Assembly: GCA_009667805.1 (NCBI GenBank)
Contig: CM019071.1
Coordinates: forward strand, 51,226,101-51,290,100
DNA length: 64,000 bases
Reading direction: 5' to 3'
Origin: Leptobrachium leishanense
Taxonomy: Eukaryota; Chordata; Amphibia; Anura; Megophryidae
Both the position numbers and the translations under genes were made by a program. Position 1 is the first letter of the stretch. Every line of letters begins with the position of its first letter. This document shows, in pieces, positions 1 to 64,000 of the stretch. Under the pieces are notes generated by a model. That model saw only the letters and a program-made list of their open reading frames with translations. It did not search any database and was not told the origin of the DNA.

Positions 1-2560
1 CGTGCTCAGAAACCCAAGGACTAGTACGCGGCTGGGAGGAGGAAGTGCACAAAGGGTCATCCTCATTGACCAGGAAGACTCGGAAGCTAATGCCACCACC
101 AGCCTACGCTGCATGGGCTCCCTTATCCTGCAAAGCCTGGTAAAGGACCCCAGGATTCGTGCTATCAAGGAGAGGGATCATTACTGGTTGGCAAGCCTTC
201 TTGATCCACGATACAAGGGTAAAGTTGCAGAGCTCATCCTGCCCGCACAAAGGGAGCACAGGATGAAAAACTTGAGGATGCTCTAAAGCGACACTTGTGT
301 AACACCTTTCCAGGCACTGGTAGGTTACCAAGTGATGACACAGGTGATTCTGAGGCTACGGATGATCAAAGGAAGAGTGGTGAAAGGGTCACTTGACTGA
401 TGCTTTTTCCAATTTTTTTAGTCCACGACGCCCAGGAACGTCAAATGTATTGCCAGCATCTTCACCATATTGCCAGCATCTTCACCATATGGTGCAGGAC
501 TACCTAGGGGCAAGGGCAGACCTGGATATCTTTCCAGCAGATGATCCACTAGCTTACTGGGTGTTGAGATTGGATCACTGGCCAGAATTTAGCCAATAAT
601 CTCTTATCTGGCCTCCCTCTGTCCCGCCTCTCCCCCCTACAATCCATCCTGAACGCCTCCGCCAGGCTAATTCACCTCACCCGCCGCTCTGTCTCTGCCG
701 CTCCCCTCTGCGAGTCCCTTCACTGGCTCCCCATCCACTGAAGAATTAAGTTCAACATCCTTATCCTTACCTACAAAACCCTCACTAACTCAGCTCCCCA
801 CTACCTGTCCTCACTAATCACCAAATACACCCCAGTCCGCTCACTAAGGTCAAACAGTGACCTGCGCCTAGCTTCTCCCCGCATCACCTCTTCCCATGAT
901 AGATTGCAGGATTTCTCACGCGCAGCCCCCACTCTCTGGAACGCTCTCCCTCATACTGTCAGACTTTCCCCTAACTTCTCTTCCTTCAAACGCTCCCTGA
1001 AAACGTTCCTATTTAGGGAACCCTACCACCCAACTCACTGACGCAACCATCAATCACTCTCACCTTACAGTCCTCTCCTCCTGTTTCCAACCCCAACCCT
1101 CCCAGATTGTGAGTTCCTACGGGAATAGGGCCCTCATCTCCTCCTGTACTGTTTGTCAAATGTTGTTCAATGTATTGTAACCCTGTCTATACTGTGCTTA
1201 TTGTAGAGCGCTGCGGAATATGCTGGCGCTTTATAAATAAAGAATAATAATAATAATAATATGCTATGCCGCTACTAGGTTGCCCTTCATCCAGCGTGCT
1301 TTCTGAAAGGACGTTTAGTGCCGCTGGTTGTTTTGTTACAGACAAAAGAGTGCGTCTGTCCACCGACTCTGTAGACCGGCTGATATTATAAAAATGAATC
1401 AGTCCTGGAATAGCAGCTATCAATCCCCTGATGCTGACGTAACAAAATAGATCGGGATCTCTTCTGCATTCACAAAACCTCCACCACTGCACTCTTCCAC
1501 AATACCACAGAGGGGTTACCTACGGTGTGAAGGCACTTGCTGCCACCAAAGGCACAATATTTTGGTGCACTGCCACTGATGCCTATATTACCAGATTTAT
1601 ATGATTTTAATATTGCACTGCAGGGTCCAACCCTGCTCTCTTCCACTATACCACAGAGGGGTTACGGTCTGACGGCACTGTTGCTCTGAAGGCCCAATTT
1701 TAATAATATATTTTTAAAACATTTTTTACTGCTACGGTTTATGAGCTTTTTAATAGATTTTATGGATTTTACATATCCATTGATTTATTAACATATTAAT
1801 TGTACTAGATGCGCCGTATGGATATTCGCCTTTTATCTTGTATTCTGACACATATTTTGGTTGTTTTTTATGTGTTTTTACCATACTCTAGGCAGCATTG
1901 ACTATTTATTAGCACTACACCCTGCACTTTAAATTAATTTATAAATAGGCGCCCACACTGTATAGTGTATATTTATATATACACACTTTTTGCTTTATCC
2001 AATTTTAATGTACCTATTCTTACTTTGATCCAAAGCCTGCATAAGTTTCACCATAATTTAGACAAAAAATGACTAAACTTGTTCTGCGTGTCCTAAAATT
2101 TCTCCTCTTTTCATACAGACTGCCGCCCCAAGCAGTTGTTTATGAATAAATTAAAGGAATTTGAAATGTCATTTTTTTTGTTTTTAAATGTTTCTATACA
2201 TCCGAAAAATCCACCACTTCACGGGCAGATTATGTGGACTTCCTAGGCACGATATTTGAAGGAATTTTTCGTTCTTATTTTTAACCCTTATTTCATGGAA
2301 AACTCACTGTCCCTTTAAAAACGTTTTTTTTTTACTTTTTGTCCTTGTTTCCTGTCCCCCAGGGCACTACCCGGACCCCCATACACCTTTTATGGCAAAT
2401 ATCTTGCATATATGCCCACTTGGAGGGCATTCTAAAAATCGAACTTTCGAGTCCAATTGACTTGCATTGAGTTTGGTTCGTGTTCGAGTTGGAACTCGAA
2501 CTTTTGAAATTGTTCTAGTTAGAATGCGAACCGAACACGGGGTTGTTCGGCTCATCCCTA
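1..2560 (+). mobile_element. hAT (ZBED-type) transposon, right part, cut by window start
   Basis: Ends in GGCTCATCCCTA at 2560. Same family as 3796-14678 but in the opposite orientation. Codons at 14-285 encode part of the transposase (IDQEDSEA, SLVKDPRI, LLDPRYKGK), and 393-597 continue with the C-terminal region (DPLAYWVLRLDHWPEFSQ). An L2 LINE tail (594-1260) interrupts it; hAT sequence resumes with the dimerisation region (SSVLSERTF near 1290). Stops and frameshifts make it a pseudogene. 1500-2550 is AT-rich 3' non-coding element sequence. Confidence 0.75.
594..1260 (+). mobile_element. L2-like LINE 3' fragment
   Basis: Encodes a broken C-terminus of a non-LTR reverse transcriptase. It then gives the shared 3' tail (GAGTTCCTACGGGAATAGGG ... 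GCGCTTTATAAATAAAG) and a TAA microsatellite. It interrupts hAT transposase sequence between AGCCAATA and ATGCTATG. The same tail recurs at 20130-20298 and, in reverse, at 56780. Confidence 0.75.
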
Positions 2561-3240
2561 GTTAGGAGGGCATGATCAGGTTTTATGCAAACTCAGGATC
2601 TGGCACAGGAGTAAACCCTTAAGAGGACGCAGACAGGGAGTACATGAAAATCCCGACTTGCCACAACAGGCTCCCAGGACTGGGGCATGATGACAATCTG
2701 GGAGCGCTCCACCTCTGCCCGTACCCCAGACACCTCAATTTTCCACATAGTCCGTATCTCATCCATAAACTTGCGAAGGTCATCCTTCGTTGAGCGAAGA
2801 TCATCATCCCATCAGTATCTCGAGTGTCTGAGGCACAGGAATGCAGGGCAGGTGATATGACAACTGAGACATTGCGACCCCGGCAGAACGGCTTGGTGCC
2901 GGTTCCCTCCGATCCACCAAAGGCAGAGAACCACGGGGCTCTGATAAAGGTGCGTCCATGTCAGAGGGAATTCTGTCGTTCTCAGAACTGTCACAGTGTG
3001 TAGGGAAGCAGAGACAGGACAAAGGACCCCAGGATGAGGAGCGTAGAAACAGCAAAGCGTAAAGTGATAGAGTAGTCGAGTATGCAAGGGAAAGGATACA
3101 GCAGCGCAGTCGGGTATCAAAGCCACGGTTAAAAACAGAAGGGTACAACAAGCAATGGTGAGCAGGTACATAAAACATAACTATCCGACAAGGTAGTCAG
3201 GGATAGACTTAACACTGCCCTCAGCATATAAGATATTTAT
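2561..3240 (-). other. Possible L1-like ORF1 fragment
   Basis: On the minus strand a coiled-coil-like stretch (STKDDLRKFMDEIRTMWKIE, about 2790-2730) resembles LINE ORF1 proteins, preceded by a Pro/Ser-rich segment. Frames are broken. No boundaries, TIR or tail found. Assignment is weak. Confidence 0.3.
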
Positions 3241-3787
3241 TTTATTGATTTATTTATAAAGTATTTTACCAGGAAGGAAAACATTGAGATTTCTCTGGTT
3301 TACAAGTATGTCCTGGGTTCAAGAAAGGGAGACAACTATTGATTACAGGTGTGTGGTGTGAGACATTAGTTGATCCGGTGTCTGTCCCTTTAAGGGCAGA
3401 CCAGGGTCGCGTGCGTGTACACACCTGCGGCGTCCCCAGCAGGCAGAAGGCGGTGCTGAGGAATGCCAGGATGCGCCAGTTTTTCCATTTGATGGAATAT
3501 GCCGAGGCCAACTCAGTACAATTCGTCGTTCTTGGCTCTTATCAGCAATTTTGCCAGCATCCAAAAACTGCATTAGTGACTCGCTTTTTGGCAAAGTACG
3601 ATGACCATTCCCTAAATAGTGAAAGCTCCGAATTTTCAATGAAATGGTATCACAGAAATGAAAGCATCGTAATTGTGCTCTAGCCTCACAGTGTTTCTAT
3701 TGATGGGAATCCGAATAAATAATCAAACATAAACAGAAAATAATATTTAGTTTTTTCCTTTAGTTGTATTTATTTTACTCCCAGCCC
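3230..3787. other. Repeat fragment, then copy A intron sequence
   Basis: 3240-3330 carries a phrase I recall from frog repeats (ATTTTACCAGGAAGGAAAAC ... CAAGTATGTCCTGGGTTC). 3340-3680 is open in one frame but has no recognised domain. 3688-3795 aligns with copy B intron sequence at 43740-43850, placing it just upstream of the TM exon before the hAT inserted. Confidence 0.4.
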
Positions 3788-6700
3788 CTGCACATTAGGG
3801 ATGAGCCGAACACCCCCGAGTTCGGTTCGCGCTCGAACTCAAACTTTCCAAATGTTTGGATTCGAACTCAAACTCAATACAAGTCAATGGGACTGAAAAT
3901 TTGATTTTTAGAGTGCCCTCCAAGATGGCATATATGCTAGATATTTGCCATAAAAGGTGTATGGAGGTCCGGGAAGTGCCCTGGGGGACAGGAAACAAGG
4001 ACAAAAAGTTTAAAAAAAAAACATTTTTAAAGGGACAGTGAGTTTTCCATGAAATAAGGGTTAAAAACAAAAACGAAAAATTCCTTCAAATATCGTGCCT
4101 AGGAGGTCCCCATAACCTGCCTGTGAAGTGGCAGATTTCTAGGATGTATAGAAACACTTAAAAACAAAAAAATGATGTTTCAAATGACGGTAAATGCTTT
4201 TCCTTTTAATCTATCCATAAACAACTGCTTGGGGCAGCAGTCTGTATGAAAAGAGGAGACATTTTCGGACACGCAGAAAAAGTTTAGTGATTTTTTTTGG
4301 CTAAATTATTGTGAAACTTATGCAGGCTTTGGATGAAAGTAACAATAGGTGCTTTAAAATTGGTCCTTTAGCGTCGGCAACAGTGCCGTCACACAGTAAC
4401 GCCTCTGAGGATATGAATCTGATACAGGCGTCAGAGGCAGTGCACCCAAATATTGTGCTTTTGGTGCCAGGCCTGCAAGTACTATCATACAGTAACCCCT
4501 CTGTAGTATTCTGGAAGAATGCAGGGGTGGACCTTGCGGTCCTATATTAAAAACATATGCATCTGGTAAAGTGCAGACATATATTGTGCCTTTCATGGCA
4601 GCAAGTGCATTCACACCATAACCCTTTTGTGGTATTGTGGAAGAGTTCAGTGCTGGAGGTTTTGTGAATGCAGAAGACATCCCTGATCTTTTCCGTTACG
4701 TCAGCATCAGGGGATTGATAACTGCTGATCCAGGACTGATTCATTTTTCTAAATGTCAGCCGGTCTACAGAGTAGGTGGACAGACGCACTCTTTTGTCTG
4801 TGGCAAAACCTCCAGCGGCACTGAACGTCCTTTCAGAAAGCACACTGGATGAAGGGCTACCTAGTAGCTGCATAGCATATTGGCTAAGTTCTGGCCAGTG
4901 ATCCAATCTCAACACCCAGTTAGCCAGTGGATCATCTGCTGGAAAGGTATCCAGGTCTGCCCTTGCCCCTAGGTAGTCCTGCACCATATGGTGAAGACGC
5001 TGGCAATGGGTGCCTACATTTGACGTCCCTGGGCGTCGTGGACTAAAAAAATAAAAAAATGCATCAGTCAAGCTGCCCTGGCCTTCACCACTATTACTCT
5101 GATCATCCACAGCCTCAGAAGCACCTGTGTCAGCACTTGGTAACCTACCAGTGCCTGGAAAGGTGTTACACAAGTGTCACTTTAGAGCATCCTCAAGTTT
5201 TTTTCATCCTGTGCTCCCTCTGTGTGGGCAGGATGAGCTCTGCAACTTTTACCCTTGTATCGTGGATCAAAAAGGGTTGCCAACCAGTAATGATCCCTCT
5301 CCTTGATAGCACAAATCCTGGGGTCCTTTACCAGGCTTTGCAGGATAAGGGAGCCCATGCAGCGTAGGTTGGAGGTGGCCTTAGCTTCCGAGTCTTCCTG
5401 GTCAATGAGGAGGATGACCCCATCGTGCACTTCCTCCTCCCAGCCACGTACTAGTCCTTGTGTGTCTGGGCACACAAAACCCTCCCTTGAGGAATCCCCA
5501 CCTTCAATGCCCCCACTACTTAAATATTCCTCCTCCTCCTCCTCATCCTCCTCCTGTCTGATCTGAGTAGGACCCGCTGGAATGCTGTCTGCGGAAAGAC
5601 TGGGGCCTTCAGAGCTAGGGAAGGCCTCCTCTAGAGCCACATCTATTATTCCCCGCAGAGTGTGCTCCAGCAGGAATACTAAAGGAATTGTGTCACTGAT
5701 GCATGCACTGTCCCTGCTCACCATCCTCGTTGCCTCCTCAAATGGTGACAGTACAGTGTATGCCTCCTTGATCATCAGCCACTGCAGGGGAAAAAAAACA
5801 AGTTGACCGGAACCTGTCCTTGTGCCATACTCACACAGGTACTCGTTGATGGCCCTCTGCTGCTTGTGCAGACGCTGCAGCATTGCTACTGTCGAGTTCC
5901 ACCTGGTGGGCATGTCACAGATCAGACGGTTTGTGGGAAGGTGGAATTCTCTTTGAATTTCTGCCAGGCAACCGCTTGCTGGGAATGACCGTCTGAAGTG
6001 GCTGCAGACTTTTCTGGTCTGGCTGAGCAGCTCTGGCAGCCCTGGGTACTTGGTTAGGAAACGCTGTACCACTAGATTTTGGACGTGTGCTAGGCATGGT
6101 ACATGCGTCAATTTACCCTTGTGGAGAGAAGGTTGCTGCCATTATCACAGACGAGCATTCCCAGCTCAAGCTGGCGTGGTGTTAACCATCTCTGCACCTG
6201 GCCCTGCAGAGCTGACAGAATTTCTGACCTGGTGTGGCTCCTGTCCCCTAAACAAACCAGCTCAAGCACAGTATGGCTTCTTTTAGCTTGAGCCATTGTG
6301 TAGACCCTGTCAGGCATTGGTTTAAATGCCACTTCTCCAGAGACACAGAAGGAGGAGGAGGAGGAGGAAGAGGGAGAGGTGGTGGTGGAGCAGACAGACC
6401 TCATACAAGCAGCTTTCGGGAGGCATGGTGGATGAACAAGCTCCAGCACAGAGCCCCGTCTTGGATCCCACCCAGCTGCAATCAGAGTTTGTGCTGTGAA
6501 CAGTGGTGTATTAAGGTTTTGTGCTGCCCTAGGCCTGACTAAACTTGTGCACCCCCAATTTAAATTTGACACATCCCTTCCTGTCAAGGTCACGCCTCTT
6601 CATGTTTAAACCACACCCATTCCTAGAGGGGAAGAGGCGGAGCTCTATTATTAAAAGTGGATACCAAGTGAATGGTTGTATCTATTATTTTACGGGATAA

Positions 6701-7304
6701 TCAAATAAAATAATGAAATATGTGAATTCAGCCCTTTTTCAAAAATCAGTCATGCATGTCAAGTATACTGGATCACAGGTGCTCTAATTGTTTGAATTAG
6801 CACGTGGTCAGTCCACGTGAGCACTAACGCTGCGCCAAGGCTTAAACCACTGTTACTGGACATTTATACACCATTTATACAAGACCGTGCCACTGTACAT
6901 ACCAACACATCCAGTCTTTTATACTACTTTTGCCTTAGCACACATAATCACACACTATTCACTCCATACTTACAATCATGAAACTGAGATGAGGTTTTTA
7001 ATAACTTTATTTAAAACGAATATATAAATATTATAAAAAGAAATAAGGGCAAGTTGTTGAATAAGCGGATGCCATCCAGTGTGGGTTTATAAACAAAGCC
7101 ACTTGTATAAGTGTCAGAAACAGTTACAAGCATATATAAAGTGCCAACAAGTACTGTAGCGCTGTACAATGGGAGAGACAGAATAACAAATATACATACA
7201 CATTACACACACAGAACAGTAAGAGAGCAGACCCTGCTTGAGAGCTTACAATCCAAGAGGAGAGGGGTGACACATTAGGTGAGGGTAAATAGTGTACAAA
7301 AAGT

Positions 7305-8250
7305 AGCGGGGTGCACACAGCAATAAAACCCACAGAAACGTGCGCGGTGTATGAGCGTATCCAAGCAACACACAGCAATAAAACCGACAGAAACGTGCGC
7401 AGTGTATGAGCATATCCGAGCAACACACAGCAATAAAACCCACAGAAACGTGCGCTGTGTATGAGCATATCCGAGCGACACACAGCAATAAAACACACAG
7501 AAACGTGCTCTGTGTATGAACATATCCAAGCAACACACAGCAATAAAACCCACAGAAACGTGCGCTGTGTATGAGCATATCCGAGCAACACACAGCAATA
7601 AAACCCACAGAAACGTGCGCTGTGTATGAGCATATCCGAGCGACACACAGCAATAAAACCCACAGAAACGTGCGCTGTGTATGAGCATATCCGAGCGACA
7701 CAGAGCAATAAAACCCACAGAAACGTGCTCTGTGTATGAACATATCCGAGCAACACACAGCAATAAAACCCACAGAAACGTGCGCTGTGTATGAGCATAT
7801 CCGAGCAACACACAGCAATAAAACCCACAGAAACGTGCGCTGTGTATGAGCATATCCGAGCAACACACAGCAGTAAAACCCACAGAAACGTGCGCTGTGT
7901 ATGAGCATATCCGAGCGACACACAGCAATAAAACCCACAGAAACGTGCTCTGAGTATGAACATATCCGAGCGACACACAGCAATAAAACCCACAGAAACG
8001 TGCGCTGTGTATGAGCATATCGAGCAACACACAGCAATAAAACCCACAGAAACGTGCACTGTGTATGAGCATATCCGAGCAACACACAGCAATAAAACCC
8101 ACAGAAACGTGCGCTGTGTATGAGCATATCCGAGCAACACACAGCAATAAAACCCATAGAAACGTGCGCTGTGTATGAGCATATCCGAGCAACACACACA
8201 GCAATAAAACCCACAGAAACATGCGCTGTGTATGAGCATATCTGAGCTAG
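7305..8250. repeat. 55-bp minisatellite, about 17 copies
   Basis: Unit contains CACAGCAATAAAACCCACAG and TGCGCTGTGTATGAGCATAT. Since 55 is not a multiple of three and the unit lacks minus-strand stops, all three minus frames stay open for more than 300 codons. These are not genes. Confidence 0.93.
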
Positions 8251-8645
8251 GGTTGTCAAACCCGAACACTCCTGCAATGGTGGCAAAATATTTTTGTTGC
8301 TCAGATGTACAGTATATGCTGTCACAGACACTCACACACATGTATATATATACTGTACATCTCCTTCCCATTTCAGCCCCATTCACCCCCCCAAATCAGC
8401 ATCATTCACCCCAAACCTCAAATCAACTCTATTCACCCCCGCAAATAAGCCCAATTCACCTCCCAAATCAGCCCCATTAACCCCCGAACCACCAATCAGC
8501 TCCTTTTACCCAGAGCGAAAAAGTGAGAGAGAAAAAGGAGAGGGAGTGAGAGAAAAGGGGAGAGATAAAAGAGGAGAGGGGAAGGGTGGAGAGGAAGGGG
8601 GAAGAGGGCAAAAAGAGGGAAGGGAAGAGAGAAAGGGAAGTGAGA

Positions 8646-8850
8646 GATGGGGAAGAAGATAGAGAGGCTGCAGAAGAGATGGGGAAGAAGATAGAGAGGC
8701 TGCAGAAGAGATGGGGAAGAAGATAGAGAGGCTGCAGAAGAGATGGGGAAGAAGATAGAGAGGCTGCAGAAGAGATGGGGAAGAAGATAGAGAGGCTGCA
8801 GAAGAGATGGGGAAGAAGATAGAGAGGCTGCAGAAGAGATGGGGAAGAGA
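8646..8850. repeat. 32-bp minisatellite, about 6 copies
   Basis: Near-perfect units starting GATGGGGAAGAAGATAGAGA, preceded by a purine-rich tract (8510-8645). The high identity suggests recent expansion. Confidence 0.93.
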
Positions 8851-10540
8851 CCTGCCTGTTTATCAGGACAATGCTGCCGGGATGGAGGGGGTGGAGCCAG
8901 CACACAGGGAGACACAGGGAGACTCAGCCAGCTAGATGAGCCACCACCACAGCACGAGCAGCTGCATCTCACAACTCCTCTTGGCGCTGCTGCCTCTCCC
9001 AATGAACACGTGGCAGTGAGTGGGAGCAAGTGACTGATGGGAGGGGAAGTTGCCACAGACCACCCCCACACTGTTAGTGAGTGGTGGAGCATCCATCCCT
9101 CACATGGAGCCTGCGGCTGCGTTCCAACCTTCTCAAAATCAAGCAGGGAGACGGCAAACAGCACACACGGCAGCTTGAGCTTTGGCAGATCAGACAGGCA
9201 GCGCTGGTCTGCTCTGCTGCTCATGTCATTAATCAGCCGGTTTGGGGGAGGCTGCGGCAAGCGTATGAGGGGTGTGTCCGTGCAGTCCTGTGGCAGGAGG
9301 TCTGGTCCACATGAATGAAGGGGCGGAGCTAAAGCAGCATGTTGTGCTGGGAGGCACACACGCTGCCTTGAAGTGTACTTGGGAGGCACGTTCTAATGCC
9401 ACGGATCCGGGGGATAAACAAAATGGTGGCCGCGGATCGCAGTGAGATGCAGGGCGGCTGTTTTAGTGCGGAGGTCTCTTTTTTTTTGCCGCCCCCTAAA
9501 AGTGCCGCCCTAGGCCTAGGCCTAGTCGGCCTAGGCCAAAATACATGGCTGGCTGTGAAGGAAATGTAACGACCCTGTACATGCTTGCTGGACCACGTGC
9601 TGGACCACATGCACCTTGCTGCTGACTGCCTTTCCCAATGACTCGATAACATTGACTTCCACGTGCTGGTATAGTGCTGGAATGGCCTTCTGTGAAAAGT
9701 AATGGCGTTTTGGAACCTGCCACTGTGGTACAGCACATTCAGCAAATTCACGGAAGGGAGCAGAGTCCACCAGCTGGAAAGGCAGCAGCTGTAATGCGAA
9801 TAATTTTGCTAAGTTGGCATTTAGACGCTGTGCTTGGGGATGGTTGGGACTATATTTTTTCTTCCGCTGCAGCAGCTGGGGCAACGTAATCTGACTGCGT
9901 ATATCTTCAGCTGATGGGATGCTGTCACATTGTGAAGGAGCTGGTACATCCATTACTGTAGCATCATCCCTGTCAGTGGAGGTTGTAGCAGGCAATGACA
10001 TGGCAAGACATACAGTGGGGGTAGAGACTGATGAGGAGGAGGACCTACGCAAAGTTTTGCGCCAACAGGATGCGTGGCAGGAGGTCATATGTCGCATCAA
10101 GCACGTGGTACCCAAGCGTCTGGTGTCTTTCCCACGCTTAAGCCTCATCTGACATAGATTACAAATAGCAGCGGTGGGGTCTGCTGCACATTTCTTAAAG
10201 AGCTCCCAGACAGCAGAGTTCCTGCATGTGTGCTTTGAGACAACAGCGCTCTGCACCGGAGCAGCTCTGACATCTGATGCCTTGGACTGGCTAGTGCTAC
10301 GGTTAGTCATAGAGGATGTTGTGCCTCGTGTTTGCTGTGCCTCCTCCTCCTCCTCCCTCTCCTCCTCACTTGATTCCTCTGTTCGATCTGGCACGCAGGT
10401 GGAGTCAGTGACCTCATCATCATTGTCATCATCACCCCCTATCTCCTCATCACAGGAGACAACTTGGCAGTATGCTGCAGCTGCTGGGGAAACATGAGTG
10501 CCAGTTATTTGTGTGTCATCACTGGCACCCCCTTCCTCTA

Positions 10541-13503
10541 GGTTAGAAACATAGAAAAATGTCGGCAGATAAGAACCTTTCGGCCCATCTAGTCTGCCCA
10601 ATTAAGTGGATACTTTACCTGAATTTATCTTTTGTTTAGGATAGCCTTATGCCTATCCCATGCCTGTTTAAACTCAATTACTGTTTTGGCCTCTACCACT
10701 TCAACTGGAAGGCTGTTCCATGTATCCACTACCCTCTCAGTAAAATAATGCTTCCTGATGTTACTTTTAAACCTTTGCCCCTCTAATCTAAGACTATGTC
10801 CTCTTGTTTTGCTACTTTGTTTCCTTTTAAATATACTCCCTTCCTCTACCTTGTGGATTCCCTTTAAGTATTTAAATGTTTCTATCATATCTCCTCTGTC
10901 TCGTCTTTTTTCCAAGCTGTACATGTTAAGATCATTAAGCCTTTCCTGGTAACTTTTCTCCTTCAAGCCGTACACCATTTTAGTAGCCCTTCTCTGAACT
11001 CTCTCTAAGATGTCTATATCCTTCTGGAGATACGGTCTCCAGTACTGCACACAGTACTTCAAGTGAGGTCTCACCAGTGCTCTGTACAGTTTTTCCTACT
11101 GCTAATACCTCTCCCTACACAACCAAGCATTCTGCTAGCATTTCCTGCTGCTCTATTACATTGACTACTTACCCTTAGATCCTCTGAAATAATAACTCCT
11201 AAATCCTAGGCTTGTGCACCGATTTTTTCGGTTCGATTCGGTTCGATTTTTCGGATTTTTAAACTTTTCGATTCGGCTCGTTTCGACTGATTTCTGTTTC
11301 GATTCGGTTCGGCTCGATTCGTTTTTGTGTACTTTTTTTTTTCGGAATATCGACCATTTTTCGTATTTTCGTGTCACGTAGCTCGTTTTCTGTATCGACT
11401 TTTTGTAAGTTCGGAAATTTTTTGTTTTTCGGAATTGTACATGGTTTCGGAATTTCGACCATTTTTCGTATTTTTGTGTCACTTTGCTCGTTTTTTATAT
11501 CGACTTTTTGTAAGTTCGGAAATTTTCGTTTTTTCGGAACGTCTGTTCTCCTCGTTTCAAAGCAATAAATTTCGATTTGACACATTTCAAGTCCATTCGA
11601 AAATTCCGAAAATATTTTGTTTCGGCTCGGAAAACTTTTCGGATCTGCCATTTTCGGATCTAAAAATTTTCAGAAATTCGGCCGCATCCGAAAACACGAA
11701 TCTGGAAATTTCGTGAAAATTCTGAAATTCCGAAACCCGAAAAGCACATCCCTACTAAATCCCTTTCCTCAGATGTTGAGGTTAGGACTGTATCAAATAT
11801 TCTATATTCAGCCCTTGGGTTTTTACGTCCCAGGTGAATTATCTTGTACTTATCCACATTAAAACTCAATTGCCACAGCTCCGACCATTTTTTTAGTTTA
11901 CCTAAATCATTTCTCATTTGGCTGATCCCTCCTGGAACGTCAACCCTGTTGCAAATCTTTGTGTCATCAGCAAAAAGACATAGTTTTCCATTAATACCTT
12001 CTGCAATATCACTAATAAAAATATTAAAGCGAATGGGTCCAAGTACTGACACCTGAGGTACCCACTGGTAACAAGACCTTGCGCCAAATAAACTCCATTT
12101 ACCACAGGCCTCTGTTGCCTGTCACTCAGCCACTGCCTAATCCATTCAACAATATTGGAATCCAACCTCAAAGATGGCAATTTATTGATAAGCCTTCCAT
12201 GCGGAACATGGCCTTACTGAAATCTAAATAAGCAATGTCTACTGCACCACCTGTGTCTATTATTTTTGTTACCCAATCAAAAAAATCAATAAGATTAGTT
12301 TGGCATGATCTCCCTGAGGTAAACCCGTGTTGTTTCTGATCCTGTAATCTATGTGTTTTTAGATGTTCAACAATCCTTTCCTTTAACATGATTTCCATTA
12401 ATTTCCCCACTACTGACATAAGACTAACTGGCCTATAGTTCCCTGATTCCTCCCTATTACCCTTCTTGTAAATGGGCACAACATTTGCTAATTTCCAGTC
12501 TTCTGGGACGACTCCCGTTAACAGATTTATTTAACCAATCCTTGTTAACGGTTTTGCTATTACATCACTGAGCTCTTTTAATAATTTAGGGTGGATCCCA
12601 TTAGCCCCATTGACTTATTTGTCTTTACTTTAAACAGCTGCTGTAGAACCTCCTCCTCTGTAAACTCATATGTAAATGTCTCGTTAGTGTTTCCTCCTAA
12701 CTGAGGTCCCTTTCCTTCCTTTTCTTCTGCAAACACTGAACAAAAATATTCATTGAGGCAGTCAGCAAGACTTTTATCCTCTTCTACATACCTTCCTTCC
12801 TTTGTTTTTAATCTAACTAATCCTTGTTTTTCTTTTCTTTTCTCGTTTATGTATCTAAAAAATGTTTTGTCCCCCTTTTTTTTTTTGACTGAGCTATTTT
12901 CTCTTTTGCGTGTGCTTTGGAAGCTCTTATAAATTGCTTTGCCTCTTTCTGCCTAATTTTATAGGTTTGCCTATCTTCTTCACTCTGAGTTTTTTTATAA
13001 TTATTGAATGCTATCTTTTTGTTCTTCACTATTTTGGCCACTTCTGCAGAGTACCACAGTGGTTTCTTCCCTTTTTTGTTTTTGCTAACAAGCCGAATGC
13101 AATTGCCTGTGGCCTTCAATAATGCTTCCTTTAAATAATCCCATTTCTCCTGGACTCCCTTTAAACTCCTCCAGTCTGATAATGACTCATTCACACAAAT
13201 CTCATTTTAGAAAAATCTGTTTTTTTTAAAGTCTAAAACTTTTTTTTTTGTGTGTGCGGCTCCATCCCTGTTCTTATATTAAACCACACTGACTGGTGAT
13301 CACTAGATCCCAAATTTTCACCTACAACAACGTCTGATACCAAACCTCCATTTGTGAGTATTAAATCAAATATGGCCTCTTTACGGATCGGCTCCTCAAC
13401 TACTTGTGTTAGAGATAGTCCCAGTAGGGAGTTCAGAATATTTGTACTCCTGGTGCACCCAGCTATTTTGGTTTTCCAGTTCACATCAGGAAGATTAAAG
13501 GTT
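10541..13503 (-). mobile_element. CR1-type LINE, 5'-truncated, interrupted
   Basis: The 3' end lies at left (GTTAGAAACATAGAAAAATG on the plus strand). Minus-strand coding pieces run from about 13484 down: end of an AP-endonuclease domain (NWKTKIAG ... SDHQSVWF), a linker, and reverse transcriptase (YRPVSLMS, DFSKA, FADDTK). The C-terminus follows (RRATKMVYG, SLEKRRDRGD, TRGHSL, NSLPVEVVEA), a pattern I know from CR1 elements. The flanking hAT sequence near GAGGAAGGG appears on both sides and may be a target duplication. Several frameshifts and a MITE at 11207-11754 disable it. Confidence 0.8.
11207..11754 (-). mobile_element. hAT MITE, GTGCAC family, copy 1
   Basis: 8-bp duplication CTAAATCC (11199-11206, 11755-11762). 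Plus strand begins TAGGCTTGTGCACCG and ends AAGCACATCCCTA. Interior is AT-rich with repeated words such as TTTTCGGAA and TCGACTTTTTGTAAG. Non-coding. Same family as 16576-17126 and 44161-44663. Confidence 0.88.
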
Positions 13504-14829
13504 GATTATACTCCCTTCCTCAACCTCAGAGATTGAATCAGAGCACTGTAATTGCTGCGCATCCTCAAGCAGCATGTCACTGTCATTGTAGTCAAACAAT
13601 TCGGATGACTCCTCCGTGTGTGATAGCGAGGCTACGGCAGGAGTAGCTGTGGACATGGATGCTGCATTAGATGCTTTGGTAGCTGAGGTGGACTGTAGAG
13701 CACTACAAGCCTGGCTGGCAGAGGACTCGGAGGATGAGGATGGCCTGGTTAGCCAATCCACCAAATCCTCTGTATGTTGCTGCTGCTTAAGACGGCCAGC
13801 ACCAGTTAGAAAGGACAAGCGTGCCCCTGCAGAGGATGCACCACGTCCACCACGACCAGAGGCACAGCCTCCCGACACAGGGGCTGCCTGCCCTCTTATC
13901 TGTGTCTGGGAGCATCTGCCTGTCCTTTTTGTTCTTTCAGACATGGTGAGTGATATATAGATTAAATATATACAGAGCTCTGATTCAACTCTGGTATAAA
14001 GATTAAAGATTTACAGAACTCTGGTATAACTCAGTGAGACACCCTGATAGCTAGCAGCCAGTGACAAGACATAGATTACAATTCCCAGAAACCTCCTATA
14101 AATCAGTGAGACCCCCTGATAGCTGGCAGTGAGAAGACACAGATTACAAGTCTCAGAAACCTCCTATAAATCAGTGAGACCCCCTGATGGGTGGCAGCCA
14201 GTGAGAACACACGGATTATAACAATTCCCAAATATTTTGTAGAAATTTGTGACCCCCAAAATACTTGCTGGGACTGAGCACAAAGATTACAACAATTCCC
14301 TGATATTTGGTAGAAATGAGACCCCCCCAGACCCCCCCAGTAGCGTGGCAGACCGGCAGTAAGAACACACAACAACAATCTCCTATGAAATCTCCTCTCA
14401 AATGCGTGCAGAAGCGCTGTGTGGAAACCTTATATAGTGTGCTGCGGGACTTAGCTCTGTGAGCCCATGATTGGGCAAAATTTGCCCATAGTGTTGAACC
14501 TGTCTTGCACCAGACCTGTGGTCAGGTGCAAGGCTGTAGCCAATTACGAGCTTCAGCCAGTGGAAAAGTGCATTGTGGGCGAACACGTGGTGAACACCCG
14601 GAAATGTTCGTAGTTCGCGATCAAACGAACAGGCTATGTTCGATGCGAACTCCGAACCGATCGAACAGCTCATCCATACTGCACATTAACATATAGGAAA
14701 TTATGGGATGTTTCTCTCTACAAAGTATCGCTGTTATGTGTTTATCGTCTGGCTTCTAGAATGTAGACATGTGATAATATATTCATAACGCACATACATT
14801 AACCCTAACCCTCCCTGGTTTTCTTTCAG

Positions 14830-14906
14830 TGCAATTCTGGCATATTATCATCATTGTATTGGGGGGAGTCCTCGTCCTCCTTTTAACCCTGAACGTGCTG
14901 TATTGT
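14830..14906 (+). CDS. Gene A exon 3: transmembrane helix
   Basis: Acceptor TTTTCTTTCAG ends at 14829 and donor GTGAGT starts at 14907. The exon starts in phase 1; after the split first codon it reads QFWH, then IIIIVLGGVLVLLLTLNVLY and C. It has the same 77-nt length, phases and boundaries as 43991-44067, with conservative changes (I/L, A/G, L/V). A large hAT (3796-14678) sits just upstream in the intron; the same position in copy B is empty. Confidence 0.78.
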
Positions 14907-17900
14907 GTGAGTATTTATCATTTATTCTTCGTTATTATCCTGTATGTTTTATTCTTACACGTGAGATAGTGCATCTCAGCAGCTGTTACAGCCAACACGC
15001 ACCTGCAGGATTGTCGTTTTGGGCGTTGACAAAAAAGACACTTTTAGAGACACTCAGCTTCTATTATACTCCTGCTCATTATGTGAATTATTACTATTTA
15101 CTGCTTATTTTTTGTGCATGAATACCCATAATGCTGCTGTTTTTTGCACTATTACATATATTGTCTTTTAATTAAAGGGACGATCTACTGATCTGATTCC
15201 TGACCATGTAACAGTTATAGAAGGGGTTATTTAAAGAGAGACAAATTGGCTCTGAATTTGTACCGAACAGTGAATTTCCCTGTACGGTGACATTTTGTGG
15301 CCATTCGGCTATTCCGAGTACTGTCAGTTTGCCAAATTTCGGTGAAATGCCTGTTCGACAGCCGTGAAATCCGCCTTAGAGAAGCAATGTTTAATCTATT
15401 CAGAGACACAGAACAGCAGAGAAATGTCAGTGAAGTGCCCTGCTGTTCAGTGATTTCATTCGGCAAGTTTAATCAGGCGAATACCATAGGTTTCAATGCT
15501 AAAAATATTCCCCGTTTTTCTCAAATATTTATTAAACCGTTTTTTCTTTTTATTTGCAGCAAAAAGCCTTTTTATTTATTCTTTAGGTGTTTGGGGCAAA
15601 AATGTTTTCACGGTTACTTTTTAGTTTTTTAAAAGGCGTTTTCTGTTTTCTGTGACAGAACTTTTTATTGTTATTCATAGGACTTTATATAGTCCAGGCA
15701 TTTTCATGTATTAGTTTTCTTGCAAACTGCTTTTTAAAGTGTGTGTCCTTTTTTCGGCGGGTCGTCTGCCTTTGTCGGGTGCATTTGTCGGTTCTTCAGC
15801 GACTTATCGGATAGATTCGATGTTTTTTCGGTGGCTTTGCCAGACGAAGCAGCAGTTTTTTCGTATGCATACGGCAGCTTGTTCCTTGCGCTTCAGGGAC
15901 ACTGCAGTGAATGCTGAATTTGACTCCCCGAAGTGCGGGAAATGAAGAGCACAGACATTTCGGTGCTCTTTGAATAACCCTGGAAGTGGTCAGGATGTAC
16001 GGAGTGCCTCCCTCTCTCAGCTCCAACGATCTGGTGAAATCGCAGTGTGAAGCAGAGGAGTTTCCTCCACCCTCCCAGTGTCACCAGCTGCTGGGATTTT
16101 AAATTCCTGGCTGCCGTTCACTAGCTCGCTCACTAGTGATGTCACACACCATCTCTGTAGCGAGTGTTGTCAGAGAGGCAGCGATGGATCAGATCTGTGC
16201 GTGCACATGCAGCTCCGATCCATCGCTCTGCTCAGGCGCTACGCAACTTGCGCACTTAAAGTGCTTCCCGTAGAGCTGCATAATTTGCGGTTCCTACATT
16301 ACATAAGTTGTATAGGAGGCAAATTGCGTAGTAAAGCTTCAGGGACTTCCGGGTTCTGATTGAAGTCCATGAGCCAAAGAGGAGCAGCGCACGGCGAGGG
16401 GGAAAAGGGGAGTAAAATAATTGGTCAGAGGCTGTCAGCAGGAACTATTCAATTATTTAGGGTAAAAAAGTATTTTTAATAGCATGTTTCTTTAAGACAA
16501 TGTGGACGTTATCTCAGTCTTCCTGTTCCCTGCTGGTCCGGCCGGTTGCCATTCAGTTGACGGTGAACTTGCTGGTAGGGATGTGCGTTTCGGGTTTCGG
16601 AATTTCGGAATTTTCACGTAATTTCCCGATTCGTGTTTTCGGATGCGGCCGAATTTCCGAAAATTTTTAGATCCGAAAATGGCAGATCCGAAAAGTTTTC
16701 CGAGCCGAAACGAAATATTTTCGGAATTTTCGAATGGACTTGAAATGTGTCAAATCTAAATTTATTGCTTTGAAACGAGGAGAACAGACGTTCCGAAGAA
16801 ACGAAAATTTCCGAACTTACGAAAAAGTCGATACAAAAAACGAGCAAAGTGACACGAAAATACGAAAAAACGGTCGATATTCCGAAAACATGTATAATTC
16901 GGAAAAACGAAAATTTCCGAAATCACGAAAAGTCGATACAAAAAACGAGCTAAGTGACACGAAAATTCGAAAAATGGTCGATATTCCGAAAAATAGTGTA
17001 CACGAAAAACGAATCGAGCCAACCGAATCGAAATAGAAATCGGTCGAAACGAGCCGAATCGAAAAGTTTAAAAATCCGAAAAATCGAACCGAATCGAACG
17101 GAAAAAAAAATCGGTGCACAAGCCTACTTGCTGGCAAAGCTTCGAGCTTCCTGTTCACACAACTGAAAGGTAACCGAGCGAATCCAACGCGGTCAAAGCC
17201 AATAACCATCCCGAGGCTAATTACATGTGTGTGTATCTAAGAAGGAGAAAAATGAAAAGAATCTATGTGCTCGTCTTTCGTCTAGAACTCAGTTCCTGCA
17301 TGCTTGGCTATGGAAGCATGGCGGCTACAGGTTTGGTTAAACTCGATTCTCATCTGGCATACACTGAATTCAAAGGATACTATAGGGTTAAAACAAGAGG
17401 GCACGGAAACACAGGATTTAAAACATTAACCTCCACCTGACCCACTCTGTAATCCCCTATTATTTATCACTTTAGATTCCTTTAAAAACGTATCTAAAAC
17501 CAGCATTGGTCTCCCTCTGATCTTGCAGGATGCGACATGCTTTCAGCTCTGTGTGTCATGTGACTGCAGGGAGGGCAAGACGCGTCAGCCAATCCTTTGG
17601 CTCTCTATGCAGAAAGCTGTGATACCATTGGATAAGGCTGGCTCCCAAAGGTCTCTAAGCCATGACACCACAGCTGAAGGCTCCCTCAGCTGAAGGTCTG
17701 GGCAGCTGCATCTGGATGTCTGAATCAGCCCCCGAGCCCCCATACAGGGGGGAAAGGAGTAGGGGACTAACAGCAGTGTGACCATTCAGGTTTGAAAGCA
17801 CACACTGTGAGGAACAGGGGTCTCAAACTCTGCTCCCACAGATGTTTATTGCCTACAATTTCCAGAATTCTTTGAACGCAACAGGTGGTCAGAGAATCAT

Positions 17901-20900
17901 GGGAGGTGTAGTTCAGAAATATTTGGAGGAGGGGTGGAATTTGAGGTCCCTGGTGTAGATTGCCCGTTCAAAATCATCACAGGAGAAATGTGTCTGGCAA
18001 ATGGGGGAAGATACCAGACACGGAAATGCACGCTCAGCGTTTCATTAAAAGACGATAAAGTCTTGAACTGGGAATTAACTCTTTCATACAGGGTTATTCA
18101 AAGAACTCCGAATGGTGGCCAAAAATTAACCGAACACTGAAATTCAGAGTACGGTTACCTCTCCTGGCCATTCGGCTATTCAGAGAGCAGGCAGTTCACC
18201 AAATGTTGGTGAATTGCTTGCATGTTCGGTGCCTGTTCGAGGGCAGTGAAATCCCTCATGGAGAAGCAATGCTACGTCTATTCAGAGAACACAAACCAGC
18301 AGTGAAAAGTTGCCAAAATGCCCTGCCATTCGGTGGTTTCATTCGGCAGGTTTATTCAGGCGAATCCCTTAGGCTTCAATGTTAAAAAATATTCCCGTTT
18401 CAATCCAATATCTAATCAACCGTTGATTATAATATATATATATATATATATTATAATTATATAATATAATATACAGTCAGGTCCATAAATATTGGGACAT
18501 GGACACAATTCTAACATCTTTGGCTCTATACACCACCACAATGGAGTTGGAATGAAACAAACACAATGTACTTTAACTGCAGACTGTCAGCTTTAATTTG
18601 AGGGTATGTACATCCAACTCAGGTGAACGGTGTAGGACTTACAGCAGTTTGCTGATGTGCCTCCCACTTGTTAAGGGACCAAATGTAATGGGACAATTGG
18701 CTTCTCAGCTGTTCCATGGCCAGGTGTGTGATATTCCCTCATTACCCCAATTACAATGTGCAGATAAAAGGCCCAGAGTTCATTTCAAGTGTGCTATTTG
18801 CATTTGGAATCTGTTGCTGTCAACTCTCAAGATGAGATCCAAAGAGCTGTCACTATCAGTGAAGCAAGCCATCATTAGGCTGAAGAAAGAAAACAAACCC
18901 ATCAGAGAGATAGCAAGAACATTAGGCATGGCCAAAACAACTGTTTGGAACATTCTCAAAAAGAAGGAACGCACCGGTGAGCTCAGCAACACCAAAAGAC
19001 CCGGGAGACCGCGGAAAACAACTGTGGTGGATGAGCGAAGAATTCTTTCCCTGGTGGAGAAAACACCCTTCACAACAGTTGGCCAGATCAAGAACACTCT
19101 CCAGGAGGTAGGTGTATGTGTGTCAAAGTCAACAATCAAGAGAAGACTTCACCAGAGTGAATACAGAGGGTTCACCACAAGATGTAAACCATTGGTGAGC
19201 CTCAAAAACAGGAAGGCCAGATTAGAGTTTGCCAAACAACACCTAACAAAGCCTTCACAGTTCTGGAACAAGATCCTATGGACAGATGAGACCAAGATCA
19301 ACTTGTACCAGAGTGATGGGAAGAGAAGAGTATGGAGAAGGAAAGGAACTGCTCATGATCCTAAGCATACCACCTCATCCGTGAAGCATGGTGGTGGTAG
19401 TGTCATGGCGTGGGCATGTATGGCTGCCAATGGAACTGGTTCTCTTGTATTTATTGATGATGTGACTGCTGACAAAAGCAGCAGGATGAATTCTGAAGTG
19501 TTTCGGGCAATATTATCTGCTCACATTCAGCCAAATGCTGCAGAACTCATTGGACGGCGCTTCACAGTGCAGATGGACAAGGACCCAAAGCATACTGCAA
19601 AAGCAACGAAAAGTTTTTGAAGGGACAGAAGTGGAATGTTATGCAATGGCCAAGTCAATCACCGGACCTGAATCCCATTGAGCATGCATTTCACTTGCTG
19701 AAGACAAAACTGAAGGAAAATGCCCCAAGAACAAGCAGGAACTGAAGACAGTTGCAGTAGAGGCCTGGCAGAGCATCACCAGGGATGAAACCCAGCGTCT
19801 GGTGATGTCTATGTGTTCCAGACTTCAGGCTGTGATTGACTGCAAAGGATTTGCAACCAAGTATTAAGAAGGGAAAGTTTGATTTATGATTATTATTCTG
19901 TCCCATTACCTTTGGTCCCTTAACAAGTGGGGCACATCTGCAAACTGCTGTAAGTCCTACACCGTTCACCTGAGTTGGATGTACATACCCTCAAATTAAA
20001 GCTGACAGTCTGCAGTTAAAGCACATTGTGTTTGTTTCATTCCAACTCCATTGTGGTGGTGTATAGAGCCAAAGATGTTACAATTGTGTCCATGTCCCAA
20101 TATTTCTGGACCTGACTGTATATATAATCTCCTAGATTGGGAGTTCCCACGGGAATAGGGCCCTCATCTCCTCCTGTATTGTTTGTCAAATGTTGTTCAA
20201 TGTATTGTATTGTAACCCTGTCTATACTGTGCCTATTGTACAGCGCTGCGGAATATGCTGGCGCTTTATAAATAAAAAATAATAATAATAATAATAATAT
20301 TCTGCTGTAAAAAGTCTCTTTACTTTTAGCTTTTTTAATTCATTGGATCTTAAATGTAAATTTCAGACATTTTTGTTCTGTAGTTTCTTTGCAAACAGCA
20401 TTTCACTTTTCAAACATTCAAGCGTACTGGTTTTTTTTTTTGGTTTTTTTACTCCATTCACCTGTGGTGTCGGTTTTTTACGGCGGCTGCTCTGTGCTGT
20501 GATCGGCTCCTGCTCAGGTTTCTCCGGCGTGTTCGGCGGGGCTAATCCAGATGTTTTCGTGGGTTTTGTGTGTGTTCGCCTGGTTTTGGGTGAGTGTTCG
20601 TCGGGTTTGCGGCGGATTTTCCCTGCAACATGACAGCCCTGTGGTGCTTGCTGAATACAACGCAGGATCGCCGAAATGGGATCGCCGAATCACACCGAAT
20701 TGAAGAGAACAAAAAGTCACCGAACATGCGGTGACTTTTCGATTATCTTTGAATAACCCTGTAAGTCACAAAAATTAAGCAAGGTTTTAACTTGTCACGA
20801 TACGCTTCAGGGTTTGACAATTTTTTTAATATATATATATAAATCCAAAAACATTTGGAAGAGCACGGGGACGCTCACTCCTGTTTAATGAATTAATTCA

Positions 20901-23900
20901 ATTTATTTCGTAATTCTTTACGATTTTGTCACAGAAGCATCAAAGATAGAATAATGGCACAAATATCATCATTCAGCATCCTGAGCTTCAGACTAGTGAT
21001 GACAACAACCCTGTGTTCGGTTCACATTCGAACTCGAACAATTTCAAAAGTTCGAGTTCGAACACGAACTGAACTCAATGCATGTCAATGGGATTCGAAA
21101 GTTCGCCTTTTAGAGTGCCCTCCAAGAGGGCATATATGCTAGATATTTGCCATAAAAGGTGTATGGGGGTCCAGGTAGTGTCCTGGGGGAAGGCAAACAA
21201 GGACAAAAAGTAAAAAAAAAACGTTTTTAAAGGAACAGTGAGTTTTCCATGAAATAAAGGTTAAGAATAAAAACGAAAAATTCCTTCAAATATCGTGCCT
21301 AGGAGGTCCCCATAACCTGCCCGTGAAGTGGCGGATTTCTAGGATGTATAGAAACATTTAAATACAAAAAAATGTCATTTCAAATGACTGTAAATGGTTT
21401 TCCTTTAATCTATTCATAAACAACTGCTTGGGGCGGCAGCCTGTATGAAAATAGGAGACATTTTAGGACACGCAGAACAAGTTTAGTGATTTTTTTTTAC
21501 TAAATTATGGTGAAACTTATGCAGGCTTTGGATGAAAGTAACAATAGGTGCTTTAAAATTGGGCCTTTAGTGTCGGCAACAGTGCCGTCACACCGTAACC
21601 CCTCTGTGGTATTGTGGAAGAGTGCAGGGTTGGACCCTGTGGTCAAATATTAAAATGATATGAATCTGGTATAGGCGTCAGTGGCAGTGCACCCAAATAT
21701 TGTTCCTTTGGTGGCAGCAAGTGCCTTCACACCGTAAGTAACCCCTCTGTGGTATTGTGGAAGAGTGCAGTGGTGGAGGTTTTGGTAATGCAGAAGAGAT
21801 CCCCGATCTATTCAGTTACATCAGCAGCTATAACAAAACCGGGTCAGCAATGTTTAGGCATTTGTACTGCGCTACTGTATATGGTGAGAATCGGTGCACA
21901 CCAGTAGCAAAAGGAAGCAAACAGAAAAGGCAGGGAATACACAGAGAGAATAGTCAAATGGCAGGCAAAAGTCGGCAACAGATCGGGTCCTCAGAACAAG
22001 CAGGGTCAGTAACAAGTATACAAACTGATTCGGTAAACTGGCGATGCGGGAATAAAGGCTGAGAAACACTGAGCATGTAGCGACGCACAGTGTAGCGAAG
22101 CGAAGAGAAGCAAACATTTTGCAGGCTTGACTTCACTCCGCTCCGCCTCGCAGCGTGTCTACACTGCATTACGTTTGCTTCTCACCACACTGGACAGGAA
22201 TCCACTAACTAAATTAAAATGTACACACAAAACCGTTTTATTTTCACAAAGCAGATGTTATATAGGCAAAAAAAGTATCTGCTGAATAAAATACATCAAA
22301 AATTACTGTTAATTTAATAGGAATAGTATAAAAATATAAAAAAAGGTAACCCCTGATCATATATATTATAGGGACACGGAGCGCTGTGTATAGAGTAGGG
22401 ATGCATTGATACCACACACTGACATATACGTATATATCAACACGCAGACCTATATATACGTATATATCAACACGCAGATATATATATATACACCCACCCA
22501 CAGACCTCAGATCATATATACACATACGCACATGGGGGAGTGGCATGTGGACAATCTCAACTAAATGTGCCCCCCCATTTGGCTGATCCCTCCAGAAGAA
22601 ATGTTGAACCCGACAGAGCAGAGAATATATATATTATATAGAGAATCTGCGCTATCGGGTTCAACATTTCTTCTGGAGGGATCAGCCAAATGGGGGGGGG
22701 CAATTAGTTGCCAAAATGTGTGTGTAATACAAGTCTGGATATATATATTTATAAGAATATAGATATATATCTTATCTATATATCATACCTGCCCTTACCT
22801 TCCCCTATAAATTTGCTAAAAATATACACACAAAAAAACAAACAAATGCCTGAGACCCCGCGCAGCCCACATGCCACCCCCTCTACCTGTCTGAATGTAT
22901 CTAATATATATAATTAAATACATTCAGCCAGGTAGAGAAAGAAAAAAAAAGTTTTATTTTATGTTCCCGGGGACATTTAAAAATGTCCTTGGATTTAATG
23001 TTTTTTAGAAATGTGTCACCTTACCTTAGCCTGGTGGTCAGTGGGGGCTCCCTGGATCCTGGTTGTGGGGGGGGGTCTGCTGTGGCCGCAGGTGCTGTCG
23101 CTCCCTCCCTGCGCTTCCTGTCTCTGCCATATGCACCCGGGCGGCTAGCCCGCACAGTCGCAACTCTGTCATCACGGCGGCCGCATACTCCTCAAGGGGA
23201 TCCTTGGGAGGCCCGTGCTGCCTGATGTTTTATTAACAAGAATGTTTTATCCCATAGGCTTCAATGTTAAAAATATTCACGTTTTAATTCAATATGTAAT
23301 AAACCGTCGCTTATAATATTCTGCAGTAAAGTCTCTTTATTTCTAGATTTTTTTATATTCTTTAAGCATTTTTTATACTTTTTTCAAATTATTATTTTTT
23401 TTTCGAACTTTTGGCGAACGTCCCAAAAAGTTCGAAGTTCGCGAACTGTCGAACGGCCATTGTTCGATGTGAACTCTGAACAGATTGAACCGGACAGCTC
23501 ATCCCTACTTCAGACAGATAATATCCAATAAACAAAGGAGAATAAATGCAAAACAAGTTATAACTAGACATGTGCACAATGGAAACATTTGTTTTGGATC
23601 GAATAGTTACATTTTTCAATTTGTTTCGGATCAATTTAGTTTGGTTTTTCAATTTGTTTGAGTGTGTTCATTATGTTACCGCGATTTGTATTTTAGATCG
23701 ATTCCTTAGTTTGGATCGATCGGTAATTCGTATTTCGTTTTTATTAGTTAATTCGGAATGTGAAATGGATGAATTATTTACTTAGATTAGGGGGGAAAAA
23801 AGGAATCCCCCTGATCAGCACCAAGGACAATAGCTTTTTGGACTCTGGAGCAAAAGATCTCCTGGTTCGTTTGACAGGTTTAAACAGGCAAATCCCATAA

Positions 23901-24386
23901 ATTTCAATGTAAAAAATATTCCCAGTTTTTATTAAATTTATTCAAGTTTTCTTTTCACTTGCAGCAAAAAGTCTGTTGTTTTAGTTTTTCTAAAACAAGA
24001 CTTTTTTTTATTTCCTTCAGTCTGGCTGCGTTCGGCAGGGGCTCTCCTTGGTGCTGAAACCTATTAGTATATATATATACGTGTATATATATATTCGTAT
24101 TTGTGGGGGAAAGTATTAAATGTATGAAGTCACTCCTGTTTGTTCCATGTATTCTCTATATCACTACCTGCAATAAAATACAGTTATTGAGACACTATCA
24201 CCTAGCTGTAAGAACGTTATCAACCTTCTCTCCTTCAATGTCTCTCCTCTGCAGGTCTGGGCAAAGCCATGTGCCAGTAACAGTGTGCAGACCCCTACCA
24301 TACCTGCCCAGGAAGGAAGAGGATCCGCACCTGGCAATGAATACACAGTGATAGATCGACTATACGACACTGTATTAAACACATAG
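14830..24386 (+). CDS. Mucin-like membrane protein, copy A (3' part only)
   Basis: Two exons, 14830-14906 and 24255-24386, are the duplicates of exons 3 and 4 of gene B. The signal-peptide and mucin exons are not in the window and would lie to its left. The intervening intron aligns with the copy B intron in blocks (for example 16490-16575 with 45290-45370, and 17135-17440 with 45371-45640). It is longer because of a MITE at 16576, a palindromic element with a Tc1 inside at 18089-20761, and a hAT derivative at 20994. Both exons are open with intact splice sites, so the gene is probably functional if its 5' end exists. The protein family is not one I can name. Confidence 0.65.
15222..15982. 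mobile_element. Palindromic-ended MITE (GGGTTATTCAAAG family), copy 1
   Basis: Left end GGGGTTATTTAAAG, right end CTTTGAATAACCCTG. Copy B lacks it at the matching point (near 44730), so it inserted after the duplication. Non-coding. A 3-bp duplication (GAA) is possible. Confidence 0.65.
15983..16575. other. Gene A intron 3, block shared with copy B
   Basis: Aligns with 44735-45370 of the other copy. No additional exon is supported: candidate frames between AG and GT dinucleotides hit stops in at least one copy. Confidence 0.55.
16576..17126 (+). mobile_element. hAT MITE, GTGCAC family, copy 2
   Basis: 8-bp duplication CTTGCTGG (16568-16575, 17127-17134). Begins TAGGGATGTGCG and ends GGTGCACAAGCCTA. 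Copy B has one uninterrupted CTTGCTGG near 45360, an empty site. Confidence 0.92.
17127..18088. other. Gene A intron 3, block shared with copy B
   Basis: Aligns with 45363-46125. Contains a 138-bp foldback repeat at 17815-17952 that copy B lacks. No coding exon recognised. Confidence 0.5.
17815..17952. mobile_element. Short foldback MITE
   Basis: Begins CAGGGGTCTCAAACTC and ends with the near complement, TTTGAGGTCCCTG. Absent from copy B near 45970. A relative with the same ends sits at about 47800-47930. Confidence 0.6.
18474..20118 (+). mobile_element. Tc1-like transposon 1
   Basis: 1645 bp between TA duplications (18472-18473, 20119-20120). Long terminal inverted repeats of about 215 bp (18474-18695 and 19900-20118) begin CAGTCAGGTCCATAAATATT. 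Contains one transposase pseudogene. Confidence 0.93.
18832..19867 (+). pseudogene. Tc1-like transposase 1, frameshifted
   Basis: Cut-and-paste DDE transposase. From ATG 18832: a paired-like helix-turn-helix DNA-binding half (MRSKELSLSVKQAII ... GRPRKTT), then the catalytic domain with WTDETK, GGGSVMAW, DKDPKHTAK and [11 protein letters not shown], ending FATKY. First and second Asp and the final Glu are present. A 1-nt deletion near 19612 ends the frame early, and a second near 19727 breaks the tail. With only two lesions this is a fairly young copy. Confidence 0.9.
20130..20298 (+). mobile_element. L2-like LINE 3' tail
   Basis: GAGTTCCCACGGGAATAGGG through GCGCTTTATAAATAAA to a TAA run. 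Only the 3' end is present. Lies directly after Tc1 copy 1. Confidence 0.75.
20994..23507. mobile_element. hAT deletion derivative
   Basis: 8-bp duplication CTTCAGAC (20986-20993, 23508-23515); copy B shows the single CTTCAGAC near 46338. Left part (to about 21835) matches the non-coding end of the 3796-14678 hAT; right end is GCTCATCCCTA. The middle (21840-23230) is unrelated, with a hairpin at 22569-22701. No transposase. Confidence 0.85.
22569..22701. repeat. Long near-perfect hairpin 1
   Basis: Arms of about 60 bp around an AT loop. Left arm contains CATTTGGCTGATCCCTCCAG and the right arm its complement. Ends in C and G runs. Confidence 0.88.
23508..24254. other. Gene A intron 3, distal part, with MITE start
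   Basis: A hAT-type terminus (TAGACATGTGCAC) begins at 23565 after TATAAC; copy B lacks it near 47520. Its right end was not found. 24110-24254 again aligns with copy B (48235-48367) up to the acceptor. Confidence 0.5.
24255..24386 (+). CDS. Gene A exon 4: cytoplasmic tail and stop
   Basis: Acceptor TCTCCTCTGCAG ends at 24254. Phase 0 gives VWAKPCASNSV...SAPGNEYTVIDRLYDTVLNT with TAG at 24384. The AKP, PGNEYT, LYD and VLNT blocks match the copy B tail. The middle is shorter: gaps of two and four codons, all in frame. Two YxxPhi motifs occur here (YTVI and YDTV). Whole-codon gaps and a kept C-terminus suggest selection on the protein. Confidence 0.78.
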   Translation, partial: VWAKPCASNSVQTPTIPAQEGRGSAPGNEYTVIDRLYDTVLNT

Positions 24387-24485
24387 GATTTATCGATTTG
24401 ATTCTGGAAAGACCCAAAGACACCACGGCTGGTGCATCGGAGACTTCAGCGAAACCATGTGAGAGGGATTTCTCTTGTTCTTGAC

Positions 24486-26325
24486 TGTCATGTCATCGCC
24501 GCAGGAACTCCAAATCCAGCTCTTCTCCTTCCTGACATCTCTGGCAGCCCCTTCTTGCAATATTCATGCACAACTTTTGCCCAAGGTTTTGCCTGTCGCC
24601 TTATGTCATATGCAGGTTCCTGGAAAGCATAACTGATGCTCTGCTCATTCAAAGGAGCCTCAGGTGTACTCCATCCCACCTGATGAGACCTCCTTAAAAG
24701 GAAGCTACGCTCTCTCCTCCCTGTTTCAACATTGAAGTCTGGCCGTGCATCCAACCAGTTCTGACTACCTGAAGCTTCCTGTTCTCCATCAAGATACCCC
24801 TGGATTTCTACCAAGCCTATCCTCCTGTGATCCTGCCAAGTAACCCATCAAGTATATACTTCTGCTACCCATTGGGAACCCTGAGTACCCACCCCGGCTA
24901 TCCATCGAGTTTCCTTACCAAGCCTCAAGTATATTTCCCACTGTTGCCTATTCGTGTATGAACTTTGCCTTTAGACTCTGGCAACTCTATTGCTTGCCGT
25001 CGACTCTTGCTTTGGATCCTCCCCACGCTTACTGCCTGATTCATAACTGGAACCTCTGCCACGAACCTTCACCGTGTTTGCCTTAGTAGTTCTGTTTCTC
25101 CCCTCTGTGTCAGCCCTATTCCTGTCCTGTCAGTTTTGCCTGTTTCTATTGTTCTTGTCTTGCCCCGCCTGTATAATTAGCCCTGTGTTTAGTCTGTCCT
25201 CTTGTGTCCTCCTTGCTCCTCCACATCTTTAGGCTCTAGTAGTAGTTACAGGGTTATTCAAAGAGATCCGAATGGCTGCCGAAAGGGAACCGAACGCTGA
25301 AAATCAGCGTTCGGTTACCTTTCTTGGCCATTCGGCTATCCGGAGAGCAGGCAGTTCGCCAAATCTTGCCAAATTGCCTGCACATACGGTGCCTGTTCGT
25401 TGCCTGTTCGAGGGCAGTGAAATCCCCATAAAGCACTGCTTCGTCTATTCAGAGAACACAAACCAGCAGTGAAAGGTTCCCGAAACGCTCTGCCATTCGG
25501 TGGTTTTATGCGGCAGGTTTAATCAGGAGAATCCCATAGGCTTCAATGTCAAAAATATTCCCGTTTTAAATCAATATCTAATAAACCGTTTATTATAAAA
25601 TTCTGCAGTAAAGAGTCTCTTTATTTATAGATTTTTTTGGATATTTTAAGCATTTTTCGGGATTTTTTATTTAAAAACAATTTCCGATTTATTTTTTTAA
25701 AACAAATTTTTTAACTTTACTTATTTTTTCTGTAACAGCCCTTTTTATTATCATTCATTGGATTTTATATGTAAATTTCAGACATTTTTGCTCAGTAGTT
25801 TCTTTGCAGACAGCGTTTCCCTTTACAAACATTCAAGCAAACTGTTTTTCTAATTTATTCACTGCATTCGTCTGCGGTGTCGGCTTTTTCCGGCGGCTGC
25901 GCTGCGTGTGATGGCTCCTGCTCGGGTATTTCCGGCGTTTTCGGCGGGTTAATCCAGATGTTTTTGCGTGTTTCGGTGTACGTTCGCCCTCGTTTTGCGG
26001 TGAGATTTTGGCAGGTTTGCGGCGACCTTTCCCTGCAATTCGGGGATGCTGTGGTGCTTGCTGTGCTAGTGTTCTCCTATGTTTCCTCAGTCAGCCCTTT
26101 TCCTGTGTCTTCCCCTTCTTCCTGTTCATTTCTGCACTGTGGTTTCTCCCTAGTTTTGTTTCGTGCCCCGTCCAGCCACCTCCATTGATTCAGTTCATTC
26201 TCTTGTTTTGTTTCTGCTTTTATCCTTTAATAAAGCCTCTTGCTGTGCCCTGCAACCTGCTTGACCTCATACTATCACTGCATCTTGGACTCGCACCAGC
26301 AAACAATGCAAAACGCCGCATGACA
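24486..26325 (+). mobile_element. LTR-like insertion in gene A 3'UTR
   Basis: Begins TGTCATGTCATCGCCGC and ends GCCGCATGACA, an inverted TG...CA pair. Contains AATAAA at 26229. Interrupted by a palindromic-ended MITE (25249 to about 26065). Copy B lacks it. No coding region recognised. A solo LTR is one reading; a DNA element with short inverted ends is another. Confidence 0.45.
25249..26065. mobile_element. Palindromic-ended MITE, copy 3, right end lost
   Basis: Begins CAGGGTTATTCAAAGAG after TTA. Matches copy 7 (51705) closely. The right terminus is missing: similarity stops at about 26062. Confidence 0.6.
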
Positions 26326-26640
26326 ATGGCTACGTCTTCGCTGACAATGAGGTTATAGCACCATGAAGAAAGGAGCCGCAGAGCTATGATTTTCTTCTCA
26401 CTCATAACGTACAAAAATATTTATTTTTATTTATTTTTTAAACGGCAGGTTGTTACGATTTTCTTCTTACTTGGCAACATTTTATTGATTCTTCACATGT
26501 CTTTGTATATATAACTGTTCTCTATACCGTATCTGGATACTATTTTTGAGGCGTCGATTTTCATGCTGCTGTATCAGTGTTCACAATACATATGTATTAG
26601 AGCTCTATAAGCTTCATGAAGGCTTTGAATGGAGACATTA
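26326..26640 (+). other. Gene A distal 3'UTR; native poly(A) signal degraded
   Basis: Aligns with 48620-48940 of copy B. Where copy B has ATTAATAAAGC, this copy reads GTATTAGAGC, so the hexamer is lost. An AATAAA at 26229-26234 inside the LTR-like insertion just upstream may replace it. Confidence 0.55.
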
Positions 26641-26817
26641 AACCATTGAACAAATAATTACATATTTGTGCTTGTTAAAAAATATATATAATATATACAA
26701 AGGGTGTCCATAAAGTCTATTTACAATTTCAAACATTTATTCCAAAGGCAAATGAAAAGACAGATAAGTGAAAATTATTACAAAATGAGACGTATATATT
26801 TAAGTTTTTTGCCTCAT

Positions 26818-27995
26818 TTAATACACCTCTATATGGGCGCCATTAGTTGCAGGAAGCACATCAAGACGGTACAGGATTTCTTGCCATGTTGGCTGTAGCG
26901 TCCCCTCATCAATGGTGGCAATGGCGTCAGTGATCCTCTGCTTTAGATTAGTGACGTCCCTTTGTACCTTTGTTCCATACACCATGGGCCCTATTACATT
27001 CTTCGCGCAAAAACACACGGTAAACACGTGAATTTTTGCGCGAAACGTTAATGCGCGTAAATCAACGCTGGTATTACAATCCTCGCACATTTTTTCATCC
27101 GCCAAATAATAACGCGCGTAAAACGGACGCGCAAAAACTCGCGCGTAGTACCGTTGCGCGCAGAAATCAGTGTGCGGACTGTTTTTTTCACACGATTCAG
27201 TTAATCAGAATTAAGAACCACAATTGTCTCATATTAGGTTTTTGCGCCCGTCAAAGTCAATCTGCGCATATATGCTGTATCAAAAAAGAAAAGCACGCAC
27301 AACTTCTCAAATTTATTGTTTGGGTATGTGTAGAATGTGTAACTATACTTTGCTGCGTTTTTATTTTTGGGCTGGTGTATTTGGGTTCGGCAGGTTGATA
27401 GAATTTGCCGTTAACACCAGCTTTTAGGAGTTGCTAAAATTATGCGCGCAAAGACTGTGCGTTACAAACTGCGCATAGATTGTGCGCTGATACACGGATG
27501 GTATTACAAACGCATTTGCGCTCACAATGTTAAGTATAGGACGCGCGCAGTACAGTAAGCTCGCGCAGTGTTTGCACAGCTTCACTCGCGGTAGACGTAT
27601 ACGCGCGTTTGTTGCGCTGACATTGTAATACGACGTTCTGCGCAAAGGGTTTTTCCCCTCGCGTTAATGCGCTTTTGCGCACACGTTAACGTTTACGCAA
27701 AGATTGTTATAGGGCCCCATATCTTTAACATAACCCCATAGAAAGAAGTGGAGGGGACTGATATCTGGTGAACGAGGTGGTCAGGGAATTGAGCCACAAC
27801 TTCCAATCCGCCGCTCTGGACATGTTTCATTTAGGAAGCCACCACCATGCAGTCCCCAATGTGGTGGTGCAGCATCTTGCTGGAAAATGATGGTTGGTTG
27901 AAGGTCATATAGTTGTGGTGCCGCGTATTCAGTCAAAAGGTCAAGGTAAACATTTGCAGTAATTGATGTCTCGTCTGAAGAAAAATGACTTCTTT
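26818..27995 (-). pseudogene. Mariner-superfamily transposase, C-terminal fragment
   Basis: Minus-strand reading from about 27990: ITANVYLDLLTEYAAPQ, FQQDAAPPHWGLHGGGFLNE, PPRSPDISPLHFFLWGYVKD, interrupted by a MITE, then MVYGTKVQRDVTNLKQRI ... ending HIEVY at 26818. The two late catalytic Asp positions are visible, about 36 residues apart; the N-terminal half is gone. One Trp codon before PPRSPD is a stop. Confidence 0.68.
26986..27717. mobile_element. GCGC-rich MITE, GGGCCCTAT ends
   Basis: Inverted ends GGGCCCTATTACA and TGTTATAGGGCCC, with a 3-bp CAT on each side. Inserted in the transposase fragment. Interior holds many short CGCG/GCGC palindromes. PIF/Harbinger-like is possible given the 3-bp duplication. 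Confidence 0.78.
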
Positions 27996-28065
27996 CTATG
28001 GGGTTTTGTTAAAGATATTCCTTGATACAGAGAAACCGGTATTGGTGCATCCCTACTTATAATAA

Positions 28066-29312
28066 TGTAATCAGATGAGCTTTGGGAGATATACATATAT
28101 ATATGTTCCTCTGGCTCAATCCAGCCTGGGACCTTGTACTTTTTATACTCCACGTCCAGAGTGTTAACTATATTTCTGGTCCAGCACAGCTCAATCTTGT
28201 AGCAACTAGCAAACCTCCAACCACACGCCCTGGAACAGATCCATGCTGGGATTCGGTCCATGTTGCTTGAGGCGTCTTTTTACCTCTTCGAGAATCTCCA
28301 TCTCGCTCTGAGTTGCACCAAACTTGTGCCGTTTGTCACCACTTCAAATTCTGGTACGGCTGTTCCATCAACGAAAAAGGTCCCCAATAAAAGGAAGCAG
28401 ATCCAACCAGCTGCCAGCCAATGTAACAGAACTCAGTACCCTAACTGGGTAACATCTGCTAACCCTGCTTCCTCGCCGCACCATCGGTCTCTCACCAGCA
28501 GTCTTTTATGCCTTTCTCCAACCCTTAGTCGAAGCTTAAGGACCAGAACACTCAAGGAGCTTTGATAGCATTCCCATTAAACGAGACAACATACAGATCT
28601 GGGAGTTTCTGAGAAAATACGTGATTTTTAACTAAAACTAAAAATATATTGGACAGTTTGACTTCAAGGAAGTCAGAGTGCCCTGAAACTTGGTACCGAA
28701 CGTTTGGGGTCTCCCCTGTCCCTGCGGAGACCCATGATGTTGATGCACTCAACATGCGGAGCAGAGAAGGTCCCCCACAAGTCCTCCGTAAGGAAAGAAC
28801 ATATACAAACACATTCCAGATAGGGGTTGGAAAAGGCTAAGATAACCAACCCTGTAAACCTATCAGCAGATAGCAATATATATACATAGACAATAACGAT
28901 ATCGTCATTAACAAGATTCATACATAACACAGATTAGACAAACACCTTGCACGTTCAGGCACAGGGTGACTTCAACATAGGAGAGGGCAGGGAAATAATA
29001 TAGAACATTAGGCCTGCACCTCCCAAATAAATCTCTAGGCTTATGTACCCCACGTTTAAAGTGACACATGTCACTGGTTCCTTCCTGCTATCATCCCCCC
29101 AGGGCTTGTGTCAGCCTTCACACAGGCTCCATCTACGTTGGACCTTGCAAAACCAGTGTAACCTCTTCCCATTTAACCCCTTCACTAGAAAGTACTCGTT
29201 TTTTAAATATGTTATCATATGTATGAAAAGCAGAATAATGTAATAATTTCTACAGAAATAATTTCTGTGCTGGAGCTACAACCAGTTCCTTATGCAGGGG
29301 TCCCCATCCCTG
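28066..29312. other. Unclassified sequence
   Basis: No convincing gene, TIR or LINE signature. Short open frames lack recognisable domains or splice context. Probably old repeat-derived or intergenic DNA. Confidence 0.4.
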
Positions 29313-30245
29313 GTTCTCAGTAGTGATGGCCCGAACAGTCAAACACCCCCGTGTTCGGTTTGCATTCAAACTCGAACACCCAAAAAAGTTTGACCGCAAA
29401 CACAATGCGAACACCATGCAAGTCAATGGGGCTCGAACGTTCAAATTAATTAATTGGCCATACAAGGTATATGGGGGTCTGGGTTCTGCCCTGGGGGACA
29501 GGAAACAATGATTTTTTTTTTAAAAAAAAAACATTTTTAACCCTTTCACTGCTGATTGCTGAGCCATTTCACCGCTGTGCGCTGAGCTAATTTTTACCGC
29601 TTTTGCTAATGTTTAAACGTGACTTGAAGCCATGGGAAATGTTTTATCACCAACGAATGGGAAATGTTTGACCAACAATGAGTGGGAAATGTTTGACCAA
29701 CAATGAGTGGATAATGTTTGATCCCCCATAGAGAAGCAATGGTTTGTCTATTCAGAGAACACCGAACAGCAGGGAAAAGTTGCTGAAATGCCCTGCTGTT
29801 CAGTGGTTTCATTCGACAGGTTTATTCAGGCGAATCCCATAGGCTTCAATGTTAAAAATATTCCCTGTTTTAATTCAATATCTAATAAACTGTTTATTAT
29901 TATATTCTGCATTAAAGAGTCTCTTTATTTTTAGATTTTTTGGGGATCTCTTAAGCATTTTTTTGAAAACTTTTTTTTTCAAACTTTCCGCGAACGCCCC
30001 GAAAAGTTCGAAGTTTGCGAATTTTCTAACAGCCGATGTTTGAATTGAACTTTGAACTGATTCGAACAGGCAGCCCATCCCTAGTCCTCAGGTCCCCTAA
30101 CAGGTCAGGTTTTAAGGCTTACCCTGGGGAAATGCAGAGTGACTTCTCCAATCACAGAGCAGCAAATCACATCACCTGTGCTGTGCTTCACATATCCTGC
30201 AAACCTGGCCTGTTAGGGGGACCTGAAGACCAGGGTTGGGAACAA
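29290..30245. repeat. Foldback repeat hosting the hAT derivative
   Basis: Left GGGGTCCCCATCCCTGGT and right CCTGAAGACCAGGGTTGGGA are inverted. The core (30095-30215) has complementary phrases, CCTAACAGGTCAGGTTTTAA and CAAACCTGGCCTGTTAGG. Confidence 0.5.
29321..30083. mobile_element. Short hAT derivative
   Basis: Begins TAGTGATGGCCCGAAC and ends AGCCCATCCCTA. Flanks GTTCTCAG (29313-29320) and GTCCTCAG (30084-30091) match at 7 of 8 bases. Related to the elements at 3796 and 20994. Inserted in a foldback repeat. Confidence 0.75.
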
Positions 30246-30639
30246 CTGCCTTAATCAGTGGGACTATAAATGGTCTTTGCTTTTCTAAATAAGAATGCCA
30301 GGTCGGCCAATTTTTCCTGGACACACATTGCAATTTCATGCAGAGGAGGAGCACAGGGAGAAGTGCTGCCCTGGAACATGTATAATTTCTATGCTAGAGG
30401 AAGGAAATCAAGGCAGGTCACCTGGGATTCCTTACTTGCGGTGTATAGATTATACATGCTGCGGGGTGGCATTTTTCATGCACTGACCTTCATCAGGAAT
30501 AAATTATATGTGTCCAGAAAAGCATGGCCGACCTGGCAGCCCTATATCTACACCTCACTAGGCCTGTAAGTACAGGTGTCTATAGGAGGAACTAGGGGAA
30601 GGAGGTGGGAATCTACTGCAGGAAATTAAAATTAGTTTT

Positions 30640-31013
30640 TAAGACCGATTTCCTGATGTTGTAAAAAAAATGTAAACAATGTCACTCTCCCTGTATTCTG
30701 ACAAGTCCCCGGCTGCTGCTATGCAGTTGTAAAGTTTGTTGAGCTTTTTTTTTCTATTGCTGAACTCCGATGTCACTGTTGTAAATCAAGTATTTAGACA
30801 AAGTCGCTTCTTCATCTTCTCAGGATGTTACCACGTGTCACAGCAAGGCGTTTCATCTGAGAAGTGAAAGAAGTGAAAGCATGAGGGACATTCTTGGAAA
30901 AAATCATTATATACTTCCCTCACTGCACACAGCGTTATTTATGCAGCATTATTTATGCAGGGGACTCACTGCACTTTACAGGCTGATATATTAAACCCAA
31001 CCAAGAGGAAAAC
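30640..31013 (+). promoter_or_regulatory. Putative promoter and 5'UTR of gene B
   Basis: Non-repetitive sequence directly upstream of the ATG. A TATA-like TTATATAC at about 30907 is followed by ACTTCC (ETS-like in reverse) and then by GC-richer sequence where transcription could start. Further up are two GTGAAAG units (about 30868-30881) that resemble part of an interferon-response element, though their spacing is not canonical. All sites are weak, and the start site is not defined by sequence alone. Confidence 0.3.
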
Positions 31014-31083
31014 ATGAGAACCGGACCCTATAAACCAATCCCCAGCTTTCTGCTGCTCCTATACCTGCTCTATGACATCACAG
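31014..31083 (+). CDS. Gene B exon 1: signal peptide
   Basis: The ATG at 31014 opens 23 codons plus one base. A short basic start (MRTGPYKP) is followed by a hydrophobic core ([10 protein letters not shown]) and DITG, as in a secretory signal peptide. The exon ends ACAG with a strong donor, GTGAGT, at 31084. Phase 1 matches the mucin exon: the leftover G plus CT restores an Ala codon. Cleavage near residues 23-24 is plausible. No in-frame upstream ATG is needed. Confidence 0.68.
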
Positions 31084-34000
31084 GTGAGTGACGCGAGCAA
31101 TTCATAGAATAATAAACAGCAGATTAACATTCACTGAGAATACAATACAGCCGACACACTCCAACACAACACAACGGACACACTCCAACACAACAGAATA
31201 CAATACAGCCGACACACTCCAACACAACACAACACAACACAATACAGCGAACACACTCCAACACAACACAACACAATACAGCCGACACACTCCAACACAA
31301 CACAATACAGCCGACACACTCCAACACAACATAACACAATACAGCCGACACACTCCAACACAACACAACACAATACAATACAGCCGACACACTCCAACAC
31401 AACACAACACAGCCGACACACTCCAACACAACACAATACAGCCGACACACTCCAACACAACACAACACAATACAGCCAACACACTCCAACACAACACAAT
31501 ACAGCCGACACACTCCAACACAACACAATACAGCCGACACACTCCAACACAACACAACACAGCGAACACACTCCAACACAACACAGCGGACACACTCCAA
31601 CACAACACAATACAGCCGACACACTCCAACACAACACAATACCATACAGCTGACACACTCCAACACAATACAATACAATACAATACAGCAGACACACTCC
31701 AACACAACACAACACAATACAGCGGACACACTCCAACACAACACAATAGAGAGGACACACTCCAACACAACACAATTCCACATATTTTGGGTATTAAAGG
31801 TAATAAAAGAGCCACTTAATTTTAGCACTTTATGAATACAACACTTTATAATATTGCACTTTAAAATATATTAGGGACGCACTTCTAATAACATATATCC
31901 ATCGGGTATATTTCTTTATATTGAGGAGCAAGACTGCACAATACACTAATAAGACGTCATGATTCTATCACAACAAAAGGATAAGTCCTAATATTAATTG
32001 CACATATTTTTGGGTATTAAAGTTAATACGAGTCACCTAATTTTAGCACTTTATGACTACAGCACTTTATAAATATTGCACTTCAAAATAGATTAGGGAT
32101 GCACTTCTAATATCATATATCCATCGGCCATATTTCTTTATATTGAGGAGTAAGACTGCACAATACATTAACAATACGATATGTAAGTTTTTAAAAATTC
32201 ATTACCATGGGCCCTATATATGATTTTCTGCATATTTTGAGATATATGTAATAATTTAATAATGGGATTAAATAATTTATAATATGCACTTTATTGTAGT
32301 TCATTTAATAAGAGGATGGTTTTTAATATAAATAGTACATGAATTAGTCACTAATTGAGGATATCACAAGTTATTTTAAGCACTTCAATAATACAGCACT
32401 TTAAACACTTTAACAATGGAAATAACACATTATGATACAGCGAATATTTTAAACAATATTCTTAATAATATATATATGTATTTACATTCCCATACAGGGG
32501 AGTTGGATCCTACAGTATTCATTGAATAAGCCTTTTTCCGTATATTTGAAAGTAAGATTGTACCAGCAATTAATAACATGATAGGGAGAATTTTTAATCA
32601 TAAGTTTTTATGAAATACCATTCATGTACTAATCATATATAGAGTACCCTATCTAGGAGTAATGAGGATATAGTACATCGAACGTTATATTAGGGCCATA
32701 TATACAGAAATGCATTTTGTGCATACATTAGACATCCCCCATATGAGGTAGAATTGGGGAAGATTATGGGATTGTCGAGTAAGTTTTCTTTTTTTTTTTA
32801 ATTAAAGTTTTTATTGAGAAATATGCTAAACAGTAACAATTATTAATATTCCCCTGAATACAGAGGCAGAACATTTCCTCAGTTTCATCATTATAAAGTC
32901 AGTAAATAATAAAAAGAAAGGGGGGAGATAGTGAACTGAAAAAAGATAAAGATATAGATATAGATAGATATAGGGGCTGCCCAGGCCCCTATAAAGACAG
33001 ATTAAAAAAAGAGAGGGAGGGAGAGGGAGAGGCTCTTACAGAATATTAAACATAACCAGTATCTGTGGAGTGGATCTACGAATCTCACTATGACCCACAT
33101 GTCTGCCATCAGTGCCCCAGAAAATGAGTGATAAAGGGCTATAAAGATAAATCATTCTGCAGTATGTCCATCTGTATCCGACCATCACCCATTTGGGCAA
33201 TCCAAGGGGACCAGGTGTTATAATATGAGGGGAGAGTATGTGAAGAGATGGCCGTGAGTTTGTCCATTAAGCATACGTCCTGAATTTTAGGTGAAAGGCG
33301 TGTGAATGAAGGAGCCCGTGGGCAATTCTAGCTTTCCACCAGGACCCTACGTGCCGCCAGTGTCATTTTAGCAAGGAGTTTATTCTCTTGTCTGGTCAGA
33401 TCCTGCAATGGTCGAGATAATAAAAAGGCCCAGGGATCCATGGGAATGTCTTTGGATAAGACTGCAATCGCCAGAGTGTGAGTTTGTGACCAAAAAGTCT
33501 TCAGTGTGGGGCATTCCCACCACATATGAATGTAGGTGCCGCGAGCTCCACACCCTCTCCAGCAGGAGTCCGGGGTCCCAGGAGACATTCAAGACAGTTG
33601 GACCAGTGTAACATACCACCTAAAAATTGTCTTTATCAGTTTTCCTGATGGGTGGTGCATACGGATACCGACCTCATGGATTCCCATATATCCGCCCAGT
33701 CTTCTGCATCCAGAGACTCTCCAAGATCTGCTTCCCAGGCCGCCACATATCGGAGTGTCTTCCAGTCCAGAATGGTCGTTAAAGAGCGATATAGAGTGGA
33801 TATCAATCCCCTCGGGTAGGAGCCGGCTTGACATAGACGCTCGAAGGGTGTAAGGGGATTTAAGGCCGCCTCCTTGATGAATCGTTGGGTTGCAAAAGCT
33901 CTCAGTTGGAAGTATGGTAAAGGATTGGTACTTGCTCTTGAGCTAGATAGTACAGGATCGTTTCGATCTATAAAGATTCCTCCGGGAAATAATTGATACA

Positions 34001-37000
34001 AGTGGCGTATTGTAGTACCCATCCATCCGTCCTCTGCCCTGGCGTTGTAGCCAGGCAAAAAATCTTTGTTACGGAGCACCGGGGATAAAGTAGAAGGGAA
34101 GGAGGTAAGGTCACATTTAGTTGCGAGTTTGTCCCAAAGACGAATGGAATTCAATATAACCGGGCAAGTAGTTCGCAGAAGGGGTCTTTGTAGTTTAGGT
34201 AGCCAGATCCAGAGGTGGGGTGATCAGGGTGCATAAGAGCTCGTTCCAAGTCCACCCAGCGGCGTAGGCCCATTGGTGAATGCCAGGCCATGATCTGGGC
34301 CAGTTGTGCAGCATAATAGTAAGAAAATAGGCATGGGAGGCCCAGACCCCTGCATCCTTTGGTCGATAAAGGGTCGCCCGTGCTATCCGATGTCTTTTGC
34401 CCTGCCATATGAAGTGGTCAATGGTGGATTGTAAGAGTCGTATATCCTCTGAGGGGAGGGCGCAAGGCAGAGCCTGAAAAAAGAAGAGTAATCGAGGCAA
34501 AACATTCATCTTAATGCAATGTACCCTCCCCACCCACGAAATTGCGTACTTAGACCAAGATTCTAGATCTTTTTTCAGTTGAGAGAACATAGGGGGGAAA
34601 TTTTTATCATATAGGTCCCTAGGGTTAGATGGCAGTGCAATCCCCAAATAGTCAATGGAGGTGGGGGAAACTCGAATGGGATATGCCCCCCGGATGGTAT
34701 CCAGATCCCCCGGGGTCATGTGTGTGGCCACCGCCTCTGATTTGGTGATATTCACCTTGTATCCCGAAAGTCTAGCAAATTCATCGAGTCGTCGCATGAC
34801 CGCCGGGAGGGAGGAGAGAGGTTGTGTCAAGGAGAGTAATATATCATCAGCGTAAACCGAGAGTTTGTATTCCTGATACCCCAACCGAAAACCCACAATA
34901 AGTGGGTCCTTTCTAAGGTGTTGAAGCAGAGGCTCCAAAAACAGTGCGAATAAAGCCGGTGACAGGGGACACCCCTGCCTAGTGCCGTTACATATCGGAA
35001 AAGGGAGTGGGTCTGTCCCTGAGATTGTACTCTGAGCTGTCGGCATAGAGTATAGAGCCTGTATAGCACGAACAAAGGGGGGAGGGAAACCTAGGTGAGA
35101 TAGGAGGGTGAACAGGAATGGCTATTCTGCTCTGTCAAAGGCTTTTTCTGCGTCCAATGACAGGAAGAGAGAGGGAGTGTTTCTAGAGGAGGCCAGCCAT
35201 AGAAGATCTGCAGATCTCCTAGTGTTTTCATAGGCCTGCCTACCCAGTATAAAGCCTACTTGGTCTGGATGGATTAGGGTGCCCATAATTAGATCAAGTC
35301 TTTTAGATAGTATTTTAGTGAACAGTTTAAGGTCTGTATTTATGAGGGATATGGGGCGATAATTACCTACTAAGTGCTTGTCTTTGCCAGGTTTGGGAAT
35401 AAGGGCAATGGATGCTAAAAGAGAGTCAGCATGCAGTTTTCCTCCTTCCAATAGGTTGTTAAACATCGACAATAATTGAGGGCCCAAGATTCCGGAATGC
35501 GATTTATAATAATGATAAGTAAACCCGTCAGGGCCTGGGGCTTTATGCGGTTTCATAGATTTTAATGCTTCATGGAGTTCCTCCTCCGTCACTAGGGACG
35601 AAAGGGGCTCGAGGCTCGAGTCCGGTAGGGACGGTAGGGATGCATCGGCTAGGTATTGCCTGATTTCCCCACAGAGTATTTCATTGGCGGGAGTATGGGT
35701 AGGGGTATGATCATACAGAAGTAACGTGTAAATGTATCCCTGATGGCGGTCGGAGTAGTTATCATCCCTAATTGAGGTAACTGCCTGAAACTTGGGGCGG
35801 GGCTTGAGTAGGCGTGCCAGGGGTATCCATTTTGTTAGCTCGACTATAATAGCGTTGTCTGGACCATAATAAAGAGCGCCCTACATCATCTAGAAATAGC
35901 CGATTGAGCGCCATGCGTGTTTGACTGAGAGTTGTGAAGGAATCTGGGTTCGGATGTGATTTATGTGCCATTTCCAAGCGCCGTAATTTATGTTGGAGGG
36001 AAATTATCTCCTCCATCTTCAATTTTTTATGGTGCGCCGCTAGGCTAAGGAGGGTCCCCCGTATCACCGGCTTGTGGGCTGCCCATAGCGTCTGCTTAGA
36101 GATGTCTGGGGTGTCATTATTCGCAAAGTAATCCGCTAGAACCGTCGATACAGAGTCAGAAACCCCGGCTTATCCAGGAGAAGAGGGTCTAGGCGCCATC
36201 TCCTCCCTACATATGGGGAAAGAGGGCGCAGCGTGACGGACACATCTGTGTGGTCCGACCACGTGATAGATCCAATATCCGAGGAAAGGACGTTCGAGAT
36301 GCAGTCCGAGGAGGTCAATATATAATCTATGCGGGAGTATGAGTCATGTACCAGAGAATAAAAAGTATAGTCCCTACAAGAAGGGTGATGAGCCCCTCCA
36401 TACATCAATCAGACCCAGGCGGTTCACAAAACTATAAAATTGCTTGTCCTGAGATGAGGGCGTCAGTGCTTGTCTGCCGTCACGGGGGTCGGATCTGTCC
36501 ACCGGGGGGCATAATGTAGTGTTAAAATGGCCCCCAAGTATAATACGTCCCTGGGCATGTGATAAAATAAAGTCAGCCGTCTCCGCCCAAAACTTAGAGT
36601 CAGAGCTATTTGGGCCATACAATGCAATCAGCGTAAATTGTTGTGCGGAGGCGGATCCCTGAATAAGTATGCATCTCCCAGCGTCATCTGTGTGTACCCC
36701 TTCCACTACAAAAGGGCAGGAATTGCGTAGCAGTACTGCCACCCCATTACATTTAGGGATTGCACAAGACATATAAACCCTGGAATAAGTGGGGTCAGAT
36801 AGACGGAAGGCCGCCAGTTTAGGAATCCTGGTTTCCAGTATCAGAGCTATATCTACAGATTTTCGTTTTAGGTCCCGAAATAACATACGCCGTTTTCTGG
36901 GAGAGTTGAGGCCTTTCACATTAAGAGAAAGCACTTTCACATTAGCCATTACATAAGTATATAAGAGAGATCCACGGGGTGTTCCGTCCCACCGCCTCAC

Positions 37001-40000
37001 CCCCGGAGGGCACAGAGCCAGTGGGGCGGCCAGGACCAGAACACCATGCAGAGAGCCGTGAAGGGGGGAGGGGTGGGGGAAGAGGTAAAGAATTGGAGAA
37101 TAGAGTATGAGAGAGCATAAAGATTAGCGAGGAGAAAGTGAAGTCCATGCTGGGCAGGCACGTATAAAACAAAGAATCCTTCCGAGTGGGGATACCGGAG
37201 GGGAGGAGAGCGGGGGTGGAGAGAAGGAGGAAAAGGGGTACGCCAGTGGCGAATAGGAAGAGCATGAGGATCAACAGTCCACGCTTACTCCCACCGCTAA
37301 AGAGCGGGAACCCGCCCAATAACCCATGAGCTCACTTGTGGCTCCCCAACATCATAAACATATAACATCAGATGTATAAAACCCATAACTTAGAACCGTA
37401 ACTGTAATATTAATATCTAATAACTTTAAACCTTATTGATTCTCGCCTGCCGCGAGAGAATACCCATCCCGACCTGGTGCAGGGTCAGGAAGTATAAGCC
37501 AGAGGCCCTGAAGTAGTTAAGGCCAGTTCTGGAGTGGAAATAAGGCCCATCATTCAGTCCCCCGGGGTCAACCAGTCCTGTGCCAAACGTGGTAGGGGTT
37601 GCGGGGGTGTGAGGTCTGCTAGAGAGGGGGGGAAATCGGTAGATCCACTGCACGGAGGAGATCCTTAGCCTGATATAAATAAGAATACGCCTGAGAACGG
37701 TTGTTCTTGAAGATGATAATCTTGAAAGGAAAGCCCCAGGCGTAGCGGATATCGTTGCGACGCAGTATCTCAGTGACCTCCCTCCATTTCCGGCGTCTGG
37801 CAAGTGTAGAAGGTGCGAGATCTTGAAAAAATAATATTGCGGACTCCTCATATTTTGCTTCCTGGGTGCGAGCAGCCCTGAGGAGGGCATCTTTAGTGTT
37901 ATAATAATGAAAACGGGCAATCACATCCCGGGGTGTAGTAGTCTTATCACGACGCGGCCCCAGGGCCCTATGTACTCTATCCAGGAGTAGACGCTGCGGC
38001 GGAACATCAGGGATCAAGCATTTTACTATACCCAAAAAAGTGTCCTGAAGCTCATCCGGTGAAACCGATTCGGGAAGGCCCCGCAGTCGGACATTGGTAC
38101 GTCTGGAGCGATTTGAGAGGTCCTCCAGGGATTCCTCCAGATACTGCACCCGGTGTTCCATATTCTCTGCGTGTCCCGCTAGGTCATTGCAGTATTCCAC
38201 CATCTTCCCGGCCTGCTCTTCTAGGTGCGCCGTGCGTTCCCCCACCGCCTGTATATCTGCTGATAGGGTTCGCGTGGTCCTCTCCAGCTCGGCAGTTATA
38301 AATGCCTGGAGGCCTTTAATATCAGTCCTTGATGCTGGGTTGGAGTCTGCAGAGGCCGCCTCGTGGTCGCGGGATTGCGGGGATTCAGAACGGGCGCCAT
38401 CTTGGATTGGGCCCTCCGAGCGCTGCCGCACCGCAAAAATTGGCGCGTCTCTTTATTTATTTTTTTTCGGGGTCCGCGACATGATGGTCGACATCTCCTA
38501 CCCCCTCTGGTGGTCTTTGGCAGGCGAGAAGTGCTGTTAAAGGGGAGATTTCAGCGGGAGTAGCGGGAGCTCATCTAGACCACGACCGCTTCCATCGCTG
38601 GCTCGGCTCCGCCCCCCGTAAGTTTGCATTTTAACCATGTGGATATGTATGTTTTTTTTTCCGCTGTTGAGGGTGTAAATCTGCCCGGGGGCCACTGAGG
38701 GTGAATGCACAAAAGTTTCTGCAAAGAGAAAGGAGGTGAACAACTAGCGCGATCAGAGATCCAGAGTAACACACGCAGTGAAATGCATGCAGCTTCTGGG
38801 AAAATGGCGTCACACGCAGAATGGAACGCACACGACAACAGAACGCATGCGCAAAATGGCGGCGCCCATCTCATACCGAATATGGTGTGGCTTGAGGCAT
38901 GGAACGCACGCCGATCACAAGATTGAGAACATGTGGGGACATTTTATTAATTTAAAGATACTATATAAGCATTATGTGAAAGCCAGCCTGTAAACCAGCT
39001 GAGGAAGCCATTACATTTGGCGAAACGCGTCCTTGTCATCTGGCAGTGCCAGTAAGATTGTTTATTTTGCTTTTTATATTTTAATTTTTTTTTTATTGAG
39101 CTCAAAATCCCCGGTGTTCTGAAGTTCGAGAGGGTTTTTTGGACTTAACCTGTTAAGTCCATAGGCGCACACACTAAGAGCTTGGTTTAAAGCTCCACCA
39201 AATGTGAGTTGGCAATCTACATTATACTTTATGATATTGAATCTGTAAAGATCTACACAAGAAAGTCTTCTTGTTTCTCTATATTTTCATGCATACTCCA
39301 TATGAGAAGAGATTTCCTTTACTATAAGGTGTGGGTCACCTTATAAGTGGAGAAGCTAAGCACCCAAAGGCGTTTACCCACTCAGAGCCAGTGTCCGGGC
39401 TCTATATTTGTGAGTGGAAACATTGCATAATAGTTTTAATTAATTGTGTATAAAACACTCTGCACTATTATACTGTTTGCTTCTTTTTATGTGATCCATA
39501 TGGACAAAATGAATTAAGAGAACCGCCAGCTCCCCAAAAGCGACTACCATCGCGCCACCAGATACGTACCATTACTATTATTGTCTACACTGGTTTGGGG
39601 GGAACCACTGAATTTCTGGTTTGGCATTGGTTAATTGGTGGCGGTACAAGTTTTGGGCGCCTGTCCATTTTTCTTTATTCGGCAGCTCAATGTTCGGCGC
39701 ACTTTGGGGACCACACGGTGAATAGTGTATCCACACACGGTCGGCGAAATGGAATCACTGAAGCGCACCGAACGAGAAAGCAATGAAATTTCACTGACAT
39801 GTTTGTGCTTTCCGAGTTATCCCTTAACAGTTTGTGATCATTTACAGTTTGTGAGTGATAAAAGTATCATGTGTGCAGCCCCTAAAATACAGGCTGTGCA
39901 CATAAATGCTGAACTCTTCAACTCTCAAATCTTCTCTATGATTTTGTTGTTTGTAAATAGATCAACATATTACAAAGCAGTTCTGGGCAGGTGTGTTTTT

Positions 40001-43000
40001 ATGTCAGCATCTGTTTAGCTTTTCTTCATGCTCTCTCTATCCCTCACTGTATTTACCTTATCAGTAAAACTCCATTGTTACAGCTCCACCAACAACATCA
40101 GCTCAATCAACAGCTTCCGCATCTACTGTGGCTCTACTAGCTACTACAGCTCCACCAAATACCGCAGCGCCAGAAAATACAGCTCCACTAGGAGCTACAG
40201 CTTCACCAACAACTATAGCTCCAGTGACTACTGCAGCACCAACAACAACTACAGCTCCACTGACTACGGCAGCACCAACAACACCAGTAATGCCAGCGTC
40301 TCCAATAACAATTTCACAGACTACCATAGCTTTATGGATTACTACAGCTTCAACAAACCCTGCAATTATACAAACTACAACAGCTTCACAGACTACTACA
40401 GCTTCAACAAACCCTGCAATTATACAAACTACAACAGCTTCACAGACAACTACAGCTTCAACAACCTCTGCAAATATACTAACTCCAACAGCTTCACAGA
40501 CTACTACAGCTTCAACAACCTCTGCAAATATACTAACTACAACAGCTTCACAGACATCTACAGCTTCAACAACCTCTGCAAATATACTAACTACAACAGC
40601 TTCGCAGACTACTACAGCTTCAACAACCTCTGCAAATATACTAACTACAACAGCTTCGCAGACTACTACAGCTTCAACAACCTCTGCAAATATACTAACT
40701 ACAACAGCTTCGCAGACTACTACAGCTTCAACAACCTCTGCAAATATACTAACTACAACAGCTTCGCAGACTACTACAGCTTCAACAACCTCTGCAAATA
40801 TACTAACTACAACAGCTTCACAGACTACTACAGCTTTAACAACCACTTCAACTACAGCTACAACAACCACTCCAACTACACCAACTACAGCTACAACAAC
40901 CACTCCAACTACACCCACTACAGCTACAACAACCATTCCAACTACACCAACTACAGCTACAACAACCACTCCAACTACAGCCACCACAGCTACAACAACC
41001 ACTCCAACTACACCAACTAGAGCTTCAACAACCATTTCAACTACACCAACTACAGCTACAACAATCACTCCAACTACACCCACTACAGCTACAACAACCA
41101 CACCAACTAGAGCTTCAACAACCATTTCAACTACACCAACTACAGCTACAAAAAACACTTCAACTACATCAACTACAGCTACAACAACCACTCCAACTAC
41201 ACCAACTAGAACTACAACAACCACTCCAACTACACCAACTACAGCTACAAAAAACACTTCAACTACATCAACTACAGCTTCAACAACCATTTCAACTACA
41301 CGGAAAAGTACTGCAACAAGCACAGCTGCTACAAAGACTGCGACTAGCATTGCTGATCAAACAAGTAAGACCCTTTAGATGTCTTAAAAATAGCTAAATA
41401 TTTTAAGTAAAAGTTGGGTTTTAAATATTTCCTGTGTTTTAGAAAAAGAGAAGCAAAGACATGAGCTCCTATTCCAACAGAGCCGGTAACAGGAAGCCGG
41501 GAAGGGAAACATCAGCGTGAGTCGATAACCCTTACTGGGTATTTCAAAGAGAATCGAAAAGTCACTGCACGTTCGGTGACTTTTCGTTCTCTTCAATTCA
41601 GTTCGCTTTGCTGATCCCATTTCGGTGACCCTGCGGTGTATTCAGCGAGCACCACAGGGTCCCAGAATTGCAGGGAAAGGCTGCCGCAAACCCGACGAAA
41701 ACGAACCGCAAAACCCGGCGAATGCACGCCGAAAACCTGAACAAACATCTGGATTAACCAGCCGAAACGCCGGAAAAACCTGAGCAGGAGCCGATCACAC
41801 GCATTGCAGCCGCCGGAAAAAGCCGACACCGCAGACGAAGGAGGTGAATAAATTAGAAAAACAGTTTGCTTGAATGTTTGAAAAGTGAAACGCTGTTTGC
41901 AAAGAAACTACTGAGCGAAAATGTCTGAAATTTACAAATGATCCAATGAATGATAATAAAAAGGGCTGTTACAGAAAAAATAAGTAAAGTTAAAAAAAAA
42001 ATAGGACTTTTTTTATAAAATATAAAAATCCAGAAAAATGCTTAAAAAAATCTATAAATAAAGAGACTCTTTACTGCAGAATATTATAATAAACGGTTTA
42101 TTAGATACTGGATTAAAACGGGAATATTTTTAACATTGAAGCCTATGGGATTCTCCTGAATAAATTTGCCGAATTAAACCACCGAATGGCAGGGCATTAG
42201 GGGAACCTTTCACTGCTGGTTTGTGTTCTCTGAATAGCCGAAGCAGTGCTTTTTATGGGGATTTCACTGCCCTCGAACAGGCACCGAACAGGCACCGTAT
42301 GTGCAGGCAATTCGCCAGGATTTGGCGAATTGCCTGCTCTCTGGATAGCCGAATGGCCAAGAAAGGTAACCGAAAGCTGATTTTCAGCGTTCGGTTACCT
42401 TCTCCAGCTATTCGGAGCTCTTTGGATAACCCTGATAGAGGCTCGCAGTTACTGGCTCTATTACGACCGAGACAATGTAGTAGCAGCTCAAGTCACAATG
42501 TTAGGGTGCTGCTGATCAGTACAGGCAGCAGCGCCATGTACTACCACTTGTAAAGTCACCTGGAGTCCACAGGAGTCCAGCTCATGGCTCCTCTCCAAAA
42601 ACATAATGCCTTTTTTCTATCAAAACATATTGACCTGTTGAGAAGTCCCGCTAGCAGACGGATACGAGGCAGCTGTGAGTAAATTTACTCAAATGGCAAC
42701 AATTGTCAAACGTTATGGATACTTCAAACACATCCCCTACTTATTTGAAAGGGTTCAATGACCACATGTGCGCTGGCCGCATGGAGACGTAAACATGGCT
42801 GTTTACCATAGATCCTGCTTGGAATGTGCGATCCATGTTTATCAAACATCTCCAAGAGAAAACAGGTTATTTATAAACAGGCTTATTCACTAAGCACCAT
42901 ATTGCACCGACTGGGGAATCTCACCGTATCTGCATCTTCAGGGCAGTTTGTTTATTAACTAAGCTGTATCTTCGCCAAATCCAGGGGAATTGACAGCAGA

Positions 43001-46000
43001 ATACGGTGCATTTTGGCGAATTGCCTGCACGTACGGTGCTGTTCGACGGCAGTGAAATCCCCCATAGAGAAGCAATGGTTAATCTATTCAGACACACCGA
43101 ACAGCAGAGAAAAGTTACCGAAATGCCCTGCTGTTCGGTGGTTTCATTCAGCAGATTTATTCAGGCGAATCCCATAGGCTTCAATGTTAAATATATTCCT
43201 ATTTTAATCCAATATCTATTAAACTGTTTATTATTTTATTCTGCAGTAAAAAGTCTCTTTATTTATAGATTTTTTAGGATCTTTTAGGCATTTTTGGTGA
43301 TTTTTTTGGAAAAAAAAATTCTGTTTTTTTTTTAATCGTCTTTTCTTTTTTCTGTAACATCCTTTTTATTATCATTCATTGGATCGTATGTGTAAATTCC
43401 AGCCATTTTCATTCAGTAGTTCTTTTGCAAACAGCGTTTCAATTTTGACACTTTCAAGTGTATTGTGTCTTTTTTTATACCCCGTTCGTCTGCTTGTCGG
43501 CTTTTTCCGGCGGCTGCTCTGCGCTGTGATTGGCGGCTCGTTGGCTTTTAGCGACATGATTTGCGTGTTTTTTGCGACAGTTCCGGCGGGTTTTCGGTGT
43601 GGTTTTTGGCAGTTGCGGCAGGTTTTCCATGCACTCCAGGGACTCTGCCGAATTCACCGCAGGTTGCGGAACTTTGATTCCCCCAAGTGCAGGGAAGGAG
43701 AGGGCACTGAAATGTTAGCAGTGCTCTCTGAATAACCCTGACAGTGTTTCTATTGACGAATATCCGAACAAATGATGAAAAACAAACAGTAAATAATAAT
43801 AATATTTATTTTTGTATTTATTTTATTCCAAACACCTGCACATTAATAAACAGGAAATTATGGGATGTTTCTCTCTACAAAGTATCGCTGTTATGTGTTT
43901 ATTGTCTGTCTTCTAGAATGTAGATATGTTATAATATATTCCTGAGTAACGCACATACATTAACCCTAACCCTCCCTGGTTTTCTCGCAGTGCCATATTG
44001 GGCTATTATCATCATCGTAATAGCATCAGTCCTCATCCTCCTGTTAACCCTGAACTTGCTGTATTGTGTGAGTATTTATCACTTCTTCCTCGTTAATATC
44101 CTGTACGTTTCGTTGTTACCCGTGTGAGCTGTGCCAGAGATAGACACTATTACTATTTACTAGGGATGTGCGTTTCGGGTTTTCGGATGCGGCCGAATTT
44201 CCGAAAATTTTTAGATCCGAAAACGGCAGATGCGAAAAGTTTTCCGAGCCGAAACGAAATATTTTCGGAATTTTCGAATGGACTTGAAATGTGTCAAATC
44301 GAAATTTATTGCTTTGAAACGAGGAGAACAGACGTTCCGAAAAAATGAAAATTTCCGAACTTACGAAAAGTCGATACAAAAAACGAGCCAAGTGACACGA
44401 AAATACGAAAAATGGTCGAAATTCCGAAAACATGTACAATTCCGAAAACGAAAATTTCCGAAATCACGAAAGGTCGATACAAAAAACGAGCTAAGTGACA
44501 CGAATACGAAAAATGGTCGATATTCCGAAAAAAAAAAGTACACGAAAAACGAATCGAGCCGAACCGAATCGAAACAGAAATCGGTCGAAACGAGCCGAAT
44601 CTAAAAGTTTAAAAATCCGAAAAATCGAATCGAACCGGAAAAAAAAATCGGTGCACAAGCCTACTATTTACTTTTTCTTTACAATTTATTAAAGGGACGC
44701 TCTACTCATCCTGACCACTTAACAGTCATAAAGCAGTCAGGATGAGAAGCGTGCCCCCCTTCCCCCCCCCAGCTCCACTGATCCTGAGAAATCGCAAGTT
44801 GAAGTGGAGGAATTTCCTCCATCCCCACCGAGCAGTCAGGTTTTTGAATTTCCCGGTTGCCGTTCACCAGATCGATTACAAGTGATGGCACCCTCGGAGA
44901 CCAATCGCTGTAGCGAGCGTTCTCAGAGAAGCAGCGATGGATCATATCTGTGCATGCGCGTGCAGCTCCGATCCATCGCTCTGCGCAGGCGTTATGGAGC
45001 TTGTGTACGGAAAGTGTGCGAGTCCCGTAACGCAGCGTGTATTGCAGTTCCCACACTAAGCAAGTTGTATAAGAGCATAAACTGCACAGAAAAGCACCAT
45101 GAACTTACAGGTTCAGAAGTCCATGAGATGAAGTGGAGTAGCAGAGCAACGAGGGGTAAATGGGGAGGAAAGTCATCTAAATTTTTTTTAAAAAATAATT
45201 GGGCAGAGGCTGTCAACAGGATCTGACCAATTACTTAAGGGGGGCAAAGGGGGGAGAGCTATATTTTTAATAGTGTCTCGCTTTAAGACAATGTGGACGT
45301 TATCTCAGTCTTCCTGTTCCCTGCTGGTCCGGCCGGTTGCCATTCAGTTGACGGTGAACTTGCTGGCAAAGCTTTGAGCTTCCTGTTCGCACAACTGAAA
45401 GGTAACCGAGCGAATCCAACGCGGTCAAAACCAATAACCATCCCGAGGCTAATTACTTGTGTGTGTATCTAAGAATGAGAAACTGAAAAGAATCCGTGTG
45501 TTCTTCTTTCGACTGGAACTCATTTGCTGCACGCTTGGCTGTGAAAACATTGCGGCTGCAGGATTGGTTAAACTCGATTCTCCCTTGGCAGAGAGTGAAT
45601 TCAATGGATACTATAGGGTTAAAACAAGAGGGCGAGGAAACAAAGTAGTTAACCATTAACCTTTTGCTTTCCCACTCTGTACTACCCTTTCCATTTAAAC
45701 CTTTTACATTCCTTTGAAAACATTTTAAATCCAGCACTGGTCTCCATCTGATCTCTGCAGGATGTGCCTTTTTTTCAGCTCAGAGTGTCATGTGACTGCA
45801 GGGAGGGCAGGACACTTCACCCAATCCTGTGGCTCTCTCTGCAGAAAGCAGTGATGCCATTGGATAAGGCTGGTTCCCAAAGGAAACTTGTGCTGCGGGC
45901 TAAGCCCATGCATCTGGATAGCTGAATCAGCCCCCTGAGCCTCTATTCAAATGGGGGAGAGGGAGCAGGGGACCGTAGATTGCCGGTTCAAAAGCATCAC

Positions 46001-48517
46001 AGGAGAAAAGTGCCTGACAAATGAGGGAAGACACCAGAACACGGAAACGCGCGTTCATCGCTTCATTAAAAGACGCTGAAGTCTTAAACACGGTAAACTG
46101 GGAATTGACTCTTTCGTCCAAGTCATAGTCATTAAGCAAGGTTTTAATTTGTCACGGCACGCTATAAGGTTTGACTCATTTTTTAATAAAAATTACCAAA
46201 ACCTTTGCAAGGGCACGGGGACGCTCAGTCCTGTTAATTTTATTTATTTATTTTATAATTCTTTATTTATGATTTTATTACAGAAGCATCAAAGCTAGAA
46301 TAATATTACAAATATCATCATTCGTCATCCACAGCTTCAGACAGATAATATCCAGTAGACATGTGCATTCGTTTTAGTACTAAAACGATTTAGTCCGAAT
46401 TTTGGGATAATTTAGTTTTCATATGACTCAAGAGAAACGAAACTGCTCAGTACAAAAAACGAAAGAAACTAAAATAAAATGCACTACATTTTAGTTTCAG
46501 TCCTTTTTGTGATAATACATTGATGAGTGAAGGAGACCAGCAATGAAGAGTGCAACATCCGAAGTTCTGCACCCTGCACATGCCAATGCAGTAGGATGTT
46601 CTATACAGAGAGGGGCATTAATTAATTCAGGAGGATGTTCTATACATTATACAGAGAGGGGTATTCATTTATGAAGGTGGATGTTGTATACATTATACAG
46701 AGAGGGGTATTAATTAATGCAGGAGGATGTTCTATACATTATACAGATAGGGGTATTAATTAATTCAGGAGGATGTTCTTATACATTATACAGAGAGGGG
46801 TATTAATGAATGCAGGAGGATATTATCTACATTATACAGAGAGGGGTATTAATTAATGCAGGAGGATGTTCTAAACATTATACAGAGAGGGAGCCTTTTA
46901 TTTAGCCCTTTAAATCCAGTGGCTGTGAGCGCTGAGATCGGCTGCTTGTTATATTATCTTTCATTACAATGTATCAGTCTCAGCTGTTACAGTAAATGAC
47001 TGTAACAGCGCTCAGAGTTTCAGTAAAACAATGAAATAATATTGTTATAACCTCTTATATATAAAAATATTATTTATTAGTTTTACTGAAACTCTGAGGC
47101 TGTGATGAGCAGTAGTCAGTTACTGTAACAGCTTTGCCTGACACGGGGCAGTATTACAATGTTGGTGCTAACTTAACCTGTTGTAAACTGAAAACCTCCA
47201 TAGGCTATAATGGCTCTGGGAAGTTTATAACAGCTCTGGTTAAGTTAGCACCAACTATGTAACATGGCCCACATTGTACTGAGAGAGAGAGATACTGTAA
47301 CGAGCAGCGATCTCAGCCCTCTCAGGAGCCATTACAATAGTAATTGTATCCACTGGTTTTCGGATGAAATTAATTTTCATACTAAAGAACTGAAAACGAA
47401 TTTCTTAAGCAACTAAATAAATTGCATTTTAGTACTAATCCATTAGTTCAAAACGAAATTTTGTGCTGTGCACATGTCTAATATCCAGTAAACAAAGGCG
47501 CATGAAAGCAAAACAAGTTATAACATTATATTAAAGGTAAACACCTGTGGGAGGAGGCATTGGGTAAATAAAACCCTGTTGCCCTTTAGTTCAATTAGTT
47601 CAGCATAGGAGGGGTTAATTCGAGGAAAAGGAGAAAAAAAAAACATAATGGGGGCGATAAAAACATTGATAAGGGTGGTGAGCATCCCAGTAAATCAGGT
47701 GTGATTTACTCCCAGTCCCAGCTCCCCTCTAAGCTCCGACAGGAAGTCAGGGGGCTGCTTAATTGACCACATGGACAAGGTTGCCATAGGGCCAAGCCGG
47801 GCAGCAAACTCAAGCCCCCCAGATGGTACCGAACTACAACTCTCATGTTTCCCTGGCTATCATTATATTGAAGGAATTGTGGGAATTGTAGGCATCAACA
47901 TTTGTGGGGGGCTTGAGTTTGACACCCCTGGTGTAGGTTGCCATCGGTGCAGCACTCCCACAATAGACCCGTAATCCCTCGCCCTCTGAGAAGGAAGAAA
48001 AATAATAATAATTGATTATATATAAAATCATGTTTATAATTGGAGAAGATATTTACATATCCCAGCGATTCAGAGAACTGCTGTACCCATAGAGCTCATA
48101 TGCAACATTTCCCACACGCAGCAAGGAACTCTGGGTAAGATATGCAAATGAGGTCTCCATTGTCCCACTTTTTTACATCCAGGATCTGTTTCATACAGAA
48201 CCCTCATATATATACAGTATATATAAATATATATAAAAAGTATGACGTCGCTCCTGTTTGTAACATGTATTCTGTGTATCACTACCTGCAATAAAATATA
48301 TAGTAACTGAGACACTATCACCTGCTGTAAGAACGTCATGAACCTCCTCAATGTCTTTCCTCTGCAGATCTTTTTCCGGGCAAAGCCATCTTCCAGTTAC
48401 AATATGCAGCCCCCTACCAAATTAAGGAAAATACCCGCCGAGGAAGAAGGAGGTCCCGTGCCTGGCAATGAATACACACAGCCAAGTGATCTATACGACA
48501 TTGTACTAAATACATAG
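31014..48517 (+). CDS. Mucin-like type I membrane protein, copy B (4 exons, 525 aa)
   Basis: Spliced gene assembled from exons 31014-31083, 40084-41364, 43991-44067 and 48368-48517. Junction phases are 1, 1 and 0, and the joined 1578 nt is open to a TAG. Predicted layout: signal peptide (about residues 1-23), an ectodomain made only of Thr/Ser/Pro/Ala-rich sequence (24-451), a transmembrane helix (about 454-479) and a 46-residue cytoplasmic tail. The ectodomain has no N-glycosylation sequon that I can see, so a dense O-glycan rod at the cell surface is the expected form. This is the general architecture of sialomucins and of the mucin part of TIM-type receptors, but I saw no Ig-like exon in intron 1. 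I do not recognise a named orthologue. The last two exons are duplicated at 14830-14906 and 24255-24386. Exon linkage is inferred from phase, order and the second copy, not from a transcript. Confidence 0.72.
31130..31775. repeat. 29-bp minisatellite in gene B intron 1
   Basis: Variable units around CACACTCCAACACAACACAA with TACAGCCGA, starting about 50 bp after the exon 1 donor. It holds all frames open on both strands, giving false 215-245-codon frames. Confidence 0.9.
31780..32787. repeat. AT-rich intron with a diverged two-unit tandem repeat
   Basis: 31780-31955 and 31998-32185 are two diverged copies (shared TTTGGGTATTAAAG, ATATCCATCGG and ATATTGAGGAG). The rest, to 32787, is AT-rich with no exon signature. 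Confidence 0.6.
33328..36951 (-). pseudogene. L1 ORF2: endonuclease and reverse transcriptase
   Basis: From ATG 36951: AP-endonuclease ([44 protein letters not shown]), linker, then reverse transcriptase ([60 protein letters not shown]) and a C-terminal region with a Cys/His/Trp cluster ([20 protein letters not shown]). The usual GGDFN is GGHFN, removing a catalytic Asp. Frames shift near 36390, 36140, 35600-35760, 35120 and 34190, so it is dead. Length and motif order fit a full L1 ORF2. Confidence 0.85.
37619..38482 (-). pseudogene. L1 ORF1 protein
   Basis: RNA-binding chaperone of L1 retrotransposition. From the likely ATG at 38482 (MSRTPKKNK) an early stop follows, then 270 open codons. 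These hold a coiled coil ([20 protein letters not shown] ...), the L1 ORF1 core ([14 protein letters not shown] ... [11 protein letters not shown]) and a C-terminal domain ([19 protein letters not shown]). One in-frame TAA near the start is the main visible lesion. Confidence 0.82.
38617..40083. other. Gene B intron 1, distal part
   Basis: Mixed repeat-derived sequence. 38990-39050 has a GGCGAAACGCGTCC motif I associate with frog repeats; 39655-39790 resembles the palindromic-ended MITEs. No Ig-like exon (no Cys...Trp...DxAxYxC pattern) seen. Ends in the exon 2 acceptor. Confidence 0.45.
40084..41364 (+). CDS. Gene B exon 2: mucin (PTS) repeat domain
   Basis: The 1281-nt exon lies between a pyrimidine-rich tract ending TTACAG (40078-40083) and a donor A|GTAAGA at 41365, and is phase 1 at both ends. 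It encodes residues 24-451. After an Ala/Pro/Thr lead come about nine 18-residue units (about 115-276). The first two have NPAIIQ and the next seven SANIL, each followed by [12 protein letters not shown] or a close variant. A second block of about 10-residue [14 protein letters not shown] units follows, then a non-repetitive end ([11 protein letters not shown]). The 54-bp and 30-bp DNA units are multiples of three, so copy-number change keeps the frame. The other frames are also open here, but only this one continues to the signal and TM exons. Confidence 0.7.
41535..42434. mobile_element. Palindromic-ended MITE, copy 4
   Basis: Begins CTGGGTATTTCAAAGAG and ends TTTGGATAACCCTG; flanking TTA and ATA. 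In intron 2 of gene B. Opposite orientation to copies 3 and 7. Non-coding. Confidence 0.65.
42435..42877. other. Gene B intron 2, no exon seen
   Basis: Single-copy-looking sequence between two MITEs. No repeat family, splice-flanked open frame or domain recognised. Confidence 0.4.
42878..43740. mobile_element. Palindromic-ended MITE, copy 5
   Basis: Begins CAGGCTTATTCAC and ends CTCTGAATAACCCTG. Immediately followed by intron sequence shared with copy A (ACAGTGTTTCTATTGA at 43741 and 3690), where copy A has no element. Confidence 0.65.
43991..44067 (+). CDS. Gene B exon 3: transmembrane helix
   Basis: Acceptor TTTCTCGCAG ends at 43990 and donor GTGAGT starts at 44068. With the carried-over A the exon reads MPYWA, then [20 protein letters not shown] and C, a typical single membrane span. 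The next exon supplies FFRAK, a basic stop-transfer. The juxtamembrane Cys could be palmitoylated (inference). The exon is 77 nt, the same as the copy A exon, which has the same boundaries. Confidence 0.78.
44161..44663 (+). mobile_element. hAT MITE, GTGCAC family, copy 3
   Basis: 8-bp duplication CTATTTAC (44153-44160, 44664-44671). Begins TAGGGATGTGCG, ends GGTGCACAAGCCTA. In gene B intron 3; the copy A intron carries its own family member at a different site, so these are independent insertions. Confidence 0.92.
44672..46347. other. Gene B intron 3, shared with copy A
   Basis: Aligns block by block with 15100-20993 once copy A insertions are removed. No extra exon found. Confidence 0.55.
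46356..47480. mobile_element. hAT-type MITE with internal tandem repeat
   Basis: 8-bp duplication ATATCCAG (46348-46355, 47481-47488). Begins TAGACATGTGCATTCG and ends GTGCACATGTCTA. Copy A has ATATCCAA uninterrupted near 23520. An internal tandem repeat at 46600-46890 has units around GGATGTTCTATACATTATAC. Confidence 0.88.
47489..48367. other. Gene B intron 3, distal part
   Basis: Contains a foldback repeat at about 47800-47930 (GCAAACTCAAGCC ... GGCTTGAGTTTGACACCCCTG). 48235-48367 aligns with the copy A intron up to the acceptor. Confidence 0.5.
48368..48517 (+). CDS. Gene B exon 4: cytoplasmic tail and stop
   Basis: Acceptor CTTTCCTCTGCAG ends at 48367. Phase 0 reading gives IFFRAKP, a short basic stretch (KLRK), an acidic patch (EEE) and then PGNEYT...DLYDIVLNT with TAG at 48515. 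Tyr512 and Tyr519 lie in blocks kept in copy A. YDIV fits the YxxPhi sorting or SH2-type pattern, but neither tyrosine fits the full ITIM consensus. The exon is six codons longer than its copy A counterpart, with only in-frame gaps. Confidence 0.78.
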   Translation: MFFRAKPSSSYNMQPPTKLRKIPAEEEGGPVPGNEYTQPSDLYDIVLNT

Positions 48518-48920
48518 GATTTATCAATGATTCTGGAAACACCCAATGACACTGCGGGCGGGCCAAAGTAGACTTCTGCGAAACCGAGTCAACTGCTAGG
48601 GAATTCTGTCATTTACGATGACGACTTTGCTGACAATGAGGTCATAGCATCACGAAGAAAAGAGCCACAGAGCTAGGATTTACTTCTCGCCCATAACATG
48701 CAAAAATATTGATATCTAGACTGCAGGTTGCTACAATTTTCTTCTTACTTGGCAACATTTTATTCATTCTTCACATGTCTTTGTATGCTTATAACTCTGT
48801 TCTCTATACTGTATCTGAATACCTTTTCGAGATGTTGATTTTCATGCTGTTGTATCAGTGTTCACAACTAATACATATTTATTAATAAAGCTCTATAAAC
48901 TTCATGAAGGCTTTGAATGG
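48518..48920 (+). other. Gene B 3'UTR with AATAAA
   Basis: Sequence after the stop aligns with the copy A sequence at 24387-24480 and 26326-26640. AATAAA at 48894-48899 is the likely poly(A) signal. The alignment stops near 48990, just before a Tc1-like element. Confidence 0.6.
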
Positions 48921-49007
48921 AGATATTGAACCATTGTAACTGAGCAAATAATTATATATAATTATTGTTTCACATATATATGTACAGTGTATATATATGT
49001 ATATATA

Positions 49008-50410
<1,403 letters not shown>

Positions 50411-50465
50411 TATGTGTATCTTGAAGAATGTTCCTTTGGGATCTGAAACGTTGCTGTTTTTCTAA

Positions 50466-51262
50466 CAGGGTTATTCAGAGTGCACCTATATGTCGCCAGC
50501 ACTTCTGGGAATCAAAGTTCCCCGCCCTACGGCTTACGGTGTAATCAGCATTCACCGCAGGGTCCCCTTAGTGCAGGGAAAACCCGACGCAAACCCAAAG
50601 AACACTCGCCGAACACTCATCGAACACTCACCGAAACCTCACCGAAAACCCGCAGAAACCGCCACAAAAGCCAAGCCGAACACGAGGGAAAGAGCCGACA
50701 AGCCAACGAACGGAGTAAAAAAACGTATGTTTCAAAGTGTCAAGAGTGAAACGCTATTTGCAAAAAATATACTGAATGAAGATGTCTGGAATTTACACAT
50801 AAGATCCAATGAATGATAATAAAAAGGTCTGTTACAGAAAAAAGAAAAACGATTAAAAAAGAAAAAGGGAAAAAAAAATCCCTAAAAATTCCCGAAAAAT
50901 GCCTAAAAAATCCGAAAAAAATAAAGAGACTTTTTGCTGCAGATTAAAATAATAAACAGTTTATAAGATATTAGATTAAAACGGGAATTTTTTTAACATT
51001 GAAGCCTATGGGATTCTCCTGAACAAACCTGCCGAATGAGACAACCAAACGGCAGGGCACTTCGGCAACTTTTCACTGCTGTTCGGTGTCTGTGAATAGA
51101 ATAACCATTGCTTCTCTATGGGAGATTTCACTGCCGTCGAACAGGTATCGTACTTGCTGGCAGTTCTGCCTGCTCTTTGAATAGCCGAATGGCCCCGAAA
51201 TGTCACCGTACGCTGAATTTCAGTGTCCTGTTACATTTTGGTGACTTTTCAGAATAAACTCT
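50466..51262. mobile_element. Palindromic-ended MITE, copy 6
   Basis: Begins CAGGGTTATTCAGAG after TAA; the right end is degenerate (near 51262). Interior matches the other copies in reverse orientation. Confidence 0.55.
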
Positions 51263-51343
51263 ATAATTGATACTTTTTTATTTTCATCTAAGCCAGTCCG
51301 TGTGCGTCTCAATCTTTGGGACCTTATGTTGCTGCAGTCATAC

Positions 51344-51467
51344 TGTGCACCAAAGCAAGAAACGTATGGGAAAAACTGGAGTGTGGGGCTTCTTGGCTAT
51401 ATATATGTGTGTCTCCAAGAAGCCCCACACTCCACCTTTTCCCATACGTTACTTGCTTCGGTGCATA
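51344..51467. repeat. Long near-perfect hairpin 2
   Basis: Arms of about 53 bp (51344-51396 and 51415-51467) around an 18-nt loop; left arm holds GGAGTGTGGGGCTTCTTGG. Ideal inverted-repeat geometry. No gene nearby. Confidence 0.88.
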
Positions 51468-51579
51468 AATTTATTTATTTATAAAGAGCAAAAGCTCACC
51501 TGATTACATTATTATAAGCAATTTAAAGAGGCACTGTAAGAGAAAAAATAACCCCTCCCCTTTTATATTGCATTTTTCA

Positions 51580-51595
51580 AATATATATATATACA

Positions 51596-51649
<54 letters not shown>

Positions 51650-51660
51650 TGTATATATGT
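51580..51660. repeat. (AT)n microsatellite
   Basis: Long TA run ending ACTGTATATATG. Confidence 0.9.
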
Positions 51661-51704
51661 ATCCATTAGGCAGCATTCAAGGACTTTGTATGGATAAAAT
51701 TATA

Positions 51705-52594
51705 AAGGGCTATTCAAAGAGATCCGAATGGCTGCCGAAGGTAACCGAACGCTGTTCGGTTACCTTTCTTGGCCATTCGGCTATATCCAGAGAGCAGGCA
51801 GTTTTCCAAATGTTGCGAATTGCCTGCACATACGGTGCCTGTTCGTTACCTGTTCGAGGGCAGTGAATCCCTATAGAGAAGCACTGCTTTGTCTATTCAG
51901 AGAACAAAAACCAGCAGTGAAAAGTTGCCGAAATGCCCTGCCATTCGGTGGCTTCATGCAGCAGATTTATTCAAGCGAATCCCATAGGCTTCAATGTTAA
52001 AAATATTCCCATTTTAGTTCAATATCTAATAAACCGTTTATTATAAAATTCTGCAGCAAAAGTCTCTGTATTTATAGATTGTTTGGGATATTTTAAGCAT
52101 TTTTCAGAATTTTTTTTGCCAAAAATGATTTTCCAATTGCTTTTTTTTTTTAAAAGTGTCTTTTCTTTTTTATGTAACAGCCCTTTTTATTATAAATCAT
52201 TGGATCATATGTAAATTTCAGACATTTTCGCTCAGTAGTTTCTTTGCAAACAGCGTTTCACTTTTCAAACATTCAAGTGTACTGTTTTTTTTTGTCACTC
52301 CATTCGTCTGCGGTGTCGTTTTATTCCGGCAGCTGCTCTGCGCTGTGATTGGCTCCTGCTCGGGTTTTTCGGCCATTTTCGGCGGGGTTTATCCAGATGT
52401 TTTTGCGGGTTTCGGCGTGTATTCGCCTAGGTTTTGCGGTGAGTGTTCGTCGGGTTTGTGGCAACTTTTCCCTGCACTACGACGGCCCTGTGGTGCTTGC
52501 TGAATACACCGCAGGGTCGCCGAAATGGGATCGCCAAATTTGCCGAATGGCACCGAACGTGCAGTGACTTTTCGATTCTCTTTGAATAAGCCTG
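51705..52594. mobile_element. Palindromic-ended MITE, copy 7
   Basis: Begins AAGGGCTATTCAAAGAGATC and ends CTCTTTGAATAAGCCTG, flanked by ATA on both sides (51702-51704, 52595-52597). The 3-bp AT-rich duplication suits a PIF/Harbinger-like origin. Confidence 0.7.
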
Positions 52595-52597
52595 ATA

Positions 52598-53130
52598 GAT
52601 TTTTTTCAAAAATCCATTAAAAAAATCCAACGTTTAGGCTCCTAAGAACCTTTTCAAAGGAAAAAAACACGAGACCTTTAAACGGCAAAAGTCAACGCTC
52701 CCCACCTATGCTGTTCCGGTATGACGGGAGACTATACCTCGCTGATACCTCGCTGATTCCAGAAGTGGCCCATCCCACACTCACACCGCACGGGTACAGA
52801 ACATGAACCATGATGCCCCACAATGCGTTGCCATGGAAACCCATGCAGAACCAACAGTAGAGTTGCATATACTAGGGGGATCATGCATTACATTAATACA
52901 AATAAAATGTTACGAAGATAAAACCAAGAGCCAACATATTTGCAACATAGGGGAATTTAAAGAGTTGGAAAAGTATCATTGGACCATATCCGATACAATA
53001 GAGTAAGTAATGAATGGTTATTAGAGGTGTGCATTTGTTTCGTAATGAATTCGCAATTTGTTTGAAGATTTGTTACTTCCGAAATATCAAATTGATTTAA
53101 TCTGCATTGAAATGAAACCGAAATGATATA
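52598..53130. other. No gene seen; start of a hAT-like repeat
   Basis: 52600-53030 has no recognised feature. 53032 begins TAGAGGTGTGCATTTG, a hAT-type terminus; this repeat is then split by Tc1 copy 3 and resumes at 56307. Its right end was not identified. Confidence 0.4.
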
Positions 53131-53516
53131 CAGTTGTGTTCAAAATTATTCAACCCCCAATGCTGTAAAGGGTTTTAGGGAATTTAGTGTACATTTGTAA
53201 TTGTATTCAGAATGAAATCCTACAAGGACTTTTTAAAGAACCATATGCAACTAAAATGACATCAATTGGTTTTGTAATACAGTAGTAAATGTTTCTTTTG
53301 TGAATTCTTCATTGACACAATTATTCAACCCCTTAAAGACTACCACTCTGAAGAACAGAGGTTCATTCAAGTGTTTTCAATCAGGTATTGAAAACACCTG
53401 TGGATGTCACGGAGCAGCAATAAAGCATAATAAGCACCAATTAGGCAGCTTTAAAATGACTGTGATACTCAGCTCCTTCTAGACATTTACTGGTGTGGTT
53501 ACAAACATGGTGAAGT

Positions 53517-54527
53517 CAAGAGAATGGTACAGGAAGACAAGAGAAGAGGGTGATTACTCTTCACAGGAAGGGCAATGGCTATAAGAAGATTGCAAAGATG
53601 TTAAACATACCAAAGAGACCATAGGAAGCATCATTCGCAAATTCAAGGCAAAGGGCACTGTTGAAACGCTACCTGGTCGTGGCAGAAAGAAGATGCTGAC
53701 TTCGACTGCTGTGCGCTACCTGAAGCGTAGAGTGGAGAAAAGTCCCCGTGTGACTGCTGAGGAACTGAGAAAAGATTTGTCAGATGTGGGTACTGAAGTT
53801 TCAGCTCAGACAATACGGCGCACACTGCGTAATGAAGGCCTCCATGCCAGAACTCCCAGGCGCACCCCCTTGCTGTCTACAAAGAATAAGAAGAGTCGAC
53901 TGCAGTATGCCAAAAGTCATGTGGACAAACCACAGAAGTTTTGGTATAGTGTTCTGTGGACTGATGAAACAAAATTAGAACTGTTTGGGCCCATGGATCA
54001 ACGCTATGTTTGGAGGAGGAAGAACAAGGCCTATGAAGAAAGAACACCTTGCCTACTGTGAAGCATGGCGGGGGGTCAATCATGCTTGGGGCTGTTTTGC
54101 TTCTGCAGGTACAGGGAAGCTTCAGCGTGTGCAAGGTACCATGAATTCTCTTCAGTACCAGGAGATATTGGATGACAATGTGATGCAGTCCGTCACAAAC
54201 CTGAGGCTTGGGAGACGTTGGACCTTTCAACAGGACAATAATCCCAAGCATACCTCCAAGTCCACTAGAGCATGGTTGCAGATTAAAGGCTGGAACATTT
54301 TGGAGTGGCCATCGCAGTCACCTGACTTAAATCCGATTGAGAACCTCTGGTGGGACTTAAAGAAAGCAGTTGCAGTGCGCAAGCCTAAGAATGTGACTGA
54401 ACTGGAGGCTTTTGCCCATGACGAATGGGCGAAGATACCCGTAGATCGCTGCAAGACACTTGTGCCAAGCTATGCTTCACGTTTAAAAGCTGTTATAACT
54501 GTAAAAGGATGTTGTACTAAGTACTAA
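53517..54527 (+). pseudogene. Tc1-like transposase 3, frameshifted
   Basis: From ATG 53517 (MVKSREWYRKTREEG). Early frameshifts follow, then a long open stretch with the DNA-binding region (GRGRKKMLTSTAVRYLKRRV, RTPRRTPLL) and the first catalytic motif WTDETKLELFG. Frames shift near 54045 and 54092. The last frame holds QQDNNPKHTSK and [17 protein letters not shown], ending KGCCTKY. All three catalytic positions survive on paper, but the protein cannot be made. Confidence 0.88.
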
Positions 54528-54799
54528 GATTGAATGTCACTTGGGGGTTGAATAAAACTGATATTGATGTGAGCACAGAAAAGACATTTGTGGTTATTTC
54601 ATTATAAATGTTACTAGGTGGAAAGCCTGCCCAGAGGGCAGTCTATTGTTAAGCGAAGCAGCTACGCGCGCATCCTGTAGAGCTGGATGCGCTCAGAGCA
54701 GACGGCGATAGGCAGTGGCGTAGCGTGGGTTGTCAGCGCCCGGGGCCAGCCAAGAATTGTGCCCCCCCCCCAACCTGTGGACACGTTATCGATATTGCC

Positions 54800-55690
54800 C
54801 CAGCCAGCTCACACATGGATACTGCCCCAGCTCACACATGGATATTGCCCCAGCTCACACATGGATATTGCCCCAGCTCACACATGGATATGCCCCAGCT
54901 CACACATGGATATGCCCCAGCTCATGGATATGCCCCAGCTCACACATGGATATGCCCCAGCTCACACATATGCCCCAGCTCATGGATATGCCCCAGCTCA
55001 CACATGGATATTGCCCCAGCTCACACATGGATATGCCCCAGCTCACACATGGATATGCCCCAGCTCACACATGGATTTGCCCCAGCAGCTCATGAATATA
55101 CTGCCCCAGCACATGGAAATACTGCCCCAGCTCATGGATATTGCCCCAGCTCATGGATATACTGCCCCAGCTCATGGATATACTGCCCCAGCTCATGGAT
55201 ATATGCCCCAGCTCATGGATATACTGCCCCAGCTCATGGATATACTGCCCCAGCTCATGGTTATATTGTCCCAGCTCATGGATATACTGCCCCAGCTCAT
55301 GGATATATGCCCCAGCTCATGGATATACTGCCCCAGCTCATGGATATATGCCTCAGCTCATGGATATACTGCCCCAGCTCATGGATATACTGCCCCAGCT
55401 TGTGGATATACTGCCCCAGCACGTGGATATACTGCCCCAGCTTGTGGATATACTGCCCCAGCTCATGGATACTGCCCCAGCTCATGGATACTGCCCCAGC
55501 ACATGGATATACTGCCCCAGCTCATGGATATTGCCCCAGCTCGTGGATATACTGCTCCAGCTCGTGGATGTACTGCCCCAGCTCGTGGATGTACTGCCCC
55601 AGCTCGTGGAGATACTGCCCCAGCTCGTGGAGATACTGCCCCAGCTCATGGATATACTGCCCCAGCTCGTGGATATACTGCCCCCCAAGC
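54800..55690. repeat. 21-bp minisatellite
   Basis: Unit CTCATGGATATACTGCCCCA plus G, with an early variant CACACATGGATATTGCCC. Multiples of three keep several frames open (false 220-396-codon frames repeating MDILPQL). Confidence 0.92.
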
Positions 55691-55798
55691 TCTCATGGAT
55701 ATGGCCCAGCTCAGACCCCAGACCAGACATGGGGCGGCTGTTCGAATGCTCTATCGGCATTCGGACAGCCGCCCCTGGAGCTCCGGCATACTTACCTG

Positions 55799-55935
55799 CC
55801 TGAGCGGCGAAGGGAAAGTTTCCCCGCTTCCGCTCATTGAAGGACCCAAGCCGCAGTCATGTGGGACTCCCACGTGACCGCGGCTTGGGTCCTTCAAAGA
55901 GCGGAAGCGAGGAAACTTTCCCTTCGCCGCTCAGG
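55799..55935. repeat. Long near-perfect hairpin 3
   Basis: Arms 55799-55866 and 55868-55935, about 68 bp each with almost no loop. Left arm holds GAGCGGCGAAGGGAAAG, right arm CTTTCCCTTCGCCGCTC. Confidence 0.9.
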
Positions 55936-56306
55936 GGTTGGATGCGTGCGGCAGCCGGGTAGAGGCTGTGAGCGCATCCGGCTCTACAGGATGCGTGCGC
56001 AGCCTCTACCTGGCTGCTGCGTGTGCATCTTGTAACCGCCGCGGCGAGCGCACAGCCGGCTCGTGCCGCGGCGGTTGCATGCGCGCGCAGCCAACCGCCA
56101 CTGGTTGCGCACGCATGCGCAGAGGAGGCTTGGCGACGGACACGCCAAGCCTTACTCTTTTATAGTATAGGATGTTATATTTGTCTGACCTACACGTGCC
56201 TCTTTGATTTAATTGTAAGCAAGATGACTGAATGATCAAAATCAATGTCAAACTGGCCAAAACACTCAATTTCAGTGGGGGTTGAATAATTTTGAACACA
56301 ACTGTA

Positions 56307-56779
56307 TAAATTGATTCGTTATAATGTTTCACAAGAGAACCGTTGATTAAATGATTCCTGAGCAGGATTTGATTCATCTGGGTTTTATTTAGTGATCAGA
56401 AGTTCGAATAAATATCAACTATTGAATCGATCCCAACTTACAACACAAGTCAGTACTAAAGCAAACAACATTATGAAACGTTTCAGTTTAGTTTGACTGT
56501 TTCACTGTTTCACAAAGCGTCTGGAAGTGTGGATGCGATGGCGAAATGCATGTGATGCTGCTTGACTGGCTGCCTGGAACTCCTTGCAGCTACTTGGTGT
56601 AAAAACATGTGACAAGGAAATAAACACAACAAAAAGAGAAAACAATTGGAGGTATTTTTTTTCCATTTAAGAAAAATAAGTTCTCTTGACAGGTTTTGGG
56701 TTAAGGGTGTAGAGAATTCCAGACACGCAAACAGATGAAAGACAGACAAACAAATCAATAGGTAGTCAGACTGCGAGTA
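56307..56779. other. AT-rich sequence, no gene seen
   Basis: Likely continuation of the hAT-like repeat interrupted at 53131, then unclassified DNA. Confidence 0.35.
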
Positions 56780-57960
56780 TTTATTATTATTATTCTTTAT
56801 TTATAAAGCGCCAGCATATTCCGCAGCGCTGTACAATAGGCACAGTATAGACGGGTTACAATACATTGAACAACATTTGACAAACAGTACAGGAGGAGAT
56901 GAGGGCCCTATTCCCGTAGGAACTCACAATCTAGAGGGGTTGGGGTTGGAAACAGGAGGAGAGGACTGTAAGGTGAGAGTGATTGATGGTTGCGTCAGTG
57001 AGTTGGGTGGTAGGCTTCCCTAAATAGGAACGTTTTAAGGGAGCGTTTGAAAGAAGAGAAATTAGGAGAAAGTCTGACCGTACGAGGGAGAGCGTTCCAG
57101 AGAATGGGGGCTGCGCGTGTGAAGTCCTGCAGTCTATCATGGGAAGAGGTAATGCGGGGAGAAGCTAGGCGCAGGTCACTGTTTGACCTTAGGGAGCGGG
57201 CTGGGGTGTATTTGGTGATTAGTGAGGACAGGTAGTGGGGAGCTGAGTTAGTGAGGGTTTTGTAGGTAAGGATAAGGATTTTGAACTTAATTCTGCAGTG
57301 GATGGGGAGCCAGTGAAGGGACTCGCAGAGGGGAGCGGCAGAGACAGAGCGGCGGGTGAGGTGAATTAGCCTGGTGGAGGTGTTCAGGATGGATTGTAGG
57401 GGGGAGAGGCGGGACAGAGGGAGGCCAGATAAGAGATTATTGCAATAGTCGAGTCGGGAGATTACCAGGGCGTGTATGAGTTGTTTTGTGGTGACAGCGG
57501 TAAGAAATGGCCGAATTCTGGAAATATTACGCAATTGGTAGCGGCAGGAGGAGGAAAGAGACTTGATGTGGAGGATGAAGGAAAGAGCAGAGTCAAGTGT
57601 AACTCCATAACAGCGAACTTGGTTTGATGGGGAGATGGTGATACCCTCCACCGTGATAGAGAAGTCAGGAGGTGGGGAGGCATTGGAGGGAGGAATAAGT
57701 AGGAGTTCAGTCTTAGACATGTTGATCTTTAGGTGGTGGGAGGCCATCCAGGAGGAGATGCCAGATAAACAGTCACTGACTTTTGAAAGGACAGGGGGAG
57801 AGAGATCAGGGGTAGAGAGCTAGATCTGAGTGTCATCAGCGTAGAGGTGGTAATTAAAGCCAAAGATGTTGATGATTTTGCCCAGGGAGGAGGTATAGAT
57901 GGAAAAGAGCAGAGGACCAAGGACAGAGCCTTGAGGTACACCAACAGATAAAGGCAATGA
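56780..57960 (-). mobile_element. L2-like LINE, 3' part
   Basis: Minus-strand element with its 3' (TAA)n and TTTATAAAGCGCCAGC tail at 56780-56820. The 5' end is truncated near 57960. Confidence 0.85.
56995..57950 (-). pseudogene. L2 reverse transcriptase, C-terminal part
   Basis: Reads [22 protein letters not shown], a stop at about 57821, then 250 open codons. These contain MASHHLKINMSKTELLLI, LDSALSFILHIKSL, SRLDYCNNLLSGLP and SLHWLPIHCRIKFKILI, ending FLFREAYHPTH. The palm motif and thumb/C-terminal signature fit L2-type non-LTR elements. The endonuclease and N-terminal palm are missing. Confidence 0.83.
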
Positions 57961-58059
57961 AGAGGAAGAGTTACCAGCAAAGGACACAGAGAAGGACCTG
58001 TTGGATAAATAGGAGTCAACCCCCAGGAGTCAACCCCCAGAGTACATCTGTTAACCCCT

Positions 58060-60035
58060 CTATCTATGTCATTTTTTTTCTTTCTTTCTCACTTTCTTTC
58101 TTCTTCAGACTGTATCAGCATTATGCTTCTTTCCCACTTTCTCTCCTTTATCTTTCCTTTCTCTGTCTGTTTCTAATTCTCCCCTCTCTCTCTCCTTCAC
58201 ATTCACAATCTCCTTCTCTCTTTCTCTCTCACTCTCCTTCACTCTCTCTCCCTCTCTCACTCTTTCTCTCCCTTTCTCTCTCTCTTCATCCTGCACTCTC
58301 TCCCTCTCTCCTTTTCACTCTCTCTGTATCTCTCTTTTTCTCTAGTTCTCCCTCTATCCTTTTATCTCCCTCTTTATCTCCCTCTCTCTCCCTATCTTTC
58401 TCTCCCTATCTTTCTCTCCCTCTCTTTCTCTCCCTCTCTCTTTCTCTCGTTCTCCCTATCTTTCTCTCCCTCTCTCTCCCTCTCTTTCTCTCCCTCTCTC
58501 TCCCTCTCTTTCTCTCCCTCTCTTTCTCTACCTCTCTCTTTCTCTCCCTCTCTCTTTCTCTCATTCTCCCTATCTTTCTCTCCCTCTCTCTCCCTCTCTC
58601 TCCCTCTCTTTCTCTCCCTCTCTTTCTCTCCCTCTCTCTCCCTCTCTTTCTCTCCCTCTCTTTCTCTCCCTCTCTCTTTCTCTCGTTTTCCCTATCTTTC
58701 TCTCCCTCTCTCTCCCTCTCTTCTCTCCTTCTCTTTCTCTCCCTCTCTTTCTCTCCCTCTCTTTCTCTCCCTCTCTCTTTCTCTCGTTTTCCCTATCTTT
58801 CTCTCCCTCTCTCTCCCTTTCTCTCCCTCTCTCTCCCTATCTTTCTCTCCCTCTCTTTCTCTCCTTCTCTTTCTCTAACTCGCTCTCTCTGTCTCTCTTT
58901 CTCTCCTTCTCTTTCTCTCCCTCACGCTCTCTTTCTCTCCCTCGCTCTCTCTGTCTATCCCTCGCTCTCTCTGTCTCTCCCTCTCTCCCTCGCTCTCTAT
59001 GTCTCTCCCTCTCTCTCCCTCGCTCTCTCTGCTGTCTCTCCTCGCTCTCTCTGCTGTCTCTCCCTCGCTCTGTCTCTCCCTCTCTCTCTCTGTCTCTCCC
59101 TCACTCCCTCTCTCTCCCTCGCTCTCTCTGTCTATCCCTCGCTCTCTCTGTCTCTCCCTCTCTCCCTCGCTTTCTCTGTCTCTCCCTCTCTCTCCCTCTC
59201 TCTCTGTCTCTCCCTCTCTCCCTCTCTCTCCCTTGCTCTCTCTGTCTCTCCCTCGCTCTCTCTGTCTCTTCTCTCTCTCTCTCTCTGTCTCTCTCTCTGT
59301 CTCTCCCTCACTCCCTCTCTCTCCCTCTCTCTGTCTTTCCCTCACTCCCTATCTCTCCCTCTCTCTCTCTGTCTCTCCCTCACTCCCTCTCTCTCCCTCG
59401 CTCTCTCTGTCTATCCCTCGCTCTCTCTGTCTCTCCCTCTCTCCCTCGCTCTCTCTGTCTCTCCCTCACTCCCTCTCTCTCTCCCTCGCTCTCTCTGTCT
59501 CTCCCTCACTCCCTCTCTCTCTCCCTCGCTCTCTCTGTCTCTCACTCCCTCTCTCCCTCGCTCTCTCTGTCTCTCCCTCACTCCCTCTCTCTCCCTCGCT
59601 CGCTGTGTCTCTCCCTCGCTCTGTCTCTCCCTCTCTCCTTCACTCGTTCTGTCTCTCCCTCGCTCTCTGTGTCTCCCTCTCTCGCTCTGTCTCTCCCTCG
59701 CTCTCTCTGTCTTTCCCTCGCTCTCTCTGTCCTCGCTCTCTGTCTCTCTCTCGCTCTCTCTGTCTCTCCTTCGCTCTCTCTGTCTCTCCCTCACTCCCTC
59801 TCTCTCCCTCGCTCTCTCTCCCTCACTCCCTCTCTCTCTCCCTCACTCTCTCTGTCTCTCCCTCGCTTTCTCTGTCTCTCCCTCACTCCCTCTCTCTCTC
59901 CCTCGCGCTCTCTGTCTCTCTCTCACTCCCTCTCTCTCCCTCCCTCTCTCTGTCTCTCCCTTACTCCCTCTCTCTCCCTCTCTCTGTCTCTCCCTCGCTC
60001 TCTCTGTCTCTCCCTCACTCCCTCTCTCTCCCTCG

Positions 60036-60066
<31 letters not shown>

Positions 60067-62312
60067 TCTCTCTCCCTCACTCCTCTCTCTCTCCCTCGCT
60101 CTCTCTGTCCTCACTCTCTGTCTCTCCCTCGCTCTCTCTGTCTCTCCCTCACTCCCTCTCTCCCTCGCTCTCTCTGTCTCTCCCTCACTCCCTCTCTCTC
60201 CCTCGCTCGCTGTGTCTCTCCCTCGCTCTGTCTCTCCCTCTCTCCCTCACTCGTTCTGTCTCTCCCTCACTCGCTCTGTCTCTCCCTTGCTCTCTGTCTC
60301 TCCCTCTCTCCCTCGCTCTCTCTGTCTTTCCCTCGCTCTCTCTGTCCTCACTCTCTGTCTCTCTCTCGCTCTCTCTGTCTCTCCCTCACTCCCTCTCTCT
60401 CCCTCGCTCTCTCTCCATCACTCCCTCTCTCTCCCTCACTCTCTCTGTCTCTCCCTCGCTTTCTCTGTCTCTCCCTCACTCCCTCTCTCTCTCCCTCGCG
60501 CTCTCTGTCTCTCTCTCGCTCTCTCTCTGTCTCTCCCTCACTCCCTCTCTCTCCCTCCCTCTCTCTGTCTCTCCCTTACTCCCTCTCTCCCTCTCTCTCT
60601 GTCTCTCCCTCACTCCCTCTCTCTCTCCCTCGCTCTCTCTCTCCCTCCCTCTCTCTGTCTCTCCCTCACTCCCTCTCTCTCTCCATCGCTCTCTGTCTCT
60701 CCCTCGCTCTCGCTCTCTCTGTCTCTCCCTCACTCCCTCGCTCTCCCTCGCTCTCTCTGTCTCTCCCTCTCTCTCTCTGTCTCTCCCTCGCTCGGTCTGT
60801 CTCTCCCTCACTCCCTCTCTCTCCCTTGCTCTCTCTGTCTCTCCCTCGCTCTCCCTCTCTCCCTCTCTCTCCCTCTCTCCCTCGCTCGCTGTCTCTCCCT
60901 CTCTCCCTCGCTCGCTCTGTCTCTCCCTCGCTCTCTCTGTCTCTCCCTCGCTCTCTCTGTCTCTCCCTCACTCCCTCTCTCTCCCTCACTCTCTCTGTCT
61001 CTCCCTCGCTCTCTCTGTCTCTCCCTCACTCCCTCTCTCTCCCTCGCTCTCTCTGTCTCTCCCTTGCTCTCTCTGTCTCTCCCTCACTCCCTCAATCCCT
61101 CTCTCTCCCTCACTCTCTCTGTCTCTCCCTCTCTCTCCCTCTCTCCCTCGCTCGCTGTCTCTCCCTCTCTCCCTCGCTCGCTCTGTCTCTCCCTCGCTCT
61201 CTCTGTCTCTCCCTCGCTCTCTCTGTCTCTCCCTCTCCCTCACTCTCTCGCCCTCACTCCCTCTCTCTCCCTCTCTCCTCTCTCTCTCTCCCTCACTCCC
61301 TCTCTCTCTCCCTCACTCTCTCTGTCTCTCCCTCGCTCTCTCTGTCTCTCCCTCACTCCCTCTCTCTCCCTCGCTCTCTCTGTCTCTCCCTTGCTCTCTC
61401 TGTCTCTCCCTTGCTCTCTCTGTCTCTCCCTTGCTCTCTCTGTCTCTCCCTTACTCCCTCTCTCCCTCGCTCTCTCTTTCTCCCTCACTCCCTCTCTCTC
61501 TCCCTCGCTCTCTCTGTCTCTCCCTCACTCCCTCTCTCTCTCCCTCGCTCTCTGTCTCTCCCACGCTCTCTCTGTCTCTCCCTCACTCTCCCTGTCTCTC
61601 CCTCACTCCCTCTCTCCCTCGCTCTCTCTGTCTCTCCCTCGCTCTCTCTCCCTCGCTCGCTGTCTCTCCCTCTCTTTCCCTCTCTCCCTCACTCGCTCTG
61701 TCTCTCCCTCGCTCGCTCTGTCTCTCCCTCACTCTCTCTGTCTCTCTGTCTCTCCCTCTCTCTCCCTCGCTCTCTCTGTCTCTCCCTCGCTCTCTGTCTC
61801 TCCCTCACTCCCTCTCTCTCTCCCTCGCTCTCTCTGTCACTCCCTCGCTCTTCCTGTCTCTCCCTCTCTCTCCCTCGCTCTCTCTGTCTCTCCCTCACTC
61901 CCTCTCTCTCCCTCGCTCTCTCTGTCTCTCCCTCACTCCCTCTCTCTCCCTCGCTCTCTGTCTCTCCCTCACTCCCTCTCTCTCCCTCGCTCTCTCTGTC
62001 TCTCCCTCACTCCCTCTCTCTCCCTCGCTCTCTCTGTCTCTCCCTCACTCCCTCTCTCTCCCTCGCTCTCTGTCTCTCCTTCACTCCCTCTCTCTCCCTC
62101 GCTCTCTCTGTCTCTCCCTCACTCCCTCTCTCTGTCCCTCGCTCTCTCTGTCTCTCCCTTGCTCTCTCTGTCTCTCCTTCACTCCCTCTCTCTGTCCCTC
62201 GCTCTCTCTGTCTCTCCCTCGCTCTCTCTGTCTCTCCCTCGCTCTCTCTGTCTCTCCCTTGCTCTCTCTGTCTCTCCCTCACTCCCTCTCTCTCCCTCGC
62301 TCTCTCTGTCTT
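58060..62312. repeat. Pyrimidine-only satellite, 4.2 kb
   Basis: Almost purely C and T on the plus strand with sparse G and A. Early part is CTCTCCCTCTTT-like; from 58900 on, units of about 18-40 bp combine CGCTCTCTCTGTCTCTCCCT and CACTCCCTCTCTCT. Stop codons are rare in such sequence, so frames up to 1464 codons of Ser/Leu/Pro appear; these are artefacts. May form triplex (H-DNA). Confidence 0.95.
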
Positions 62313-62610
62313 TGTTACATATGTGAATTACAATATGCAAATACAATTTAAATACTTTACATTTCTGGTTTTAAAATGTATTTCCGTGAGTTATTATTAT
62401 CAGTCATCGCTCACGCCGCAGGCCCAAACTGTGTGCTAAGAATAACCAACGAAGAGACGCCCTGGGGCCCAGCACAGAGCGCACCTGCGTCGCTCAAATT
62501 ATATGGACAGGGCCCGAAAAGTATGTATTTGCTGCATGGACCCCGGTCAGGATCTGCGGGGGGGGGGGGTGATACAATGTGCTCTGTACTGCGTTGAGCT
62601 TTTTTTTACC
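62313..62610. other. No feature seen
   Basis: Unique-looking sequence with a short G run near 62560. No splice-flanked frame or repeat family recognised. Confidence 0.35.
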
Positions 62611-62614
62611 TACA

Positions 62615-62935
62615 TTTATCTTTTGTTTAGGATAGCCTTACGCCTATCCCATTCCTGCTTAAATTCAATCACTGTTTTGGCCTCTACCACTTCTACTGGA
62701 AGGCTGTTCCATGTATCCACCACCCTCTCAGTAAAATAATGCTTTCTGATGTTACTTTTAAACCTTTGCCCCTCTAATCTAAGACTATGTCCTCTTGTTT
62801 TGCTACTTTATTTCCTTTTAAATATACTCCCTTCCTCTACCTTGTGGATTCCCTTTACGTATTTAAATGTTTCTATCATATCTCCTCTGTCTCGTCTTTT
62901 TTCCAAGCTGTACATGTTAAGATCGTTAAGCCTCT
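62615..62935 (-). mobile_element. CR1-type LINE 3' fragment
   Basis: Near-identical to 10625-10940 (shared TTTTGTTTAGGATAGCCTTA and CTCAGTAAAATAATGC). Minus-strand C-terminal reverse transcriptase codons, truncated at both ends. No coding potential left. Confidence 0.82.
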
Positions 62936-63017
62936 AGTTAATCATATCTAATTATCTATCTATCTGCGTATATTAATCTATATTTATCTGTCTGTGTATA
63001 TCTGTCTTTATATCTTT
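62936..63017. repeat. (TATC)n-like microsatellite
   Basis: Degenerate TCTATCTATCTG-type run; a similar run sits at 63515-63560. Confidence 0.7.
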
Positions 63018-63947
63018 TGTGACAGGGTGCTTGGGTTGGATAGCAGGATGTCTGGGAGAGTAATTGAGAGCAGGTATTTAGAATCCTGCATGGCCTCTAT
63101 CCTCTCTCACACACTTGTTGCTAATTAATCAATTAAGCAGCAGGTAAATTCCAAGGCTGCTGACTCCTTGAGGGAAGTGTTTTTAGTCAGGCTGCGCAAA
63201 GCAGGGCGGGGAGCAGTAACACTTTTAAAGAGATGCTGTGTTTTTCTTTCATTTATTAGATTATAGTTTCTAGATAGTTAGGATTGTTGTATTTATAGTA
63301 AGAGCTCTCATTGAGCTAGGCTTTGATTTGTAGTTGTTTTGTTTAAATCACCTGCAATTGTGAGTCAAGCCAAGTGTGGCGTATGTTTGTTTATGGAATA
63401 AACCTTTCATTTTGCACAACTTCAAGTCTACGGCTGTGTATACCCTAGAAGACTGTGTTGTTTGGCTCGAACCAAATATCCCGACTGGTTGCTATATCAC
63501 ACTATCTGCTGTATCATCTATCTATTTATCTATATATATATCTTTATCTATATCTGTGTACTTCTGTGACTTTCTAGCTGGCACCCTGCCTAGGTACCTC
63601 CATCAGAGGGCTCCCTCGCTCCAGAATCTCCCAGGGAATGCAGTCTTGTTACAGGTATTGCATGGCACGGGGATCATCACCCACTAACTGGACGAGACTA
63701 GCACTGAGTGAGAAACAGCTCGGGTTACTTTGAACAGGGAAAGAGACAGCACATTAATACACCACACAATTTTGATAATCCTGTTAACAATAGAAAATGG
63801 GTTTGACCCAGACACCTTGGCACCTCCATTACCAGCCTTTCTAACAGACATCTGCGTGTCCCATAGATTGTCCGTTTTCGGGGTGAGCGCGAGGGAGTGG
63901 CCGCAATCCCGGGCTACCATTTAATAGCTTGGGCCTCCATGGTGTCA
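63018..63947 (+). mobile_element. Possible LTR-like element
   Basis: Begins TGTGACAGGGTGC and ends TGGTGTCACA, giving inverted TGTGACA/TGTCACA ends. A GAATAAACC poly(A)-like site at about 63398 fits an LTR. No flanking duplication and no protein found. The window ends 53 bp later, so internal sequence could lie outside. Confidence 0.3.
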
Positions 63948-64000
63948 CAGTCCGAAAAGCGCCCAGATCCGTGGCGGGGACTAGAGTGACAGTGTGTGGA

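Follow-up and report, generated by a model that had tools for sequence, protein, structure and literature searches.

The question raised by this locus is whether four exons embedded among repeats make up a functional gene and, if so, what kind of protein it would encode. The locus lies within the window, by which we mean the whole stretch of 64,000 nucleotides from the frog Leptobrachium leishanense that was analysed, and the contig carrying it is here termed C9. We use gene A for the predicted gene (31014-48517, + strand), gene B for an upstream partial copy, gene 1 for an upstream unit, and u3, u4 and u5 for the downstream units (Table 1). Our analysis indicates that gene A is very probably a real gene, one of a row of duplicated genes whose products each appear to be a glycan-coated surface protein with a single span. 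We posit, with a probability of about 60%, that it is a protein-coding member of a tandem, fast-changing array of transmembrane mucins lacking the SEA domain, with a YDIV-bearing tail predicted to act in sorting or docking.

Table 1. Features of gene A and its relatives. Positions prefixed with C9 are contig positions; all others are window positions.
Feature	Position	Strand	Basis or remark
Gene A exon 1: signal peptide with its start codon, ends in phase 1	31014..31083	+	Splice-joined reading frame; signal exons of u3, u4 and u5 comparable
Gene A exon 2: mucin ectodomain rich in Thr, made of repeats of 54 nt and 33 nt in arrays, phase 1 to 1	40084..41364	+	Both splice borders align with those of u3, u4 and u5
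Gene A exon 3: transmembrane (TM) span, phase 1 to 0	43991..44067	+	Paralogues in window and near contig end
Gene A exon 4: cytoplasmic tail, 49 residues, then stop	48368..48517	+	YT and YDxVLN kept in four distinct A-type tails
Gene A 3' untranslated region (3'UTR), to AATAAA	48518..48889	+	Homologous to 24387-24456 and 26332-26665
Gene B TM exon QFWHIIIIVLGGVLVLLLTLNVLYC, phase 1 to 0	14830..14906	+	Found by gene A's exons in 264 kb
Gene B tail exon VWAKPCASNSVQTPTIPAQEGRGSAPGNEYTVIDRLYDTVLNT, then stop	24255..24386	+	Found by gene A's exons in 264 kb
Gene B 3'UTR homologue, ~1.9 kb beyond the block following its stop codon	26332..26665	+	Homology to gene A 3'UTR
Gene 1 signal exon candidate	C9:51150881
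Gene 1 Thr-rich frame, 2466 codons	from C9:51163548
Gene 1 TM exon	C9:51172215
Gene 1 tail exon, ending YDSVKIYTRI	C9:51173838
Signal exons of u3, u4, u5	C9:51299540, 51361823, 51393069
Thr-rich exons of u3, u4, u5, downstream of window	C9:51322762, 51369552, 51411665
A-type tail	C9:153326427		E 1.5e-7 in genome-wide search
A-type tail, with weaker TM at C9:153336511	C9:153340123		Tail E about 1e-3; TM E 9, alignment-confirmed
Copies of gene B	C9:153408516/153417898		TM protein identical; tail differs by one synonymous change

Exon structure of gene A

An earlier note on this DNA had proposed four exons joining in phases 1, 1 and 0 into a protein of 525 residues, and this structure is confirmed position for position: the joined exons come to 1578 nt, that is 525 codons and a TAG stop, with standard donors (GTGAGT, GTAAGA, GTGAGT) and acceptor ends (TTACAG, TCGCAG, CTGCAG), followed by the polyadenylation signal AATAAA at 48884. 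Gene A is intact throughout: none of the four exons or the six splice signals is damaged, and the start, the stop and the polyadenylation signal are all present. The same note had remarked that the mucin exon resembles a simple repeat, and rightly so, because it consists of arrays that Tandem Repeats Finder reads with periods of 54 nt and 33 nt. As this repeat is open in several other frames too, the long Thr frame is weak evidence taken alone and its length proves nothing; the model rises above chance through homology, since the TM exon, the tail exon and the borders of exon 2 all have relatives. Genes of this make-up, with three tiny exons and one satellite-like exon, hide in repeats.

Paralogues in a tandem array

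Within the window, gene B lies 24-29 kb upstream of the gene A counterparts and keeps splice signals, frame and stop; the two copies are 85% identical over 248 nt in the TM exon with its flanks and 77% identical over 363 nt in the tail exon with its flanks. Since blocks of the TM-to-tail intron occur in the same order in both, as do blocks of the 3'UTR, we interpret them as products of a segmental duplication. No DNA matching the first two exons of gene A was found for gene B, and no Thr-rich exon was recovered upstream of it at the first threshold. A looser threshold yields four short, weak Thr/Ser/Pro-rich frames between gene 1 and the TM exon of gene B (window -43087, -38589, -9252 and 10987), and a candidate signal-like exon at window -36729 was set aside as implausible.

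The downstream units repeat the layout of gene A. The signal exons of u3, u4 and u5 align mutually, apart from an internal indel of 3 nt, and, like that of gene A, end ..IT or ..MT in phase 1, here before a GTGGGT donor. Both the acceptor and the donor of gene A's exon 2 align with theirs, the donor-side match to u3 being modest (72.5% over 80 nt). In u3 (870 codons) and u5 (193 codons) the signal, mucin and TM exons join stop-free in the phases of gene A, and u4 is broken, with a TM exon that is shorter by 16 nt and does not keep phase. The TM acceptor at first taken for u3 was replaced by one 24 nt upstream, which is common to all three units. A search for a tail exon of u3 or u5 recovered none, and of the five genome-wide matches to the u3 TM exon at E up to 10 only two, u3 and u5 themselves, are convincing.

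Gene 1 has a layout and a position like those of gene A, and likewise a YDxV close to its end; its best TM match to gene A reaches only E 0.42. The Thr-rich stretch at its 5' end is spread over more than one frame, and hence a break or a misassembly may affect gene 1 at that point. Genome-wide, 15 sequences matched its TM and tail exons at E up to 1, of which 14, its own two included, have E up to 0.015; these comprise eight tail and six TM matches at C9 50.82-51.17 Mb, at 153.27-153.28 Mb and on the contigs C2925 and C1149. Four of the seven other tail matches were read, one being open to the same stop, one running past it and two broken; three further TM exons that were read align gap-free and keep both splice signals.

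With the TM and tail exons of gene A, 21 matches were obtained at E up to 10 across 3.54 Gb, the strong ones being genes A and B themselves, the matches near the contig end listed in Table 1 and, known from their scores alone, matches scoring like gene B on the contig C901. The TM exon of the unit at 153.336 Mb is 3 nt shorter, with no Thr-rich or other 5' exon in the 9.4 kb upstream, and the tail at 153.326 Mb has no TM or Thr-rich exon within 10 kb. From 50.82 to 51.43 Mb, the array units thus recovered cover approximately 0.6 Mb of C9. A further set, in which the gene-1 type is followed by the A type, lies at the extreme end of the contig (which ends at 153,420,920) and may represent either a second array or the alternative haplotype. 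A number of units are broken or devoid of 5' exons, and the pattern of intact and broken units, as read from the DNA, resembles that of birth-and-death evolution.

As a control on the array, TM-exon and signal-exon scans were run on both strands of 264 kb: the former gave five matches on the + strand, four in array units, against four on the - strand, all low-complexity by inspection, and the latter gave four on the + strand, two in array units (gene 1 and A), against none on the - strand, figures that are indicative only, since the exons of gene A were already known when the thresholds were set, and the signal exons of u3 and u4 escaped the scan.

Conservation and change in the tail

The earlier note had described a signal peptide, a Thr-rich ectodomain, one membrane span and a tail with two tyrosines; the paralogues bear out this layout and the two conserved tyrosines, but the tail actually has three, the first of which (SSSYNM) is absent from some A-type tails. 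Both Y-T and Y-D-x-V-L-N are kept in all four distinct A-type tails (A, B, 153.326 and 153.340 Mb), all of them open. The contexts are N-E-YTQP and D-L-YDIV in gene A and N-E-YTVI and R-L-YDTV in gene B, with three residues between the motifs; the C-terminal motif reads YDTV in each of the three other A-type tails and YDSV in gene 1. By sequence, the YDIV of gene A fits YxxPhi, and its first conserved tyrosine, YTQP, does not. The tail ends ..VLNT.

Gaps in the DNA alignments are of 3, 6, 9 or 12 nt within the tail exon and of 1, 2, 5 and 6 nt in the flanks. Nevertheless, no purifying selection at the amino-acid level was detected either in the A-B comparison (dN 0.261, dS 0.234) or in the count over four tails (42.5 nonsynonymous changes at 97.4 sites, 7.5 synonymous changes at 31.6 sites; binomial p 0.106). 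In the latter, nonsynonymous change equals noncoding change (108 changes in 253 columns; p 1.0) and synonymous change lies below it (p 0.059). A lack of stops is by itself not unlikely under drift (probability 0.23 to 0.40). Between A and B nonsynonymous change exceeds noncoding change (34/154 vs 89/707, Fisher p 0.0034), yet we do not claim positive selection, because the four-tail count shows no excess. On these alignments, the frame and the tyrosines are kept, and the remainder of the tail drifts or diversifies.

The pace of this change, with amino acids altering as fast as noncoding DNA, would also be expected if gene A were a decaying copy that inherited its exon chain from a working ancestor and has lost expression or function; the broken state of u4 and of two of the four further gene-1-type tails read, together with the want of convincing 5' exons in gene B, points the same way. 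We consider decay unlikely, however, given that no exon, splice signal, start, stop or polyadenylation signal of gene A itself is damaged, and that an open frame and the same two tyrosines persist in four out of four distinct A-type tails.

Domain searches and the receptor alternative

The ectodomain of gene A comprises 427 residues, of which 200 are T, 47 S, 35 P and 67 A, with no Cys and two N-glycosylation sequons; by sequence and hydropathy, the protein combines the signal peptide, long Thr/Ser/Pro repeat exon, single TM span and cytoplasmic tail of a transmembrane mucin-like protein. Pfam returned no family at its cut-off for the 525-residue protein or for the TM and tail; the candidates Orf78 (E 0.047), ATP-synt_8 (0.02) and Pox_P21 (0.1), all on stretches including the TM span, fall far below the cut-offs and were rejected. 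In the scan of the 525 residues no SEA domain is listed at E up to 1, nor does the Pfam scan list a MUC21/MUC22 family; Pfam presumably holds a PARM model, and no such family is listed for gene A. In protein database searches, residues 445-525 yielded 73 candidates, of which not one reached E 10 or better, and a shortened form of 188 aa yielded five, none retained. The only match among solved structures, the TM of integrin alpha-1 at E 1, was likewise discarded. The window has no RNA gene at Rfam gathering scores and no tRNA. The earlier note could tie the protein to no named family, which holds as far as Pfam goes, but homologues do exist, and it had missed both the tandem array and the second partial copy in the window. 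Titles and abstract openings of papers outside subscription contain no description that we found of an amphibian family of such mucins; an automatically assigned name may well exist for gene A in public annotation. Proteins of this general kind are known, and the row itself looks fast-changing and unnamed.

The earlier note had also likened the phases of the signal and ectodomain exons to those of type I receptors. An immune-type signalling receptor, whose tail would recruit SH2 proteins once phosphorylated and whose mucin would serve merely as a stalk, would accord with the two conserved tyrosines near the C-terminus, the tandem birth-and-death array and the phase-1 exons, which are usual for type I receptors. 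Against this idea, the search for a ligand-binding domain found none by Pfam or Ig motif: in 264 kb, no credible Ig-type motif Dx(G/A/S)xYxC occurs in a suitable frame apart from one low-complexity array, in a scan that could miss an IgV devoid of this motif or split over short exons, and Pfam matched no domain in the 10 ORFs scanned out of the 18 that reach 75 aa on the + strand of the introns. The ITIM has the form (S/I/V/L)xYxx(I/V/L), and the ITAM consists of two YxxL/I 6-12 residues apart; by these consensus forms the tail of gene A is neither, with both the -2 residue of the former and the spacing of the latter absent. We consider a receptor less probable still than a decaying copy.

Somewhat more doubtful again is a splice-combinatorial mucin system, in which upstream signal and mucin units would join either their own or downstream orphan TM and tail cassettes, such as gene B or the 153.336/153.340 Mb pair. 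Were this so, one ectodomain would be expressed with different tyrosine tails, all cassettes being of 1-to-0 phase. That the chain was picked by eye from repeats, an origin by chance for which the openness of the mucin exon in several frames and the shortness of the remaining exons might speak, is contradicted by independent paralogues that repeat its exons, their borders and their phases, and is exceedingly improbable.

Proposed function and comparison with known membrane mucins

As there is no Pfam family at cut-off, no protein database match and no credible Ig motif or domain, we favor the proposal that gene A would work like a transmembrane mucin without a SEA domain. The DNA establishes the exon structure, the paralogues and the conserved tyrosines; we infer that gene A is expressed, that its product is glycosylated and trafficked, and that it has a barrier or anti-adhesive role. 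Its signal peptide would route the protein into the secretory pathway; the Cys-free Thr-rich repeat would, judging from its composition, form a rod coated with O-glycans; and the single span would anchor it in the membrane. The short tail, with YDIV as a YxxPhi signal, is predicted to set the surface level through clathrin-adaptor uptake and recycling, and when phosphorylated may dock SH2 proteins. The row of approximately 0.6 Mb, with intact beside broken units, would then be a fast-turning set of surface mucins, and a place to test the birth and loss of membrane mucins and their possible encounter with pathogens on mucosae or skin.

Going by published descriptions, PARM-1 would be the nearest model for the tail of gene A, and MUC21 and the MUC3 cluster the nearest for its layout. 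PARM-1 shares the signal peptide, Ser/Thr/Pro-rich ectodomain, single TM and short tail with a tyrosine internalisation signal, which in PARM-1 is described as the YGRL motif and in gene A is assigned by sequence (PMC3750824). Its C-terminus is described as highly conserved, in contrast to the fast-changing tail and tandem array of gene A. MUC21 (epiglycanin) has a comparable tandem-repeat mucin domain, TM and tail, but is described with a stem domain, whereas gene A has no Pfam family at cut-off (PMC11199685). The HAVCR/TIM proteins are similarly of type I, with a mucin domain, TM and tyrosine-site tail (PMC11592376); they differ in the IgV between the signal and mucin exons, of which none was found here by the 264-kb motif scan or in 10 of the 18 ORFs. 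The MUC3 cluster (MUC3A, MUC3B, MUC12 and MUC17) resembles the array in lining up membrane mucin genes whose exon 2 is a long repeat, and Xenopus tropicalis reportedly has three SEA-type membrane mucins in tandem on chromosome 3 (PMC9578598). Its members carry a SEA domain and a tail with a PDZ-binding end, whereas in gene A no SEA was found and the tail closes with ..VLNT; MUC3A and MUC3B have 12 exons, as against four in gene A.

Repeated parts of the array

Parts of the tandem array of mucin-like units recur at the end of C9, the contig carrying the window (C9:153270000-153420920), and on three small contigs, C901, C2925 and C1149. Gene B, the partial paralogue of the four-exon mucin-like membrane gene (gene A), is found in two near-identical occurrences, both seen in the sequence itself, and, by equal match scores, in a third on C901. 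These repeated parts, including the gene B copies, look like uncollapsed haplotypes or a misjoin.

Repeats and mobile elements

Repeats and transposon-type features in the window
Feature	Position	Strand	Details
55-bp tandem repeat	7314-8247		17 copies, 95%
BED zinc finger ORF	9534-10601	minus	
Tc1/mariner-type transposase fragments	18577-19617, 49231-50019, 53979-54524		Pfam HTH_Tnp_Tc3_2, HTH_SB, DDE_3
Reverse transcriptase ORFs	34198-35880	minus	RVT_1
Pyrimidine-rich simple repeat	58215-62311		CT-rich over ~4.1 kb; repeat periods of 8-38

An inverted, diverged version of the 55-bp repeat lies at C9:153317443-153317780, with ~67-70% identity in most matches. The BED zinc finger ORF is presumably part of a hAT-type transposon, and the reverse transcriptase ORFs sit within intron 1 of gene A. 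In the pyrimidine-rich repeat all three forward frames are open across most of its length.
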